Source of the DNA: Branchiostoma lanceolatum
Lineage: Eukaryota > Chordata > Leptocardii > Amphioxiformes > Branchiostomatidae
Direction of reading: 5' to 3'
Length of the DNA: 64,000 bases
Assembly (NCBI RefSeq): GCF_035083965.1
Contig: NC_089740.1
Location: 8,925,552 to 8,989,551, forward strand
The notes beneath the pieces were generated by a model. The model was given only the letters and a program-made list of their open reading frames with translations. It had not been told where the DNA came from and ran no database searches. The position numbers were made by a program, and so were the translations under genes. How positions within the stretch are numbered: position 1 is the first letter of the stretch; each line of letters begins with the position of its first letter. Shown in pieces: positions 1 through 64,000 of the stretch.

Positions 1-1434
1 ATGACATACTATTGAACATCCATGATGACAGGGACCCCCATGCAGACCCACAGACCACCTGTGGATTCAAACAGGGACCCCCCATGTAGACCCATAGGTC
101 ACTTGTGGATTCACTGCTTATTGAGGGGCTCTTGTGTGGTTTACTAATCACCAATTATTTGCTCTTGTTCACATGTACAGCCTGAGCGCTGAGGTCAGCT
201 AAATCAACAGGTGTTTTCAACTGTCTGGAACCGAACATTTGTGGACCTGATAAAAGGTACGTGCATACAGTTGTGAGTTAATATGGATTTCCCTACGCAG
301 GGTTCCGAACACTTTTTCAGCCATATGGCTCTGTTGCTAATACTGTGCAATGCACTCAGTAGAAAAATAAGCTTTAATGAATTGACCTATGATCAGACTT
401 TCTTTCATGATCCGTTATCTGAATTTGGTATTACCTAACATACAGCTTGATCTCAGTAGGTCTATTACTATGATCGGATGCGATCCAAAGATAATCAATT
501 ATCCTAATTGGATTTTACCAGCAACAAATGATACCCTGTTTATCTCTTTGCAATGATGAGGAATCCTGGTATATTTCAATGTCATACAGCAACTATATAA
601 ATTGTTACTCTCTAAGCAGAGGAATGGATCTGGTTTGTTTTTGACATGTTTTTATGCCTTTTTGTCAGGCTTTCTATTTTCTCCCGTTTTCCCAACAAAA
701 TCACCTAAAAACACAGCAAAAACCAGCCGGACCCATTCCTCTGCTTGGAGTAACAAATATGGTAGATCAAAATGCTCACAGACCTTAATGTTTTGTTTGT
801 GTTTAGCTAGATATGGCTGCTTAATGAAAATGAAATAACTGACAAATTTGTTAAATGCCATTTCTACTAATACATGTACATGAAACATAATCAAATGATG
901 ATTTGCATATGGTACCACGTACCATGCTTGTTATCTGGAGCTTAATTCTTAAGTCTGGACTAAGTTAACGTCATGGGTTCGAATCTCAGACTAGCCATCA
1001 GAATATCTATTCACTCTGATAAGTGGTGCAGTCCTACAGTCTCCTACACGTCAACCAAGCTGAAGACTCATTATCATTTTGGCATTAACACTTAAGTAAG
1101 AGAAGGGATTTGTCTCTCTGGTCAGTAGCCTAAATCTGCTTAACTTATAATACTTTATGCTGCTTATTGATAACATAGGCTGCAGTAATTCCTGGGTTCT
1201 CTGAAATTTTAAAGGAAATCTTTACCAAGAGGAAAAAATGAAAACAGTGTGTACCAAGGCACAGAATCATACTATTTTTGTTTTATTTTATCTTGCAGTT
1301 CAGCAGTTTTCTCTTAAAATCCGACAACCAACTACATTGTGATAAAACTGGTATAGCCTAACCAACTTAAGCTCAGAACTGTTTTACCATCTGTTATGTT
1401 TCTTTCATATTTGTTTTTTGTACTTAACTTCCAG
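1..1434. other. Region upstream of SQOR (5' flank and possible 5' UTR exons)
   Basis: I see no protein-coding exon here. A two-copy tandem repeat of about 43 bp lies at about 29-113. A foldback element lies at 606-752, and a SINE-like fragment with a tRNA B-box-like motif (GGGTTCGAATC) lies near 976-986. Possible non-coding 5' exon signals are a donor near 256 (AAAG|GTACGT) and an acceptor at 1434 (TTCCAG) just before the SQOR start. These splice sites are only suggested by sequence. Confidence 0.5.
606..752. mobile_element. Short foldback (MITE-like) element, copy 1 of a family
   Basis: The inverted ends begin TACTCTCTAAGCAGAGGA on the left and end with TCCTCTGCTTGGAGTA on the right. It belongs to the same family as the element at 24951-25076, which has a perfect 9-bp target duplication. 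Here the flanking 9-mers match only partly, so this copy looks older. It has no transposase ORF. The family is seen in the sequence; assignment to a Mutator-like group is inferred from the 9-bp duplication of the other copy. Confidence 0.7.
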
Positions 1435-1445
1435 AAAACTGAAGA

Positions 1446-6516
<5,071 letters not shown>

Positions 6517-7822
6517 ACGGCAAGAGAGGGGTGGACAGGATCCTGTTGTGCCTCAACATCTACATGAAAAACTTCAGTTCTGTAGCTACAAGTAGAGCAG
6601 AGCTGAAGTCAGTGCCTCAACAAGACCACAGAAACACATTGCTTCTTGCTCAGAGCTACTTAACCTTCTCCCTGCTGCCTAACTCTGTAGCCAATAGAGA
6701 ATGGGGTGCCAAACGGCTACTTCAGGGTGGTAAAGGTTAAGGCTCACCGAGTCACAGCATTCAATAAACAGCTTGAAAAAACTGATCGTAGAAACTGCAG
6801 ACGCATGAAATTGTAGAAGACATCTGACATCATGTTTCAGCTAGACTATTATACAGATGCCAGTGATGTAATGGTTTCGCTCCTATGGAGCTACTATTAG
6901 GGCTCCTGACAGAATTAAGAGAGTTAACCACTTGTTGAAGCATTGCAAAACCTTTTGATCAAGTTTGGACAATCTATGAAGTTATGACGAATAAGAACTT
7001 GAAACTTGACTAAAAAGACACTGTTTTTTTCTGATACCTTTGTAGTATATGTACTATCAGTGCAAATTGAGGCTCATCGCAAGTAATAGTATGAACATAC
7101 TTTAAAGATGTTTCGGTATGTGACTGTATGATATTAGACTAAAATTCAATACACATTGTGCTATCATCATGATTAGTAGTGATGCATTGGATTTCTCTCT
7201 TGAGATCTCAAGTTGCTAACTTTAAGGTAAAATCTTGACGCTGGTTTTAATGTAGATACGGGTTCTTACTAATTGTTAGAAGTCCATAGATTTCATGAAA
7301 TGTTTCTGTTACAGTACTTTGTTAACATGTCTCTTGTAGACAATAGAAATTCATGTCACTTGTGTCGTGGACGTTAGAATTACTGCCAAATCTGGACAAT
7401 CAGGGTATACCAGGTGTTGAACATGATGTAACATGTTTTCAGAAGGTCCATGTACATGAATTGATTGTATGTGACTGTGTGTAAGGGATATTGTAACAGT
7501 GACTCCATCTAGACCCTTTAGATTCATATAATTGGTAGACTTTGTGATGGAATAACAGGCTGTCCCATACACATCACATACTCCTGCTGGTTGTAATTGT
7601 TTGGTTGCAGAGAACCTAAATCAAGTGTACTAATCCAAGTGCTGATTTTTCTCACAGTTCTCGAGGGAGTAAGGTTACTTAAAGGCACAGCCCTAATAAT
7701 TAAATATGCCTTCTGTGACACTTTTTTTGAAAATATAACTGCTCAATGAAAAACGAGCAACTGTGTTTGTCATACTTTGTGTATGATAACTACGCCACAA
7801 AACATCAGGACATTGACGAAGC

Positions 7823-7864
<42 letters not shown>

Positions 7865-10825
7865 GGTTTCAAATGGCATAGATCATTTACATGTAACGGC
7901 AAGTTTTCAGATGAAGAACATGCTTGATTCTCTGGCAATTGTTTTAGATTCAGCAACCTTCTAGCTGTCAATAAGTTCGTACAATTTCAGCCATTATCAT
8001 TTAATTGATATGAAGTGAAGAAAATGAACAAGACAAAGCAAATACTTTACATTCTCATCATTTACTAAAAACAACTGACATACAGAATACGAACAATGAT
8101 TTTTCCCACTGCAAGAAAAAGGGAAAACATTGTAATATCACTTGAAACTCTCAGAAAATTTACAATCTCAAACTATACAAAATATTCTTAATGCTTAATA
8201 CAGACTACAAGTACAAGCACATACGGTATTGTGCCAGAAAGCTGTTTCAAATGAAGACTACATAATGTTGGACCCCTACCATTGCCAAGTGGACACAATG
8301 CTCTAAAAATAACAGCACTGGATAAAATTTGTTAAGAACAAGAACATAAAAATGACGAGTAATGCTGGCTAAACTGATATGTTGTTAACACATAGATCTT
8401 AGCCAATCAGAAGACTCATGTTTCAGATAAGGTGTCTCATTGGTTTGTTACCGGTGTTCGGCTCAACCAATCAGATTCCTTACTTGCTGAATGCTCTCAT
8501 TGGCTCAAATAACTAAAAATACTTTGTGGTCGGTTTGACAGAATAGAAGGTTGTCTTTAATAATTATGTTCTGGTTTATGATTGCTATGATTATAAACAA
8601 AGACATTGATAACATTGTCAACTACATTTTCACTCTATACTTACATATCCATGCACAAGATCAACATGTACAATCTGCAAGATGTAAATTAAGAGTCGAC
8701 AAAACACTACATTCAACACTGACAATCCTTTACAATAATTTCAGTTCTTTGTGCCTGCACCAAAAATACTCTACAACTTACAAATAACACCAACTATCAT
8801 TTACTAGTATTTTTACACAGTAGATCTATGACACAGATATGTAATTTTGCTAAGTACACTCTTGTGAAATCATGCCAACTCTACAAATGTTACCAGCATT
8901 TTGATTACATCTCTTATTGGCCTTATTCAAGATTCACCAATTGAAAATGGGAACTTCCTAGTTTATAGTAAAGTACTCAAGAAAACGTTTATTAGCTTTT
9001 ACTTGTAATTAAATCTGCTACATGATTATTGCATATTGATAAATCTTACAATGTACAGAAAGAGCTGTTGAAAAAAGTTAATTTTCTTGTCTTCAATCGG
9101 CTTGTTTGCTTGATATTTAGGACATGCATTGAGCAAGTGGTCAGATCTGAAATAATGTGCTTGCTCCCTGAAAGAGTTGCCAAAAACTTGGTATCTATCT
9201 TTCTCGGGGTTGTTTTTGTCTTTTTGTTTTGTTTCAAGGTAAAAGGAAAGTAAGTACAAACATGATGAAAAAGAAAAAAAGAGTTTGCATTCTGAAACAT
9301 AATCATTTTGGCATTTATTTTGCACTACCACTTATTAGTAACCTTTTTTTACAGAAATCTTGGACAAGCATAAATTTAATTGGTATTACACAATGTACAT
9401 TGTACATCTGTCACTATAGGCCATTCCATAAAATTGCTGTATATTATTTGCCCTAGAGTAGTCCCTAAGTTCTTTATAATTGCACTTGAAATTCCACTGC
9501 GGCATCACAATACTCATATTACTCATCATAATATACAGTCACTAAAACTCTGCAAACTTTTTCATAAGGTCTTCCAAGCTTTGCACTATTCCATTCAATC
9601 TCTCAGTAGTAATTCATGCCTAATTTCATTACAATGTCCTGGTTAGTGTAGTTTTTGAACAGACTTTATCTGATACTCCCCTTAACTTTGTAAATGAACT
9701 TTGATTCCTTGAAATATACACCATTGATATTAGCATCACAAAGATATGTATAAATCCTTTTTCTTATAAGTACCTTCTGCTTATCTATGATACTTTGTTT
9801 AACACAGCAACCACTGTAAGTTTTGGGAGGTCAACTATTATTTTGAAAATCAAATTAAAGTAACATTTTTCTCCAAGATGAATTTGATTTAGTGTCTCAA
9901 AACGTGAGAATTTTGCAACTTTAAGTATTGAGTAAGGATGATGAAATAGGTGCATAGAAAGTGGTCAAAAGAAATAAGCTGTAGAGACGATTTTTTCATG
10001 TTCTTGCTCTTTGATAGCTCTGAAAATGGCTCCATTAAAATTGTTCTGTGCTCTTTTTCAAAGGGACCATCATTTATCATGGAACTGGAAGGGATACTTT
10101 GAATTGACTACCGGGACTTTATACATACAAATGGATGAATAGTACTGGTATGCCCCCCTCTCCCCAAAAAACATCTTGGTTTGAGATAGTCTTATAGAAG
10201 AAAATTGATGATGAAAATACTGAAAATTTGAAAATATGAGATTTGCATGAATATTTCTCACCATCTCATATCCCAAAATATGACAACATCATCTTGTAGC
10301 ACGCTTAATTCTGCACACCAGCAAAACCACTCAATGGTCCCAAAAAGGCATTTAGGTGAAAATTACCAATGGTTCACTGATTCTAACAAGACTTAAGTAA
10401 TAGTGGCATTGGTCCCTATAAAATGTTATGTGTAATGTCCTCTGTCCCCTTTCGTAAAATGATGTCACAGTATCTTTCCACCAAAAATGACGTATTTCAG
10501 AGTTTCTGATGATTCCGAAATGTCAAAAGTAATTTTGTCTTCTTTTGGAAAAGTGAAAAACATTGGGTTATCATATTTCAAACATCTAATGAAGTAAATC
10601 CCCATCAAATTCTTTAGAGAAGGTTCATTTTCGTCTCTGCCAAAATATACAGCTAAAAGCAGCCCTTTCATAAACTGGAGATATTTGACTATACATTTCA
10701 CCTACAAAATAAAGTCGGGTCTGGTCACCCCTAATTTGAAGTCCAGCAGCCCAAATTGCAGGCAACAAGTGGTGGAAATATCAAGGAAGTTGGAACACTC
10801 CATTTTGCCGTGGGGGTGGTCAGGC
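6517..10825. other. Intergenic space between convergent SQOR and GALNT7, including both 3' UTRs
   Basis: I see no coding exon in either strand. A plus-strand AATAAA at 6763-6768, 247 bp after the SQOR stop, is a plausible SQOR poly(A) signal. Minus-strand AATAAA signals (TTTATT on +, for example near 8988 and 9314) could end GALNT7 transcripts. A pure TA microsatellite lies at 7826-7860. The rest is AT-rich and otherwise featureless to my reading. Confidence 0.6.
7823..7860. repeat. (TA)n microsatellite
   Basis: Uninterrupted alternating T/A following a short GTGTG lead. Confidence 0.95.
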
Positions 10826-13800
10826 TTACATGGCCATGACTTGGTTGAACTCCCATTTCTGCGTTTTCGATGACTCGTCGCAGTCTGACATGAAGACCTG
10901 GTGGAGGATCTCGGAGCGGTCGAGGCACTTCCCAATTTTGTGACGCAGCATCTTTTTCTCCTGGGACAGAAAATAGATGGTCATTAAAAAAGCTGTACAA
11001 AACAGTTGATATCAACTGCTGATACAAACTAGGATTTAAGGCCTTTAAACTTTTTGTACTGTACTGTGTACTGGATGCATGTAACATGTAAAGGATGAAT
11101 CATGTAAAAACCATATTAGGGGAATCAGACATGTAAATATGACAGAAAAAGTTGCGTTTCTCTACTGACAAAACATTGAAAGACACTCAGTTATACCTGA
11201 CGTCTATAGTGACCTGAGGATCATTCATTCATAACAAATTGTTCATTCATTCAATCGTTCATTCATTTTCATACATTCATCTTTGGAAAGGTAAAAGGCA
11301 GTGGAAGAAGAGAGATGATCTCTGCCTTCCAATACTGTGCTCCAGACACAGTAGATAACAACTTATAGGGCCTCAAAAAAGGTTATGGGGCTACCTTTAC
11401 CTTTTACAAAGATATGAAATTAAAACAATACAAAAATCACATGCAATATTCTCAACCTATATATATACAACATCTCACTTCATCGAACTCCCAGCCCCTG
11501 TACTTGGTATGCCCCGTGTCGCAGTGGTCCAGTTTGACCAGCGTCCCGACCACGTGGATGCACTGGTCGTACTGCGCCATCTCGTTGGCCTCGTTCAGAC
11601 GGAACATCTGGTTCCCACCCATCCCGTGACAGCCCCCGATGCCCATCTCTCCGCCATCCTTGTGCCCCATACTGTCCAGGCACAGCCCAGAGTCTGTCCC
11701 TCGGATCTAACAAAAACAGAAAAAAAACAGAAGAGTTAGATGTGAATAATCATAGTACAGTAACTGTTACTGTCCATGACCCATACTGTCCAGGCACAGC
11801 ACCAGAGTCTATCCCACGGATCTAACAAAACAGAAGAAACATAAAAAACATAGTTCCCAAGGAGGTTACAGCCACTGTAGTCAAACACAGAGTCCTGTTT
11901 ACATTATATTCCTCAATTTGGCAAGATCGTCCTAGCTCACTTTCCTTCCCATATTAAGTGTAACCCTTTCCAGTAGCATCATTGGGATTTGAACTCTCAA
12001 ACTTCTGGTACAAAAGTTCCCTGACTAGCTGATCATGCTGAAGTCTAACACAACATATGTCGAATGTTTGGAATGGGTTATAGAGGATTAAATTGAGCAG
12101 ACCTCTCCCCATATCTTGTTCTTCGGGGGCAGTGGGAAGTGTTCAACGATGTCGTAGGCAATCTCCTCCATGAACCACTTGAAGCTTTTGCAGTGGTTCC
12201 TCTCTCTGTAACGAACAAAACAGCAATTAATCACTGCATCTATTTTAATCACTTGTATTGATATTAACCCTCAAACCACCGTATGGGGTCAAAACTGACC
12301 CCAGGCGTATATCAACATGTACCATTTTGTCATTTCGAGCCGAAAACAAAATTCCTTCTATGAGTTTGTTTGTATATATGTCTTATAACTTCTCGCAAGT
12401 TTTTACAGAGATTGGCTCTTTCTTGATTAAGTTATCCTAGAAAGTTTACGCATGGTCCAGTGGGGTCAAAACTGACCCCAGCAAAATCTGCATTCATTTT
12501 CCCTATTGTTTGATACTTGTCATCTAGTAACATGTATGATAAGGGTTATTATGATCATTGTTACAAAATACAATTTTGTAGAATCGTGAAAAAAACAATT
12601 TTTTTAAATGAACGTAAAGATTAATGACGTTGCGACGTATTATGACGTCGTTTATGTGATTTTATTGACGAAAACCAACAAATTGGGTATTTCCATATAA
12701 TTCAAAGGTACACGATAAAACTTACATAGAAAGTATGTATGCTAAATCATAATATATCCAAAGACGTTATTTGTAGATTGCAACAGGAACGACGTCAAAA
12801 TGACGTCATAAAATTAAATTCATTTCAAGTTACACTGGCAAAATCCGCCACCTTGGTTCCGGAATTCCGCCATCTTGAATTATTTTAAATGCATTTTTTC
12901 ATCATATTACCTAATAACACAATAAAAATGGACCAAAACGTTCATATTAAAATTGTTTCTGTTTGAATAAACATGGTAATGATGAAATTTGAGGTTGAAA
13001 TACATGTAGCCGGTTATAGCTAATCTAATTATATCGTCCGCCATCTTAGATTTTGACCGATGACGTAATCAAATATGTATAAATTATGAATATTAAATCA
13101 TAAAAGTGATAGTGAATTAGATTGGTTGGAATTGTGCAGTTGAAAAAGACAGCCCTAGAATTACATTATTAAATCCAATATTAGTGACTTTTTCCAAATA
13201 TGGCTCTAAAAAACCGGTTGCCATAGCAACATGAAAACATAGATTAGATATTTCATTAAGTTAAAGTTGTTGCCAACGAAATTTTAGCAAAGGTGACCAA
13301 GTTTGTTTGTTCTAGCGTAAGACATTCAGATGCTATATGACATCAAGTGTTGGCGCAGGCCTCAAAAGAGCTCGCTTGTCTGAAAAGCGTTAGTTGCAAA
13401 AGACGATGTTCCCTATTTTTGAATAAATTATGATAATGAGCAGCAATTATTCACACTTAATCATGTCAAACTGTCCCTTATAGATTACTTTGACTATGCA
13501 TATATACAAACCACAACAATAGTCCCCAATAAAGCTATATTTTGTAGAAAACATTGTGGGGTCAGTTTTGACCCCATATGGTATAAGATTAGTCGTAAAA
13601 AAGCTACGGTGGTTTGAGGGTTAAACATCTTTACAAGCCTGGACTCAACAAAAACTGTCCACTACACTTTGTACAAGACTAGTTACCTGTCTGATTACAT
13701 TCCATTTCATTCAAATATCAACACCTTAACAAAAGTCATAGAGTCATTAATTTTGAACGCAAATGAAGACTGGAGTTGTCTTGATGACATCTATCTTTTA

Positions 13801-16800
13801 AACAGGGTTAGATACAGAAGGCTTACATGTAGGTGTGAAAAGACAAATTTCAATGTGATCTTATTTCTTAACAAATTTGCAGTCGAGTGTCTGTGAAGCT
13901 GGTATAGCGTTACCAGACCGAGTTGACCAATAAGTCTTAGATTTTCCTGTTGAAACACAAAAATACAGAAAAATATACAAAATAGTGCAGACCTGAAGGC
14001 CACTAGCTCTGAGATGTCACCGTAGGGGTGGTTGCGGATTTCTGGACGGCTTGCATAGAAGTACTCCTTGTACTCATCCCACCACACCTCCACTACTCGC
14101 ATGTAATTCTAGTGGGGAAATACGCAATAAGTTATCAAAATATACACTCAGCACTTATCAGTCCACTGACAGCCTTTAAGTTAATCAAAGCCTTTGAAAT
14201 TAGTAAATATTTTACTATAATAATAAAAGTAATTCTAAGAAAGTTCTTAAATCAAATAGTGCAAAAGGCAAAGCAGAAGATCTAAACAGAAAGTGTCTTA
14301 GAACCCAGAAATGTTATCCTGTACTTCAAGACGTCAATCTTGAGCTGAAGACTTTTCTATTGTTCATAAAGTACTGTCAAATAAAGTAAAAACTTGTCTG
14401 GGTAAAAAATCATATTGTTACTGTTATTATTAGTATCATAAAGCTTCTAAATTGTGTACCTTACAGACCATAGATTTAACATTGCAATAAAAAAAGACTA
14501 TTCTGAATACAATTGGATCTAAATTTTAGAGTCTCTGACAAGCAAAACAATTTCTACTTACCTTGCATGCAATTATAAACTACATGTAGTACAATCAAGT
14601 TGCAATTGAAGCAGAAGGTTGCTAACAGAAGAGGCTAACAGAAGAGGCTAAGATCTGCCTCCAACTTTTAATCACTCTTTTTGTTGTACCTACTTTTCTC
14701 TTACATGTACCTGTCCAGTACTTTCTATCAGGCACTAAACTGTGAAACCTTGTCAAATCTATATTTCTACCCTATAGACCATCTATTTTCTATCAGGCAC
14801 AAACCTGTAGTACAAAAGACAACCTTGTCAAATCTATAACTTTACTCTACACAATCTATTTTCTATCGGGCACAAACCTGCAGCACCACAGACAACCCTG
14901 AGTTCGCGGGTGGAGGGTTCCCGGCCCAGCCCTCTAGGCGATAAATATGTCCGATTCGCGAACACGGCGTGAACAAAACTTCGCCTCCACACTGCCATAT
15001 CTACGGATAAAATATGGCGGGGACACTTTATAGCTTTGGGGATTTAAGTTAATATTAGGGTTAGGAAAAACTCAGCAATTATTGAATCGGCAATGTATGT
15101 TTTGTGAACTTGTGTGACATGTTTTGATTAATGTTTTGTGAGTGTTTTGCAGTGTTTTTTTTGAGCGGCTGTTGTAAAATTTTGTTTGTTTGTTTGTTTG
15201 TGTGAAAATATGTTACAAAGGATGGAGAAATTGTGGGATATGTATGAATGTGAAAAGCTTGCCCGTCTGTCAGCAGTGATTGTGCATATAAACTTCAGAA
15301 AATAATAGACTAAGTTTGGAGAAAAGGAGGAATAAATTTTCATTAGAAAGCCCTTATCTGGACACCACTGTTTGCAAAATGCACATTCACACCTCTTGGC
15401 CTAGTAGGGCATGCCAGCCTGTGACCAGTGTAGGGGTTTCGAAGATGCCTTACCCTCTGAGGTGTTAGAAACCCCTTTAAAAGATATCATCATCAACAAA
15501 TGATTTTTAACTCCGAGTCGGAGTCGATAAACATTATGCAATCCTTTTAAACTCAAAAGGTTTGCCCCAAATCAACAAAACCTTTGAACTGTTTTCTTGT
15601 CCACTTCTTAACACCAAGTCATAGGTTGTACCAGTCAGACTCTAACCAAAGGGGTGTTCTTTTCTATTCTGGACCAGACCAACCTGTATAACTATTGAAA
15701 ACCCCACGTGTTGGAGGGGGGGGTTTCCTGCCCACCCCTTCAGTCGGTAAATGTGTCCTACCCGACTGCAAGGAACAGACAACACCTGGCCTCCGCACTG
15801 CCACACCTACAATGCAAGATCCAAACAATCAACAAGACCTTTAAAGGTTTAAGGTAGTCCCATAGCCCTTTTTTGGGGCTGCAGGGACTCTGTGTCTAGG
15901 GCACAGTATTGGAAGACGAAGCCCAACCTAATCTCCTTCCACCGGCTTTTACCTCCCCAACCGAAGTCAGGTACCCATTTTTACACCTGGGTGGAGTGAG
16001 GAAAGTCGTGTTAAATGCCTTTCCAAATGGCACAACATCGGTGGCATGTCAGGGGATTTGAACCCAGGAACTCTGGGTTCTGGCCCAAGCGTGCCAACAC
16101 GACGCCACTAAAACGCTACAAAAGGCATTACCTATGTCCAATTTCCATAACACATCTTGGGTCAAACCACTCAAAACACAGGGGGTGTTCTAGGAGTGAC
16201 CAACCTGAGTAAACACAAACCCCCCCTGTTTGGGAGGGGGGTTGCCAGCCCACCCGTGCATCCGGTAAATGTGTCCCACATGACTGCAGGGAACAAACAA
16301 CACCTTGCCACCGCACATCCACACCTAAAATGTAAATCATGTAAGATCCACACTTTTAATCATATGTTTTCATCACGTTTTGGGCTGAGACTTCTTGTGG
16401 TTTCTTCCTCTGGATGCCGTGACCAAGCAGAACACTTTTTTTGACACAAATCTGTAGGACAGACCCAATGACAGCAATGCAAGCAGAAAATGCACAGGAA
16501 GACAACGAACTGAACAAAGCTTTGATACCTTGAAGTATCATAATACAAACAAGACAGCATGACAGAGGCCTTGAGGACAACCATTACACATACAAGGTTG
16601 AACCTCTGACACTGTCCGGTTGGACCAGATATCACAACAAAACACACATGATGTGGAAAATAAAGTCTTAGACAAAGCTCCAGGCATCCCAACTGACAAG
16701 GACACTTAAACATGCAACATGACCTCACACATGATAAAGCATGAACTTGGAAAGCATACAATGCACATAGGCTACATGTACATCTGTATATGTTACAGAT

Positions 16801-19800
16801 GCTTTATAAGACAGGGAGAAGATACAAACAGGATGCTCCTTTTGCGTGCACCTCAACTTCGAACATGCATGAAGTCCTCATCATCTTTCGAATGGCAGAA
16901 AAACTTTACACATTGTCACATGTTTTCTAATTATCATACACTAAGTGTTGATTAAAAAAAAACAAGTTGCCTAACCCCCCTAACTGGCCTGAGTTAGTAA
17001 GGAACTAATAAGCCTTGGCTATCATGTAGCCCCCTACTCGTTCCAATACTGTATGACTTTTGTGTGGTTCTTTAATGTATTTTGGTGTGGATTTATTTTA
17101 ATTGCATACAAAACTAGCTTTAATTTAATATCTCCTTTCTATTTATACATGATCATTTATTGGGGAATGATAGTTACTACATTAATTTGTGGAAGGATTC
17201 ACATAACAGGTGACTATCACCTTAAATATGTCCCCCAAAAACCAGACTGTAAGGATCCACTCACACCGGGAAGGAAGCCTCTTTTCGATAAGGGTTAATG
17301 TGCTTGAGGTATACTTTGAATTTAAATTTATGTCCCATACAAAAGGATGTCCCTTAACCAAAGCTAGGTAACAATTTCAACAGTGTGTTGAGTGAGGAAA
17401 TAGGACTAAGTGTAAAGTGACTTTCCCATTAGGGCACAGCACTGGGGCCTTATATAAGTCAACAACCCTGACCATATTGTCATTGACCACCTTACAGTGA
17501 CTGTAAGACTAGATTCCAGTATCTGCAACCATGTCAGGAGACAGCTTCTGCTTCCTTTTGCACCCATGAGATCATCAGAATGGTTACCATAGCATTAGGC
17601 ATCAGCCAAGCTTACAACAAGTTAATGCAGACTGTCCTGGAATCATGCAGGCACCTACTGGTGTAATTCAGCGGCTCTATGTTGGGTTAAGCGTTCCCCT
17701 GGGTGCCTGGCTTCACCCCAACAATTGCCCAGCCCCTATACAATCCAGCCTGCCAACCAACAACATCTAGCTTGTACATATATATACATGTATATATTGT
17801 ACCCCCCAACATGTACTAAGCCTGGCATCAATCCTATTCTTTTAAACTCTACAGTTGTTTTTCAGCAAAGGAAGCTGGATGTTGGGAGATGGCTGGATGT
17901 GGGGGAAAAAGAAAAGAATGGCTGGCCCCCAGGGTACATTGCTCAGGTTAGTGTCTACAGCACTGGCCATGGGTCAGGAGCAATCATGCTCTCCTTCTGC
18001 CATACGTTCTACAGAACACCCCTTTTGGTGAAGTAGACTGGTCCAAAATCTTAACAATTTTCTTGATGCATTGAAGAATCACAGAGAGGATTCGTTGATG
18101 CAAGTCTTCAATATGCTTTTAAATTAAGAAGTTTCATTAGATATAAATTTAGTAGAGTCTGGATTTGGTGAGGGTGACATCTGGGTTTGAAAGGACAGCT
18201 TCTGTTGATTTTCATGGGGGCTAAAATAGGGGTTTCAAAGATATATTGAATCTCATACTAAAAGATTCTTATTAAGTTATAATTCCAGACTCCACAGCCA
18301 AAAAAATATTAAATTTGAAATGTTTTTTTTTTCAAATTTCACAAATTCCTGTACCTCAAAAGGTTTGGGCACCAAATCAACCAAAACGTTTTGCTGACAT
18401 TTCTGCACATGGAATCTTGGGTTGTACCACTCTAAACACAGGGGTGTTCTGCCCTGTTCTGGGCCTGACCAACCTGTAGAACCACAGAGGACCCTGACTG
18501 CTGGGGAGGGGGGTTTCCTGCCCACCCCTTCAGCCGGTAAATGTGCCCCACCCGACTGCACGGGGTGAACAACACCTCGCCGCCGCACTGCCAGACCTAA
18601 AATGTAAGATCCAAACAATCAACAAAACAAGTGGGACTGTACATATAGCTAGTCTCCACCAAATACTCTCCACGCAGAGGTCGGTGGGGATGATTGTGAC
18701 CATCTTATCATATGCCCCGTTTTTTGTCGGCACTCCCCACCGTTGGGTAGGGTAATAGAGAGCGACAATAAATGGGGCATATGATAAAAAGATCACAATC
18801 TTCCCCACATTTTTATCATTATTTGCCCCGTATTTTGTCGGCTCTCCCCACAGTTGGTTAGGGTTAGAGAGCGACAAAAAATGATAAAAAGGTCACAATT
18901 TTCCCCGCCAACCTCAGTCTGCTTGGAGAGTACCACCATACTGACTGATGGCTATAGAGAGAATAATTTGCCATGAGAGTTTGGCCACTATAGGTTTTCA
19001 TTGAAGGAGGAATGTTAACCTTCCCGCGGACTAACTGTCCTAGCCAATTATTCCCCTTTTTTGCCAAATTCTCTGATCCATACTCCATAGGAAGGCCTGG
19101 TGGAGACTAGACTGTACCATCCTAAACACAGGGGTGTGGTAACCAGGACCAACCTGCATGAATACTGACTCCCCTGAGTTTTGGGGTTTGGGGTTTCCTG
19201 CCCACCCCTTCAGTCGGTAAATGTGTCCGACCCGACTGCAGGGAGTGAACAACACCTGGCCGCCGCACTGCCAGACCTACATTAAATTTTGTACATGCAT
19301 TATGTATGGGTAAAATATAATAATCATAAACCACATCATTAACCCATACAGCAACCACAAACAGGTCTCATCTTGGTTCCAGTTTTCAGATACTTTTATC
19401 TTTGACATAAATAGATTATTTGATAAACTTTCATAACATTCCATTACTTTAATCTACTTGGATTACATTTTGCAACTTTATTAGTTATCAATTAGAAAAC
19501 GAAACAGAGTTGCTAGAAAATATGCATCTGCATGGTTGGATTTCTAATTTGACATATTGTTTTGAAGATGTTCCTTTCCTCGGATTTGAGACAAAAGTGG
19601 TCTTTTCTTCAAATCCCTTGAAGCATTAAAGCAGAACAAAACTTGACATAATTGTTAACATGGTTAAGAATTCAATTCATAATCTTCCTTTGGGTTGAGC
19701 ATGACTGTTAGTCAGCAAGCGTGAAATTGTACATGTAACGTTGCCTGCTGGGCACATTTAGAACAACAAACGCCTTGTAAAAGCTGCAACGTTAACTGAA

Positions 19801-22800
19801 CCAACATGTATGATGTAAGCAGTCAAATTTAGAAGCAACACAGCGTAGCACTGGCAAACAGTGCAACAAAACGCAGCAAACAGTTATGAACTGTGCAACT
19901 TGTTGAACCGAGATACATAGTTAACACATGATAGAACAGGAAAGGGACAGACATTTTGTGTGTGAGATGGTGTGAATGCTGTGTTGGAGGTAAATGATTG
20001 TGTCAGTTGGTGTCAGTAACTGTTGTTATGTGTGAACTGTTGCTGCAACACATGATTTCAAATTTTATCATTAATATAACAATCAACAACATAATGATGT
20101 TCTGTGAACACAAAGCTTGAATCACCTTATGAAACTTTTTTGTTTTGCTAAAATTTCCCTGTGTTATATATCGAAATTAAAGCTTCTGAATCAATAAATG
20201 CTATGGTAATGGTGATTGCCATCAATATAAAGAAACATTTAAGAGGCAGTAATTTTGCGATAGTTTGGAATTAGAAGGTGCAATGATGTTGTTTTTGCTT
20301 GTTTCTTGTACTGTTCAAAATAGAAAATCAACTATTTGAAATTTCCCTCTTTCGCTGAAATAATTGAAAAGAAATTAGCCAAGGTTAGTGCAAATAAGCT
20401 GCAAAACTGTTTCATAAGCTGATGTTGAGCAACAACAAGATTATGAAAGCCTTTAAAACAATTTACACAATGTTAGCTTTATCTTTAGCAGAATCACATC
20501 ATAAATGCAATGCACAGAAATAACTGGACAATGAAAAATGAATTTTTCAGGAAAGTTGTTACTTGTAATTTGAAATAAACAACAGATCAGTATATATTCT
20601 TACTACATTTGTAGTCACATACATTGAAAAAATTAATTTATCAATGAAAACAGTTGTTTGTTTGTATAAGATAATAGTTTTCAAAGACTAAGATTATGTC
20701 ATCTAATTAAAAGAAGTCATCTTCTTAAAAGAAATGAGACGTACCTTGTAAGAGATCTCAAAGTTCTCCCCTCCCCAAATCTTGAGTCCAGGGTCGTAAA
20801 GACCCAGCTCGAAGAAGTACTCCCTGTCAATGGCAAACAGCCCTCCCGCCATGGCAGGGGACCTGAGAATGGAACAGTTTTATGTAGTTTCAGCTCCTTA
20901 ACCTTCAGCATGCTAAGGTAGTTGTTTGGCACCAAATTTACATTGGCTATGGAGTTAAGAAGCAGGGAGAATGTTAGTAAAAGTTAGGCATCCTTCCATT
21001 GTAAACATAAAGAGAAACAGGTTCAATTTATCCAAAGTTTGCACAATTTTTTCCATACACAAATCATTTTATTCATTCCTTCGTGTCAGTTTATCAACTT
21101 ATTCCTTCCTTCACTCCTTTGTTTTACGTTACTCACTCACTCACTCACACTCACTCACTCACACTCTCACTCACTCAATACCTGTCAGTCAGTCAGTGAG
21201 TTTGTCAGTTTATAAAATAATATAGTCTTTACGTCAGTTCTTGTCCGTGTCTGTCACCTGAAACAAAGAATGCTTTTCAATGTAGATTCAAAAAATCCAT
21301 GTAGGGTACACACATTCAGCAGTATACTTTACAGCACAGATTACAATCAGCTAAGAGACCAAGGAAGGTGGTCAAGTCCCTACATTATTAAACAATGACA
21401 GCATAGCCCCACTATTTTGTTGCAGAAGAATATAATTGAATGTGTAGAATGAGAACTAGCAGCTTGACAAGTTTCCCTGGGCCAATAGGAGTAGGAAAAT
21501 TGCAGATTTTGTACCCATGCCTGAGAATGGATCACATCTCTTTGAGTTCTCCCCACCCTGGGGCACCTACCTGTAAGGCTCAGTGTGATATTTATGCCTG
21601 GCTCTTTCTCTGGCTATGTTGGGAACTCTCTACCACAGCAGACTCCAGTAGCTTAACCCTACCCGAAGGGACACATCCCCAACCCTCAAGACTCTTCCAC
21701 ATCCCTGGGGTCCTCCTAACCCTTGGGGCACGTACCTGTAAGGCTCAGTGTGATATTTATGTCTGGCCCTCTCCCTGGCTGTGTTGGGAACTCTCTTCCA
21801 CAGCAGACTCCAGTCCCATGCGCCGCGGGCATGTCCGTACTCGTCCCCACCGCCCTGCCCGTAGATGTTGTAGTTGTTGCCGTCAATCACGTCGATCAAA
21901 GGCACAGTGCAGGTGGTTCTGGGAAGGGAGATGGGAAGGGAGGTGAGCGAGAAAATAAATGTATCGAGAAACAAACACATAAAATGGTCAATCAGAATCA
22001 GATGCTGGACACAATTTGCAACACAATTTGCAGGACTGGTGGTTCTGGGAAGGGGAGACGGGGCATGGTGAGGGAGACATGAATGTGGGGATGAACACAC
22101 AATGAAATACGAACAAAATCGTGGATCAGAATCAAATGCTGGACCACACTGCGAGTTTGCAACACAAGTTGCAGAAAAGATGTAATTTTCAAGATGGCAG
22201 ACAAAGATTGCAACTTTGTAACTAAGTACAAATAATAAAGCTGAGTAAAAAAAAAAATAGCAGCGTATTTCCATCCATGTATATGCCTTTTGCCCTAATT
22301 TCATCATCAAATTTTTAACAGTCAACATTCAGTAAGATTTTGGAAAAGAAATGATCCAAAGATTCTACATTGAAAAACTGAACACCAGAACTTAATATAT
22401 TATCAATAAAACATATAAATGTTTCAGATCTGCACTTTTTGAGTTAATACTTCCTTCTCTATCTCACCTGTTGACAGCTATAGGTGATATGAGTGCAGGA
22501 GCCCAGTTTATGCCAACTTCACAGTGGGAGTCCAGGTAGACTAGAATCTTGCCTCTCTTGGCCTCCCGTGCCCCGATGCTTCGTGCCTGGATCAGCCCTT
22601 CTCTCTGTTTGTTCCTGACTAGCTTCACCAAGCCCTTGAACTGGACTATGTAGTCATCCAGCTTCTGCTTCCAGTGTTCTGAAACAAGTCAAACATAGGA
22701 GCATAAAAAGGATAAAGTACAGTTATTTTGTCACTAGTTGTCGCTAGTGCAGGTTTGTCTGTATTGACTAATGCAGACAAACCTTACCCTGTACCAAATC

Positions 22801-25800
22801 TTACCTGTTAAAATGTCAAAAAAGTTGCTCTTAGACTACAAGCCTGTATGGATCAACTAGAAGCTGTAAGTGTTAAGAAAAAATTCAAATTGCATTTTTT
22901 CCGCATTTCATAAGATGTAGTAATGATCCATACAGCAAAAAAAAAATCAACAAATTAGTTACCGGCATCTGTATCCCATACAAGGCTGGTATAGGTTAGG
23001 TGCAGTTAAACATCAGAAATGGCTTCAATAAATTGTATACCCATGCAGTGTGCATGTGTCTCAGACTCTGCAGAGTTCATGACATGCACCCAAAGTAATC
23101 TAAACACCAAGGAGGTCTTTTATGATTACAAAATGTTTACCGCAAACACATTTGGCCTTCTAGCCTTATATATCTCACCTTTCGTACTGAAGTCATCCAC
23201 CAGGACAATCTCAGCCAGCAGTTCGGGCGGGGTCCTCTTGATGACGCTGTGCACCGTTCTCATGACAACGGACCACGCCTCGTTGTAGAACACGATGATG
23301 ACGCTCATGTTGGGCAGTTTGGTGTCGTAGTGCCAGTACTTACACCTGACAGGGAAATAATCATAGATATGCACATGTCACATTTTCTAATCATACATGT
23401 ATCACTTTTGGGGGGTCCCGGGCATAACAGCAGGTTTTTCTGCCCAGAACCCAGTGGTCCCAGGATCGAATCCCCTGATGCCACCGACGTTATGCCCTTA
23501 GGAAAAGGCACTAAATCACAAGACTTCATATATTTTCACCCCACTCCACCTATTAAGTGTCAAAACAGGCATATTATGTGCTGGTCAGGACACCAGCAAT
23601 AGCTGCCTGTGTCCCACGTGTATTGCACCGTAACGGTTGCAAATCTAATAAAATCAACATACATGTTATAACGTTATATACACTATATGAATGTTGGAAC
23701 TGGTAACCTAGAACCAGTATATCTACAAGTACAAGTCATTTGAAAAACACACTGTTAGACAGTTATACATAGAATGGAATCTTTCAATATGAAAAAATAT
23801 ATAAATCTAGTGAACACGACATGGTGTATTCCGTATCACCCTAATCACATGAGTAACATTTACCAAGAATATAATCTAGCATTACTTACTCTGGATCTCG
23901 TATGTCTTTGATTGTTCTGTCCAGTGAGATCTTGTCGCTGGCCACGATGTTGAAACCAAACTCCTTGATACTCTTGGCTATGTCCTCCTTATACTCCGGA
24001 CCTACAGATGGAAAGAAAAAGCCCAGATAAACAATCAAAACCAAGGAATAAGTAGTACAACTTGATGAAGGTTAATTGTCGATGACATCCAGGTAATAAG
24101 ATATGCCAAATGACAGTTACTTATTAAGCAACTATTTAGAATTCTATCTAGTTGCTTGAGTAAATGGCATTTGGCACAAGGAGTATATAATATAATAATA
24201 AGTACTTCTTAAGTGGATTCTGAATCACTAAAAAGAGTTGTTTTCAGGGTGACCTCAGTCTGTAAACCCATGCCACTAAATATGCCCTTTCAGTGTATTA
24301 CTAATATACACAACAGAATTCTTTCTACCACTGAAAAAACTTAAAACACCACATAAAACTAATTTCCTCTTCTTTAACGATATCAATTCCCCACAAAAAT
24401 AAACAAATTTACAGTTCAATACAGACCGAGTTTGAACGGGATGGAGCCCTCTCCCGGTGCATCTGGTATTTTCTCTGGCTCTGGCTCCCAGTTTCCGAGC
24501 TCGCCTGGTTTCATGACGGCGGGACGGTACTTCACATTGTTGCCACTCCTTCTCATGTTCTCAGCAATTTCTGGACCTGAAGCAAGATAACATTTTCAGC
24601 AATGAAAGACTTTTTCCTCCAAAATATTAAAGACAGAAGTAATGGACAGATCCCACATAGTATAGCCCCGCCCATGCACCTCGGTCAAAACATAGAAATG
24701 ATGAATAAAAATATAGAAATGCCAAATAATTGACCAACATACAATTGCTCTCTCATTAATCAAACTATCATCGAGTGAAGTGCTAACTCAGTGCTAGAGT
24801 CAGATGGACCATAAGGATTGGTCCATTTGGTGTTAGCTGTTAAGAGACATGTACAATCACTAGAGGATCTCACCTTATATCAAAGGGCATGCAATTCCCT
24901 GAAGAAGATGACAGACAGTCATCAAAACATTGGCTCTTGCTAGATATGTGTACTCTCTAAGCAGAGGATGGGTTCCGGCAGGTTTTTGACGTGTTTTTAG
25001 GCGTTTTTGTCGGGACCTACAGCTCAGTCCCTTGTCGTCAAAAACCTAGCTGAACCCATCCTCTGCTTGGAGAGTAAGATATGTGCACGTGGTTGTGAAT
25101 AAAGAACTTTGTTATTCACAAACCTGATGAAATTATTCAAGATCTCACCTCTTCTCGGCGCTCCGACCTGCGGCTGTTTGGCGTCTCCATCCTTCTCCTC
25201 CTCGTGTCGGCTGTCCTCCTTCTTCCTCCCCTCTCTCACCGCCTTCAGGTCCACCTCCAGTCCGTCCACGTGAGGGATTCCCGCACCCTTCACGTGTTCG
25301 TGTCTCGGGTGCTCCTCATCTTCGTCCTCCTCCCCGATGAAGTTGGGAACTTTCAGCTGAGGCATCTGATTGTCCTTCTCTCTGTTGGGTACGAAGAGCC
25401 TGTCCCCCTGGAACTGTTTCTCCCATTCGTCTCTTCTCTCCTGCCATGGGGGGTTGTTTCTTCTCCTTTCACCACCTTTTGTTTCCTAAAGAGAACATAA
25501 AAACACTTTTAATTATATTCAGAATAGACTTGAATTTCAGGGTTAGCAAGAGCACTCTTTTTTTGCAGCATTGAAAGGGAAAAAACTGATCAAGGCCTGA
25601 CAGTACTAGCGGGATTGGGTATTGCTGCACCTGAAAAACCTGTCACGTAAAATATGCAATTTATCAAATATGCGACTTTTCCGGGGTGGGGGTAGGGGTG
25701 CTGGACAGGCAAGAGGAAAGGTTTCCGTTCAGACCTGGAAGTCTGGATATCAAGATGTTACTCTGTACTAGTAGACCCTGTTTTAGCAAAATGTTTTATT

Positions 25801-28800
25801 CAAAAGCTCTGAAACTTTTTCTTTAACAGACACCAGTCCTTTTGGTTATTTTAGACAAAATTATCCTTTTCTATTGTTTCTTAAACAATAATTTGACTTT
25901 CTACCAAATGTCCTTTGCCTAATCTTGCAAAGATGATTCACAACTCTCTGTTTTACTGAAAGCTGTTGAGACCCTACAGTACAGTATAGAGAGCAGGATA
26001 TGCTTCCTTCTTCAACAACAGCTGTTACAACACTTCTTTTGTTCAGGTCAGTTCAGATCAATAATAGTCATATGTCATGAAAACCACAGACATCCCAACA
26101 CAAGGTCTGGTACCAGCTGCTATAATATAGCTTTATATGTAAGTCAGAGCACTTCGCATAGCAAAAGTATGCGCATATTTGCTGTGTTGTCAGTGTTCGC
26201 AGAGGAGTCCCAGTGGGGAAAATCATGAAAATAAAACAACAGCGAACGTTCCAAGATTCACACTAGATGTAAATGAAGCCTTTCACTTCTTCTATTTATT
26301 GAATAATATCTATTATGGTAGAATGTAATCAGGAAATGGAGTACTTTACTTAGTGTCATCAGTGTCTCAAACACTTTAAGAACTTTGATCAGAAACTCCC
26401 AAAATACAAGCATATCTTTATTCTGTTGACAGTGCCACACTGCATGTTTGTACAGTACTAGTATGTTATCTTTACATGTTAGTAATCATTTACAAGTCTA
26501 CAAAAGTGCAAAAATTCACTAATTACTGTTCATATCTCTCTACCTTTTTACAGCATTGGCCCATTTCATGAGCACCGTAAGGGTAATATTTCCGTCATTA
26601 ATAATTCATATTTGGTATTTGCACATTACATTCATTGGATCTCCTTACAATAAACATGACTGGCTACTGCATACATATACTACTAGGCCATTTTGAGTAC
26701 TGATAATGAATAAAACCTAAAAAGCAAATATTGAACCAAGAACTTACAAGACAAGGTGGTAATAATGTAACAATAATTATTAACAGTACTTTTACAAATT
26801 GGATATTGAAGTATCAAATATAAACCATTACTCTATTTAGTTTGTTTGAATTGCATACCGGCAAACCACCTCATGGCGTAACAGTCACCAAACGTACTGG
26901 ATATCCAGGCAGATTTATTTAAACCACTCACACTAGGATGGACCCCTGTTCTTCTCAATAGGTTGCTCTGCCCTCAAACATGGGACATCCTTAACTTAAC
27001 TGTCTTAAGGTACGTCGCTATACTAGCGAGCTATAGAAGCAGCAGCAGGTATATGTACTCATTTTCATACTTGAGCCAAGTGAGGAAACTGGTGTAAAGT
27101 GCCTTTCCCAAGGGCAAAACACTAATATCAGGATTAGAACTCAATACCTCCAACTTCCAGCTTCTTCAAAATGAGTCAACATCCCCACAGTAAACCACTG
27201 TGCCACCACTAGTAAAATATCTATCTCAAACACATTGTTTTGTGATGGGATTTTCCATTATCTGGCACACAGCTGATATTAGAAGGCAAATATTCAAGTT
27301 GGATAAACATGAATGATGCTGTGTTGAAACAGCTTGTGCCAGACAAATTACCGACAACATGTACACAAGTCATGTACTAGTACTAGTGGCCAATGGCACA
27401 ATCAGAGATTTCAAACCTCCTTGCCATTGGTAACAGCTTGCAGCATATTTTTAAGCCACCATGATCCTATTTCTAAAGCTTAAGAAGCTCAGTCAAAGGC
27501 CAGCAAGGCATGTAGTAAAAAAAAAATACTGTAAAACTTGACATGTTCGCAGCAGTTTTAGCAGTTTTTTTTTTTTTTACTTCTTATCGTGAAACCATGA
27601 GACTGTGATTTATGTGTTTTATATTTCTACCTGCGGCAGTACTCGCTAGTAGCAGATTTACCACTGCGAAAACATCATTTTCCCTCCTACAGGGAAAGTA
27701 ATTCCTGGCAAAAATAAATGAATTTACAGTGCGGTATTTCTCAAATGCATCTTTCTTTTTGTTATCTAGTTTTAGGAAAAAAATTGAAATGTTATGTGTA
27801 TATGTCAACAGCATAATGTTCAAGCCAAGAGCACAACTTCCCCTCTAGGAAAAACAAGATGTCGGAATGTTCCTTAATTTTTTCAGATTTAAGAATGTCA
27901 TTTCTATTTTCTGTCGCACAAACCGTGCTTATAGGTGTTATACGTTGTTTGATGATAATAAGAGTCTTAAGATAAAGGGAGTGTGACTGAGTGTGACATA
28001 ACATTTTCATACACTCCTGCGTGCCTGTGAAGCTGGTGTGTTCTGCCGAAGGGCGGTTATACCGGTTAATCAATACAAACACAAACATAATCTGTGGAAT
28101 TTACCTTTCTTTCCATATGTCAACAAGACTTTTCAGAAGTACCAAAAACAAAACAATGAAAACTTTAAACCATTTTCAGAATCTATCTTCAAGAGAAGTA
28201 TTGAAATAAATGCTAGTTTGTCAATTCAAAAACCTTACATTCTTCAACCACTAAGCAACTCAAGCAGCTATTTACTTAAGGAATTGAGAAACCGTCTTAA
28301 GTTATTGTTGTATGTTAAGCACCTGGAAATATTGACCTGGACGAGTCCATGTCTGGATACAGGGGGGACAGGTGTGTTTCCACGTCACCGCGGGGGGGGG
28401 GGGGGCGATTTAGGAACAGGTGTCAGACAAATACATGTCATAAAATATCTATACATACAATCCAAGAAACTAAAATTCCTCTTAAGCGTTCTCAAAATTT
28501 GTTTGAAGCACACGAATTCTGTTTGTGTAAAGGAATTTTAAGTCGTAAAATTTGATACACAACTTCCTTGCTTCTATTAAAGCGAGTAGTACTACGAGAA
28601 AAACAGCACAGCCAAATGAACACTAACGTATCTTTAAAATGTACTTTTCTTCTGTAGAAGATATGTTTTCTAGCAGCTATAAAGAAAGTTTGAGTCCACT
28701 CACCACAGCATTTTCATCGATTCCACGAGTAAAGATCCACACGACGAAAAAGAACACTCCGACAACAGTCGCGCTTCTGATGACAAAACTTGGGCGTAAC

Positions 28801-28805
28801 CTCAT
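10826..28805 (-). CDS. GALNT7: Polypeptide N-acetylgalactosaminyltransferase 7 with a five-fold alternative exon
   Basis: This Golgi type II membrane enzyme adds GalNAc to Ser/Thr, in vertebrates mainly on already glycosylated peptides. Exons (minus, 5' to 3'): 28805-28704, 25485-25149, 24576-24427, 24001-23890, 23345-23179, 22678-22468, 21918-21736, 20862-20745, one of five alternatives (A-E, listed separately), 14108-13993, 12205-12103, 11706-11479, 10960-10826. With one alternative the product is about 694 aa (human 657). Order: membrane anchor about 12-25, charged stem about 35-200, GT-A domain with KYWHYD, FYNEAW, the metal-binding DSH at 339-341, [15 protein letters not shown] and WGGEN at 450-454, then a ricin-type lectin domain from about 575 with CLD motifs and [23 protein letters not shown] and [18 protein letters not shown] are GALNT7 hallmarks rather than GALNT10 or 11. 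The start is the only ATG before the anchor. All phases agree. Confidence 0.95.
11774..11835 (-). pseudogene. Decayed copy of the 5' end of GALNT7 exon 12 with its acceptor
   Basis: On the minus strand, TTTTGTTAG followed by ATCCGTGGGATAGACTCTGG repeats the acceptor and first codons of exon 12 (true acceptor side at 11707). An inserted base breaks the frame after about eight codons. It sits about 115 bp upstream of the real exon in transcription order. Confidence 0.75.
12268..13620. mobile_element. Non-autonomous piggyBac-like element in a GALNT7 intron
   Basis: The element is flanked by TTAA on both sides (12264-12267 and 13621-13624). It has perfect 16-bp terminal inverted repeats, CCCTCAAACCACCGTA at the left and its complement at the right. 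A palindrome, GGGGTCAAAACTGACCCC, lies close to both ends and recurs at about 12463. TTAA target duplication with CCCT-starting ends is the piggyBac signature. The 1353-bp interior is AT-rich with no long ORF, so it depends on a transposase made elsewhere. It lies between GALNT7 exons 11 and 10. Confidence 0.88.
13993..14108 (-). CDS. GALNT7: GALNT7 exon 10 (constitutive exon after the alternative array)
   Basis: Encodes [17 protein letters not shown] and YASRP, the GALNT7-specific continuation of the catalytic domain. It is entered in phase 0, so any of the five upstream alternative exons, each also phase 0 at both ends, joins it correctly. The acceptor is CACTAG and the donor is AG|GTCTGC. 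Confidence 0.93.
14740..14877 (-). repeat. Tandem copies of the exon E donor region
   Basis: About 64 bp containing CAGGTTTGTGCC and GATAGAAAATAGAT is repeated three times downstream of alternative exon E. The second copy keeps a good donor (CAG|GTTTGT, exon edge at 14815). Using it would add TAG within five codons. The third copy has lost the donor. Confidence 0.75.
14878..15000 (-). CDS. GALNT7: GALNT7 alternative exon 9E
   Basis: Forty-one codons, phase 0 to 0, acceptor CCGTAG, donor CAG|GTTTGT. It begins IWQCGGEVL and contains [18 protein letters not shown]. It is the copy nearest in protein sequence to the single vertebrate GALNT7 exon (Ile at position 1, LEGW). Its synonymous sites differ from copies A-D, whose exons resemble each other at DNA level. 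It is therefore probably the ancestral copy. It is intact, with the conserved Cys, Cys, His and Arg residues. Confidence 0.92.
15684..15806 (-). CDS. GALNT7: GALNT7 alternative exon 9D
   Basis: Forty-one codons, phase 0 to 0, acceptor TTGTAG, donor CAG|GTTGGT. It contains [18 protein letters not shown]. It differs from the other copies by Ser at position 10 and a distinctive hydrophobic tail (HVGFSIVIQ). The metal-ligand His of GHIYR and both cysteines are present. The frame is open despite an 8-C run. Like B and C, it is preceded by intron sequence related to GTTTGGATCTTGCAT. Confidence 0.9.
15845..16110. repeat. SINE-like repeat between alternative exons D and C
   Basis: Contains GGGATTTGAACCC, a reversed tRNA-like B-box region, and text shared with other places in the window. 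The GGCACAGTATTGGAAG-type motif recurs inverted near 11325, and the GTGAGGAAA..AAAGTG..TTTCC block recurs near 17390 and 27085. This points to a dispersed tRNA-derived family. Boundaries are approximate. Confidence 0.5.
16205..16324 (-). CDS. GALNT7: GALNT7 alternative exon 9C
   Basis: Forty codons, phase 0 to 0, acceptor TTTTAG, donor CAG|GTTGGT. It is the most divergent copy: Met at position 3, Val at 11, His in place of the conserved Arg of PCSRVGH ([10 protein letters not shown]), MHGW in place of LKGW or LEGW, and a tail one residue shorter ([12 protein letters not shown]). The frame is open through homopolymer G and C runs. The catalytic-site His is retained. Confidence 0.9.
17850..18030 (+). 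pseudogene. Possible inverted, decayed copy of the alternative-exon unit
   Basis: On the plus strand, GAATGGCTGGCCCCC, then TTGCTCAG|GTTAGTG, then AGAACACCCCTTTTGGTGA resembles the 3' half, donor and downstream intron element of exons C and D, but in opposite orientation. No open frame remains. The match is visible by eye only over short blocks, so this is tentative. Confidence 0.35.
18474..18596 (-). CDS. GALNT7: GALNT7 alternative exon 9B
   Basis: Forty-one codons, phase 0 to 0, acceptor TTTTAG, donor CAG|GTTGGT. It starts [18 protein letters not shown] and ends with a Ser/Gln-rich tail ([13 protein letters not shown]). All conserved residues are intact. The acceptor-side intron (GATTGTTTGGATCTTACAT) closely matches that of copy D, showing the duplicated unit extends beyond the exon. 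Confidence 0.92.
18680..18905. repeat. Foldback repeat between alternative exons A and B
   Basis: Arms of about 38 bp at 18692-18729 and 18763-18800 (around CATATGCCCCGT and its complement) can form a hairpin. A second related module follows to about 18900, with TTTGCCCCGTATTTTGTCGG. There is no coding capacity. It may be a transposon relic or a structured intronic element. Confidence 0.7.
19154..19276 (-). CDS. GALNT7: GALNT7 alternative exon 9A
   Basis: Forty-one codons, phase 0 to 0, acceptor ATGTAG, donor CAG|GTTGGT. It starts [18 protein letters not shown] and has a charged and polar tail ([13 protein letters not shown]). It is the first alternative after exon 8 (20862-20745). In the 694-aa model it fills residues 461-501, with the metal-ligand His at 478. 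Confidence 0.92.
21131..21178. repeat. (ACTC)n microsatellite
   Basis: Imperfect run of ACTC and CACT units inside GALNT7 intron sequence. Confidence 0.9.
21540..21651 (-). pseudogene. Pseudo-exon copy of the 3' half of GALNT7 exon 7
   Basis: It repeats the last 80 or so bases of exon 7 plus donor, 165 bp downstream of the real donor in transcription order. The donor is perfect (TTACAG|GTAGGTG). The codon that is Lys in WSLLWKRVP is TAG here, so a transcript including it would be truncated. There is no matching acceptor. Confidence 0.85.
24084..24180. mobile_element. Short palindromic element in a GALNT7 intron
   Basis: GCCAAATGACAGTTACTT and the reversed block AGTAAATGGCATTTGGC form inverted arms around AGCAACT..AGTTGCT. 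Its CATCCAGGTAATAAGATATG start is shared with the element at 44189-44564, so both belong to one family. Confidence 0.65.
24951..25076. mobile_element. MITE with 9-bp target duplication (family of 606-752)
   Basis: The inverted ends are TACTCTCTAAGCAGAGGATG and CATCCTCTGCTTGGAGAGTA. It is flanked on both sides by the identical 9-mer AGATATGTG (24942-24950 and 25077-25085). A 9-bp duplication is typical of Mutator-like elements. The element is 126 bp with no ORF. Confidence 0.85.
28392..28405 (+). repeat. G homopolymer (14)
   Basis: Run of G in GALNT7 intron 1. A shorter run of 12 G lies at 52243-52254. Both are places where assembly length may be unreliable. Confidence 0.9.
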
Positions 28806-30052
28806 CTCAGCAAAGCGGCAAACCCTGATAGCATCCTACGAACTTACACCCTAAGATTGGGAACGGAATATATTAAAGATCTGGGTTAAAAACTTAAAGA
28901 AAACGCCGGGAAGTGAACTCGGAACCACACAGCCAGTGTGTGTATGTGTCTTACGGGCATGCGTATCGCGGGGTGACCTATGAACCCGGATGCAGTGCCA
29001 CGTGTTCAGGTAGGGGGCGTGGCTGTGTCAACAACTTGGACAAACTTTTCAAGAACTTCTGAAAGAACCTAAGGAAAGATCGAATCTTCTCAAACGGGGT
29101 CGATAATTCTAGTTGTTGTGAGATGCTATTCATCAGTTGATGATTAAAATCATTTTGGACTATTTGTGCAATCTTTTAAAGCTCTTTTTGAAACAATATA
29201 TATATATAATGACCAATATCATATTCACACCTAAATTTTACATGCACTTGGACGGCCGTTTTTCGAATGAAACTTTTCTAGCGGTTAGGCATGGTACTGC
29301 AGAATGGGGAATAGTTCAGGTTTACACTGTGACACAGTCTGTGTATTAAAGATCGATAGCTTAATTAATAAATATTTGTTTAAAATATGCATAACATAAC
29401 ATGCCATTTTAGTTGATTTTGAAAAGAGCCTTGCTCACTCTTTTGAGGCACATTTTGAAGCAAAAATTGTATTATAACCAAAACCTTTTTCTTTTCTTGA
29501 ATAAAAGGGTTTTATTTTACGAGCCTTCTGGTGATCACACCCTCCATTTTTCAGACGGACCCACTTGATTGTCGTTAATAAAAGTCTTTCCTTATCGGTT
29601 AGATATGGTACTGTGGGATTGGAAAGTTGGTTAATACTGTGAAATAACTAGTGCTAGCTAGCTACTGAATGAAATGAGACAGCAAAAGAGGACTGCATCA
29701 GTCTGTTGCACTTTATATACAATATAACCACATACAGGCTGACAGGGATATTTTAATCATGGCAAACTTACTATAGAATGACGCTCATTCAGTAGAGCTC
29801 ACAAGGGAAGGGTAATGGCATGTACAGTGCGGATTGTTTAAATCAATTTATACATATTTGCTCAACATGTGTCAAAGACAAAATCAACAAACTAATGTCT
29901 AAGGTAGTACTGTTTTCTCCAACATGTACCTGGACTTAATAACTAATAGTTTTGATATTTCACAGATTGAAAGAAATGCAATTTCACGATAGGATTTTTT
30001 GCGTATGACGTTGTGCCTCCTCGACCTGTCAGCTGGGCTAGTGTCTGGCAAC
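28806..30052. other. GALNT7 promoter side and FReD downstream flank
   Basis: I see no coding exon. The first 250 bp upstream of the GALNT7 start are the least AT-rich part and hold a GGGGGCGTGGC box near 29013, consistent with a promoter. The stretch 29520-29800 is related to the 3' flank of the second FReD gene (33220-33500): both carry the CTGACAGGGAT block and a minus-strand ATAAAG near 29712 or 33429. It is thus the duplicated 3' UTR. Confidence 0.5.
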
Positions 30053-32089
30053 TCACGGTTGGAAGTTGGCAGGACGGACCATCATTTTGGACTTTTTCAG
30101 ATAGTAGTTATAAGAGCCTCCAAACGGGTTCCAAGCGATGCCGTAGCCATTGCGGACTGGTGTGGTCAGAGGGGCGGAGGTACGGGCCGTTCAGCTAGAT
30201 CAGGGCAGACCAGCTACAATATCCGTACCACCACCTTCCGGTTAAGGTACTTCGACCACCAGCGCAGGACCCGGACTGATATCCATCCCGGTCTACATCC
30301 CTTGCGCTGAAGCCCTGACCGTTTAGGTCGTAACCAGTTAACCCATCCCCAGCGGTCCCACTGTATCCACCAACAGACAGACGATAGTTGGAACTACTCC
30401 CTGTTGCGTACTTGACCACACTGGCCCAGTCCTCCAACTCTATATACAACTCATACGCATCCTGATCGGTCAAACGGTACATATTCTCCAACGCCAACCA
30501 CTATTCACCATTGGATGACCCAAACCCAAACCCAAACTTAAAGGCATTCCATGGTCTGTTAAAGTCGATCGATCCGTCAAACCTCCTCTGAATGACCGTC
30601 CACCCTCCCCCATCTGTGGTCTGATCACAGTATACAGAGATAGGACTGGTCATACCTACAGGCATTATGTCGTGTACACCACTAGACACAGCATTTAACA
30701 TAGTCAATGCTGTATGGATGTCAGAACAGTCGGAAAAGTAATTTGTGCTCCCGCTGAGGGCCAGGGAAGCCAGATCGTTCTGAGGAGGTTTTCTGTCAAC
30801 ATCATCTGACTGGGGCTTCTCGTCGTTGTTGGCTTGGTCCTCTGTCTCCGGAGACAGCAGCGATTCTGTGGGGAAATAACAGTAAGTCAGAAGACCCTTA
30901 CAGAAAATATCACAAACTTGTCAATCTCGTAGGAAAATCAGAGAAGTGAGAAAAAAAGACCTTTGGTTCTGAGCCCTGGTAATTGAAAAAATACGTTCGA
31001 AAGAAGATTCTAATCATTCGCCTTTTACTTGGACATTGAGTATTCGGTCCCTCACTCATTTGTGAATGATAATGATAAAAGTGATCTTCCATGACTTTAC
31101 TTTTAGTGAGCTTGAACTTTAGTGTTTTATTCATATCAATGGAAAGGACTACATAAATACATTCCAAATTGTAATCTCCAATGAGATCAACTGGTCAGTT
31201 GTACTGCTTTTGCCTGTTGGATACTGTCATTCACCGATAGATCTGCTTGGAGATTATCCAAAATGCCTTCGCCAATGTACTCACCACAGATGGTGGGGTC
31301 GAGTGAGTTGAGCTCGTCGCCTGCACCTCTACACAGGTCCTTCATCGGGGAGGGGAAATCGGGGCTGGATTTGGTCAGAGCTGCAGGTGGAAAAACATCA
31401 CATGAGCTGTCTTAAAAATGATTCCATTGACTCCTACATCTCAGTATGGAACAAAATTGAATGATTTTGCATCGTCTGCAATTGACCCTGCAGAACCCCT
31501 GTGAATGTTGAAGGAATTAGATTGTGTGACTTTAAACATTGTATAAAAGTAAAACGCAGCGTTATCCGATGTTCAACAACAACAATGATGGTGTCAATCA
31601 ATTAACATCTAACGTTAAGTAACGTTAGTACTGCGCAGTTATCATTAGATTACCCTGTGACAAAAATCTCGAGTCTGAAACCAGATTTCTGATGTTTTCA
31701 TGCTCAATGACAAGAGACGGATATATGTTGAGGGCAACTTGAAAGAACGCGTATAATACTATAATTGTTGCATAATATAAGAAGTAACGTTAAATGTTGT
31801 ATTTTGGTTTCCTACAATCTTTAGACATAGAGCTACCTTGTACAACTTTTCCAATAGTTTGCCAGACTTACGAGATATCACAGTATCCATTCCCGGACTA
31901 AAACAACGGTATTTGAGGTCGTAGCATTTATATATTATATAGTATTCAAAACTGACCTATTACTTTACATCCTTCTCGGATGAGACACAGTTCCAAGGTG
32001 GACCGCTGCTGTGCGCAACGGTCTCCACCCTGTGCTGTTGAACAGACGGCGGTGAAGGCAGCAGTGATGATTAGGATTAGGTACAGCAT
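30053..32089 (-). pseudogene. Fibrinogen-related-domain lectin, copy 1, broken
   Basis: Three exons: 32089-31957, 31380-31285, 30865-30053. The reading is a signal peptide (MLYLILIITAAF), a short Cys-containing linker, then a FReD with [20 protein letters not shown] and LENMYRLTDQDAYELYIE. The calcium-site region (DRDGYQSGSCA) and KSKMMVRPANFQP at the C-terminus are recognisable. There are three lesions. Codon 30503-30501 is TAG where copy 2 has CAG (GEQWLGLEN). A second TAG lies at 30197-30195. A frameshift follows about 45-50 bases further on. FReD proteins are secreted lectins binding acetylated or sugar ligands. The splice sites and promoter look normal, so the decay is probably recent. 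It is most likely a pseudogene; assembly error cannot account easily for three separate lesions. Confidence 0.85.
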
Positions 32090-32143
32090 GGTGGCGGCAG
32101 TCAGGCTGGGCGGCAGTCTGGCTACAAGACTGCAGTACGCCCG

Positions 32144-32151
32144 TATTTAAA
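32144..32151 (-). promoter_or_regulatory. TATA-like box of FReD copy 1
   Basis: TTTAAATA on the minus strand, 55 bp before the start codon. The same element and surroundings (GTTTAAATACG..CGTACTG) occur at the same place before copy 2 (35735-35742), so it is conserved between paralogues. Confidence 0.6.
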
Positions 32152-32240
32152 CCTTGCCACTATTTACAAGTCACTTTAGACAGAAATGCCTAAGAATAAA
32201 CTGATCTTTCATACGCGACTTTGCTACTTCCTCCATTCCT

Positions 32241-33030
32241 TTATTAAAGTTGACACAACACTGAGAGAGACGCTCTACGAAGGAATTTGATGTCCTATTG
32301 AATGTTCCTCTGCATGGTTACCTGCCGTACAGCAATATTATGTGTTTGTTTTACAGAACTCGTGCACATCTACCGGTATTCAAAATCTACTCTACATGCC
32401 ATTGAAAACAAATTGATCTTCCACGTGCGCCAACGTGAAGTCTCCACTTCCTTCGTTCTTTTATTAAAGTTGACATAATGCTCACCTGAACATTTTGTAC
32501 CGTCTGCCAAAATAGAAACGTGTTCAGTAGGCACGAACAAATTTTCATAATACCAATGACACCATCATCATGGCATTTAAGATACATTATTAGTTATATC
32601 ATCCAGAAATTACTCTAACATCACTTTTTCTACAGAACTTCTGAATACAGCTGCTGTTTGTACAAGCCGCTTAAAACGAGAAACGCGATATCATACCTTA
32701 AAGTTTCAAACCTACAAAGAATGGAGACTTGGCACTTCCTTCAATTCGTTTCTTTATGAAAGTTGACAAAATGCTCGGCAAACTTCTCTGCCAAAGGGAT
32801 ATGTTGTCATCAATGGATCTCATTTGTCATGACTGTGGCATTTTGATGATTCGATTGGTTGGTAACAGAGATATACAAGGCTTTTACCCAGGTCATAAAC
32901 ATCTTGTACTATTTGCAAGCTACTTTGAAAGGGGATACCGTTAATAAGCCGACCTTTCCTAGGTGCAAGTCAAGGTGAGAATTGAAAATTGCTACTTAAT
33001 TCATTCCTGCATCAAAGACGATACACAACT
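32241..33030. repeat. Degenerate upstream repeats of FReD copy 1
   Basis: A motif of the form TTATTAAAGTTGACACAACA recurs at about 32241, 32461, 32755 and, weakly, 33001, spaced 220-295 bp. Each is followed by similar text (TCTGCCAAA.., CATGACTGT..). The same array stands upstream of copy 2. Confidence 0.7.
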
Positions 33031-34004
33031 TTGCAAACTTTTCATGTACTGTCTATGTTCTCACCAATATATCTGTTAACACATATGTGTAATGGTGTGT
33101 TATCATCAAATCGCATGCGCGCAATTCTGTCTGGATCCATGAAATGCAACGTACTTACTGTCTATAGTCATAGTCACGATTCACCTACCATGGCGATTTT
33201 CTAATCCCTTAAGTGATGTGTCCATTTTATTAGACACACTCAAACGGTAATTTTTTCCAGAAACCTCTCCTACCGGTTAGGTATGGTATGGTACGGTTAG
33301 GTATGTCATACAATGTAGTTTGTTTATATTCGTGAAACAGCCCATAAACGTATCTTGCTATGGTATGAACAGGACAGAGCAAAAACGACAAAGAAACAAG
33401 GACTGTATACGTCATCAGTCTAATGTACTTTATTGTGACATAAACCACATGCCGCAGCTGACAGGGATCATGTTCCAAACATAGCAAACTATCCTGAGTA
33501 CGATACATAAGGAAAGGCATCAGTTTGATAAAGAATGATTCCATATTCATAGACAATAAACTTCTGGCATATGTCAAGATTCATAAATTCCGTAACCTTG
33601 CGTGTCTAACAATGTTAGCACATAGAATATGTCAATTCAGACTACTATGAAGAACTGAAGAGGATGCATTAGTACGCGCTTTATGATCCGTTAGCATAAT
33701 GATACATCTGCTCATGACGTGTGTTTGTATCTCAGAAGACATGTTGTGATCAACATTGTGCGATGTGCTATAGCTGAAAATATAAAATTTCTCATTGATT
33801 ATATTGCTTGTCTATGAGTCTTCTACAAGGATCTATCATGTAAGTTATCACTTTTTAAATTCTACAGATTCAAAGAAAACGCATGGACATCAATACGACT
33901 ACCCATGCTGCTGTGCATACACAGTTACAGAGTGAGCATAGGGTAAGGGTTTGTGTCGACCATTGTGTCTCCTCGACCTGTCAGCTGGGTTAGCGTCGGG
34001 TAAC

Positions 34005-35680
34005 TCACGGTTGGAAGTTGGAAGGACGGACCATCATTTTTGACTTTTTCAGATAGGTCCTATAGGAGCCTCCAAACTGGAGCCAATAGATACCATAACC
34101 ACTATGACTGGTACGGTCAGAGGGGCGCAGGTACGGGCCGTTCAAGGCGGACGCACCGCAGGACTTGTACCACCACCCGCCCGTGTAAATACTCATACTG
34201 CTAGCGCAGGACCCACTATAGGCATCCCGGTCTGAATTCCTAGCACTGAAAGCCTGACCCGTTAGGTACGCGCTAGATGATGAGTGTGATAAGCCGAACC
34301 CATCCCCAGCGGTCCCACTGTACCCGCCAACAGACAGACGATAGCTGGAATAACTCCCCACCGAGAATGACGAGTACTTGGCGTACTTGACCACACTGTC
34401 CCAATCCTCCAACTCTATATACATCTCATACGCATCCTGATCAGTCAAACGGTACATATTCTCCAACCCCAACCACTGCTCCCCATTGGCTGACCCAAAC
34501 CCGTACCTAAAGTCGTTATAAGGTCGGTTAAAGTCGATCGACCCGTCAAACCTCCTCTATGACCGTCCACCCTAGCTCCCCCATCTGTGGTCTGATCACA
34601 GTATACAGAGATAGGGCTGTCTAGACCTACAGGCATTATGTCGTAAACACCACTAGACACAGCATTGAACAGGGATAGCGCCGTGTGGATCTCAGAACAG
34701 TCGGAAAAGTAGTTTGTGCGCCCGCTGAGGACCAGGGAGGCCAGGTAGGTCTGAGGAAGCTGTAGCTGCCCATCCACATCGCCTGGGTGGGGCTTCTCGC
34801 TGTCGTGTTGGTCCTCTGCCTCTGGAGACAGGAGTGATTCTGTAGGGAAACAACAGTTCGATGAAGGACCTGTGCAGAGCTGCAGGGGACAAGCTTAACT
34901 CACTCAACCCAGACATCTGTGGTGAGTACAAAGCTGAATGGGTCCGATTTTGTCACATCTTTCTTCCCAACAACATAACGACGGGTGGAGGGTGAAGGAA
35001 ATATTGCCTGTCATCGTCATTTAAATGTCTTCTTTTGTGCGTTTTTGTGATATTTGGTTTTGGACCACATCTTGCATTTTCCTAGTTGTCTCAGGCCTGT
35101 CAAATGACCATGAACCTAACTCACTGAAAGTTAGGACATAGGAGATTAACAAATGGGACCAAACATGCTACTTTATCTTTGCAATCTTCATTCTTTTTAA
35201 TGTAGTTTCATGTCTCCAACTTCCCACAAACTTTTCACAAACCTGAGGTTTTCTTTTCTATGTCTTCTTTTGTTGGTATGCAACAAGAAAGCAAAGGTAT
35301 ACTGATGAGCCACCAAATGCCCATTCAGCCTTGTACTCACCACAGATGTCTGGGTCGAGTGAGTTAAGCTTGTCCCCTGCAGCTCTGCACAGGTCCTTCA
35401 TCGAACTGACATCGTCATCAGGGCTGGGTTTGGTCAGAGCTGCAAGTAGAAAATCATCGAATGAGAGGTCTACTTAGGTCCGAGGTTGAAATGATAGAAT
35501 ATGAGAGGTCTACCTAGGTCCGAGTATTAGCATTCAACACTCACCGATTCCCCGGCATCCTTCCCTGATCTTACACAGGTCCAAGGCTCGCCAGGTACGG
35601 TGCTGTTGGTTCCCGCCTTGTGCTGTTCCATGGACTGCAGTGCTGCAGACAGCAGTGATGAGTAGGATCAGGTACAGCAT
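34005..35680 (-). pseudogene. Fibrinogen-related-domain lectin, copy 2, frameshifted
   Basis: Exons 35680-35545, 35439-35341, 34839-34005 repeat the copy 1 structure: signal peptide MLYLILLITAVCSTAV, Cys linker, FReD. Near 34557-34576, copy 2 has a 4-base insertion (GCTA on the minus strand) and, about 15 bases later, loses TC relative to copy 1. The frame shifts within the GGWTVIQRR region and stops soon after. The remaining 155 codons, from LENMYRLT through DRDAYSGSCA and WWYKSCGASALNGPYL to RPSNFQP, are open in the other frame. Everything else is intact. It is either a young pseudogene, or a functional gene mis-assembled over a few bases. Confidence 0.8.
34854..34942 (+). repeat. Inverted copy of FReD copy 2 exon 2 inside its intron 2
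   Basis: These 89 bases match the reverse complement of 35320-35408 (exon 2, its donor and 20 bp of intron) with two mismatches. The inverted copy ends about 14 bases from the acceptor of exon 3. A transcript would carry exon 2 and a complementary copy about 380 bases apart, able to form an almost perfect duplex. Confidence 0.93.
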
Positions 35681-35734
35681 GGTGGCGACAGTCAGGCTGG
35701 TCGGCAGTATGGCTACAAGACTACAGTACGCTCG

Positions 35735-35742
35735 TATTTAAA
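35735..35742 (-). promoter_or_regulatory. TATA-like box of FReD copy 2
   Basis: TTTAAATA on the minus strand, 55 bp before the start codon, conserved with copy 1. Confidence 0.6.
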
Positions 35743-35828
35743 CCTTCAGTGCATCTGCCTTTATTTACAATGAAGTGTTTAAAATGAACTGCCCTTTCAG
35801 ATCATGAATTTCCGATTCCCTTTGTTCT

Positions 35829-36520
35829 TTTATTAAAGTTGACACACCACTGACCAAGCCTCTCAGTTCAACATCTTATAGCATCTGCCAAAGATTACAG
35901 TCTGTAGCAACTGACAAATTCTTTTGATCATGACTGTCATTTCGACCACTTTCTACTTTGTAACAAATTAAGTTTTTTTATGAACCAACCGTAGTTATTT
36001 ACAAGTCACTTTACGTGAGAATATCGTTAATATGCTGACCTTTGCTATATGAAAGGCTATGTGTAATAATTTAAATTTGCTACCTCTTTCATTCCTCTAT
36101 TAAAGTTGACACAACACTCTTTAGGGAACTTCTCGGCCAAATGTCATAATAAATTTTCTCATGACTGTTCCATTTTGACACTTGTCTGATTACAGTTCTA
36201 AATAGCTCCCGTGTAAGATCTCAAAAGTGAATGATATTTTATACTTATATGCCACTCTAGACAAGGATATTGTTAATAAGCTGACATTTTCAACATTCGA
36301 AAATTTAAATTTGCTACTTAGTTAATCCCTTATTAAAGTTGACACAACACTCTGCAAACTCCCTATAGCTAAAATAGCTCATTTCCCACAATCTGCTACC
36401 AAGTACATGTACACTTACGAGGTCATAAATGCCAGTGGCTTGTCTATACCCAGACACCTCCTACTACTATACATTTGCTACTTCCAATTTCCTTTATTCT
36501 GATTGACGCAACATTCTGCA
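35829..36520. repeat. Degenerate upstream repeats of FReD copy 2
   Basis: The TATTAAAGTTGACACAACAC motif occurs at about 35829, 36098 and 36330, with a weaker form at 36494. Periods are 269, 232 and 164 bp. The text TTTAAATTTGCTAC precedes two of them, and TCTGCAAACT or TCGGCCAAA follows. Confidence 0.75.
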
Positions 36521-39500
36521 AACTTGTTATAACTACATTATATAACTCATGTCCAACTAATACGATATATGATAGCAAAAGGCATTCGTCAATGGCTTCT
36601 GTCTATACCCAGGTTAACGTTTAAATCTTACACTATCACCAAAAGACAAAGAAACTCAACAAAACAAGTCACCTTCCCTTTTACAGACTTTTTATTCCAC
36701 TATTCTACAAATTTGAATACACAAGTAAAACGGGTTGATTACATACAGTAAGGTATAGAACCGTTCATGTAGTTTGATTAGCTTGTATGTGCAGACATCC
36801 ACTAGGCTACTTTGTGTTTCACCCTTCTACTATACAGCGTTGGCCTGGGCGATAGCTTTTAAACATTTTCATCTCTTTTTGCGGAGAAACTTGCGGTTAA
36901 ACAGATACATGTACTGACAAACAGAAATTGAACCCAGAGATGGGAAAAAACTATGGATATCATGCCGCCATTGCAAATATGGACTGAAGTGGTGTTAGAA
37001 ATACGGTGGCTTTCTTCGGACCAACCAAAAATAACTGTGGGTCGGGAATTGTTACTGACATACTGCAACTATGCTTGTGAGAAATTGATAAACCTTCTTG
37101 CAAACAAATAGTGTGACAAATGCAACAAAAGTTACAGATTACACTAGTAAGGAGAATCAGCGTAGCTATCCGTTGTAACTACAGTGTGGAACATAAGAGC
37201 ATGGGTCATAATAAATCAATTAACATTACACATTTCTACTTTGTCTGCACTAGTAGTGGCATATCCTTAGATTTAAGACAGAAATTTTTACAAAAATAAC
37301 ATTTTGATGACATCATCGTCACTGATACATCGTTGTCTACTGAATGAAGTATCTAGGAACGGAACACGAATCCCAAAAATGTTCCTTTTTAACAACCCAT
37401 GCATACATTCATATTTGACCTTCAACAATGTCAACAAAATGGCCGACAACTTCTCTCAGAAAAGCTGACTACAAAATTTTTAAAATGTAACTTTGTGCAT
37501 GGACATAAACAGGGTCCTTTTTTCCTACATGTATACGCTGATCTATCGATCTATCTTGGAATGTTGAACGAGTTTTATAACCTGATTATTTTCGTGTTCC
37601 CATGATTCAACATGGAGCCGTCTAATCTAAGTTTGAGATCGCCTGGCAGCCATCTTGTTGACGTACACAGTGACATACACAGAACGTTTGCCTTATTGCG
37701 CAAGAAAGCTACAAGAACATGCAATGTACTTGTTCCAGTTAAGTTTGTCGGTAGTGTTTCCACATGACTGTAGCCTCAATACTGTTGTACCCTACACTTA
37801 GAACATGTTTGATGGTTGTAATAGTAATATTCAACAACAAAAACAACTAACAAAATATAGTTTCTTCCAGACACCTTAGGCTACTACAGAGCAGATAGAC
37901 CTTTTAAGGGAACAACTCCAGCCATATGTTTCCAGTTTCTTCTTATATTGATTACCAACAAAGAGCCTGGTAGAGGCTACACAGAAAAAAGTTACTACAG
38001 ACTTTAAAAGCATAACACTTCTAGCATGAGAATTCCTATAACAAATAAACGAAAAGAAAAAGTGCAACAAGTCTTCACGTAGTGACTCAACTGCTTTCTT
38101 GTTGAAAAAAAAATGTTTCCCTAAAAATGCCTAGATTTGTTACTTGAATCTTGAAACCTTTTCCACTAAACATGACAGCATTATAAATCCAAAATTAATG
38201 CATTAATTATCATACAATCTGAGGACAGTGCAGGTATGTGGTAGGGAAGTACGAGACCATCAGAGTAAGAACATCTGGCCTATAACCGGTTTAACAATTG
38301 TTGGCAGAATGTCTACACCAACACTTTCAACAATATTAGACAGTCTTTTTCAATTTGTTAATGAGATTTTACAGGTTGTTTTAAGCAAAGAAATAAAAGT
38401 AATAGGAAGCAAGAACAGTTTGAAAAGTCGCCCACTGTGTTTAGCAGTCTATGAATGCAATCATATTATCAATTTGGTAGCAGTACAATAAAAAGGGCTA
38501 GAGCTGTGCACATCTTTTCACAAAAACAAAGGATCCATTTTTCTTTCCTTTGGAGGGACAACCCTAAGCTGGTCCATGATGATTTACATGTGATCAGGAC
38601 AACTTTTCGACACTCAAAGTGCACAGATACAACATTAAGTAGAGAGGTTTTCGTCGCAATTTTCCCCACCACTGAAGCAGGCCTCTGTTAACGAAGTAGT
38701 GCACGGCTGAATTCTCACTACCAATTTTTTGCGAGCACCAAGAAACGTGCACATTTTTACATTCTAGATGCCACTGAAAAATTTTTTCGGGGCACCAAAT
38801 TGTATGATGTAGAAATGCAGCGCAAATTATGGATACTTTTCCAGACACGAAACAGAGATATAAGTCATGCAACTTATTCAAATCTTGAGGTGCGTACTGT
38901 ACTTACAAACGTTGTTTTAACACCAAACAAAGTCTGTACAATTGAGTGTCTCATTTACACAATAAGCTGCTTAGTAATTTTTCTTTTTCACTTGATCTCC
39001 CTTTTTTACGGGGGAATTCAAACATCAATTTTAGCAATAGGTGCCACCTGAAGATTTTGAGAGGACTTTTTTTACAGCTATACAAAGTTTACTAATGTTT
39101 TGCATACCGCATAGTGTCATTTTGCTGTTACCATGATAGACATAACAACAGTTAATCACATTACAGACAGTGAGTTGAACAAACAAATGATTATCATTTT
39201 CCTTTACAAGTTTATACACCAAGTAACATTTACACATTCTACAAGTTTCTACTAACTGAAGAGTTTCTTATTTTTCTGTCATACAAAATCATTTTGAAAC
39301 AAAACATTTTGATCACAATTTCAAGAGATGAAGATAAAAATAGTGTGAATTTTTTTGGGATAAAGATGTTAGGGTAAAGTATTTAAGCATCTAATAATCA
39401 AAACTTTTTTTAGCTCTTTCCATGTCTTCTTATGTTGGCCAATTTAGTTCTATCCCGGCAAGATAGAATTGGAAAGAATTCCTAAAATCATTAAACTAGC

Positions 39501-40659
39501 ATAGTTCCGAAAACCTAAATATAACTTTCCACTAAAACACACAGAAATAAAACAAACTATCAATAAAATTCCCTACATGTTTGACCTACCAAAGATAATT
39601 AAATGTCTTTTTTACTTACAAACTTTTCTCTAGCAGAAGAAACTACTAATAAAACCTCAAAGAACATTGAATTTTAAAAGATGTAAACCTTTCAGGTAAA
39701 ATCAGTTTGAACTAAGCATATTTCAACACGGTAAAACATAGAAAAACATCTACGGTGAACGTATTTGAACGCTAGTTACACAGTTGAGAAATCATGCAAA
39801 AAGTCCAAATTTTCAGACAAGCAAAAACTGTGGTGTACTGTGATGGCACAACTATGCCATGTAACAGCATTCTCTTATGCAAAGTCACCTCGCATCCCTT
39901 TTCAGCAGAGCTAACCTCAAATATATGTAGGCTACAAGGTGCTCTTTCATAGGAGAAAGCATAACAGGGACATTTGTACACAACTTTAAAGAGTTTGAAA
40001 TACCAGATACTCAAACAATGTCTGTGGCTACCATAACAGGCCACGCCTTGTGCTGTTGATCAACAACAACAAAACTGAAACTTGAGGGATATTCCATTCT
40101 TTTGAAATTTGAAGGGGTAAAAATAGAACTCCAAATGAGAAAGCAGTGTGACTTGATAATGAGACTAAAAGTTGAGGAGTCATTTTATACATTGAGAGCA
40201 TTTCATTGCATCAAAAATTTCAAAGCAGTTTACACTCTTCAGTTCTTTAGAAACTGACACAAAGAATGGACTGACCCAACAAACAGTTTTAATGTCAGTA
40301 CACCACAACTTGCCATCTGAAAACAGCGAAGTGGAGAAATTGAAACACGGGCAGCAAAAAAAGTTAGCTCCCTCAGTCAGAAAGACGTGTCAACAAGGAC
40401 AAGATCGTTCTACAGCTTACAATGACTATATTGCTGCCTTTTCCTACCAGAACTGCTGTACTATTCATTAGCATGTTCCTTGTATCCATCCACCCCACAC
40501 ACCCCTATTCTAAAGTCCAACAGTCCTCCATCCAACACACACATACAAGACTGTGGAACCGTGGACTATGTAATAGGGGTGGGCAGGGTGGATTTTTGCA
40601 GATGTGCCGAGCGTAGGTTGTCACGGTTGGAATCTGTGCGTGTGAACATGGTGCCAGCT

Positions 40660-43600
40660 TTAGTCTGGTGGCAGGAACTCGTGCAGACGGTATTTACCTT
40701 GCAGCACGGGGCGAACATCAGACCCCTGGAAGAAAGAAAACATTTTTTTAATTATACTACTTATCAATAGTGCCATATTTTCTTCAGTCTGGGTTTTCTT
40801 TCACTGCAGTTGATATTTCCACATACTGTAAATCTTTTAGCATTTCATGTGGTTTTATTTTTGCTGTTTTCATGGTGACCTACCTACCGCGAATTCATGA
40901 CGGCATGAATAATATCATGCATTTCAAATGCATTACTCCAACTGTACTACAAAACTGTTTCAATCAGGAATCAAAAACACAGTTAAATCCTACTTTTCCC
41001 CCTACCCTAAAATAAAACTACTGCAAAAGTAAATGATTTCAGGTAGCTATAGTTGTCAAAGTTCACCTAAAAGTAGTTTTCTATCATTTCCTGCCCTCAG
41101 ATTTTCATAGGTTTGAAGCTAAGTGATAGAAAAAAAGCTTCTTTTTACCATTTACCAAGTGTTGTTTCTAATTCTACAATCACTGAAAACTGAAACACTT
41201 CATGTAAAAGTTTGGAGCCAACATGATATGATTGTTTCTAACAAAATGGAGAAAAAGTTACTGGACTCCTTACCGACTTAGCGACAGTTTCGAGGAAGGG
41301 GATGAGTTTCTTCAGCTCCACGTCGTTTTTGTCCATGAACCAGCTCTCTATGGGGATGCCGTTACTCAACTGGGGAGGCAAACACATCATCATTTGGTTT
41401 ATGGTACAAAATAGAACATGTAATGCAAGATGAGATATTTTCTCTTCAAGCTGAACAATCTGTACCGTATATCGTGAAATATCCAGCTAGTCATGGCAAC
41501 TATGTGCAAGCACGTCTAACCCTCACGAGACAGAGAACAACAGAAAATAAACCAGATAGTGAGAGCGTGAAAGCTGACCTGATAGCCGAACGCCTGCGGT
41601 GAGTTGTCTATGATGATGGTCTTGGTGAGATCTCGGCCCAGTATAGTCAGGTCTTTGATGTAGTTGCCTTGTACACAAACACAGTGCTCGCGGAATAACC
41701 GGTGCCTGGGACAATAAAGAAACATGAACATTGTTATTACAATCTACATGAAAGCCCATCTGTTTTAGTTAGTATGCATATAGTTAGTGACACTGCCTCT
41801 GGATCTAGAGTTTGAATCCCTGCTGTTGTCACTCACCCTACATGTACGCTAATGGAAAGAGTCACAGTCAGGATGGGACGTTAAGCCATGGTCCGCTGTT
41901 CATTGTACTTGTCTAAAGAGCTAGGAGAATTTTCCTGGTACAACAAATCTGTAAATACTGTACATATTGTCTGTCTTCTCTGTCACATTCAGAGTTTCAT
42001 TGAGCTAAACTGGTTTGAGATCTGGTTCACTTTTACTTTTTCATATTAATTCATCAAATAACATCATGATTAGACTATACTTCCCCCCAACAGTGCATAT
42101 CCTCATCATATCCTCATATTTTCAGTCATAACCCACAGACTCTGTGAGTTATACAGTGAGTACTGTATGTAACAACAGTTCTGTAACAACTCACCTAACT
42201 AGCTCCTTCTTGGGATCTAGAATGTTCATGAGTTTGTCTGCATAAACCTTCTTGGAAGCTGTGAAGAGGATGATCTGAAAACACAACATTTTATTAGTTA
42301 CAAAACTGCAAAAGGAGCCCTCAACCATCCTTGTCTTTCATACATTTTCTGACACTTTAGAATGCTACACTGGTCATGATGTACTTGAAAAGTAGCTAAA
42401 TGGGCATTCAACTTGTTGGATATACAGTTACAGTTTCGCATGTCCATTGAAATGCCATGCAATTCCCTGGACCCAACTAGTGGTAAACAGCAAAAATGTG
42501 TATTGAAATGCACCAGGATTTTGACATTGAGCAGAGTAACTGAAGGATGATGATATGACAATGGACAAAACAAAACTGTGTGTCTCACCTCATATAACTT
42601 GGACATTCTCTCCAGGAATTCCCGGTAGTACGGTCTTGTTCTCACATACACCTGGAAATAGATTAAATCTTTATACAAACTGTTTTCCAATCGAATGCAA
42701 AAAGATTCTAGTTAAATCTTAGTAGCCGTCTTAAACATAAACAAAACCTATCAGGGCTTGAAACACTCAACTTTAACAGAGCAAAACTGGATCTATGTCA
42801 TCACGACAAGCAGTACAACCGGTATACTTCCCTACTTTTACAAATCTTTTTCTTACCTGGTACGTGACGTCTTGGAAGAGCACGGGGAAGGTCAGGTTAG
42901 CGTCTTCTAGCTCATTCAAGCTGCAGTGGACAAGGGTCTCATCCTGGATAAAGCAGGGGGAAGAAAGTTTAGTCATCAGCTTTCCTAGAATTTCTATAAT
43001 AGACAGCTGCATGTTTTCTCCCACATATTTGAATGAATTTTCCATAAGTAAAATTGCTGAAAAGGCCTTTGTCAAAAAATGCAATGACTTCACAACAGAC
43101 ACAGGGCCTGAAAATTGGCATGCATTACATTTTCTGTTCATCAAGAGAAAACATGACTTACTAGATCCAGCACTAGTGAAACAGAACTGGACCTACCAGA
43201 TCCAGCACGAGAGAGAACTCTGGCGTGCTGCGTGTCTTGAGCGGGAGCGCAGGTTGTCTCTGTCTCATCTCCTCAGTCAGCGGGGGCAGGTGTTTGATGA
43301 AGTAGTACCTGTAGTCAGGGCAAACAAAACTTTTCAAACCTCTAGCTTTCCTGGATTACTCCTTTTTTTTTACTACTTTTAGAATTTAGCATCCCAAATC
43401 AGATATAAGTAGCAGCTACAAGTGGTAGAAAAAAAAATAAGATCAGTATCAAGGACTGTGCTTACTACATTAGAAAACACATGCACATTTTACAGATGTT
43501 CCAAAACTTAAACGCTAGTCAGTTCGCAGACCACCAAGTCTTTTCTAAAACCATCTCATTCAGCACTCAATGACTTCTTGGAAATAAAGACTTGACAATA

Positions 43601-46600
43601 CAGATTTGTAATACAGCAACAGTTACTGTGAATCTTGAAATGTTTGGGGAGGATTTATTTTCCTGGTGACCTCTTACAGCCAATTCATAAAACCAGTAAC
43701 TAATAAGTGTTTTGCAATTCAACCATGCTTCAGACATCAGACAAGTGCAGAACTTCAAACACAGCAAAAACCTTGTTTTCCCTTCCACTGCAAAATAAAA
43801 CCACAGCAAAAGTAATTGTATTCATTTTAGTTTTTACAGTACTAACATGTAGCAATATGAACATGGGTACATTTTTCAGGAGTTGCATGACTGTGAGGTC
43901 TTCTATTCTAACCCCCAAAGACAGTTCAGAGAAACTTACGGGTCGAATGTTTCCCACTCATCGTCCATGACGTAGTCAGCGCCCTCCTCCGGAGACACGT
44001 ACTGGTACCGGTCCTCTGTCTGCGGACAGATGGGCGCGGGAACCTCGCATGGCTGGTTCTCATCCTGGTAACCAACTAGATAAAGGTGCGGAGAGAAACT
44101 ATTGTACGATTGCAACAAGATATCTTCGTCAACTGAATAATTGTGGTCCATTTTCAACACTTCAAAATTGTGAAGTAATGTTACATCAATGAAGGGTAGG
44201 CATCCAGGTAATAAGATATGCAAAAAAACAGTTACTCAAGCAACTGGATATGATTTTGGAAACAGTCAGACGTTTCGAGTAGCATCCACTACGTTTCATC
44301 AGTGACTGAGGAAGATTTGTTGGTCAGCAGGTTTTTAACCACAAACTATGAATTGATATGCAAATACATTGAAGACAACACAATAGGAAAAGTTGGTGTT
44401 GTCTTACCATAGGAACTATCCTAACATGATTTACATTTATATGACATTTGCATATGTTTCTTACAAGTTAGTGTCCTTGACATGTTCAACCAGTTTTCCC
44501 AGTTAAGAATTGCTAGCATTGTATTTGTCTTTATATATTGTTTACCTGGATGTCTAACCTTCATAAATGTAATAGGAGAAGAAAATAGACAATGTTGATG
44601 TAAAAGAGACCATAGCTCCTGTTGTTTTCGAACCAGAGCTAAGGCAAACTACACAAAAGTAGCCACTGATTTTAATTTGATGTAGTTTACAAAATGAACT
44701 CTGACCTGCTCCAGTTGACCCCTCCTGGGGGTCATCATCAGTTGTCGTGGAGACGACCTCTGCGACCTGGTCCAGCTCAGCCTTGTTCGCCTCGTCTGTG
44801 TTCTCTTTATTTGCACCTGCAGAGACAGCAAACAGACATTAGAATTCCATTGGCCCAACTTGAAATGAGAGTCTACTAAATAACACTTACTTTAGTACTG
44901 GTTCAGAATACAACATTTGCAGAAACAATTTGGGCAAGGAAAATACAAAAGTCTAAACTGAAACAAATAAAAAAAAATGTCCACAATGTCCACTACACAG
45001 GTAATGTCTAATTCTGTATCTGTATAGCCTGTATATCTGCCATTCGGCGAAACACACCATCTTAGCAGGCATGCAGCACAACAGCAGCTGGTTATATTAC
45101 ACTAAACAACCTGTCACACCTAAACATTGCACATTGAGCTGCAAGTGTTCTTTGAAGCTATCCAGCAAAGTACTTACTGTTTTGCCCGAAGAATGAGAAG
45201 ACTGGTGAGAAGAGAGTTCCAAGAAGCGTTGTTCTCTTTGGAGTGGCGTCTGGGTTAGCTCTGGCCTGAGCTCTGGTCACAACTGTAACAGTGATTCAAA
45301 CAGGTGGATATAAGTGACATGGGCCAAAAAGACAGTACTCAAGCGCCACCATGCAAGTCTAAGTAGTACTGCAGCATTTTCAACACCAAAGTCTGAGTCA
45401 AACTGTGATGAGTACAATGAACTTAATAAGCAACTTATACTGAAATAAGAAGCAGCTATTTCATAATAACTTGAGGAAAAGGGAGCTCCACACTTTTTTT
45501 ATAGAAACAAGCACTAACATATCTGATTTCAAGGGGTAAGTTGCAGAATCTAGACAGTGTTTCTACATAGAAAGTTGGAACAAGCAAAAACCAAAGACAA
45601 GCAAGTATGGTCCCCTCGTTTTGAAGTGGGACGGCCCGAAGAATGACCACCATGCGAACGTCGCACCTTCTTTACCCTTAGCTTCAGAGCCTTCCTCGTC
45701 TGGCTCCGTATCTGCCGCCTGCGACTTTGCTGCTACGTTTTTGGCAGCTCGACCTCTCCCCCTCTTTGCTGCCTTCCCTCGCTTCCCCTGCTTCCCAGCG
45801 CGAGTCTTCACGCCACCAACGGGTGTGGAGGAAATGATCGTGCTGTCAGCATCGACCACTTCCTTACGTCGCTTTCTCGGAGGGGAGCTCGCATCACCCT
45901 GCAAGGGAATCAACATTGTTTGATGAGTTAAGAATTTCTTTTCAACACTAGCAAACAGATCCATACAGAATACTGTAAATGCAGAAATGCTAGTGGGGAT
46001 TGAATTTTGCGGCAGCGAGAAAATGGCGTGTTTGGGGTGGTTTTAAGTTAGCGTTTGAAACAATAGTAGCGCTACAGTCACCTAACGGAAACAATTTTCG
46101 CTGTGGTTTTAAGTTCGCGGTAAAGAGTTCACCGCGAAAACTGCGAACATAAAACCACTGTGAACATTTCTGCATTTACAGTAGTTGGCCATATACTTTA
46201 CTATAGTTAAACCTGTCTGTAGTGGCCCACTCCAAGGATTTGAAGAAAAGGGTCACTCTAGACAGGTGGCAACTACAGACAGGATTCTTCATGTTTGGGC
46301 CAATGGGAAAAATTTAGGGGCCATAAAAGTGACCACAATGGCCAAGTGGTCCTCACTGTCACTGTAGTACAGGTTTGACTTTTCAAGCATGACTGGAGTG
46401 AAAGATGAAACTACACAAATCTTTTATCTAAAAACAAGCACATAAAAGATAGCAAGAAAATGATAGAAAGAGCAATAAACAGATTTTGCAGTTTCCCAGT
46501 TCCTTACCGATGTCTCTTTGCCCCAGAAAGCGAACTAAAGACACAAGAAACAGAAAGAACACAGGAGAGAAAGAAAGGAACTCAAGTAAGGTGGAAAACA

Positions 46601-49600
46601 GAAAACACATCTGAACATAAAGAATCTTTTTATAAGTCATGAAATACACTAAAAGCCAGATGAAATGTGTTAAACTACAAGAAACAGTGAACTTTTGTTA
46701 CTCTGACTCTAAAAAGTCCTTTAATGACATACTGGACTTTACAGACTTGTTAGGGATTCAACATTTTTAAGTGTCTTTCCAAATTCAAATCGATCAGTGT
46801 TCTAGTCTAGTCAGAACAGGACTGGTAATCTGATCTACACCCACCATCTTGGGTGTGCTCCAGATGAGGTTCTTGATGGAGGAGAAGATACCAGTGGGTT
46901 CTGGGGTTGTCTCGCTCGACTCCGATGAAGAAGACTCGGAATCACTCTCCGACTCCGACTCCTGAAACAGACAATCAATCAATCAATCAATTACATGGTT
47001 TGTTGTCAATAAAAACAAGAATCTTGCATTAAGAGGCTGAATTGCGCCTTGCCGTTCAAACGACATCATTGCATTTAAACAAGTTAAAATTCCAATTACA
47101 CATGAAGAAGTTAAAATAATTGAAAACATACATGGAAACGTACTTCCACATTCGAATTAAGAATGTAAGTTATTCTATGAAATTGTCATATAGACAGTTT
47201 AAGTTAGAGAGGCGAAAACTTTCCTGGAATGTTGACTTATAGACTCATGATTTCAATGACAAGCCACCACGCACCCTTAGATTAAAAACAGTGTTGTCAA
47301 GAGCTTTTCAAAAATGTCTTAAACACATTGATATCTGAAGTGTGACTATCTCAGGGATTACAGATGCTGCATTAGTTTCCAACTGTGTCAGTCTTTGGCT
47401 ACTTGGCAGAATTATGAATGTTTTCATTACATCGATTCTGAGCTGTTCCCAGAAAAACAAACAGCAGCTACATACCATCCCGAGGACACCTAGCAGGTTC
47501 TATCAAAACTGCAGCCCAAATGCCACTATTATGATTGATGACACACAGCAGGGAAGAAAAGGTCAGATGCATTCATGCATGTCTGCCTCTGCAACATAAC
47601 ATAACTCTTTCCGCGTGTCAACAGCCCAAGATTATCAATATAATCTAGAGAAAATGGAAAAAGGTTGTTTTTAAACCCAATAAGGATGTGATTTTGCTGT
47701 TTTTCCACATTTTATGCAGGGCTTTAAATCCTTATTTTCTGCATACCCGCTTCCAGTATAAGTAACATTTATAATTACCAGACACCAGACAACTCTTACC
47801 TGCATATTTAATTTCCATTCTAGTTCAGGAAAAAACAAACAACGATGAGAGCTGTTTCTGGTAGTACCATCTATAATCATAATCTGTTGTCTTTTTCTAC
47901 TATCTCAAAAATTGCTTTGCGAAAATTTGGCATGTATTTGTATCATATCTGGGCATAGAATTTACAACATATGGTCAAAAGAAGTGACCATCATATTAGT
48001 AATATGAAATCAATTTTGGGCGGCTAAATTGAAATCTAAAAAAAACAAAACATTTTCTACTATCTCAAAAATCTGTTTGTGAGAAGCGTGTGTGTGTTTG
48101 AACCTGACTATACAGGTGGGATTTCCAGCCATGTTAGGTAATTCTGTCTGGCACCACAACTTTTCCTGGAACACCTGGCGTGGGTCCAAACTACCAGCCC
48201 TCCATCCTGTTTAAACATCAGACTCAATCAAATACAGTTGGCAAGATAAGATAGCTTACTACTGGCCTGTACAACTATGTGGGTGCCAGGGACGTGGTTA
48301 ACTGCACAATAATGGTGTGTCTGACCCACCAAATCCTGGGGATAGAATTTACAAGGTACAGTCAAACCTGTACAAGTGACCACCTCTACATAAGGACCAC
48401 CTGGCCAATGTGACCTCTTTTTGGTGGTCCCTTAGACGTTTTTTTTTCCTATTGACACAAAATAACTTTTATCCAGACATTTTTTTTCCTATTGACACAA
48501 AATAACTTTTATCCAGAAGAGTAGGGGTGACTTGGTGTGCTTGGTAGCAAAGCTGCAATGCACTACTAGAAGGAATGCTTTATTGGCCTGGATACAAGAC
48601 CCCCAATATCTATATCTATAATAGAAACTACAAAGATTGGTTGTCTGGCATCTAAGCAATAATGCTTTATCTTTACTGTTGTGGTTACTAGTATGTATGG
48701 TACAGAATCAAGCCTACGTTGTTGTCAGTAACCATGGCAACAGGAGAGAACAAACCAACCTGGCTGCTCCTGGTGCGTTTGCGCCCGCCCCCTGCCGACC
48801 GGTCCCGTGTGTTGTACCCTGCAGGGACGGGTGGTCGTCTCATACTAATGAAAAGTTATCTACGAAAGAAGGAAAAAAACTGTCACAAGTTTGAAATATA
48901 CAAAAATGGGCATGAATACATGTCTGCTCGAAATATATCAAGGTTTGAAACTGCGTACTGTACTGTTCATTCATTTCTGTTTGCGGGGACTCAATTTCAT
49001 ATTACTAGAACTCTGGGGCTGAAAAAGGAGGTCTCTGCATTGTTTTTTGTTTGCGGTTGAAATAACACTGTGGACAAATATACTGATGGTGTGATTTCGC
49101 CGTTGAGGGGCATCGCGACAGTAAAACCACTGCAAATATTTACAAAATTTTGTAGGTGTTTTTAATTTATTTACAAGAAAAGAAACGAATAGACATGTTC
49201 CATGTCTATTCTTTTTCTTTTCATTTCTTTCATTTTAATTTCATTTTAATTTCATTTTGTTCGAATTCTACTGGTTATGTTTTGCTTTTAATTTGACGTG
49301 GTAGCCATCTGTCCAACATTAGGGGCTAATGAGTAAATTCTAGCCTAAAACATTTCTATTTCTTTTGGAGGCACTTTCGACCAGAGAATCTGGTTTAATT
49401 TTTGTGTTGTTCAGCATTATTTCTGTTAAATTTAACTTTCTAAGAACCAACAAAATAAATTAGTCCACACTCCACACTCCAGCCCTATCTTTAAGTAATC
49501 TCAGCATCTTCCTACATCCACAGAATCTTAATGAAGACCCTTACGAACCAGAGGACTACCCAAGCATGCACAACACATCACTGCCTACTGTAGTACAGAC

Positions 49601-52600
49601 AGCACACATATATCATTTACTGGTTCACAGGCCTGATACATGACTACACAGAATGCTTAAGTCTTATTGGCACTATTCCAGAATTGTTACAGTTGAAAGA
49701 AATTGCTTTAAATTTGTATACGTATAAAATTACAAAGCACTATTGGCAATAACCCAGACTCATTACTGTTAGAGTACTCAGTAGTCACTATAAATTTGTG
49801 AAGATGATATTGATTTGAAATTCATTTGTGACAAATATTTTATACAAACATCGCAGATACAATATTACACAGCATGGTTAAGTAATATTGGCACTACCCC
49901 AGAAATATCATGGTTAACAGAAGTCACCTTAAATTGTAAAGACGGTATTGATTTGAAATTCATTTGACATATTTCTAGCATAAATGTTACACCAGTACAT
50001 TAAGATTAGACAGCATGGCTAAGCATAATTGGCACTATCCCAGAATTACAGAAGTTGCTTTAAATTAATTTCTGACATATGTTTGAAGATGCGGAATAGC
50101 TGCTGTCATTCTAGTAAACACAAGATAGCAATACCCTGGAAATTATACAGTTAAATTTGAGAAGACAAATTGATTCACTTCACACATTTCCTTACACTAG
50201 TGTCACAGATACAAAATTACCTGCCATGAACATACATAAGTCAAACAATATCCATAACTATACACATGCACATTGGTTAAATATATATGAGAAAGTATTG
50301 TGCTAAGATCTAGCCATAGGTTAAGAGAGCACAGAAACTAAATCAGATCATACCTTGATCTCATACAATCCAACGATACTCCTTTTAGACAAAATTAGAG
50401 TCTTATTTTTTTTGAAGAGGAATAGTCCATGTTTCTTAGGTATATGTAACAGTTGATCTAATTCAGCCACCGCAAGATTGTATCGTAATTTTTCTATAAT
50501 GTGGTAATAAAATGCCCCCAATATCCATTAGTACTGACTCCACATTTTTAGGTAGGTTTTTTACGACAGTTAACGACATTTTCTATCAAATAAACTACTT
50601 TGAGCTCCACCTAATAGTATATTTCTGATGAAAACAGGCTTGTCCTCTTTACCATATGGTTACTCAGTATAATTTAAATCCAAATAGCTTTTTATGATAC
50701 CTGGTTGGAAATTGAAGCTCACATAATAACTTTGAAACAAATTTGTACAAAAAAGCATTTCCACAAGAAATAGCTAGGTGTATTAGTGAAGTTTGGCACT
50801 TCAAATTCAATTTAACGTTTTTGTTGTTTTCTGTATTTATCTCATTCTGTACACCAAACAAATCATGATTTAGGCCAATTTGTTGGTTCTAAGAAAAAAA
50901 ATACATGAAACAATTTAACATGCAAGAAAATAAATACTAAGTAAAACATGTACTTGGGCAGAGAACAACTGTTACATTATCAAGATCATTCTACATGTAT
51001 ACCAGCACACGACATGTCTGATATTACATCATGCATGAAAAACATTGCCTCCCGAATCTAAGGACATCAATCTTCTGCTACGTTTATGGGAAGTCTTAAC
51101 GATGGATCAATAAATGGATCGAGGATTCGTCAGCATTTTTTGGTCTACATGATTACTCAGCAATCCTATCTTGTACATCAAAACAGATAACGTTAACATA
51201 ATAATATTGGGACAAAAAAATAATGAAATGTTAACTAACTGTTAATGTGGCAAAATTAATTTACACAACTCAAGAATATTCTATATTCACGATTAACGTT
51301 TGTGATTGTGAAACTGTAATACTGTATTCTGACGGTTCGCTTGGGAATCGGTCTATCAAAACTGGATAGGTCATTAATCTATTTTCAAGTATGTATCATA
51401 CTATGAATATACAAAAAGCTGCCTACATAAAAATTTAGAAAGGAGCTACACGTAATTGAGAATTTGGTCTCCCTGCCCACCTTGGAACAACGGAATTGGA
51501 TCCGGAATAAAACTTGTAATAATATTTGTAGTATATTACTGTCTGAAAATCAACACTCATATATACTTAAAATCAGAAAGGTCATATAAAGAGTAAATAT
51601 CATTATGCTGCTAACCTAATAATGCAATTAGAGCTTAAGTGTTTTTTTAAAGATAATTTTACTTAAAGACAGAAAAGAGACCATACATTCTTTAACACTG
51701 TGCCTTGTACTAGACGCAGCAATTAACAATCTAATCTTCAAACAAAAGGTACATGTAAGTTAAGGGTCAAGGCATAACCGTTCAATAAGTGCTTATTACT
51801 AATATTAGCATACAACAAAAACAAGGGTTCTGTCAATCATACTCATTAGCATACAGATAGAACACAGGGTTCCTGCCAGTCATGCTCATTAGCATTCAGA
51901 TAGAACACAGGGTTCTGTTAATCACTATGCACTTGACACTTTGCCAAGGAATACAAAACATAAGTAAGACAAGGGTGTCACTTTTTATGCTAAATCATAA
52001 CCTCCCTTATCTCTCCACAAGGACGAAGTATCTGTAAATATGCTGTGCTAAAAATAATGATGGCTGCTCGAGTTGGATTTCACCTATGGGGAATATAGAC
52101 GTTGTTCATTCACTTGTAACTTATAGGCAATACAACAACTCATTTATCTGACAGCAGTTGAGTAAGTGCCCTTTCACAACTGTTAGGAGGTGTACTTCAT
52201 CTAGTGGGTTGAAAGATGTAGGCATTCGCAGGGATTTTCCTAGGGGGGGGGGGGCATTGCAAGGAAGCAATTGTGGAGTTGTGGAGTTTTAGAGAATTTT
52301 AAGTCAAAATGAGGCATTCCAAGGCTTCTTGACTTGAGGGGGGAAATTACAATCAGATAGGTCACAGTTGAAGACTGTGGCCAAAAGTGGGCTAGTGGCA
52401 TCTCTGGTCAATTAGAATTTTCTGTTTGTAAGGGTGCATGGTTTGGGCAGGGGGTGCAGCACTCTTTTGGCCTTCTTTGGGAAAAACAAAAACACAGCAT
52501 TTTAAAGTTTGGTACCACAAAAGTGGGTGCATATGGGTGGGGGCCAGGTGCATACACTACAGTAACTGTATTTAACTGAATATGATATAATCACTATAAT

Positions 52601-55421
52601 CATTTACCAGTAAAATTGAAACCTGTAGTTAAGATTTCCTGACATCTAATGATACACCCTTAGGGTAAACTTTGGCTCATAAGCAAACACACTTCTGAAC
52701 AAGGTCAACTTTATAATCCTAACTGCAGTCAAAACAATACTGCACAAGACAGAACATGTCACAATTTAGTACAGTTGAGAAAATGAGAGGCACTGTGAAA
52801 ATAAAACCACTGGGAACATTTCTACACTGTTTCTACACCTTCAGTGTACTGGTAATACATTGACTTGTATGGTTCGACATTTATACAGTACAAAAACAGG
52901 TAGATTTGTACATGTAAGTTTGGCCCTAACACTGACCACAACCAAGTTACTTACTTGTTTTGGCCATCGCCCTGCTGTCTAAATATTTGTGTCTTGTGAC
53001 CTTAATAGCTCACATCTGGCCTAGTTGCAGATCTTCCAATGGTTGAACCAGATGACTTGTGAGATTCTTAACAGTAGAATATTTATGTTTCTTAAAGTTA
53101 AGTCCACTAAATCTTTCTGGTTAAAAGTACATCATTCCGAAATATATATTACCTGCTAAGTTGAATTGTTACAAATTATAGTTAGTATAAAAAACACAAC
53201 ATACAGAACAACACCCCTACGACCTGAATGGTTCCTCCCTTATTTCAGCAAGGATTGATAAATCATGGACTAGCCCATTCATTTCAAAGGGATTGAAGGA
53301 TTGTTAGACCAACACTCCATCAATAAATCTAAGTCCTCCCCTTGCCCAAATAAGCTGCTCCTATAACTTTAAGTGATTGACAGGATATAGGTTATAGCGA
53401 ACATGTATCTAAAAAAATCCTCCCTAAAAAATAAAGTAGACCAACCCATCAGGTTAGATATTTACCTGGGACAGACTGTACTACTGATCATGCAGGGGTT
53501 ACAAAAGTAAATTGTAGGGACTCATGATTCGAGGGTACCTCGCAACGTAATAGTTAGTCTGAAGGACGAGTTGTAACATGTCTGGTTCCAGAAGTAGTCT
53601 TCACTATGATAACATCGGGGCTCAATCATAAATAACGCTGACGGGGGTCGTTTCAAAACGCTTGCAGCCACACGGAGCCAATGACATAGAAATTTTGCTT
53701 CAAATTTGATTAACATCATTTTAGAACAATTTTACATCAACGATGATGGCACGTTTTGTTACCTTGTACTGAATAGGAAATTCTAACAATATTTAGGAAG
53801 AAAGATAAGGATAGTTTTTACATAAAGGTTGGTTAAGCTACAACCAAATGAAAGAAAATTGATTTAAATTGAGGACAAGTTGAGAAGTGATTTAACTAGA
53901 GGCTGAGCTAGAAAAAAATGAAATACCCAAATGATATCAAATACAGCGTTGCCAAGAAACAAAAATATTTGATTCTGAATGATGAAGTTAATGATTTACA
54001 CCTTGCCAAATGGCAAGAAAAATTTGAACTAGAAACTCAAATGCCAAATCTAATAGCAATCTTCTCAAGCCCAGTACTGTGTACTAGGATCTATTTTCCT
54101 ATGGATTATAAATATTAACGCTCTGATTTCATGAATCATGGTGATACTGATAGTACTGATACGTCAAAAAATGTCATGACCAAATATGTTGAAAAATCAT
54201 TTACATTACTAGCTCCTTTTAGTTTATAATTTACTGTAATTAATCTAGATTTTAAAATGTGAGACTAAAATAATTGATATCATACTATGCACAGAAAGAT
54301 GTTGCAATTTGCAGACATTATGCAAATTTGGCAAATATGCAAATGAGGCAAGATTTGAAACCGAACCGCCAGTGAGACAAGTTTGTGTCTAGATTTCACG
54401 GCTGATTTCACATTTTAAACAACTCTAACTCCACTGCACACTTTCTAAATTAGTAACACATCAACAGTTATTACAAACCATTTAAGAGTTTGAATAGTAA
54501 CAGAAAAAAATGAAAGAATTGAGAGGAAATCTGAGAATAGACGATTAATAATTTCCGACCAAACCTCCAACTACGTTAACAGCAACGTATTTCTAGACTT
54601 CACAATTTAAAAAAACGACGACTTAGAAGTAACCATAAACACAAAGTTAACTTTTAAATTGTAAGGAATCAAAGAATTTCTTGAACCACTTTCATACATA
54701 TAAATTCATGCTGAACTTCTTCAGTTGGTCGAAGAAAAAACGTTTCTGCATCAAAGCGAAAATGGAAAACACCGACCAGAAAAGCCAGTTTGTATTTGAA
54801 GGTTTTCCTTGACACAAGCCGTTAAATTCTTGCCAGATTTAGTAGTTAAATGTACTAGAAAGTTCAGAGAAAGTTGTGGCATCGCGCTACACGAAAATTC
54901 CCGTCTGTGTCAAACATCATCCAAGCAACAACAACGCTTCCGATTTTTCGAAAAAACGCCCACGTCATGACTTTTTTCTCCGGAAAAAATCCCTTACTTT
55001 ACGGCAAACAGAGCTGAAATATCTACCATAATATGAGAGTAAACACAGTGGCTAAAATGTTGATAAAAAGTCTCGGCGGACAGAAGAGTTTACGGAAGGG
55101 AAACCCAGCTGAGAAGGACGCCGACCCAGGAAATTTATAATGGGAGGCGGTACACCAAAAATTGGACACATTTTGAATTTGTCACGATTTCTTCGCCGAA
55201 AAACTCGAAATCTGGGAAACTTCACGACATGAAACTCCGTAGGACGATAGAATAGGATGTCGCGAAGGTTTCTTACTGTTTAGCGAAGCGCTACGATGCG
55301 AAGCAAGGCGTAAGATTGAGGATAAAGAGATGGGAGTGGACGCGTACTCACCTAGAGATTGTTTACCATTCAGCTGCCATTTCCCGCGTACGTGCCGGGA
55401 CCCGGATGTAGGCACGCGCAT
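40660..55421 (-). CDS. CTDSPL2: CTD small phosphatase-like protein 2 (SCP4-type), 14 exons
   Basis: HAD-family Ser/Thr protein phosphatase of the FCP/SCP group. Exons: 55421-55352, 48818-48760, 46961-46845, 45898-45667, 45282-45178, 44816-44706, 44075-43940, 43308-43197, 42943-42857, 42651-42589, 42274-42195, 41705-41579, 41369-41274, 40725-40660. These give 486 aa (human 466). The N-terminal 280 residues are low-complexity: an acidic-Ser block (ESESESDSE), [10 protein letters not shown], Lys/Arg-rich tracts, and [15 protein letters not shown]. The phosphatase domain starts at about [15 protein letters not shown]. The catalytic DLDET is at 313-317, split by an intron. [18 protein letters not shown] and SWFMDKND follow. 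The two 5' exons ([10 protein letters not shown].. and [18 protein letters not shown]) are inferred from phase and position only; the other twelve are firm. Confidence 0.94.
41780..41960 (+). repeat. tRNA-derived SINE-like copy
   Basis: GTTTGAATCCCTGCTG (B-box-like) is followed by AAGAGTC..GGGACGTTAAGCCATGGTCC and TTGTCTAAAGAGCTAGG. The same order occurs, inverted, at 60236-60450 and 62693-62870. Boundaries are approximate. Confidence 0.65.
43146..43196 (-). repeat. Duplicated donor region beside a CTDSPL2 exon
   Basis: The exon ends GTGCTGGATCTG|GTAGGT. Thirty-five bases on, GTGCTGGATCTA|GTAAGT repeats exon end and donor. Using the second donor would add TAG after seven codons and remove the phosphatase domain. 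Confidence 0.7.
44189..44564. mobile_element. Foldback element in a CTDSPL2 intron
   Basis: Terminal inverted repeats of 23 bp (ATGAAGGGTAGGCATCCAGG.. and complement) carry two mismatches. It shares the CATCCAGGTAATAAGATATG start with 24084-24180. There is no ORF. Confidence 0.7.
45971..46183. mobile_element. MITE with TACTGTAAATGCAGAAATG ends
   Basis: Perfect 19-bp terminal inverted repeats at 45971-45989 and 46165-46183 surround a 213-bp element with GTTTTAAGTT, TTCGCGG and ATAAAACCACTG blocks. Fragments with ATAAAACCAC and ACTGTAAA motifs also appear near 27530, 40810, 43800, 49120 and 52800, so the family is common here. It lies in a CTDSPL2 intron. Confidence 0.8.
48441..48520. repeat. 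Two exact 40-bp tandem copies
   Basis: The unit (T-run, CCTATTGACACAAAATAACT, TTTATCCAGA) is repeated head to tail with almost no change, so it is a recent duplication. It lies in the CTDSPL2 intron next to an AGTCAAACCTGT..GACCACC-type dispersed repeat at 48358-48440 that is also present at 46205-46380. Confidence 0.9.
49625..50240. repeat. Degenerate tandem repeat in CTDSPL2 intron 1
   Basis: TTGGCACTA followed by CCCAGAA recurs at about 49668, 49886 and 50029, with diverged versions near 49744 and 50125. ATTGATTTGAAATTCATTTG occurs twice (about 49810 and 49947). Unit length varies, so it is an old array. Confidence 0.65.
51825..51925. repeat. 42-bp tandem repeat, 2.5 units
   Basis: Units start at GGGTTC (51825, 51867, about 51909) and share CTCATTAGCAT and CAGATAGAACACA. 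Confidence 0.85.
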
Positions 55422-57556
55422 GTCTGAAGGAATTTCACGGTCTAGCAGCGTCCCCTATTAATCGTACAACAAACTGCAGTCACTGTGTCACAGTCTAGCA
55501 GAGACCTCTAGCAATCTGTGAAATAATTGCAGGAAAAAATGCTGCGACCGCCACCATTTATTGCAAATACAGTACAGTAAAAGTTTATTCGACATTCCTC
55601 GTCGATGTAAAGACTTTGAAAATCCCTACCTGAAAATCTCTGTTGGAATTAAGTTGGCAACTGGTATTTTACAGGATGGTGAATAACAATAAAGTTTAAA
55701 TGGAAATAAAGAATTGTTTGGTTATTTGATACATGAAATGATCAGTATACAAATAAGGTATCACAACAATGGACGTATCACGTATCATAAATAGATATTA
55801 GATAAATGGACGTATCACAGTAGCGGTCAATGATGAAGACCACGCAGCAGCGCCCTCCAGCAGACTTTTAAGGCGCTGCAGCACGAGGGAATTTCTGGAT
55901 GGCTTTAGGGTGCTCATATCACAGGTGCAACTGACTTCCTCCACAAATGATACCAATGAATTCCAGCATAATTCTTGTGACTACCTCAGCTCAGAGTTAT
56001 GAACTATGTTTCTTCTTCCTAGCCTTCTTCTTTCATCTTAGGCTACCAACTTCAACCTGCTGCTGATATTTGTAGCCTATATACATGTACTGGCTGTAAG
56101 GTCTTGGACCATCGCACACCGGGGTGGTGGGTTCTATAACGTGCGTGGGGTATGGCTCTCCCCAAACACAGGTCTGTATATTAAAAGAGTGTTGTAGACA
56201 CAGACAGAACTAAGACTGATTGGATTAGCAACAATTTTTTATTGAGTACCGTTAACAACTGTCCAGCAGTTAGAAAGGCCACTTTCAGTCTTCTGTTGGG
56301 TCTATGTACATGCTTGAACAATTCAACACTCCTTTACACCTTACTGTAATCCTACATTTTGTAAACCTGACACAAATTAACAGCATTAAGTTGAACTCAA
56401 AGTGCAGCGTGTCCTCTCCCTACCACCATGTCACAGCACAAAAGGTACAAAAATGGCCACAGCATGCTAGAAAGGGTTAAGGATATAAAGCGCATGTAAT
56501 TGCAGTGGTTTCATGTAAGGTACATACTTGTTGTTATCATTAACATACTGTTAACTTAAGCAAGCATCATTAACTTATTGTCATAGTTGCCAGCAACTAC
56601 ATGTATGTAATCAATGCAGCAAACGAGGCAAGCTAGAAAACATTAGAACAGCTTACCTTACTGCAATACCAATGATTTTACATTCAAAACTTACTGGTGA
56701 TTATCATATGTATATGATCAAACAGCTGATTATAACACTGTGAAATACTTTATCAATTTTGCTAAATGTATTCCATGTACATGTAGTATCAAACCTACAA
56801 TATCATTAATCATATCTACATTATCATTGACAAGTATCATATTGTATTGCAACTTGCAAGTACATTGTATTTGAAAATTACTTCACTGTACAAATTATTT
56901 ATCCTATTATACAAAGAGAATTCCAAGCATTATAAGTGTACACATGGAAAATTTGGGAATTATTTCAGAAAGTTATGAAAGTAGAATTTGGAAGAAAATA
57001 GCCAGAAGATTTCAATTTGGTCAATTCTCTTATATAGAATTTAAAGATGTTTAACTATATACACACGGAAAATGTTATACGTTTCTTGTAAAAAACGTGA
57101 TGATAACCTTTATATCAGTACAAACATCTATCTTATCATAAATGTTAGAAAAATCTGTCTGCAACAAGTTATATACGAAACATTGTACTACTAGTATGAA
57201 TCCTTCTTCAAAGCCAACAAGATTGGAAGATATACTGCATACATTACAAACAATGGCATCAACAGTTTTCACAAAATGCACTGAGCCAGTTGAAAACACA
57301 TACTAATATGAAATGACAAAAAATATGACTCTATAATACATTACATGTAAGTTTTTGTTTGTTTGTTCATGACTTGGCGCAAGGACATTATATGCTCAGT
57401 CCTTTCTTTATAATGTCCTTGCTTGGAGGGAGCAAATCCAACCCACACCCCTCAGTCTCAATGGTTTCTTCTACACCGACATGGCAGTGGATTTGGAAGT
57501 AGGGAATGTTGACTTCAATGACTTGTTGAACAAGGGTGAACAAGGACTACATTTCT
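55422..57556. other. Between CTDSPL2 start and the EGF-receptor stop
   Basis: No coding exon seen. The side next to 55421 is the CTDSPL2 promoter, with moderately higher GC. The side next to 57556 is the receptor 3' UTR, whose end I cannot fix. Confidence 0.5.
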
Positions 57557-60500
57557 TTACAGAAGAATGTCTGGCAGTGACTGACTCCCCCCTCCCATCT
57601 TCTCATATTCTTCCTTCTCGTTCCCTCCCTCCTTGCCGTCTTTCGAGATCTTATCCAGGATAGGGGTGGATCCACTCATGTCTTCGTACTGAGTCTTAAC
57701 GCTCGATCGTTCGCTCAAAGGTCGCGGCGTTTCGTATGTCGTGTTGTCTCTGTCGTCGCTTTCAATATCGTCAGTAGTGTCCACACTCTTCATGTCTTCG
57801 TACGGCAGTGCATCGTTGACGTAATCGTTATCTGTAAACACGCCGTCGTCGTCTACGGGTTTGGGTACGTTCTCGTACGACGGTTGTACATCCGCACCTT
57901 CTACGCTTACTGCACCGTCCGTGGATGTCCCTGTTATTCTCTCCCTAGAGGGTGTGGCTACATTGCCAATGTAGTCATACCCTCCAGGTGACGCCGGCAC
58001 AGGGACGTCGTCTGTTCCACCGCTGGCTGGCGTTGTCGCCTTGCTGTAGTCCACGTACGCGTAGATGTGCGACGTGCGGTCGCCCTCCGACATGATACTC
58101 GTCACGCGAGGCAGCGGGGTTTGTGGATGGACCAACGGCATGTAGAAGTTCTTTTCGGGCGTGGTCGGTAGCGGCATTGCGGTCGGTAACATGGGATCCG
58201 AGCTCTGTCCTCTCCTCAAGTCAGATTTTACACTCGCCTTCTTTTTCTTCTTCTCAGATTTCTTGTTCATCTTTGCTGCTTCTTTCCGTACTCGTGCGAT
58301 ATCCTCGTAGATGGTGTCATCTTCCTCTCCTCTGTTGGTGCTTCTCTCGTTCCCACCATCATTCCTGGCACCTTTCCGGGAGAGTTTCTGCCAGAAGGAA
58401 GGCTGTTTCTTCACGGTGATCGCTGGTTGGCTGGGCGGTATCTCCACATCTTCATACAGGTTCGCTGGAGCGGCAGTCTCCTGTTGTGTACTTGAACCTG
58501 TTATGCAGAAAACACAAAGAAAAATTAGACCACAGAAAACAACTTTTGCGTCCTTATTTCAAAATTACAATACAAAAATGTTAAATGCAATGTCTAATTT
58601 TTGAATACATGGCTGTGTGTGGAAAACTTTGATAATCTCCTTGCATGCTAAGGTAGCTTTTTAGCTAACAATCAGCTTACAGAAAAATATGAACAGTATA
58701 TTAAGTAGTTAAGTGTGACAAAACAAGAGGTAAGTACCTTTAGCTGCAGCTGCCACCTCTGCAAATGTCACATGCCCACCTACAGCACCTGCCACGTCGG
58801 GTGGCGCACCTGGTACAACTGGCTGCTGGTCGGGGAGCTTAGTGTACTTCCTGGGACCACCTGATTTAACTGAGGGGCAAAAGAATGTAAAGTGAATAAG
58901 GGGCCAAAATTTGTGGGAAACTCCGTTTTTCAGAGGGGACGTACCTAAAATGGAGGTCTCATGTTCGAGGAGGTGCCTCAAGCATGTTAAAGGGGAAGGG
59001 CTAGTAACCCCTCCCTGTAAAAGTATACCCTGCTAGTGAAACTGCAGCCACAACAACCCTTACTGTGCAGTGCCTCCTATAGCTAGCTGAGGCTGATGGT
59101 ACTGTTTGTATTTATCCATAGAATAAAAAGTAACCACTAAATATTGAATAATAAGGAAGCAGCAATACAACAATGTAGTTCCAGTATCTATTTTTCCCCC
59201 TACCTAGCTTCTCTTTTATGAAATAAAAAAAATCAACCCCAGAAACTTCTGAAAGAAAAAGTCGCTGAAAAGAAAATGGAGGTTTGCTTTAAAATCTGAA
59301 GCATGTCTAGTCCTCACACAACATGGAAAACCTGACAATAAAACACTGTGTAAGTGTATGTACTTACCCACGACCATGCACTGTCTCTGGGTGAAGCTGT
59401 TTTTCCTGTTCTCCTCGTTCACAGCCGTACATTCAGCAGTGGGCGCGGGAACCATCAGCGTCTCCAGCTCCATGGGGTGGCGGTGGGTCTCCCTGTTCAG
59501 ATGAAATCAGCCGAGTTATAAACCAATTTATGTCATACTTGGGCAGTGATAATGTTTGATACATGTGTTCCAGACCGGGTGATATTTTGGGTTATCACAC
59601 AGGCTTCTACTTGTATCCCATTGGCTTCCATGGAATCATTCGTACACACTACGTATACGCTGCATGCGCCATGGTTGAAAACTGCTGTTGTTATAATGTT
59701 TAACAAAGTTTCTCAAGTTCTGGAGCATTTTGCAAAGAAATGTGTGTTTCCTCAGTGGGCATTACATACAATGACTTGTAAATAAAATACAACATGGTGT
59801 ATTCCGCATGACCCTCGGTCCCAGCCCTCCCACTTCATATCAATATCAAGAAACTGTAATTCTTTCTGTCCACTTCATTTGCATTTCTGAAATCATCTAA
59901 GAAACATCTTATCAATTTACATATACATGTAGGTGCGACGTTAGTTAAGACTACCTTTTATGGAAGCAGGCCTTCCCTCTCCTTCTACACACGGCTACGG
60001 ACAGGATCAGGACGATCAACAGAACACCCATCACCACGGCAACGATGATGTAGAACACCAGAATGTTGCCGTGGGATACATCGTCAGCTGTGCTGGCAGC
60101 CGTCAGAACTGGGGCCATTTCTGGGGAGAAACATTCAACAATAAAAATTATTAGAATATTTGACTTAGATTTTTAAAAGGAAAAGGAAATCAAAGTGATC
60201 TTGAACAAGTTAACTGAGGAGCAATTCTTCCACTGGTCCCGACAGAGAAGATAGACACTATGTACAGTAGTTACAGGTTCATTGTACCGGGGAAATTCCC
60301 TTAGCTCTTTTCGACAAGCACAGAGAGCAGTGGACCACAGCTTAATGTCCCGCCCTAAGGACAGCGACCCTTTCCAGTAGCATGCATATCAGGTGAGCCA
60401 CGCAGCCGGGATTCGAACACCAAACCCCTTGGTCCAGAGGCAGGGTCACTTACCCTTACTAACTAAAAGCAAGCACAGCAAACCTGTATCAGTTATAAGC

Positions 60501-63393
60501 ATATCCAGAAAACTGATTTTGGAATATTCCTCTGCGTTGCTTACAAAGGAAGCTCTAAACCAACCTCATATACACAGATTTACCAACCTGATGAAACTGT
60601 TCACAGATATTCACAAGAATAGTTTTCCTCACCATTTTCACACCTCTCCCCTGTGTACCCCGGTGGACAGTGGCATCTCCCGGTCACATGATCACAGCTG
60701 TTGCCATGGTTACAGGCACACTTCTGGGAACACTGGTCGCCATAGAAACCAAGCGGACACATGGCTGTGCAGCTACATGGAATAGGAGAAGAAAATTTAT
60801 TAATGCCACGGACAAACAGTCATGTTTTTTCTATCATATTCATAGCTCAACAAAAAAAAGAGTTTGAACATCTCACACCTCTGTGAAATACTTTTTAGAA
60901 CTTCCTGCTTAATTGCAGTTCATGCAAATAAGGTTTTGATAAACATCACACACGTCTATTGATCACCTCCTGTCATGCTACAGTGAACGTGACTAACATA
61001 TGAAAAATATATAAATGTGAAAACACACAACAGACAGATAGACCAAAACAATACTCCTGTGAATTAGTAGCCTCTTCCATTGACCCCATGACCTGGAATG
61101 TCTGTCAGCTGTAGACAAGTTCACAAGGACTAATTTTACCAACTCTGAACTCCACTTCCTGTCACTTCCACAACTCTGACCTTTTGCCCTTTGTGACTTC
61201 CAGTGACTTTGGTGAGAGATGCTTATATAGCATATGAAAATAACTGATTCAGAAGAAACACAGGCAAACAAACAGCCCTCACCTCTCTCCCTGCCAGCCA
61301 GGGTTACACATGCACTTCCCATCTCTGGTCCGACACACGGAGTTGTTACCAGGGCAGTGACAGCTGAACAGACACCCCGGTCCGTACCGACCCTCCGAAC
61401 ACTCCGACTCACACTGGGCGCCATGGAAACCCGCATCACAGCTGGAGAAATGGAAAAAAAGCAAGCCTTTAAAAAAAATCCTAGCTTTGAAAGTAAGTAA
61501 TGAAATAAAATATGATGGTGGCAAGTAAAAACGATGATCTCATAACTCAATGAAATATAATTTTTTGTAAATTTCTTGACAAAATATAACATAACCATCT
61601 AATTCACAATGTATTCTGATGGTCTCTTCATTGCAATCATAACAAAAAGATGGCAGACGTCAATCGGTCATACCCATACCCATACTTCCTACTACATACT
61701 GCCTTGTGACTTTTCCAGTCCCAAAGACAAAAATAACAGCACTTACCTGTAGGATGTATGTCAAAGCTGGAAATTGCAGAAACACACAGAAACACACACA
61801 GACAGACAGACAAGTCAAAAACAATACTTCACTCCCTTGGGGTGAAGTTATGAATCAACTAATCTTTTAGATTAATGAAATGAAACATCTGCTTTAGAGC
61901 TGGAGGTAAAACAATAACTTACAGACAGGCCCCAGTGAAAGGGTTGCAGGTACCATGTTCTGCACAGTCGCACTGTAGCTCACAGTCCAACCCAGCTGTA
62001 CCTCCTTGACAGGGGATGTCACAGTGTTCTCCTCTCCAACCTGTACATAATACAGCACACATTAACACGTCATCAACACAGATGAGCTGGGATGCACCTG
62101 ATATCCCTGAGGTACAGTAAATAGCCGCTAGGAGGCCCATTATCGAACTTGACCTTCCTATTCCCAACTCTATTCACCAGAGTACTATAAATTTTATCAC
62201 AATCTATTCACAGCATCTCGAGTTATCCTGGTAACAAACAAACATACTAACAAACATAAAAGGTCCGCTACAGTAAAGTAGAAAGCCCCCAGGAGGCCCA
62301 TTTACAAACATGATCTTCGTCTCCCCGACATCTACTTACCTGCAAAAAATCATGAACATCCATCCATCCATAGCTTCAAGAGTTATGCCGTCTACATAGT
62401 TACACAGTCACTCCACCATGGCATAACCGAAAACATAATCTTCTTGAAAATGTGCTCACCTGCGGTACAGTTACAGAAGCCGTCCGTGCCGCGGCAGGTG
62501 GCGCCGTGCTGACAGCTGCAGTCCTCCAGACAGTCCTGCCCGTGTTTACCAGCTGGACAGGTGGCAATGCAGCTGCACACAAAACAACAAACAGGAAAGT
62601 TGGTTAAATGCCATGAGAGAAAGTGAAAGTCATCTCAAAAAAGTTTAGCTCAAATGAACTGAATGAACAGTTGAGATACTTAAAACCGCCACTATGTTTA
62701 ATACAGGTTCACTGTACCAGCCAGGGAAAGTCTCCTAGCTCTTTCCAACAAGTACAATATAATGAACAGTGGACCATGGCTTAACATCCTGTCCTAGGGA
62801 CTGCAACCCTTTCCAGTAGTTTGCATGACTTCTCGGTCGAGTCGCTAACCACTCAGACTACACTACTAACTGTATGCAAGCTACTACAGAATAAAAATTA
62901 CAACACAAATCAATTGATTATTCAAATATTGGTCAATAACAAACAAAATTTCATAATCATATTCATAATGGTGCTTGATTGTTTTAACTTTGATAAACCA
63001 GTCTGAACTTACTTTGACCCCATATAGCCAGGAGGACATCTATCAGCACAGGTCGGGCCCTGAAAAACAGTAGGAATTAAACGTTTGGTCAACAAAAATC
63101 ATCTGACTTACAGGTACAGAAGCTATTATAATCTTGAAACATTCTATAAGGTCCACAAACTTTATGAGTTTGTCCAGATCACATAGATTAAAATTGATAG
63201 ACTATCCCTTAGTATATATGTAATAGCCTTTGGCTATAATATGTCAGCCTTTGTCAAGTAAAGAATTTAAGATGAAATTAAAAAAAAAAGAATAACAAAA
63301 TAAGTGAGTCTCTTACCCTCCATCCATTGGAACAGGTGCAGTAGTTTGCTCCTGTGCATGTTCCGTGTTCCGAACACTCCGGATCACAAGTAG
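57557..63393 (-). CDS. Multiple EGF-like-domain receptor (MEGF/SCARF/PEAR1-like), 3' part
   Basis: Single-pass membrane receptor; the 5' end is outside the window. Exons: 63393-63317, 63059-63013, 62572-62460, 62040-61923, 61441-61283, 60772-60633, 60120-59955, 59492-59368, 58869-58738, 58497-57557, giving 671 aa. The extracellular part is a run of laminin-type EGF repeats, for example CADRCPPGYMG, CSCQHGATC, CDCAEHGTC and CDAGFHGAQC. A 23-residue membrane segment (FYIIVAVVMGVLLIVLILS..) is followed by RRRGK. The tail of about 430 residues has no kinase. It has a Lys-rich block and many phosphotyrosine-like motifs: two YEDM (PI3K p85 type), YENV and YVND (Grb2 type), YEDV, YEDI and YIGN. Family members act in engulfment and adhesion. 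I cannot tell which vertebrate orthologue it is. Confidence 0.87.
60236..60450 (-). repeat. tRNA-derived SINE-like copy
   Basis: On the minus strand it reads CCTCTGGACC..GTTCGAATCCCGGCTG, then AAAGGGTCGCTGTCC, GGGACATTAAGC and GTGGTCCACTG. It is the same family as 41780-41960, within an intron of the EGF-receptor gene. Confidence 0.65.
62693..62875 (-). repeat. tRNA-derived SINE-like copy
   Basis: Shares CAGGTTCACTGTACC, AGCTCTTTCCAACAAGTACA, GTGGACCATGGCTTAA and AACCCTTTCCAGTAG with the 60236-60450 copy in the same orientation. The tRNA-like head is partly lost. Confidence 0.6.
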
Positions 63394-64000
63394 CTGTGGT
63401 GGGAATAAACAAAGTGTCGATAAAATTCTGTAAAACTTTGTCAGGAACTAGGTCTTATTTCTTGTTTTCTATCTTATTCTTAGCTTAAGTTGACAATTAT
63501 TCGATGCATTATATTGTATAGCCTTTTGCATCACGGCCGAGGGAGTTAGAGAAAAAATCTTGTCCACCTACATGTGCGTTTGCAGAACACTTACTAGCGC
63601 CCTCTATCAACTACATAGTGAACTACATGTGTATAAGATGGAACAAGACACAATGCACAAAGGGGGTCACATCATCAAATTAATCCGGCTTCCAAAAGCA
63701 AAGGAGCAGCATACATGTAGGAATGATTCCAAAAATGGCTGGATTCAAATTTGATTCCAGATCTTTTCTAAATCCATGCCCTTTTTATTGAACAGAGGAC
63801 TTCATATCATATACCAAAAAAATGTCCTTGATACATTTGTATACCCAAGAAAAAAGTCATAGCAAAACAATGCAGAATTTTTTTAGTTATTCAGTTTAGA
63901 AACCAGCAAACCAAGAAACCAACACACAATTTCTTGCGATAGAACAACATCTTAGTAATTATACAGTCACTCCTAGATCCTGGCTCTTCATCTGTATTCC
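63394..64000. other. Intron of the EGF-receptor gene to window end
   Basis: I see no further exon. The next upstream EGF exon must lie beyond the window, because exon 63393-63317 begins in phase 2 with no start codon. Confidence 0.6.

Follow-up and report, generated by a model that had tools for sequence, protein, structure and literature searches.

The GALNT7 gene of Branchiostoma lanceolatum contains five tandem copies of exon 9, A to E, lying between exons 8 and 10 (Table 1). The VGH histidine and the catalytic flexible loop, a flap over the active site, both come from this exon, which begins at IWQCGG. All five copies are in phase 0 at both ends, preceded by AG, followed by GT and free of stops, and they join their neighbours at codon boundaries. 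Homologous exons of one phase, set in tandem between constant exons, are the arrangement of a mutually exclusive cluster. The five intact copies of the original prediction are borne out by their coordinates, open frames, AG/GT ends and an exact protein match, exons 1-8, 9B and 10-13 giving when spliced a 694-residue protein identical to P0002 (N-acetylgalactosaminyltransferase 7-like isoform X2, B. lanceolatum), and the positions at which the copies were said to differ are correct. We consider mutually exclusive cassettes the best reading of this array. One copy at a time, A and D included, would be joined between exons 8 and 10, and one gene would then give several glycopeptide GalNAc-transferases with constant fold, metal site and lectin domain and with different loops, from which a different acceptor preference or rate would follow. 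That the five catalytic-loop exons are interchangeable, one per mRNA, with this effect on the enzymes is, in our judgement, probable.

Table 1. The exon-9 array of lancelet GALNT7 and its surroundings in the window, the whole 64,000-nt stretch analysed; positions count from its first letter.
Feature	Position	Strand	Remarks
Window	NC_089740.1 8,925,552-8,989,551	forward	64,000 nt; Branchiostoma lanceolatum, GCF_035083965.1
GALNT7 coding exons 1-13	10826..28805	-	exon 1, 28805-28704; exon 13, 10960-10826
Exon 8, flank upstream of the array	20745..20862	-	
Exon 9A	19154..19276	-	123 nt; open; B. belcheri counterpart in P0001
Intron downstream of 9A, with the shared element	19083..19153	-	GTTGGTC...ACACCCCTGTGTTTAG...TGGTACA
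Exon 9B	18474..18596	-	123 nt; open; copy present in P0002
Intron directly downstream of 9B, with the shared element	18416..18472	-	common to A, B, C and D
Exon 9C	16205..16324	-	120 nt, one codon shorter; open; counterpart alone in P0005
Intron downstream of 9C, with the shared element	16135..16204	-	
Exon 9D	15684..15806	-	123 nt; open; counterpart in P0001
Intron downstream of 9D, with the shared element	15608..15683	-	
Exon 9E	14878..15000	-	123 nt; open; counterpart in B. belcheri P0006
Exon 10, flank downstream of the array	13993..14108	-	

What kind of enzyme does this gene encode? Its product contains Glycos_transf_2 (PF00535), Glyco_transf_7C (PF02709) and Ricin_B_lectin (PF00652), all above the Pfam cut-off, and has the GT2-type catalytic domain, Gal/GalNAc-T motif and ricin-type lectin domain of family GT27. 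The top solved structure is 6iwq, N-acetylgalactosaminyltransferase 7 (E 3e-222, T10 coming next at 2e-118), and most of the named matches are called GALNT7 (120 listed of 4796). Judging from this structure match and these protein names, GALNT7 appears to be the closest subfamily. Metal-site residues are retained with every copy: DSH (within LDSHCEV) in exon 6 and VGH or IGH in exon 9, with GH at exon-9 positions 17-18 in 5/5 copies.

We searched the 64 kb for duplicates of exons 2-13, using 16 exon peptides in tblastn and the 16 DNA exons in blastn. The exon-9 copies match one another with tblastn E-values of 2e-17 to 1e-24, which excludes chance likeness, and neither program found a sixth copy in the 64 kb. 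No other queried exon has a second intact copy there. What turned up were decayed fragments, one of exon 12 and one of exon 7; the latter contains a stop, and the window has one good exon 7 as well. The introns between neighbouring copies, from A to E, measure 557, 2149, 398 and 683 nt, and short spacing would not prevent the splicing of both exons. Nor would the reading frame make double inclusion unproductive, all copies being multiples of 3 at phase 0; this weighs only against the frame as the means of enforcing single inclusion. We infer a single copy per mRNA; the frame does not enforce this, since multi-copy joins stay in frame.

Which copies are used? Among eight lancelet models, all of them predictions in which 90% clustering may conceal further single-copy models, seven have one copy and one, P0001, has four units. 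The single copy is B in five, C in one (P0005) and E in one (P0006); A or D is the sole copy in none of the eight, and both occur only in P0001. The proposal in the original prediction that the copies are alternative catalytic-loop cassettes thus has single-copy models behind it in the case of B, C and E, and none in that of A or D. P0001 also reads an off-frame B tail and the intron behind that tail, which hints that it is a computed model.

A search of other Branchiostoma, suggested with the original prediction, found the same array in B. belcheri predicted models: P0001 keeps the B. lanceolatum order, with A followed by a B fragment and then by C, D and E, and is the one source of the B. 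belcheri A and D sequences. Protein identity between the two species is 33/41 for A, 40/41 for B, 32/40 for C, 35/41 for D and 41/41 for E, that is, 80-85% for A, C and D versus 98-100% for B and E. In the same species pair catalytic exons 5-8 are identical at 218/226 residues and exons 10-13 at 186/193, and A, C and D evolve faster than the remaining enzyme. The first 28 codons of A and of D are identical at 26/28. Among 120 possible pairings, the one that matches copies by their place in the array has the highest summed identity (181 vs 172), and tree support for copy orthology is 96 for C, 96 for E and 81 for D, with A split (87) and B unresolved. B. lanceolatum A is nearer to B. belcheri B (35/41) than to B. 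belcheri A (33/41).

Elsewhere exon 9 is single among the proteins listed. Counting units by the W.CGG pattern and blastp, we found one in 184/184 listed non-lancelet proteins, in agreement with the single exon predicted for vertebrate GALNT7, and one in 120/120 proteins of a further listing. When tandem arrays were sought with P0001 residues 488-684 as query, only P0001 had more than one unit among 120 listed of 367 (E<=1e-10).

From +7 to +76, the introns downstream of A-D resemble one another in 6/6 pairs, with scores that 0-2 of 500 shuffles reach, and resemble that of E in 0/4 pairs, where 59-489 of 500 shuffles reach the score. After 9B, 18/19 off-frame codons of this stretch are unchanged in B. 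belcheri. The element common to A-D may help copy choice. The polypyrimidine tract of 9A is poor (CAAAATTTAATGTAG). For A-D we noted a candidate hairpin masking the 5' splice site, G|GUUG with CAACC. Its five named pairs are paired in 20/20 cells, four of them through a one-sided wobble change, and pairs slid by 1-3 columns are paired in only 20-60% of cells. No pair is changed on both sides, and the donor side is invariant; fold energies for A-D are not below those of shuffles (z -0.7 to 0.6), and the RNAalifold consensus settled on different pairs, again with no two-sided change in any of them. This hairpin is not established. Dscam-type docking/selector pairing, of intron 8 or intron E-10 with the flanks of each copy, gave no signal above shuffles: in four tests of low power, each with 12 shuffles in one species, the best 4-of-5 duplex energies were matched by 5, 8, 10 and 4 of 12 shuffles.

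Copy against copy, NG86 dN/dS is 0.20-0.56 among A-D and 0.07-0.08 for A-E and B-E, and dS of E is about 2 to A and B and not estimable to C and D. Residues outside the vertebrate range number 6 in E vs 8-13 in the other copies; on this count and the dS to A and B, E is perhaps the oldest copy. In DNA, A, B and D share 86-93% identity over codons 1-28 and 62-67% over the tails. Among A-D the last 12-13 codons give a copy-to-copy dN/dS of 0.36-1.5, so the tail of exon 9 may be relaxed there rather than tuned. Positive selection on the loop tails was considered too, on the basis of dN/dS from these 12-13 codons only.

Are A and D working exons? Possibly only E and B, and perhaps C, serve as alternatives, A and D being minor or fading duplicates that are seldom spliced in. 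This would fit the absence of A and D from all seven single-copy models, the lower identity of A, C and D between species and the poor tract of A, and the decayed exon-7 and exon-12 copies in the same gene indicate that duplicates arise and die in lancelet GALNT7. However, A and D are both open in two species, with AG/GT ends in the window, after a lancelet split of about 87 million years, as read from PMC6305399, or of 120 million years, as a passage of PMC4284660 gives for B. belcheri and B. floridae, and the first 28 codons of both are nearly identical. Neutral evolution was simulated: at 0.3 substitutions/site, a fraction of 0.0003 of 4000 trials stays open and at least 33/41 identical, and on this basis chance survival of open copies at 80-85% identity is very unlikely above 0.2 substitutions/site. 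The passage cited also reports 'virtually no similarity' between the introns of B. belcheri and B. floridae (PMC4284660). A dN/dS near 1 for A-D across lancelets looks unlikely, because A, C and D have kept open frames and 80-85% protein identity where neutral lancelet DNA reportedly lost similarity. We regard the fading of A and D as rather unlikely.

Gene conversion could have homogenised the copies, in which case the shared flanks and exon heads would reflect conversion and not selection on a splicing element. The similar heads and dissimilar tails of A, B and D would agree with this, as would the nearness of B. lanceolatum A to B. belcheri B, but conversion inside one genome does not account for the conservation, from one species to the other, of the stretch that follows B, and we find this account unlikely. 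Could an mRNA instead take in more than one copy, so that the enzyme would have a longer loop, as P0001 reads? Four units are joined in that model, and with all copies in phase 0-0 and 120-123 nt long such joins are in frame. Yet its off-frame B tail and intron point to a computed model, every other listed protein in both sets has a single unit, and a doubled loop with a second VGH is expected to spoil the GalNAc-transferase active site; combined inclusion seems very improbable. The partial likeness that the flanking introns of A-D still show might also betray an assembly artefact or a very recent duplication without selection. The array stands, however, in a separate B. belcheri record, B, C and E recur in further lancelet records, and the dS of E to A or B argues against recency; this explanation is refuted as far as these records go, and we give it next to no credence.

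If the exons are mutually exclusive cassettes, as we propose, several known systems invite comparison. Vertebrates have, in the same gene, equal-length isoform pairs differing in one exon only (P0029/P0054, P0030/P0070, P0033/P0051, P0067/P0099) and models with both versions (P0009, P0012, P0015); there, however, it is exon 7 that comes as a pair, whereas the lancelet array is exon 9. Splice forms of Drosophila pgant9 reportedly differ in the lectin domain, whereas the catalytic loop differs in lancelet GALNT7. Splicing is stated to change this GalNAc-T (PMC6115407). Within the same enzyme family, tandem duplicated exon substitutions are described for GALNT13 / Pgant5 / gly-5 in vertebrates, arthropods and nematodes (PMC9741552). 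In GALNT13, unlike the lancelet gene, the C-terminal lectin end is swapped in 3 of the 4 isoform pairs, out of six, for which the difference could be placed, the fourth being an insertion near residue 104. Dscam is a multi-copy mutually exclusive exon cluster. Like it and D. melanogaster mrp, which has 8 interchangeable exons (PMC9741552), lancelet GALNT7 carries a tandem row of homologous, equal-phase exons flanked by constant ones; docking/selector pairing is the difference, as we did not find it in the lancelet gene.

The original prediction knew of no catalytic-loop cassettes in this family, a claim contradicted by Drosophila pgant5A/pgant5B (GALNT1 orthologue; UniProt Q6WV17-1/-2), two spliced versions of the catalytic flexible gating loop whose swap alters acceptor kinetics, tested in vivo and in vitro (PMC12776162, preprint). 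The spliced segment of PGANT5 covers residues 398-457, the loop residues that differ are 419-421, and residue 420 is A349 of GalNAc-T1 (PMC12776162). An HMMER alignment with 8v9q places A349 at exon-9 position 23, so PGANT5 398 would be T1 327 and exon-9 position 1, barring an indel between. By this numbering, the alternative segments of the two genes begin at equivalent residues, and both cover the catalytic flexible loop. The fly has two versions vs five, its segment is longer and takes in helices I and II, and its gene is a GALNT1 orthologue; this suggests similar working without shared descent of the array. Function was assayed in the fly, whereas the lancelet loops are known here from sequence alone. 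By analogy with the two pgant5 loops, we infer that the A-E loops differ in specificity and may have five distinct ones.

Catalytic-loop swapping being already known from pgant5, what is new in lancelet GALNT7 is the five-fold cassette, another subfamily and a chordate. From our comparison, this exon seems to have undergone at least two independent duplications, in pgant5 and in lancelet GALNT7. A broader reading is possible though doubtful: the exon starting IWQCGG might be a reusable GalNAc-transferase specificity cassette, duplicated independently in these two genes, with five differently charged lancelet loops each selected for about 100 million years, chosen by tissue with the A-D element, this one follow-on glycosyltransferase then acting on several classes of glycopeptide or mucin. 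GalNAc-transferases lack a consensus acceptor motif (PMC12776162), and recognition of neighbouring glycosites by GalNAc-T7 is stated as unknown in a passage of PMC9996832. Isoenzyme specificity is hard to dissect in this family, and five natural 41-residue loop versions in a constant enzyme make a ready-made comparative set. Splicing may be a source of O-glycosylation diversity in lancelets, in place of the many genes of vertebrates. In the open-licence PMC literature we found nothing on Branchiostoma GALNT7 or amphioxus O-glycosylation, nor, by direct search, on gly-5; absence there is weak evidence.

PGANT5 residues 419-421 align with exon-9 positions 22-24, which read LKG, LKG, MHG, LKG and LEG in A, B, C, D and E. 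Position 23 is K, K, H, K and E in B. lanceolatum A-E. It varies freely in vertebrates also, and copy D has K there in one lancelet species but E in the other.

The window contains a lancelet GALNT7 gene whose exons, spliced with copy B of exon 9 (9B), yield a 694-residue protein identical to P0002, a database protein named N-acetylgalactosaminyltransferase 7-like isoform X2, Branchiostoma lanceolatum. The product carries the domains PF00535, PF02709 and PF00652 (ricin lectin domain), and among solved structures the nearest in sequence is GalNAc-T7, 6iwq. Exon 9, which encodes the catalytic flexible loop, is present in five versions between exons 8 and 10. The original prediction of five copies proved right and robust: coordinates, open frames, splice ends and phase were all confirmed. 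Each copy is 123 nt long (120 nt for C), reads open, is preceded by AG and followed by GT, and is joined to its neighbours at codon boundaries. Scanning the 64-kb window with 16 exon queries revealed no sixth copy, intact or decayed. Exons 7 and 12 have decayed partial copies, which shows that exon duplicates appear and are lost again in GALNT7.

Features located in the window, in window positions
Feature	Position	Strand	Remarks
Lancelet GALNT7	28805 to 10826	minus	13 coding exons
Exon 9A	19276-19154	minus	
Exon 9B	18596-18474	minus	
Exon 9C	16324-16205	minus	
Exon 9D	15806-15684	minus	
Exon 9E	15000-14878	minus	
Decayed partial exon 7 copy	21649-21571	minus	79 nt, 92% identical, in-frame stop
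Decayed partial exon 12 copy	11821-11777	minus	45 nt, 91% identical
Fibrinogen C-terminal domain ORF	34005-34556	minus	PF00147, E 4e-41
EGF-like, cysteine-rich ORFs	60601-62634	minus	one tested ORF: PF00053 above cut-off

The 3' end of 9E, donor included, is duplicated about 73 nt downstream (14900-14719, minus strand; 77% over 119 nt) and supplies a decoy donor; read-through to this decoy hits a stop. Nested inverted repeats with arms of 46, 35, 19 and 15 nt lie in the A-B intron (18664-18932) and resemble a foldback or MITE element.

Alternative use of the exon-9 copies is very probably the mechanism. Among the eight lancelet GALNT7 proteins found in the 120 matches listed of 4796, seven carry one copy (B in five, C in one, E in one) and one carries four; all are predicted models, and clustering at 90% identity may hide more isoforms. 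None of the eight is a single-copy model with A or D. Isoform records of the B. belcheri type pair P0006 (X1, with E) with P0007 (X2, with B), and P0004 (X2, with B) with P0005 (X3, with C). The frame permits copy-to-copy joining, and the copies lie 557, 2149, 398 and 683 nt apart, distances too great for steric exclusion to operate; exclusivity, if real, would therefore require active control. That the copies exclude one another, that A and D are used and that specificity changes is inferred.

Outside exon 9, the lancelet proteins P0003 and P0008, the latter named B. floridae, cluster at 418/419 identical residues, and P0001 and P0004-P0007 cluster at 417-419/419; P0001, P0006 and P0007 carry the B. 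belcheri name, and a floridae x belcheri hybrid record is the source of P0004 and P0005. All five copies seem to be present in B. belcheri, ordered as in B. lanceolatum, since P0001 holds units resembling A, C, D and E in succession, and its A and C units are separated by the tail of copy B in another frame followed by the intron behind B. Position-wise pairing of the copies of the two species gives the best identity of 120 pairings (181 versus 172 for the next). Protein identity is 33/41 for A, 40/41 for B, 32/40 for C, 35/41 for D and 41/41 for E, with 218/226 in catalytic exons 5-8 and 186/193 in exons 10-13; B. lanceolatum A is slightly nearer to B. belcheri B (35/41) than to B. belcheri A.

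Could such identities persist without selection? In a neutral simulation at 0.3 substitutions/site, a fraction of 0.0003 of 4000 trials stayed open with at least 33/41 residues identical; at 0.1 substitutions/site the fraction was 0.33, so the constraint argument depends on published divergence. The available text of PMC6305399 groups B. lanceolatum and B. floridae against B. belcheri and B. japonicum, dates the early splits within Branchiostoma to about 87 million years ago and describes B. lanceolatum proteins as fast-evolving; that of PMC4284660 gives 120+/-10 million years for B. belcheri and B. floridae, whose introns have virtually no similarity and whose proteins are on average 81.2% identical. 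Compared with these figures, an identity of 80-85% in copies A, C and D resembles the usual constraint on protein sequence, and copies B and E are tightly conserved between the species. Between B. lanceolatum copies, NG86 dN/dS ranges from 0.20 to 0.56 within A-D and is 0.07-0.08 in the A-E and B-E comparisons, dS not being estimable for C-E and D-E. Codons 1-28 are constrained between copies (dN 0.02-0.16 among A-D); for the last 12-13 codons of A-D, dN/dS is 0.36-1.5 and constraint is not clear.

Behind the donor, A-D share an intronic stretch, GTTGGTC ... ACACCCCTGTGTTTAG ... TGGTACA, which is a candidate splicing element. From intron +7 to +76, a span that excludes the donor hexamer, all six A-D pairs beat shuffles (0, 2, 0, 0, 0 and 0 of 500), against none of the four pairs with E (489, 59, 84 and 65 of 500). 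The donors themselves read GTTGGT in A-D and GTTTGT in E. In gapped alignments, whole-flank identity is 80-85% for three A-D pairs and 62-68% for the other three, and upstream flanks are alike only in B-C and B-D (0 of 500 shuffles) and weakly in C-D (10 of 500). Likeness between copies could come partly from duplication and conversion. Downstream of B, B. belcheri retains 18 of 19 off-frame codons, versus 9 of the first 19 behind exon 7 (best ungapped reading), a single control whose intron seemingly carries an indel. Docking/selector pairing was looked for around the exon-9 copies and not found; a hairpin hiding the donor is a lead only. The 18-base GTTGATTGTTTGGATCTT lies directly upstream of both 9B (18597-18623, minus strand) and 9D (15807-15833, minus strand), with no further match at up to 3 mismatches in the window; two matches occurred in 2 of 100 shuffles.

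The original prediction that catalytic-loop cassettes were unreported in this family does not hold, as Drosophila pgant5 already splice-swaps its GalNAc-transferase catalytic loop. Tandem exon swaps in GALNT13, Pgant5 and gly-5 figure in the accessible part of PMC9741552; in GALNT13 the swap falls at the lectin end in three of four resolved isoform pairs. Aligned with 8v9q, exon-9 position 1 corresponds to GalNAc-T1 residue 327 and position 23 to A349. In the portion of PMC12776162 available, PGANT5B S420 equals GalNAc-T1 A349 and the spliced segment spans 398-457; by this numbering the fly segment and lancelet exon 9 therefore begin at an equivalent residue. The three loop residues distinguishing the pgant5 forms map to positions 22-24, and the PGANT5 residue-419 difference alters kcat/KM on basic mucin peptides (PMC12776162, same portion). 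In lancelets either L or M occupies position 22. At position 23, copies A-E have K, K, H, K, E (B. lanceolatum) or K, K, V, E, E (B. belcheri), so charge is not fixed in D. Outside lancelets, position 23 takes 8 residue types among 36 distinct variants in 183 of 184 proteins (the pattern missed P0115), hence single positions should not be over-read. From position 34 onward the loop is near-constant in non-lancelets, whereas the lancelet copies diverge.

A single exon 9 in vertebrate GALNT7 was expected, and one was found in all 184 non-lancelet proteins among the matches listed. Vertebrate GALNT7 isoform pairs differ only in exon 7, in all four such pairs compared (P0029/P0054, P0030/P0070, P0033/P0051 and P0067/P0099), and the two versions have about 61 residues. 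This exon-7 pair occurs in bony fish and shark, with both versions also in a turtle model; P0009, P0012 and P0015 are models that carry both. No description of it was found in the portions of the literature examined. Skipping of human GALNT7 exon 6 is reported in the available part of PMC13039441. Among the open-licence PMC papers searched, none mentions Branchiostoma together with GALNT7. As far as our search extended, five loop versions, in GALNT7, in a chordate and in two lancelet species, are new, and the array offers good prospects for direct testing.

Elsewhere in the window, ORF pieces at 1346-5984 (plus strand) look like a sulfide:quinone oxidoreductase; two tested pieces had no Pfam match. 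The EGF-like ORFs look by eye like a multi-EGF gene. An ORF at 30195-30920 (minus strand) resembles the fibrinogen ORF by eye, and the two perhaps form a tandem gene pair.
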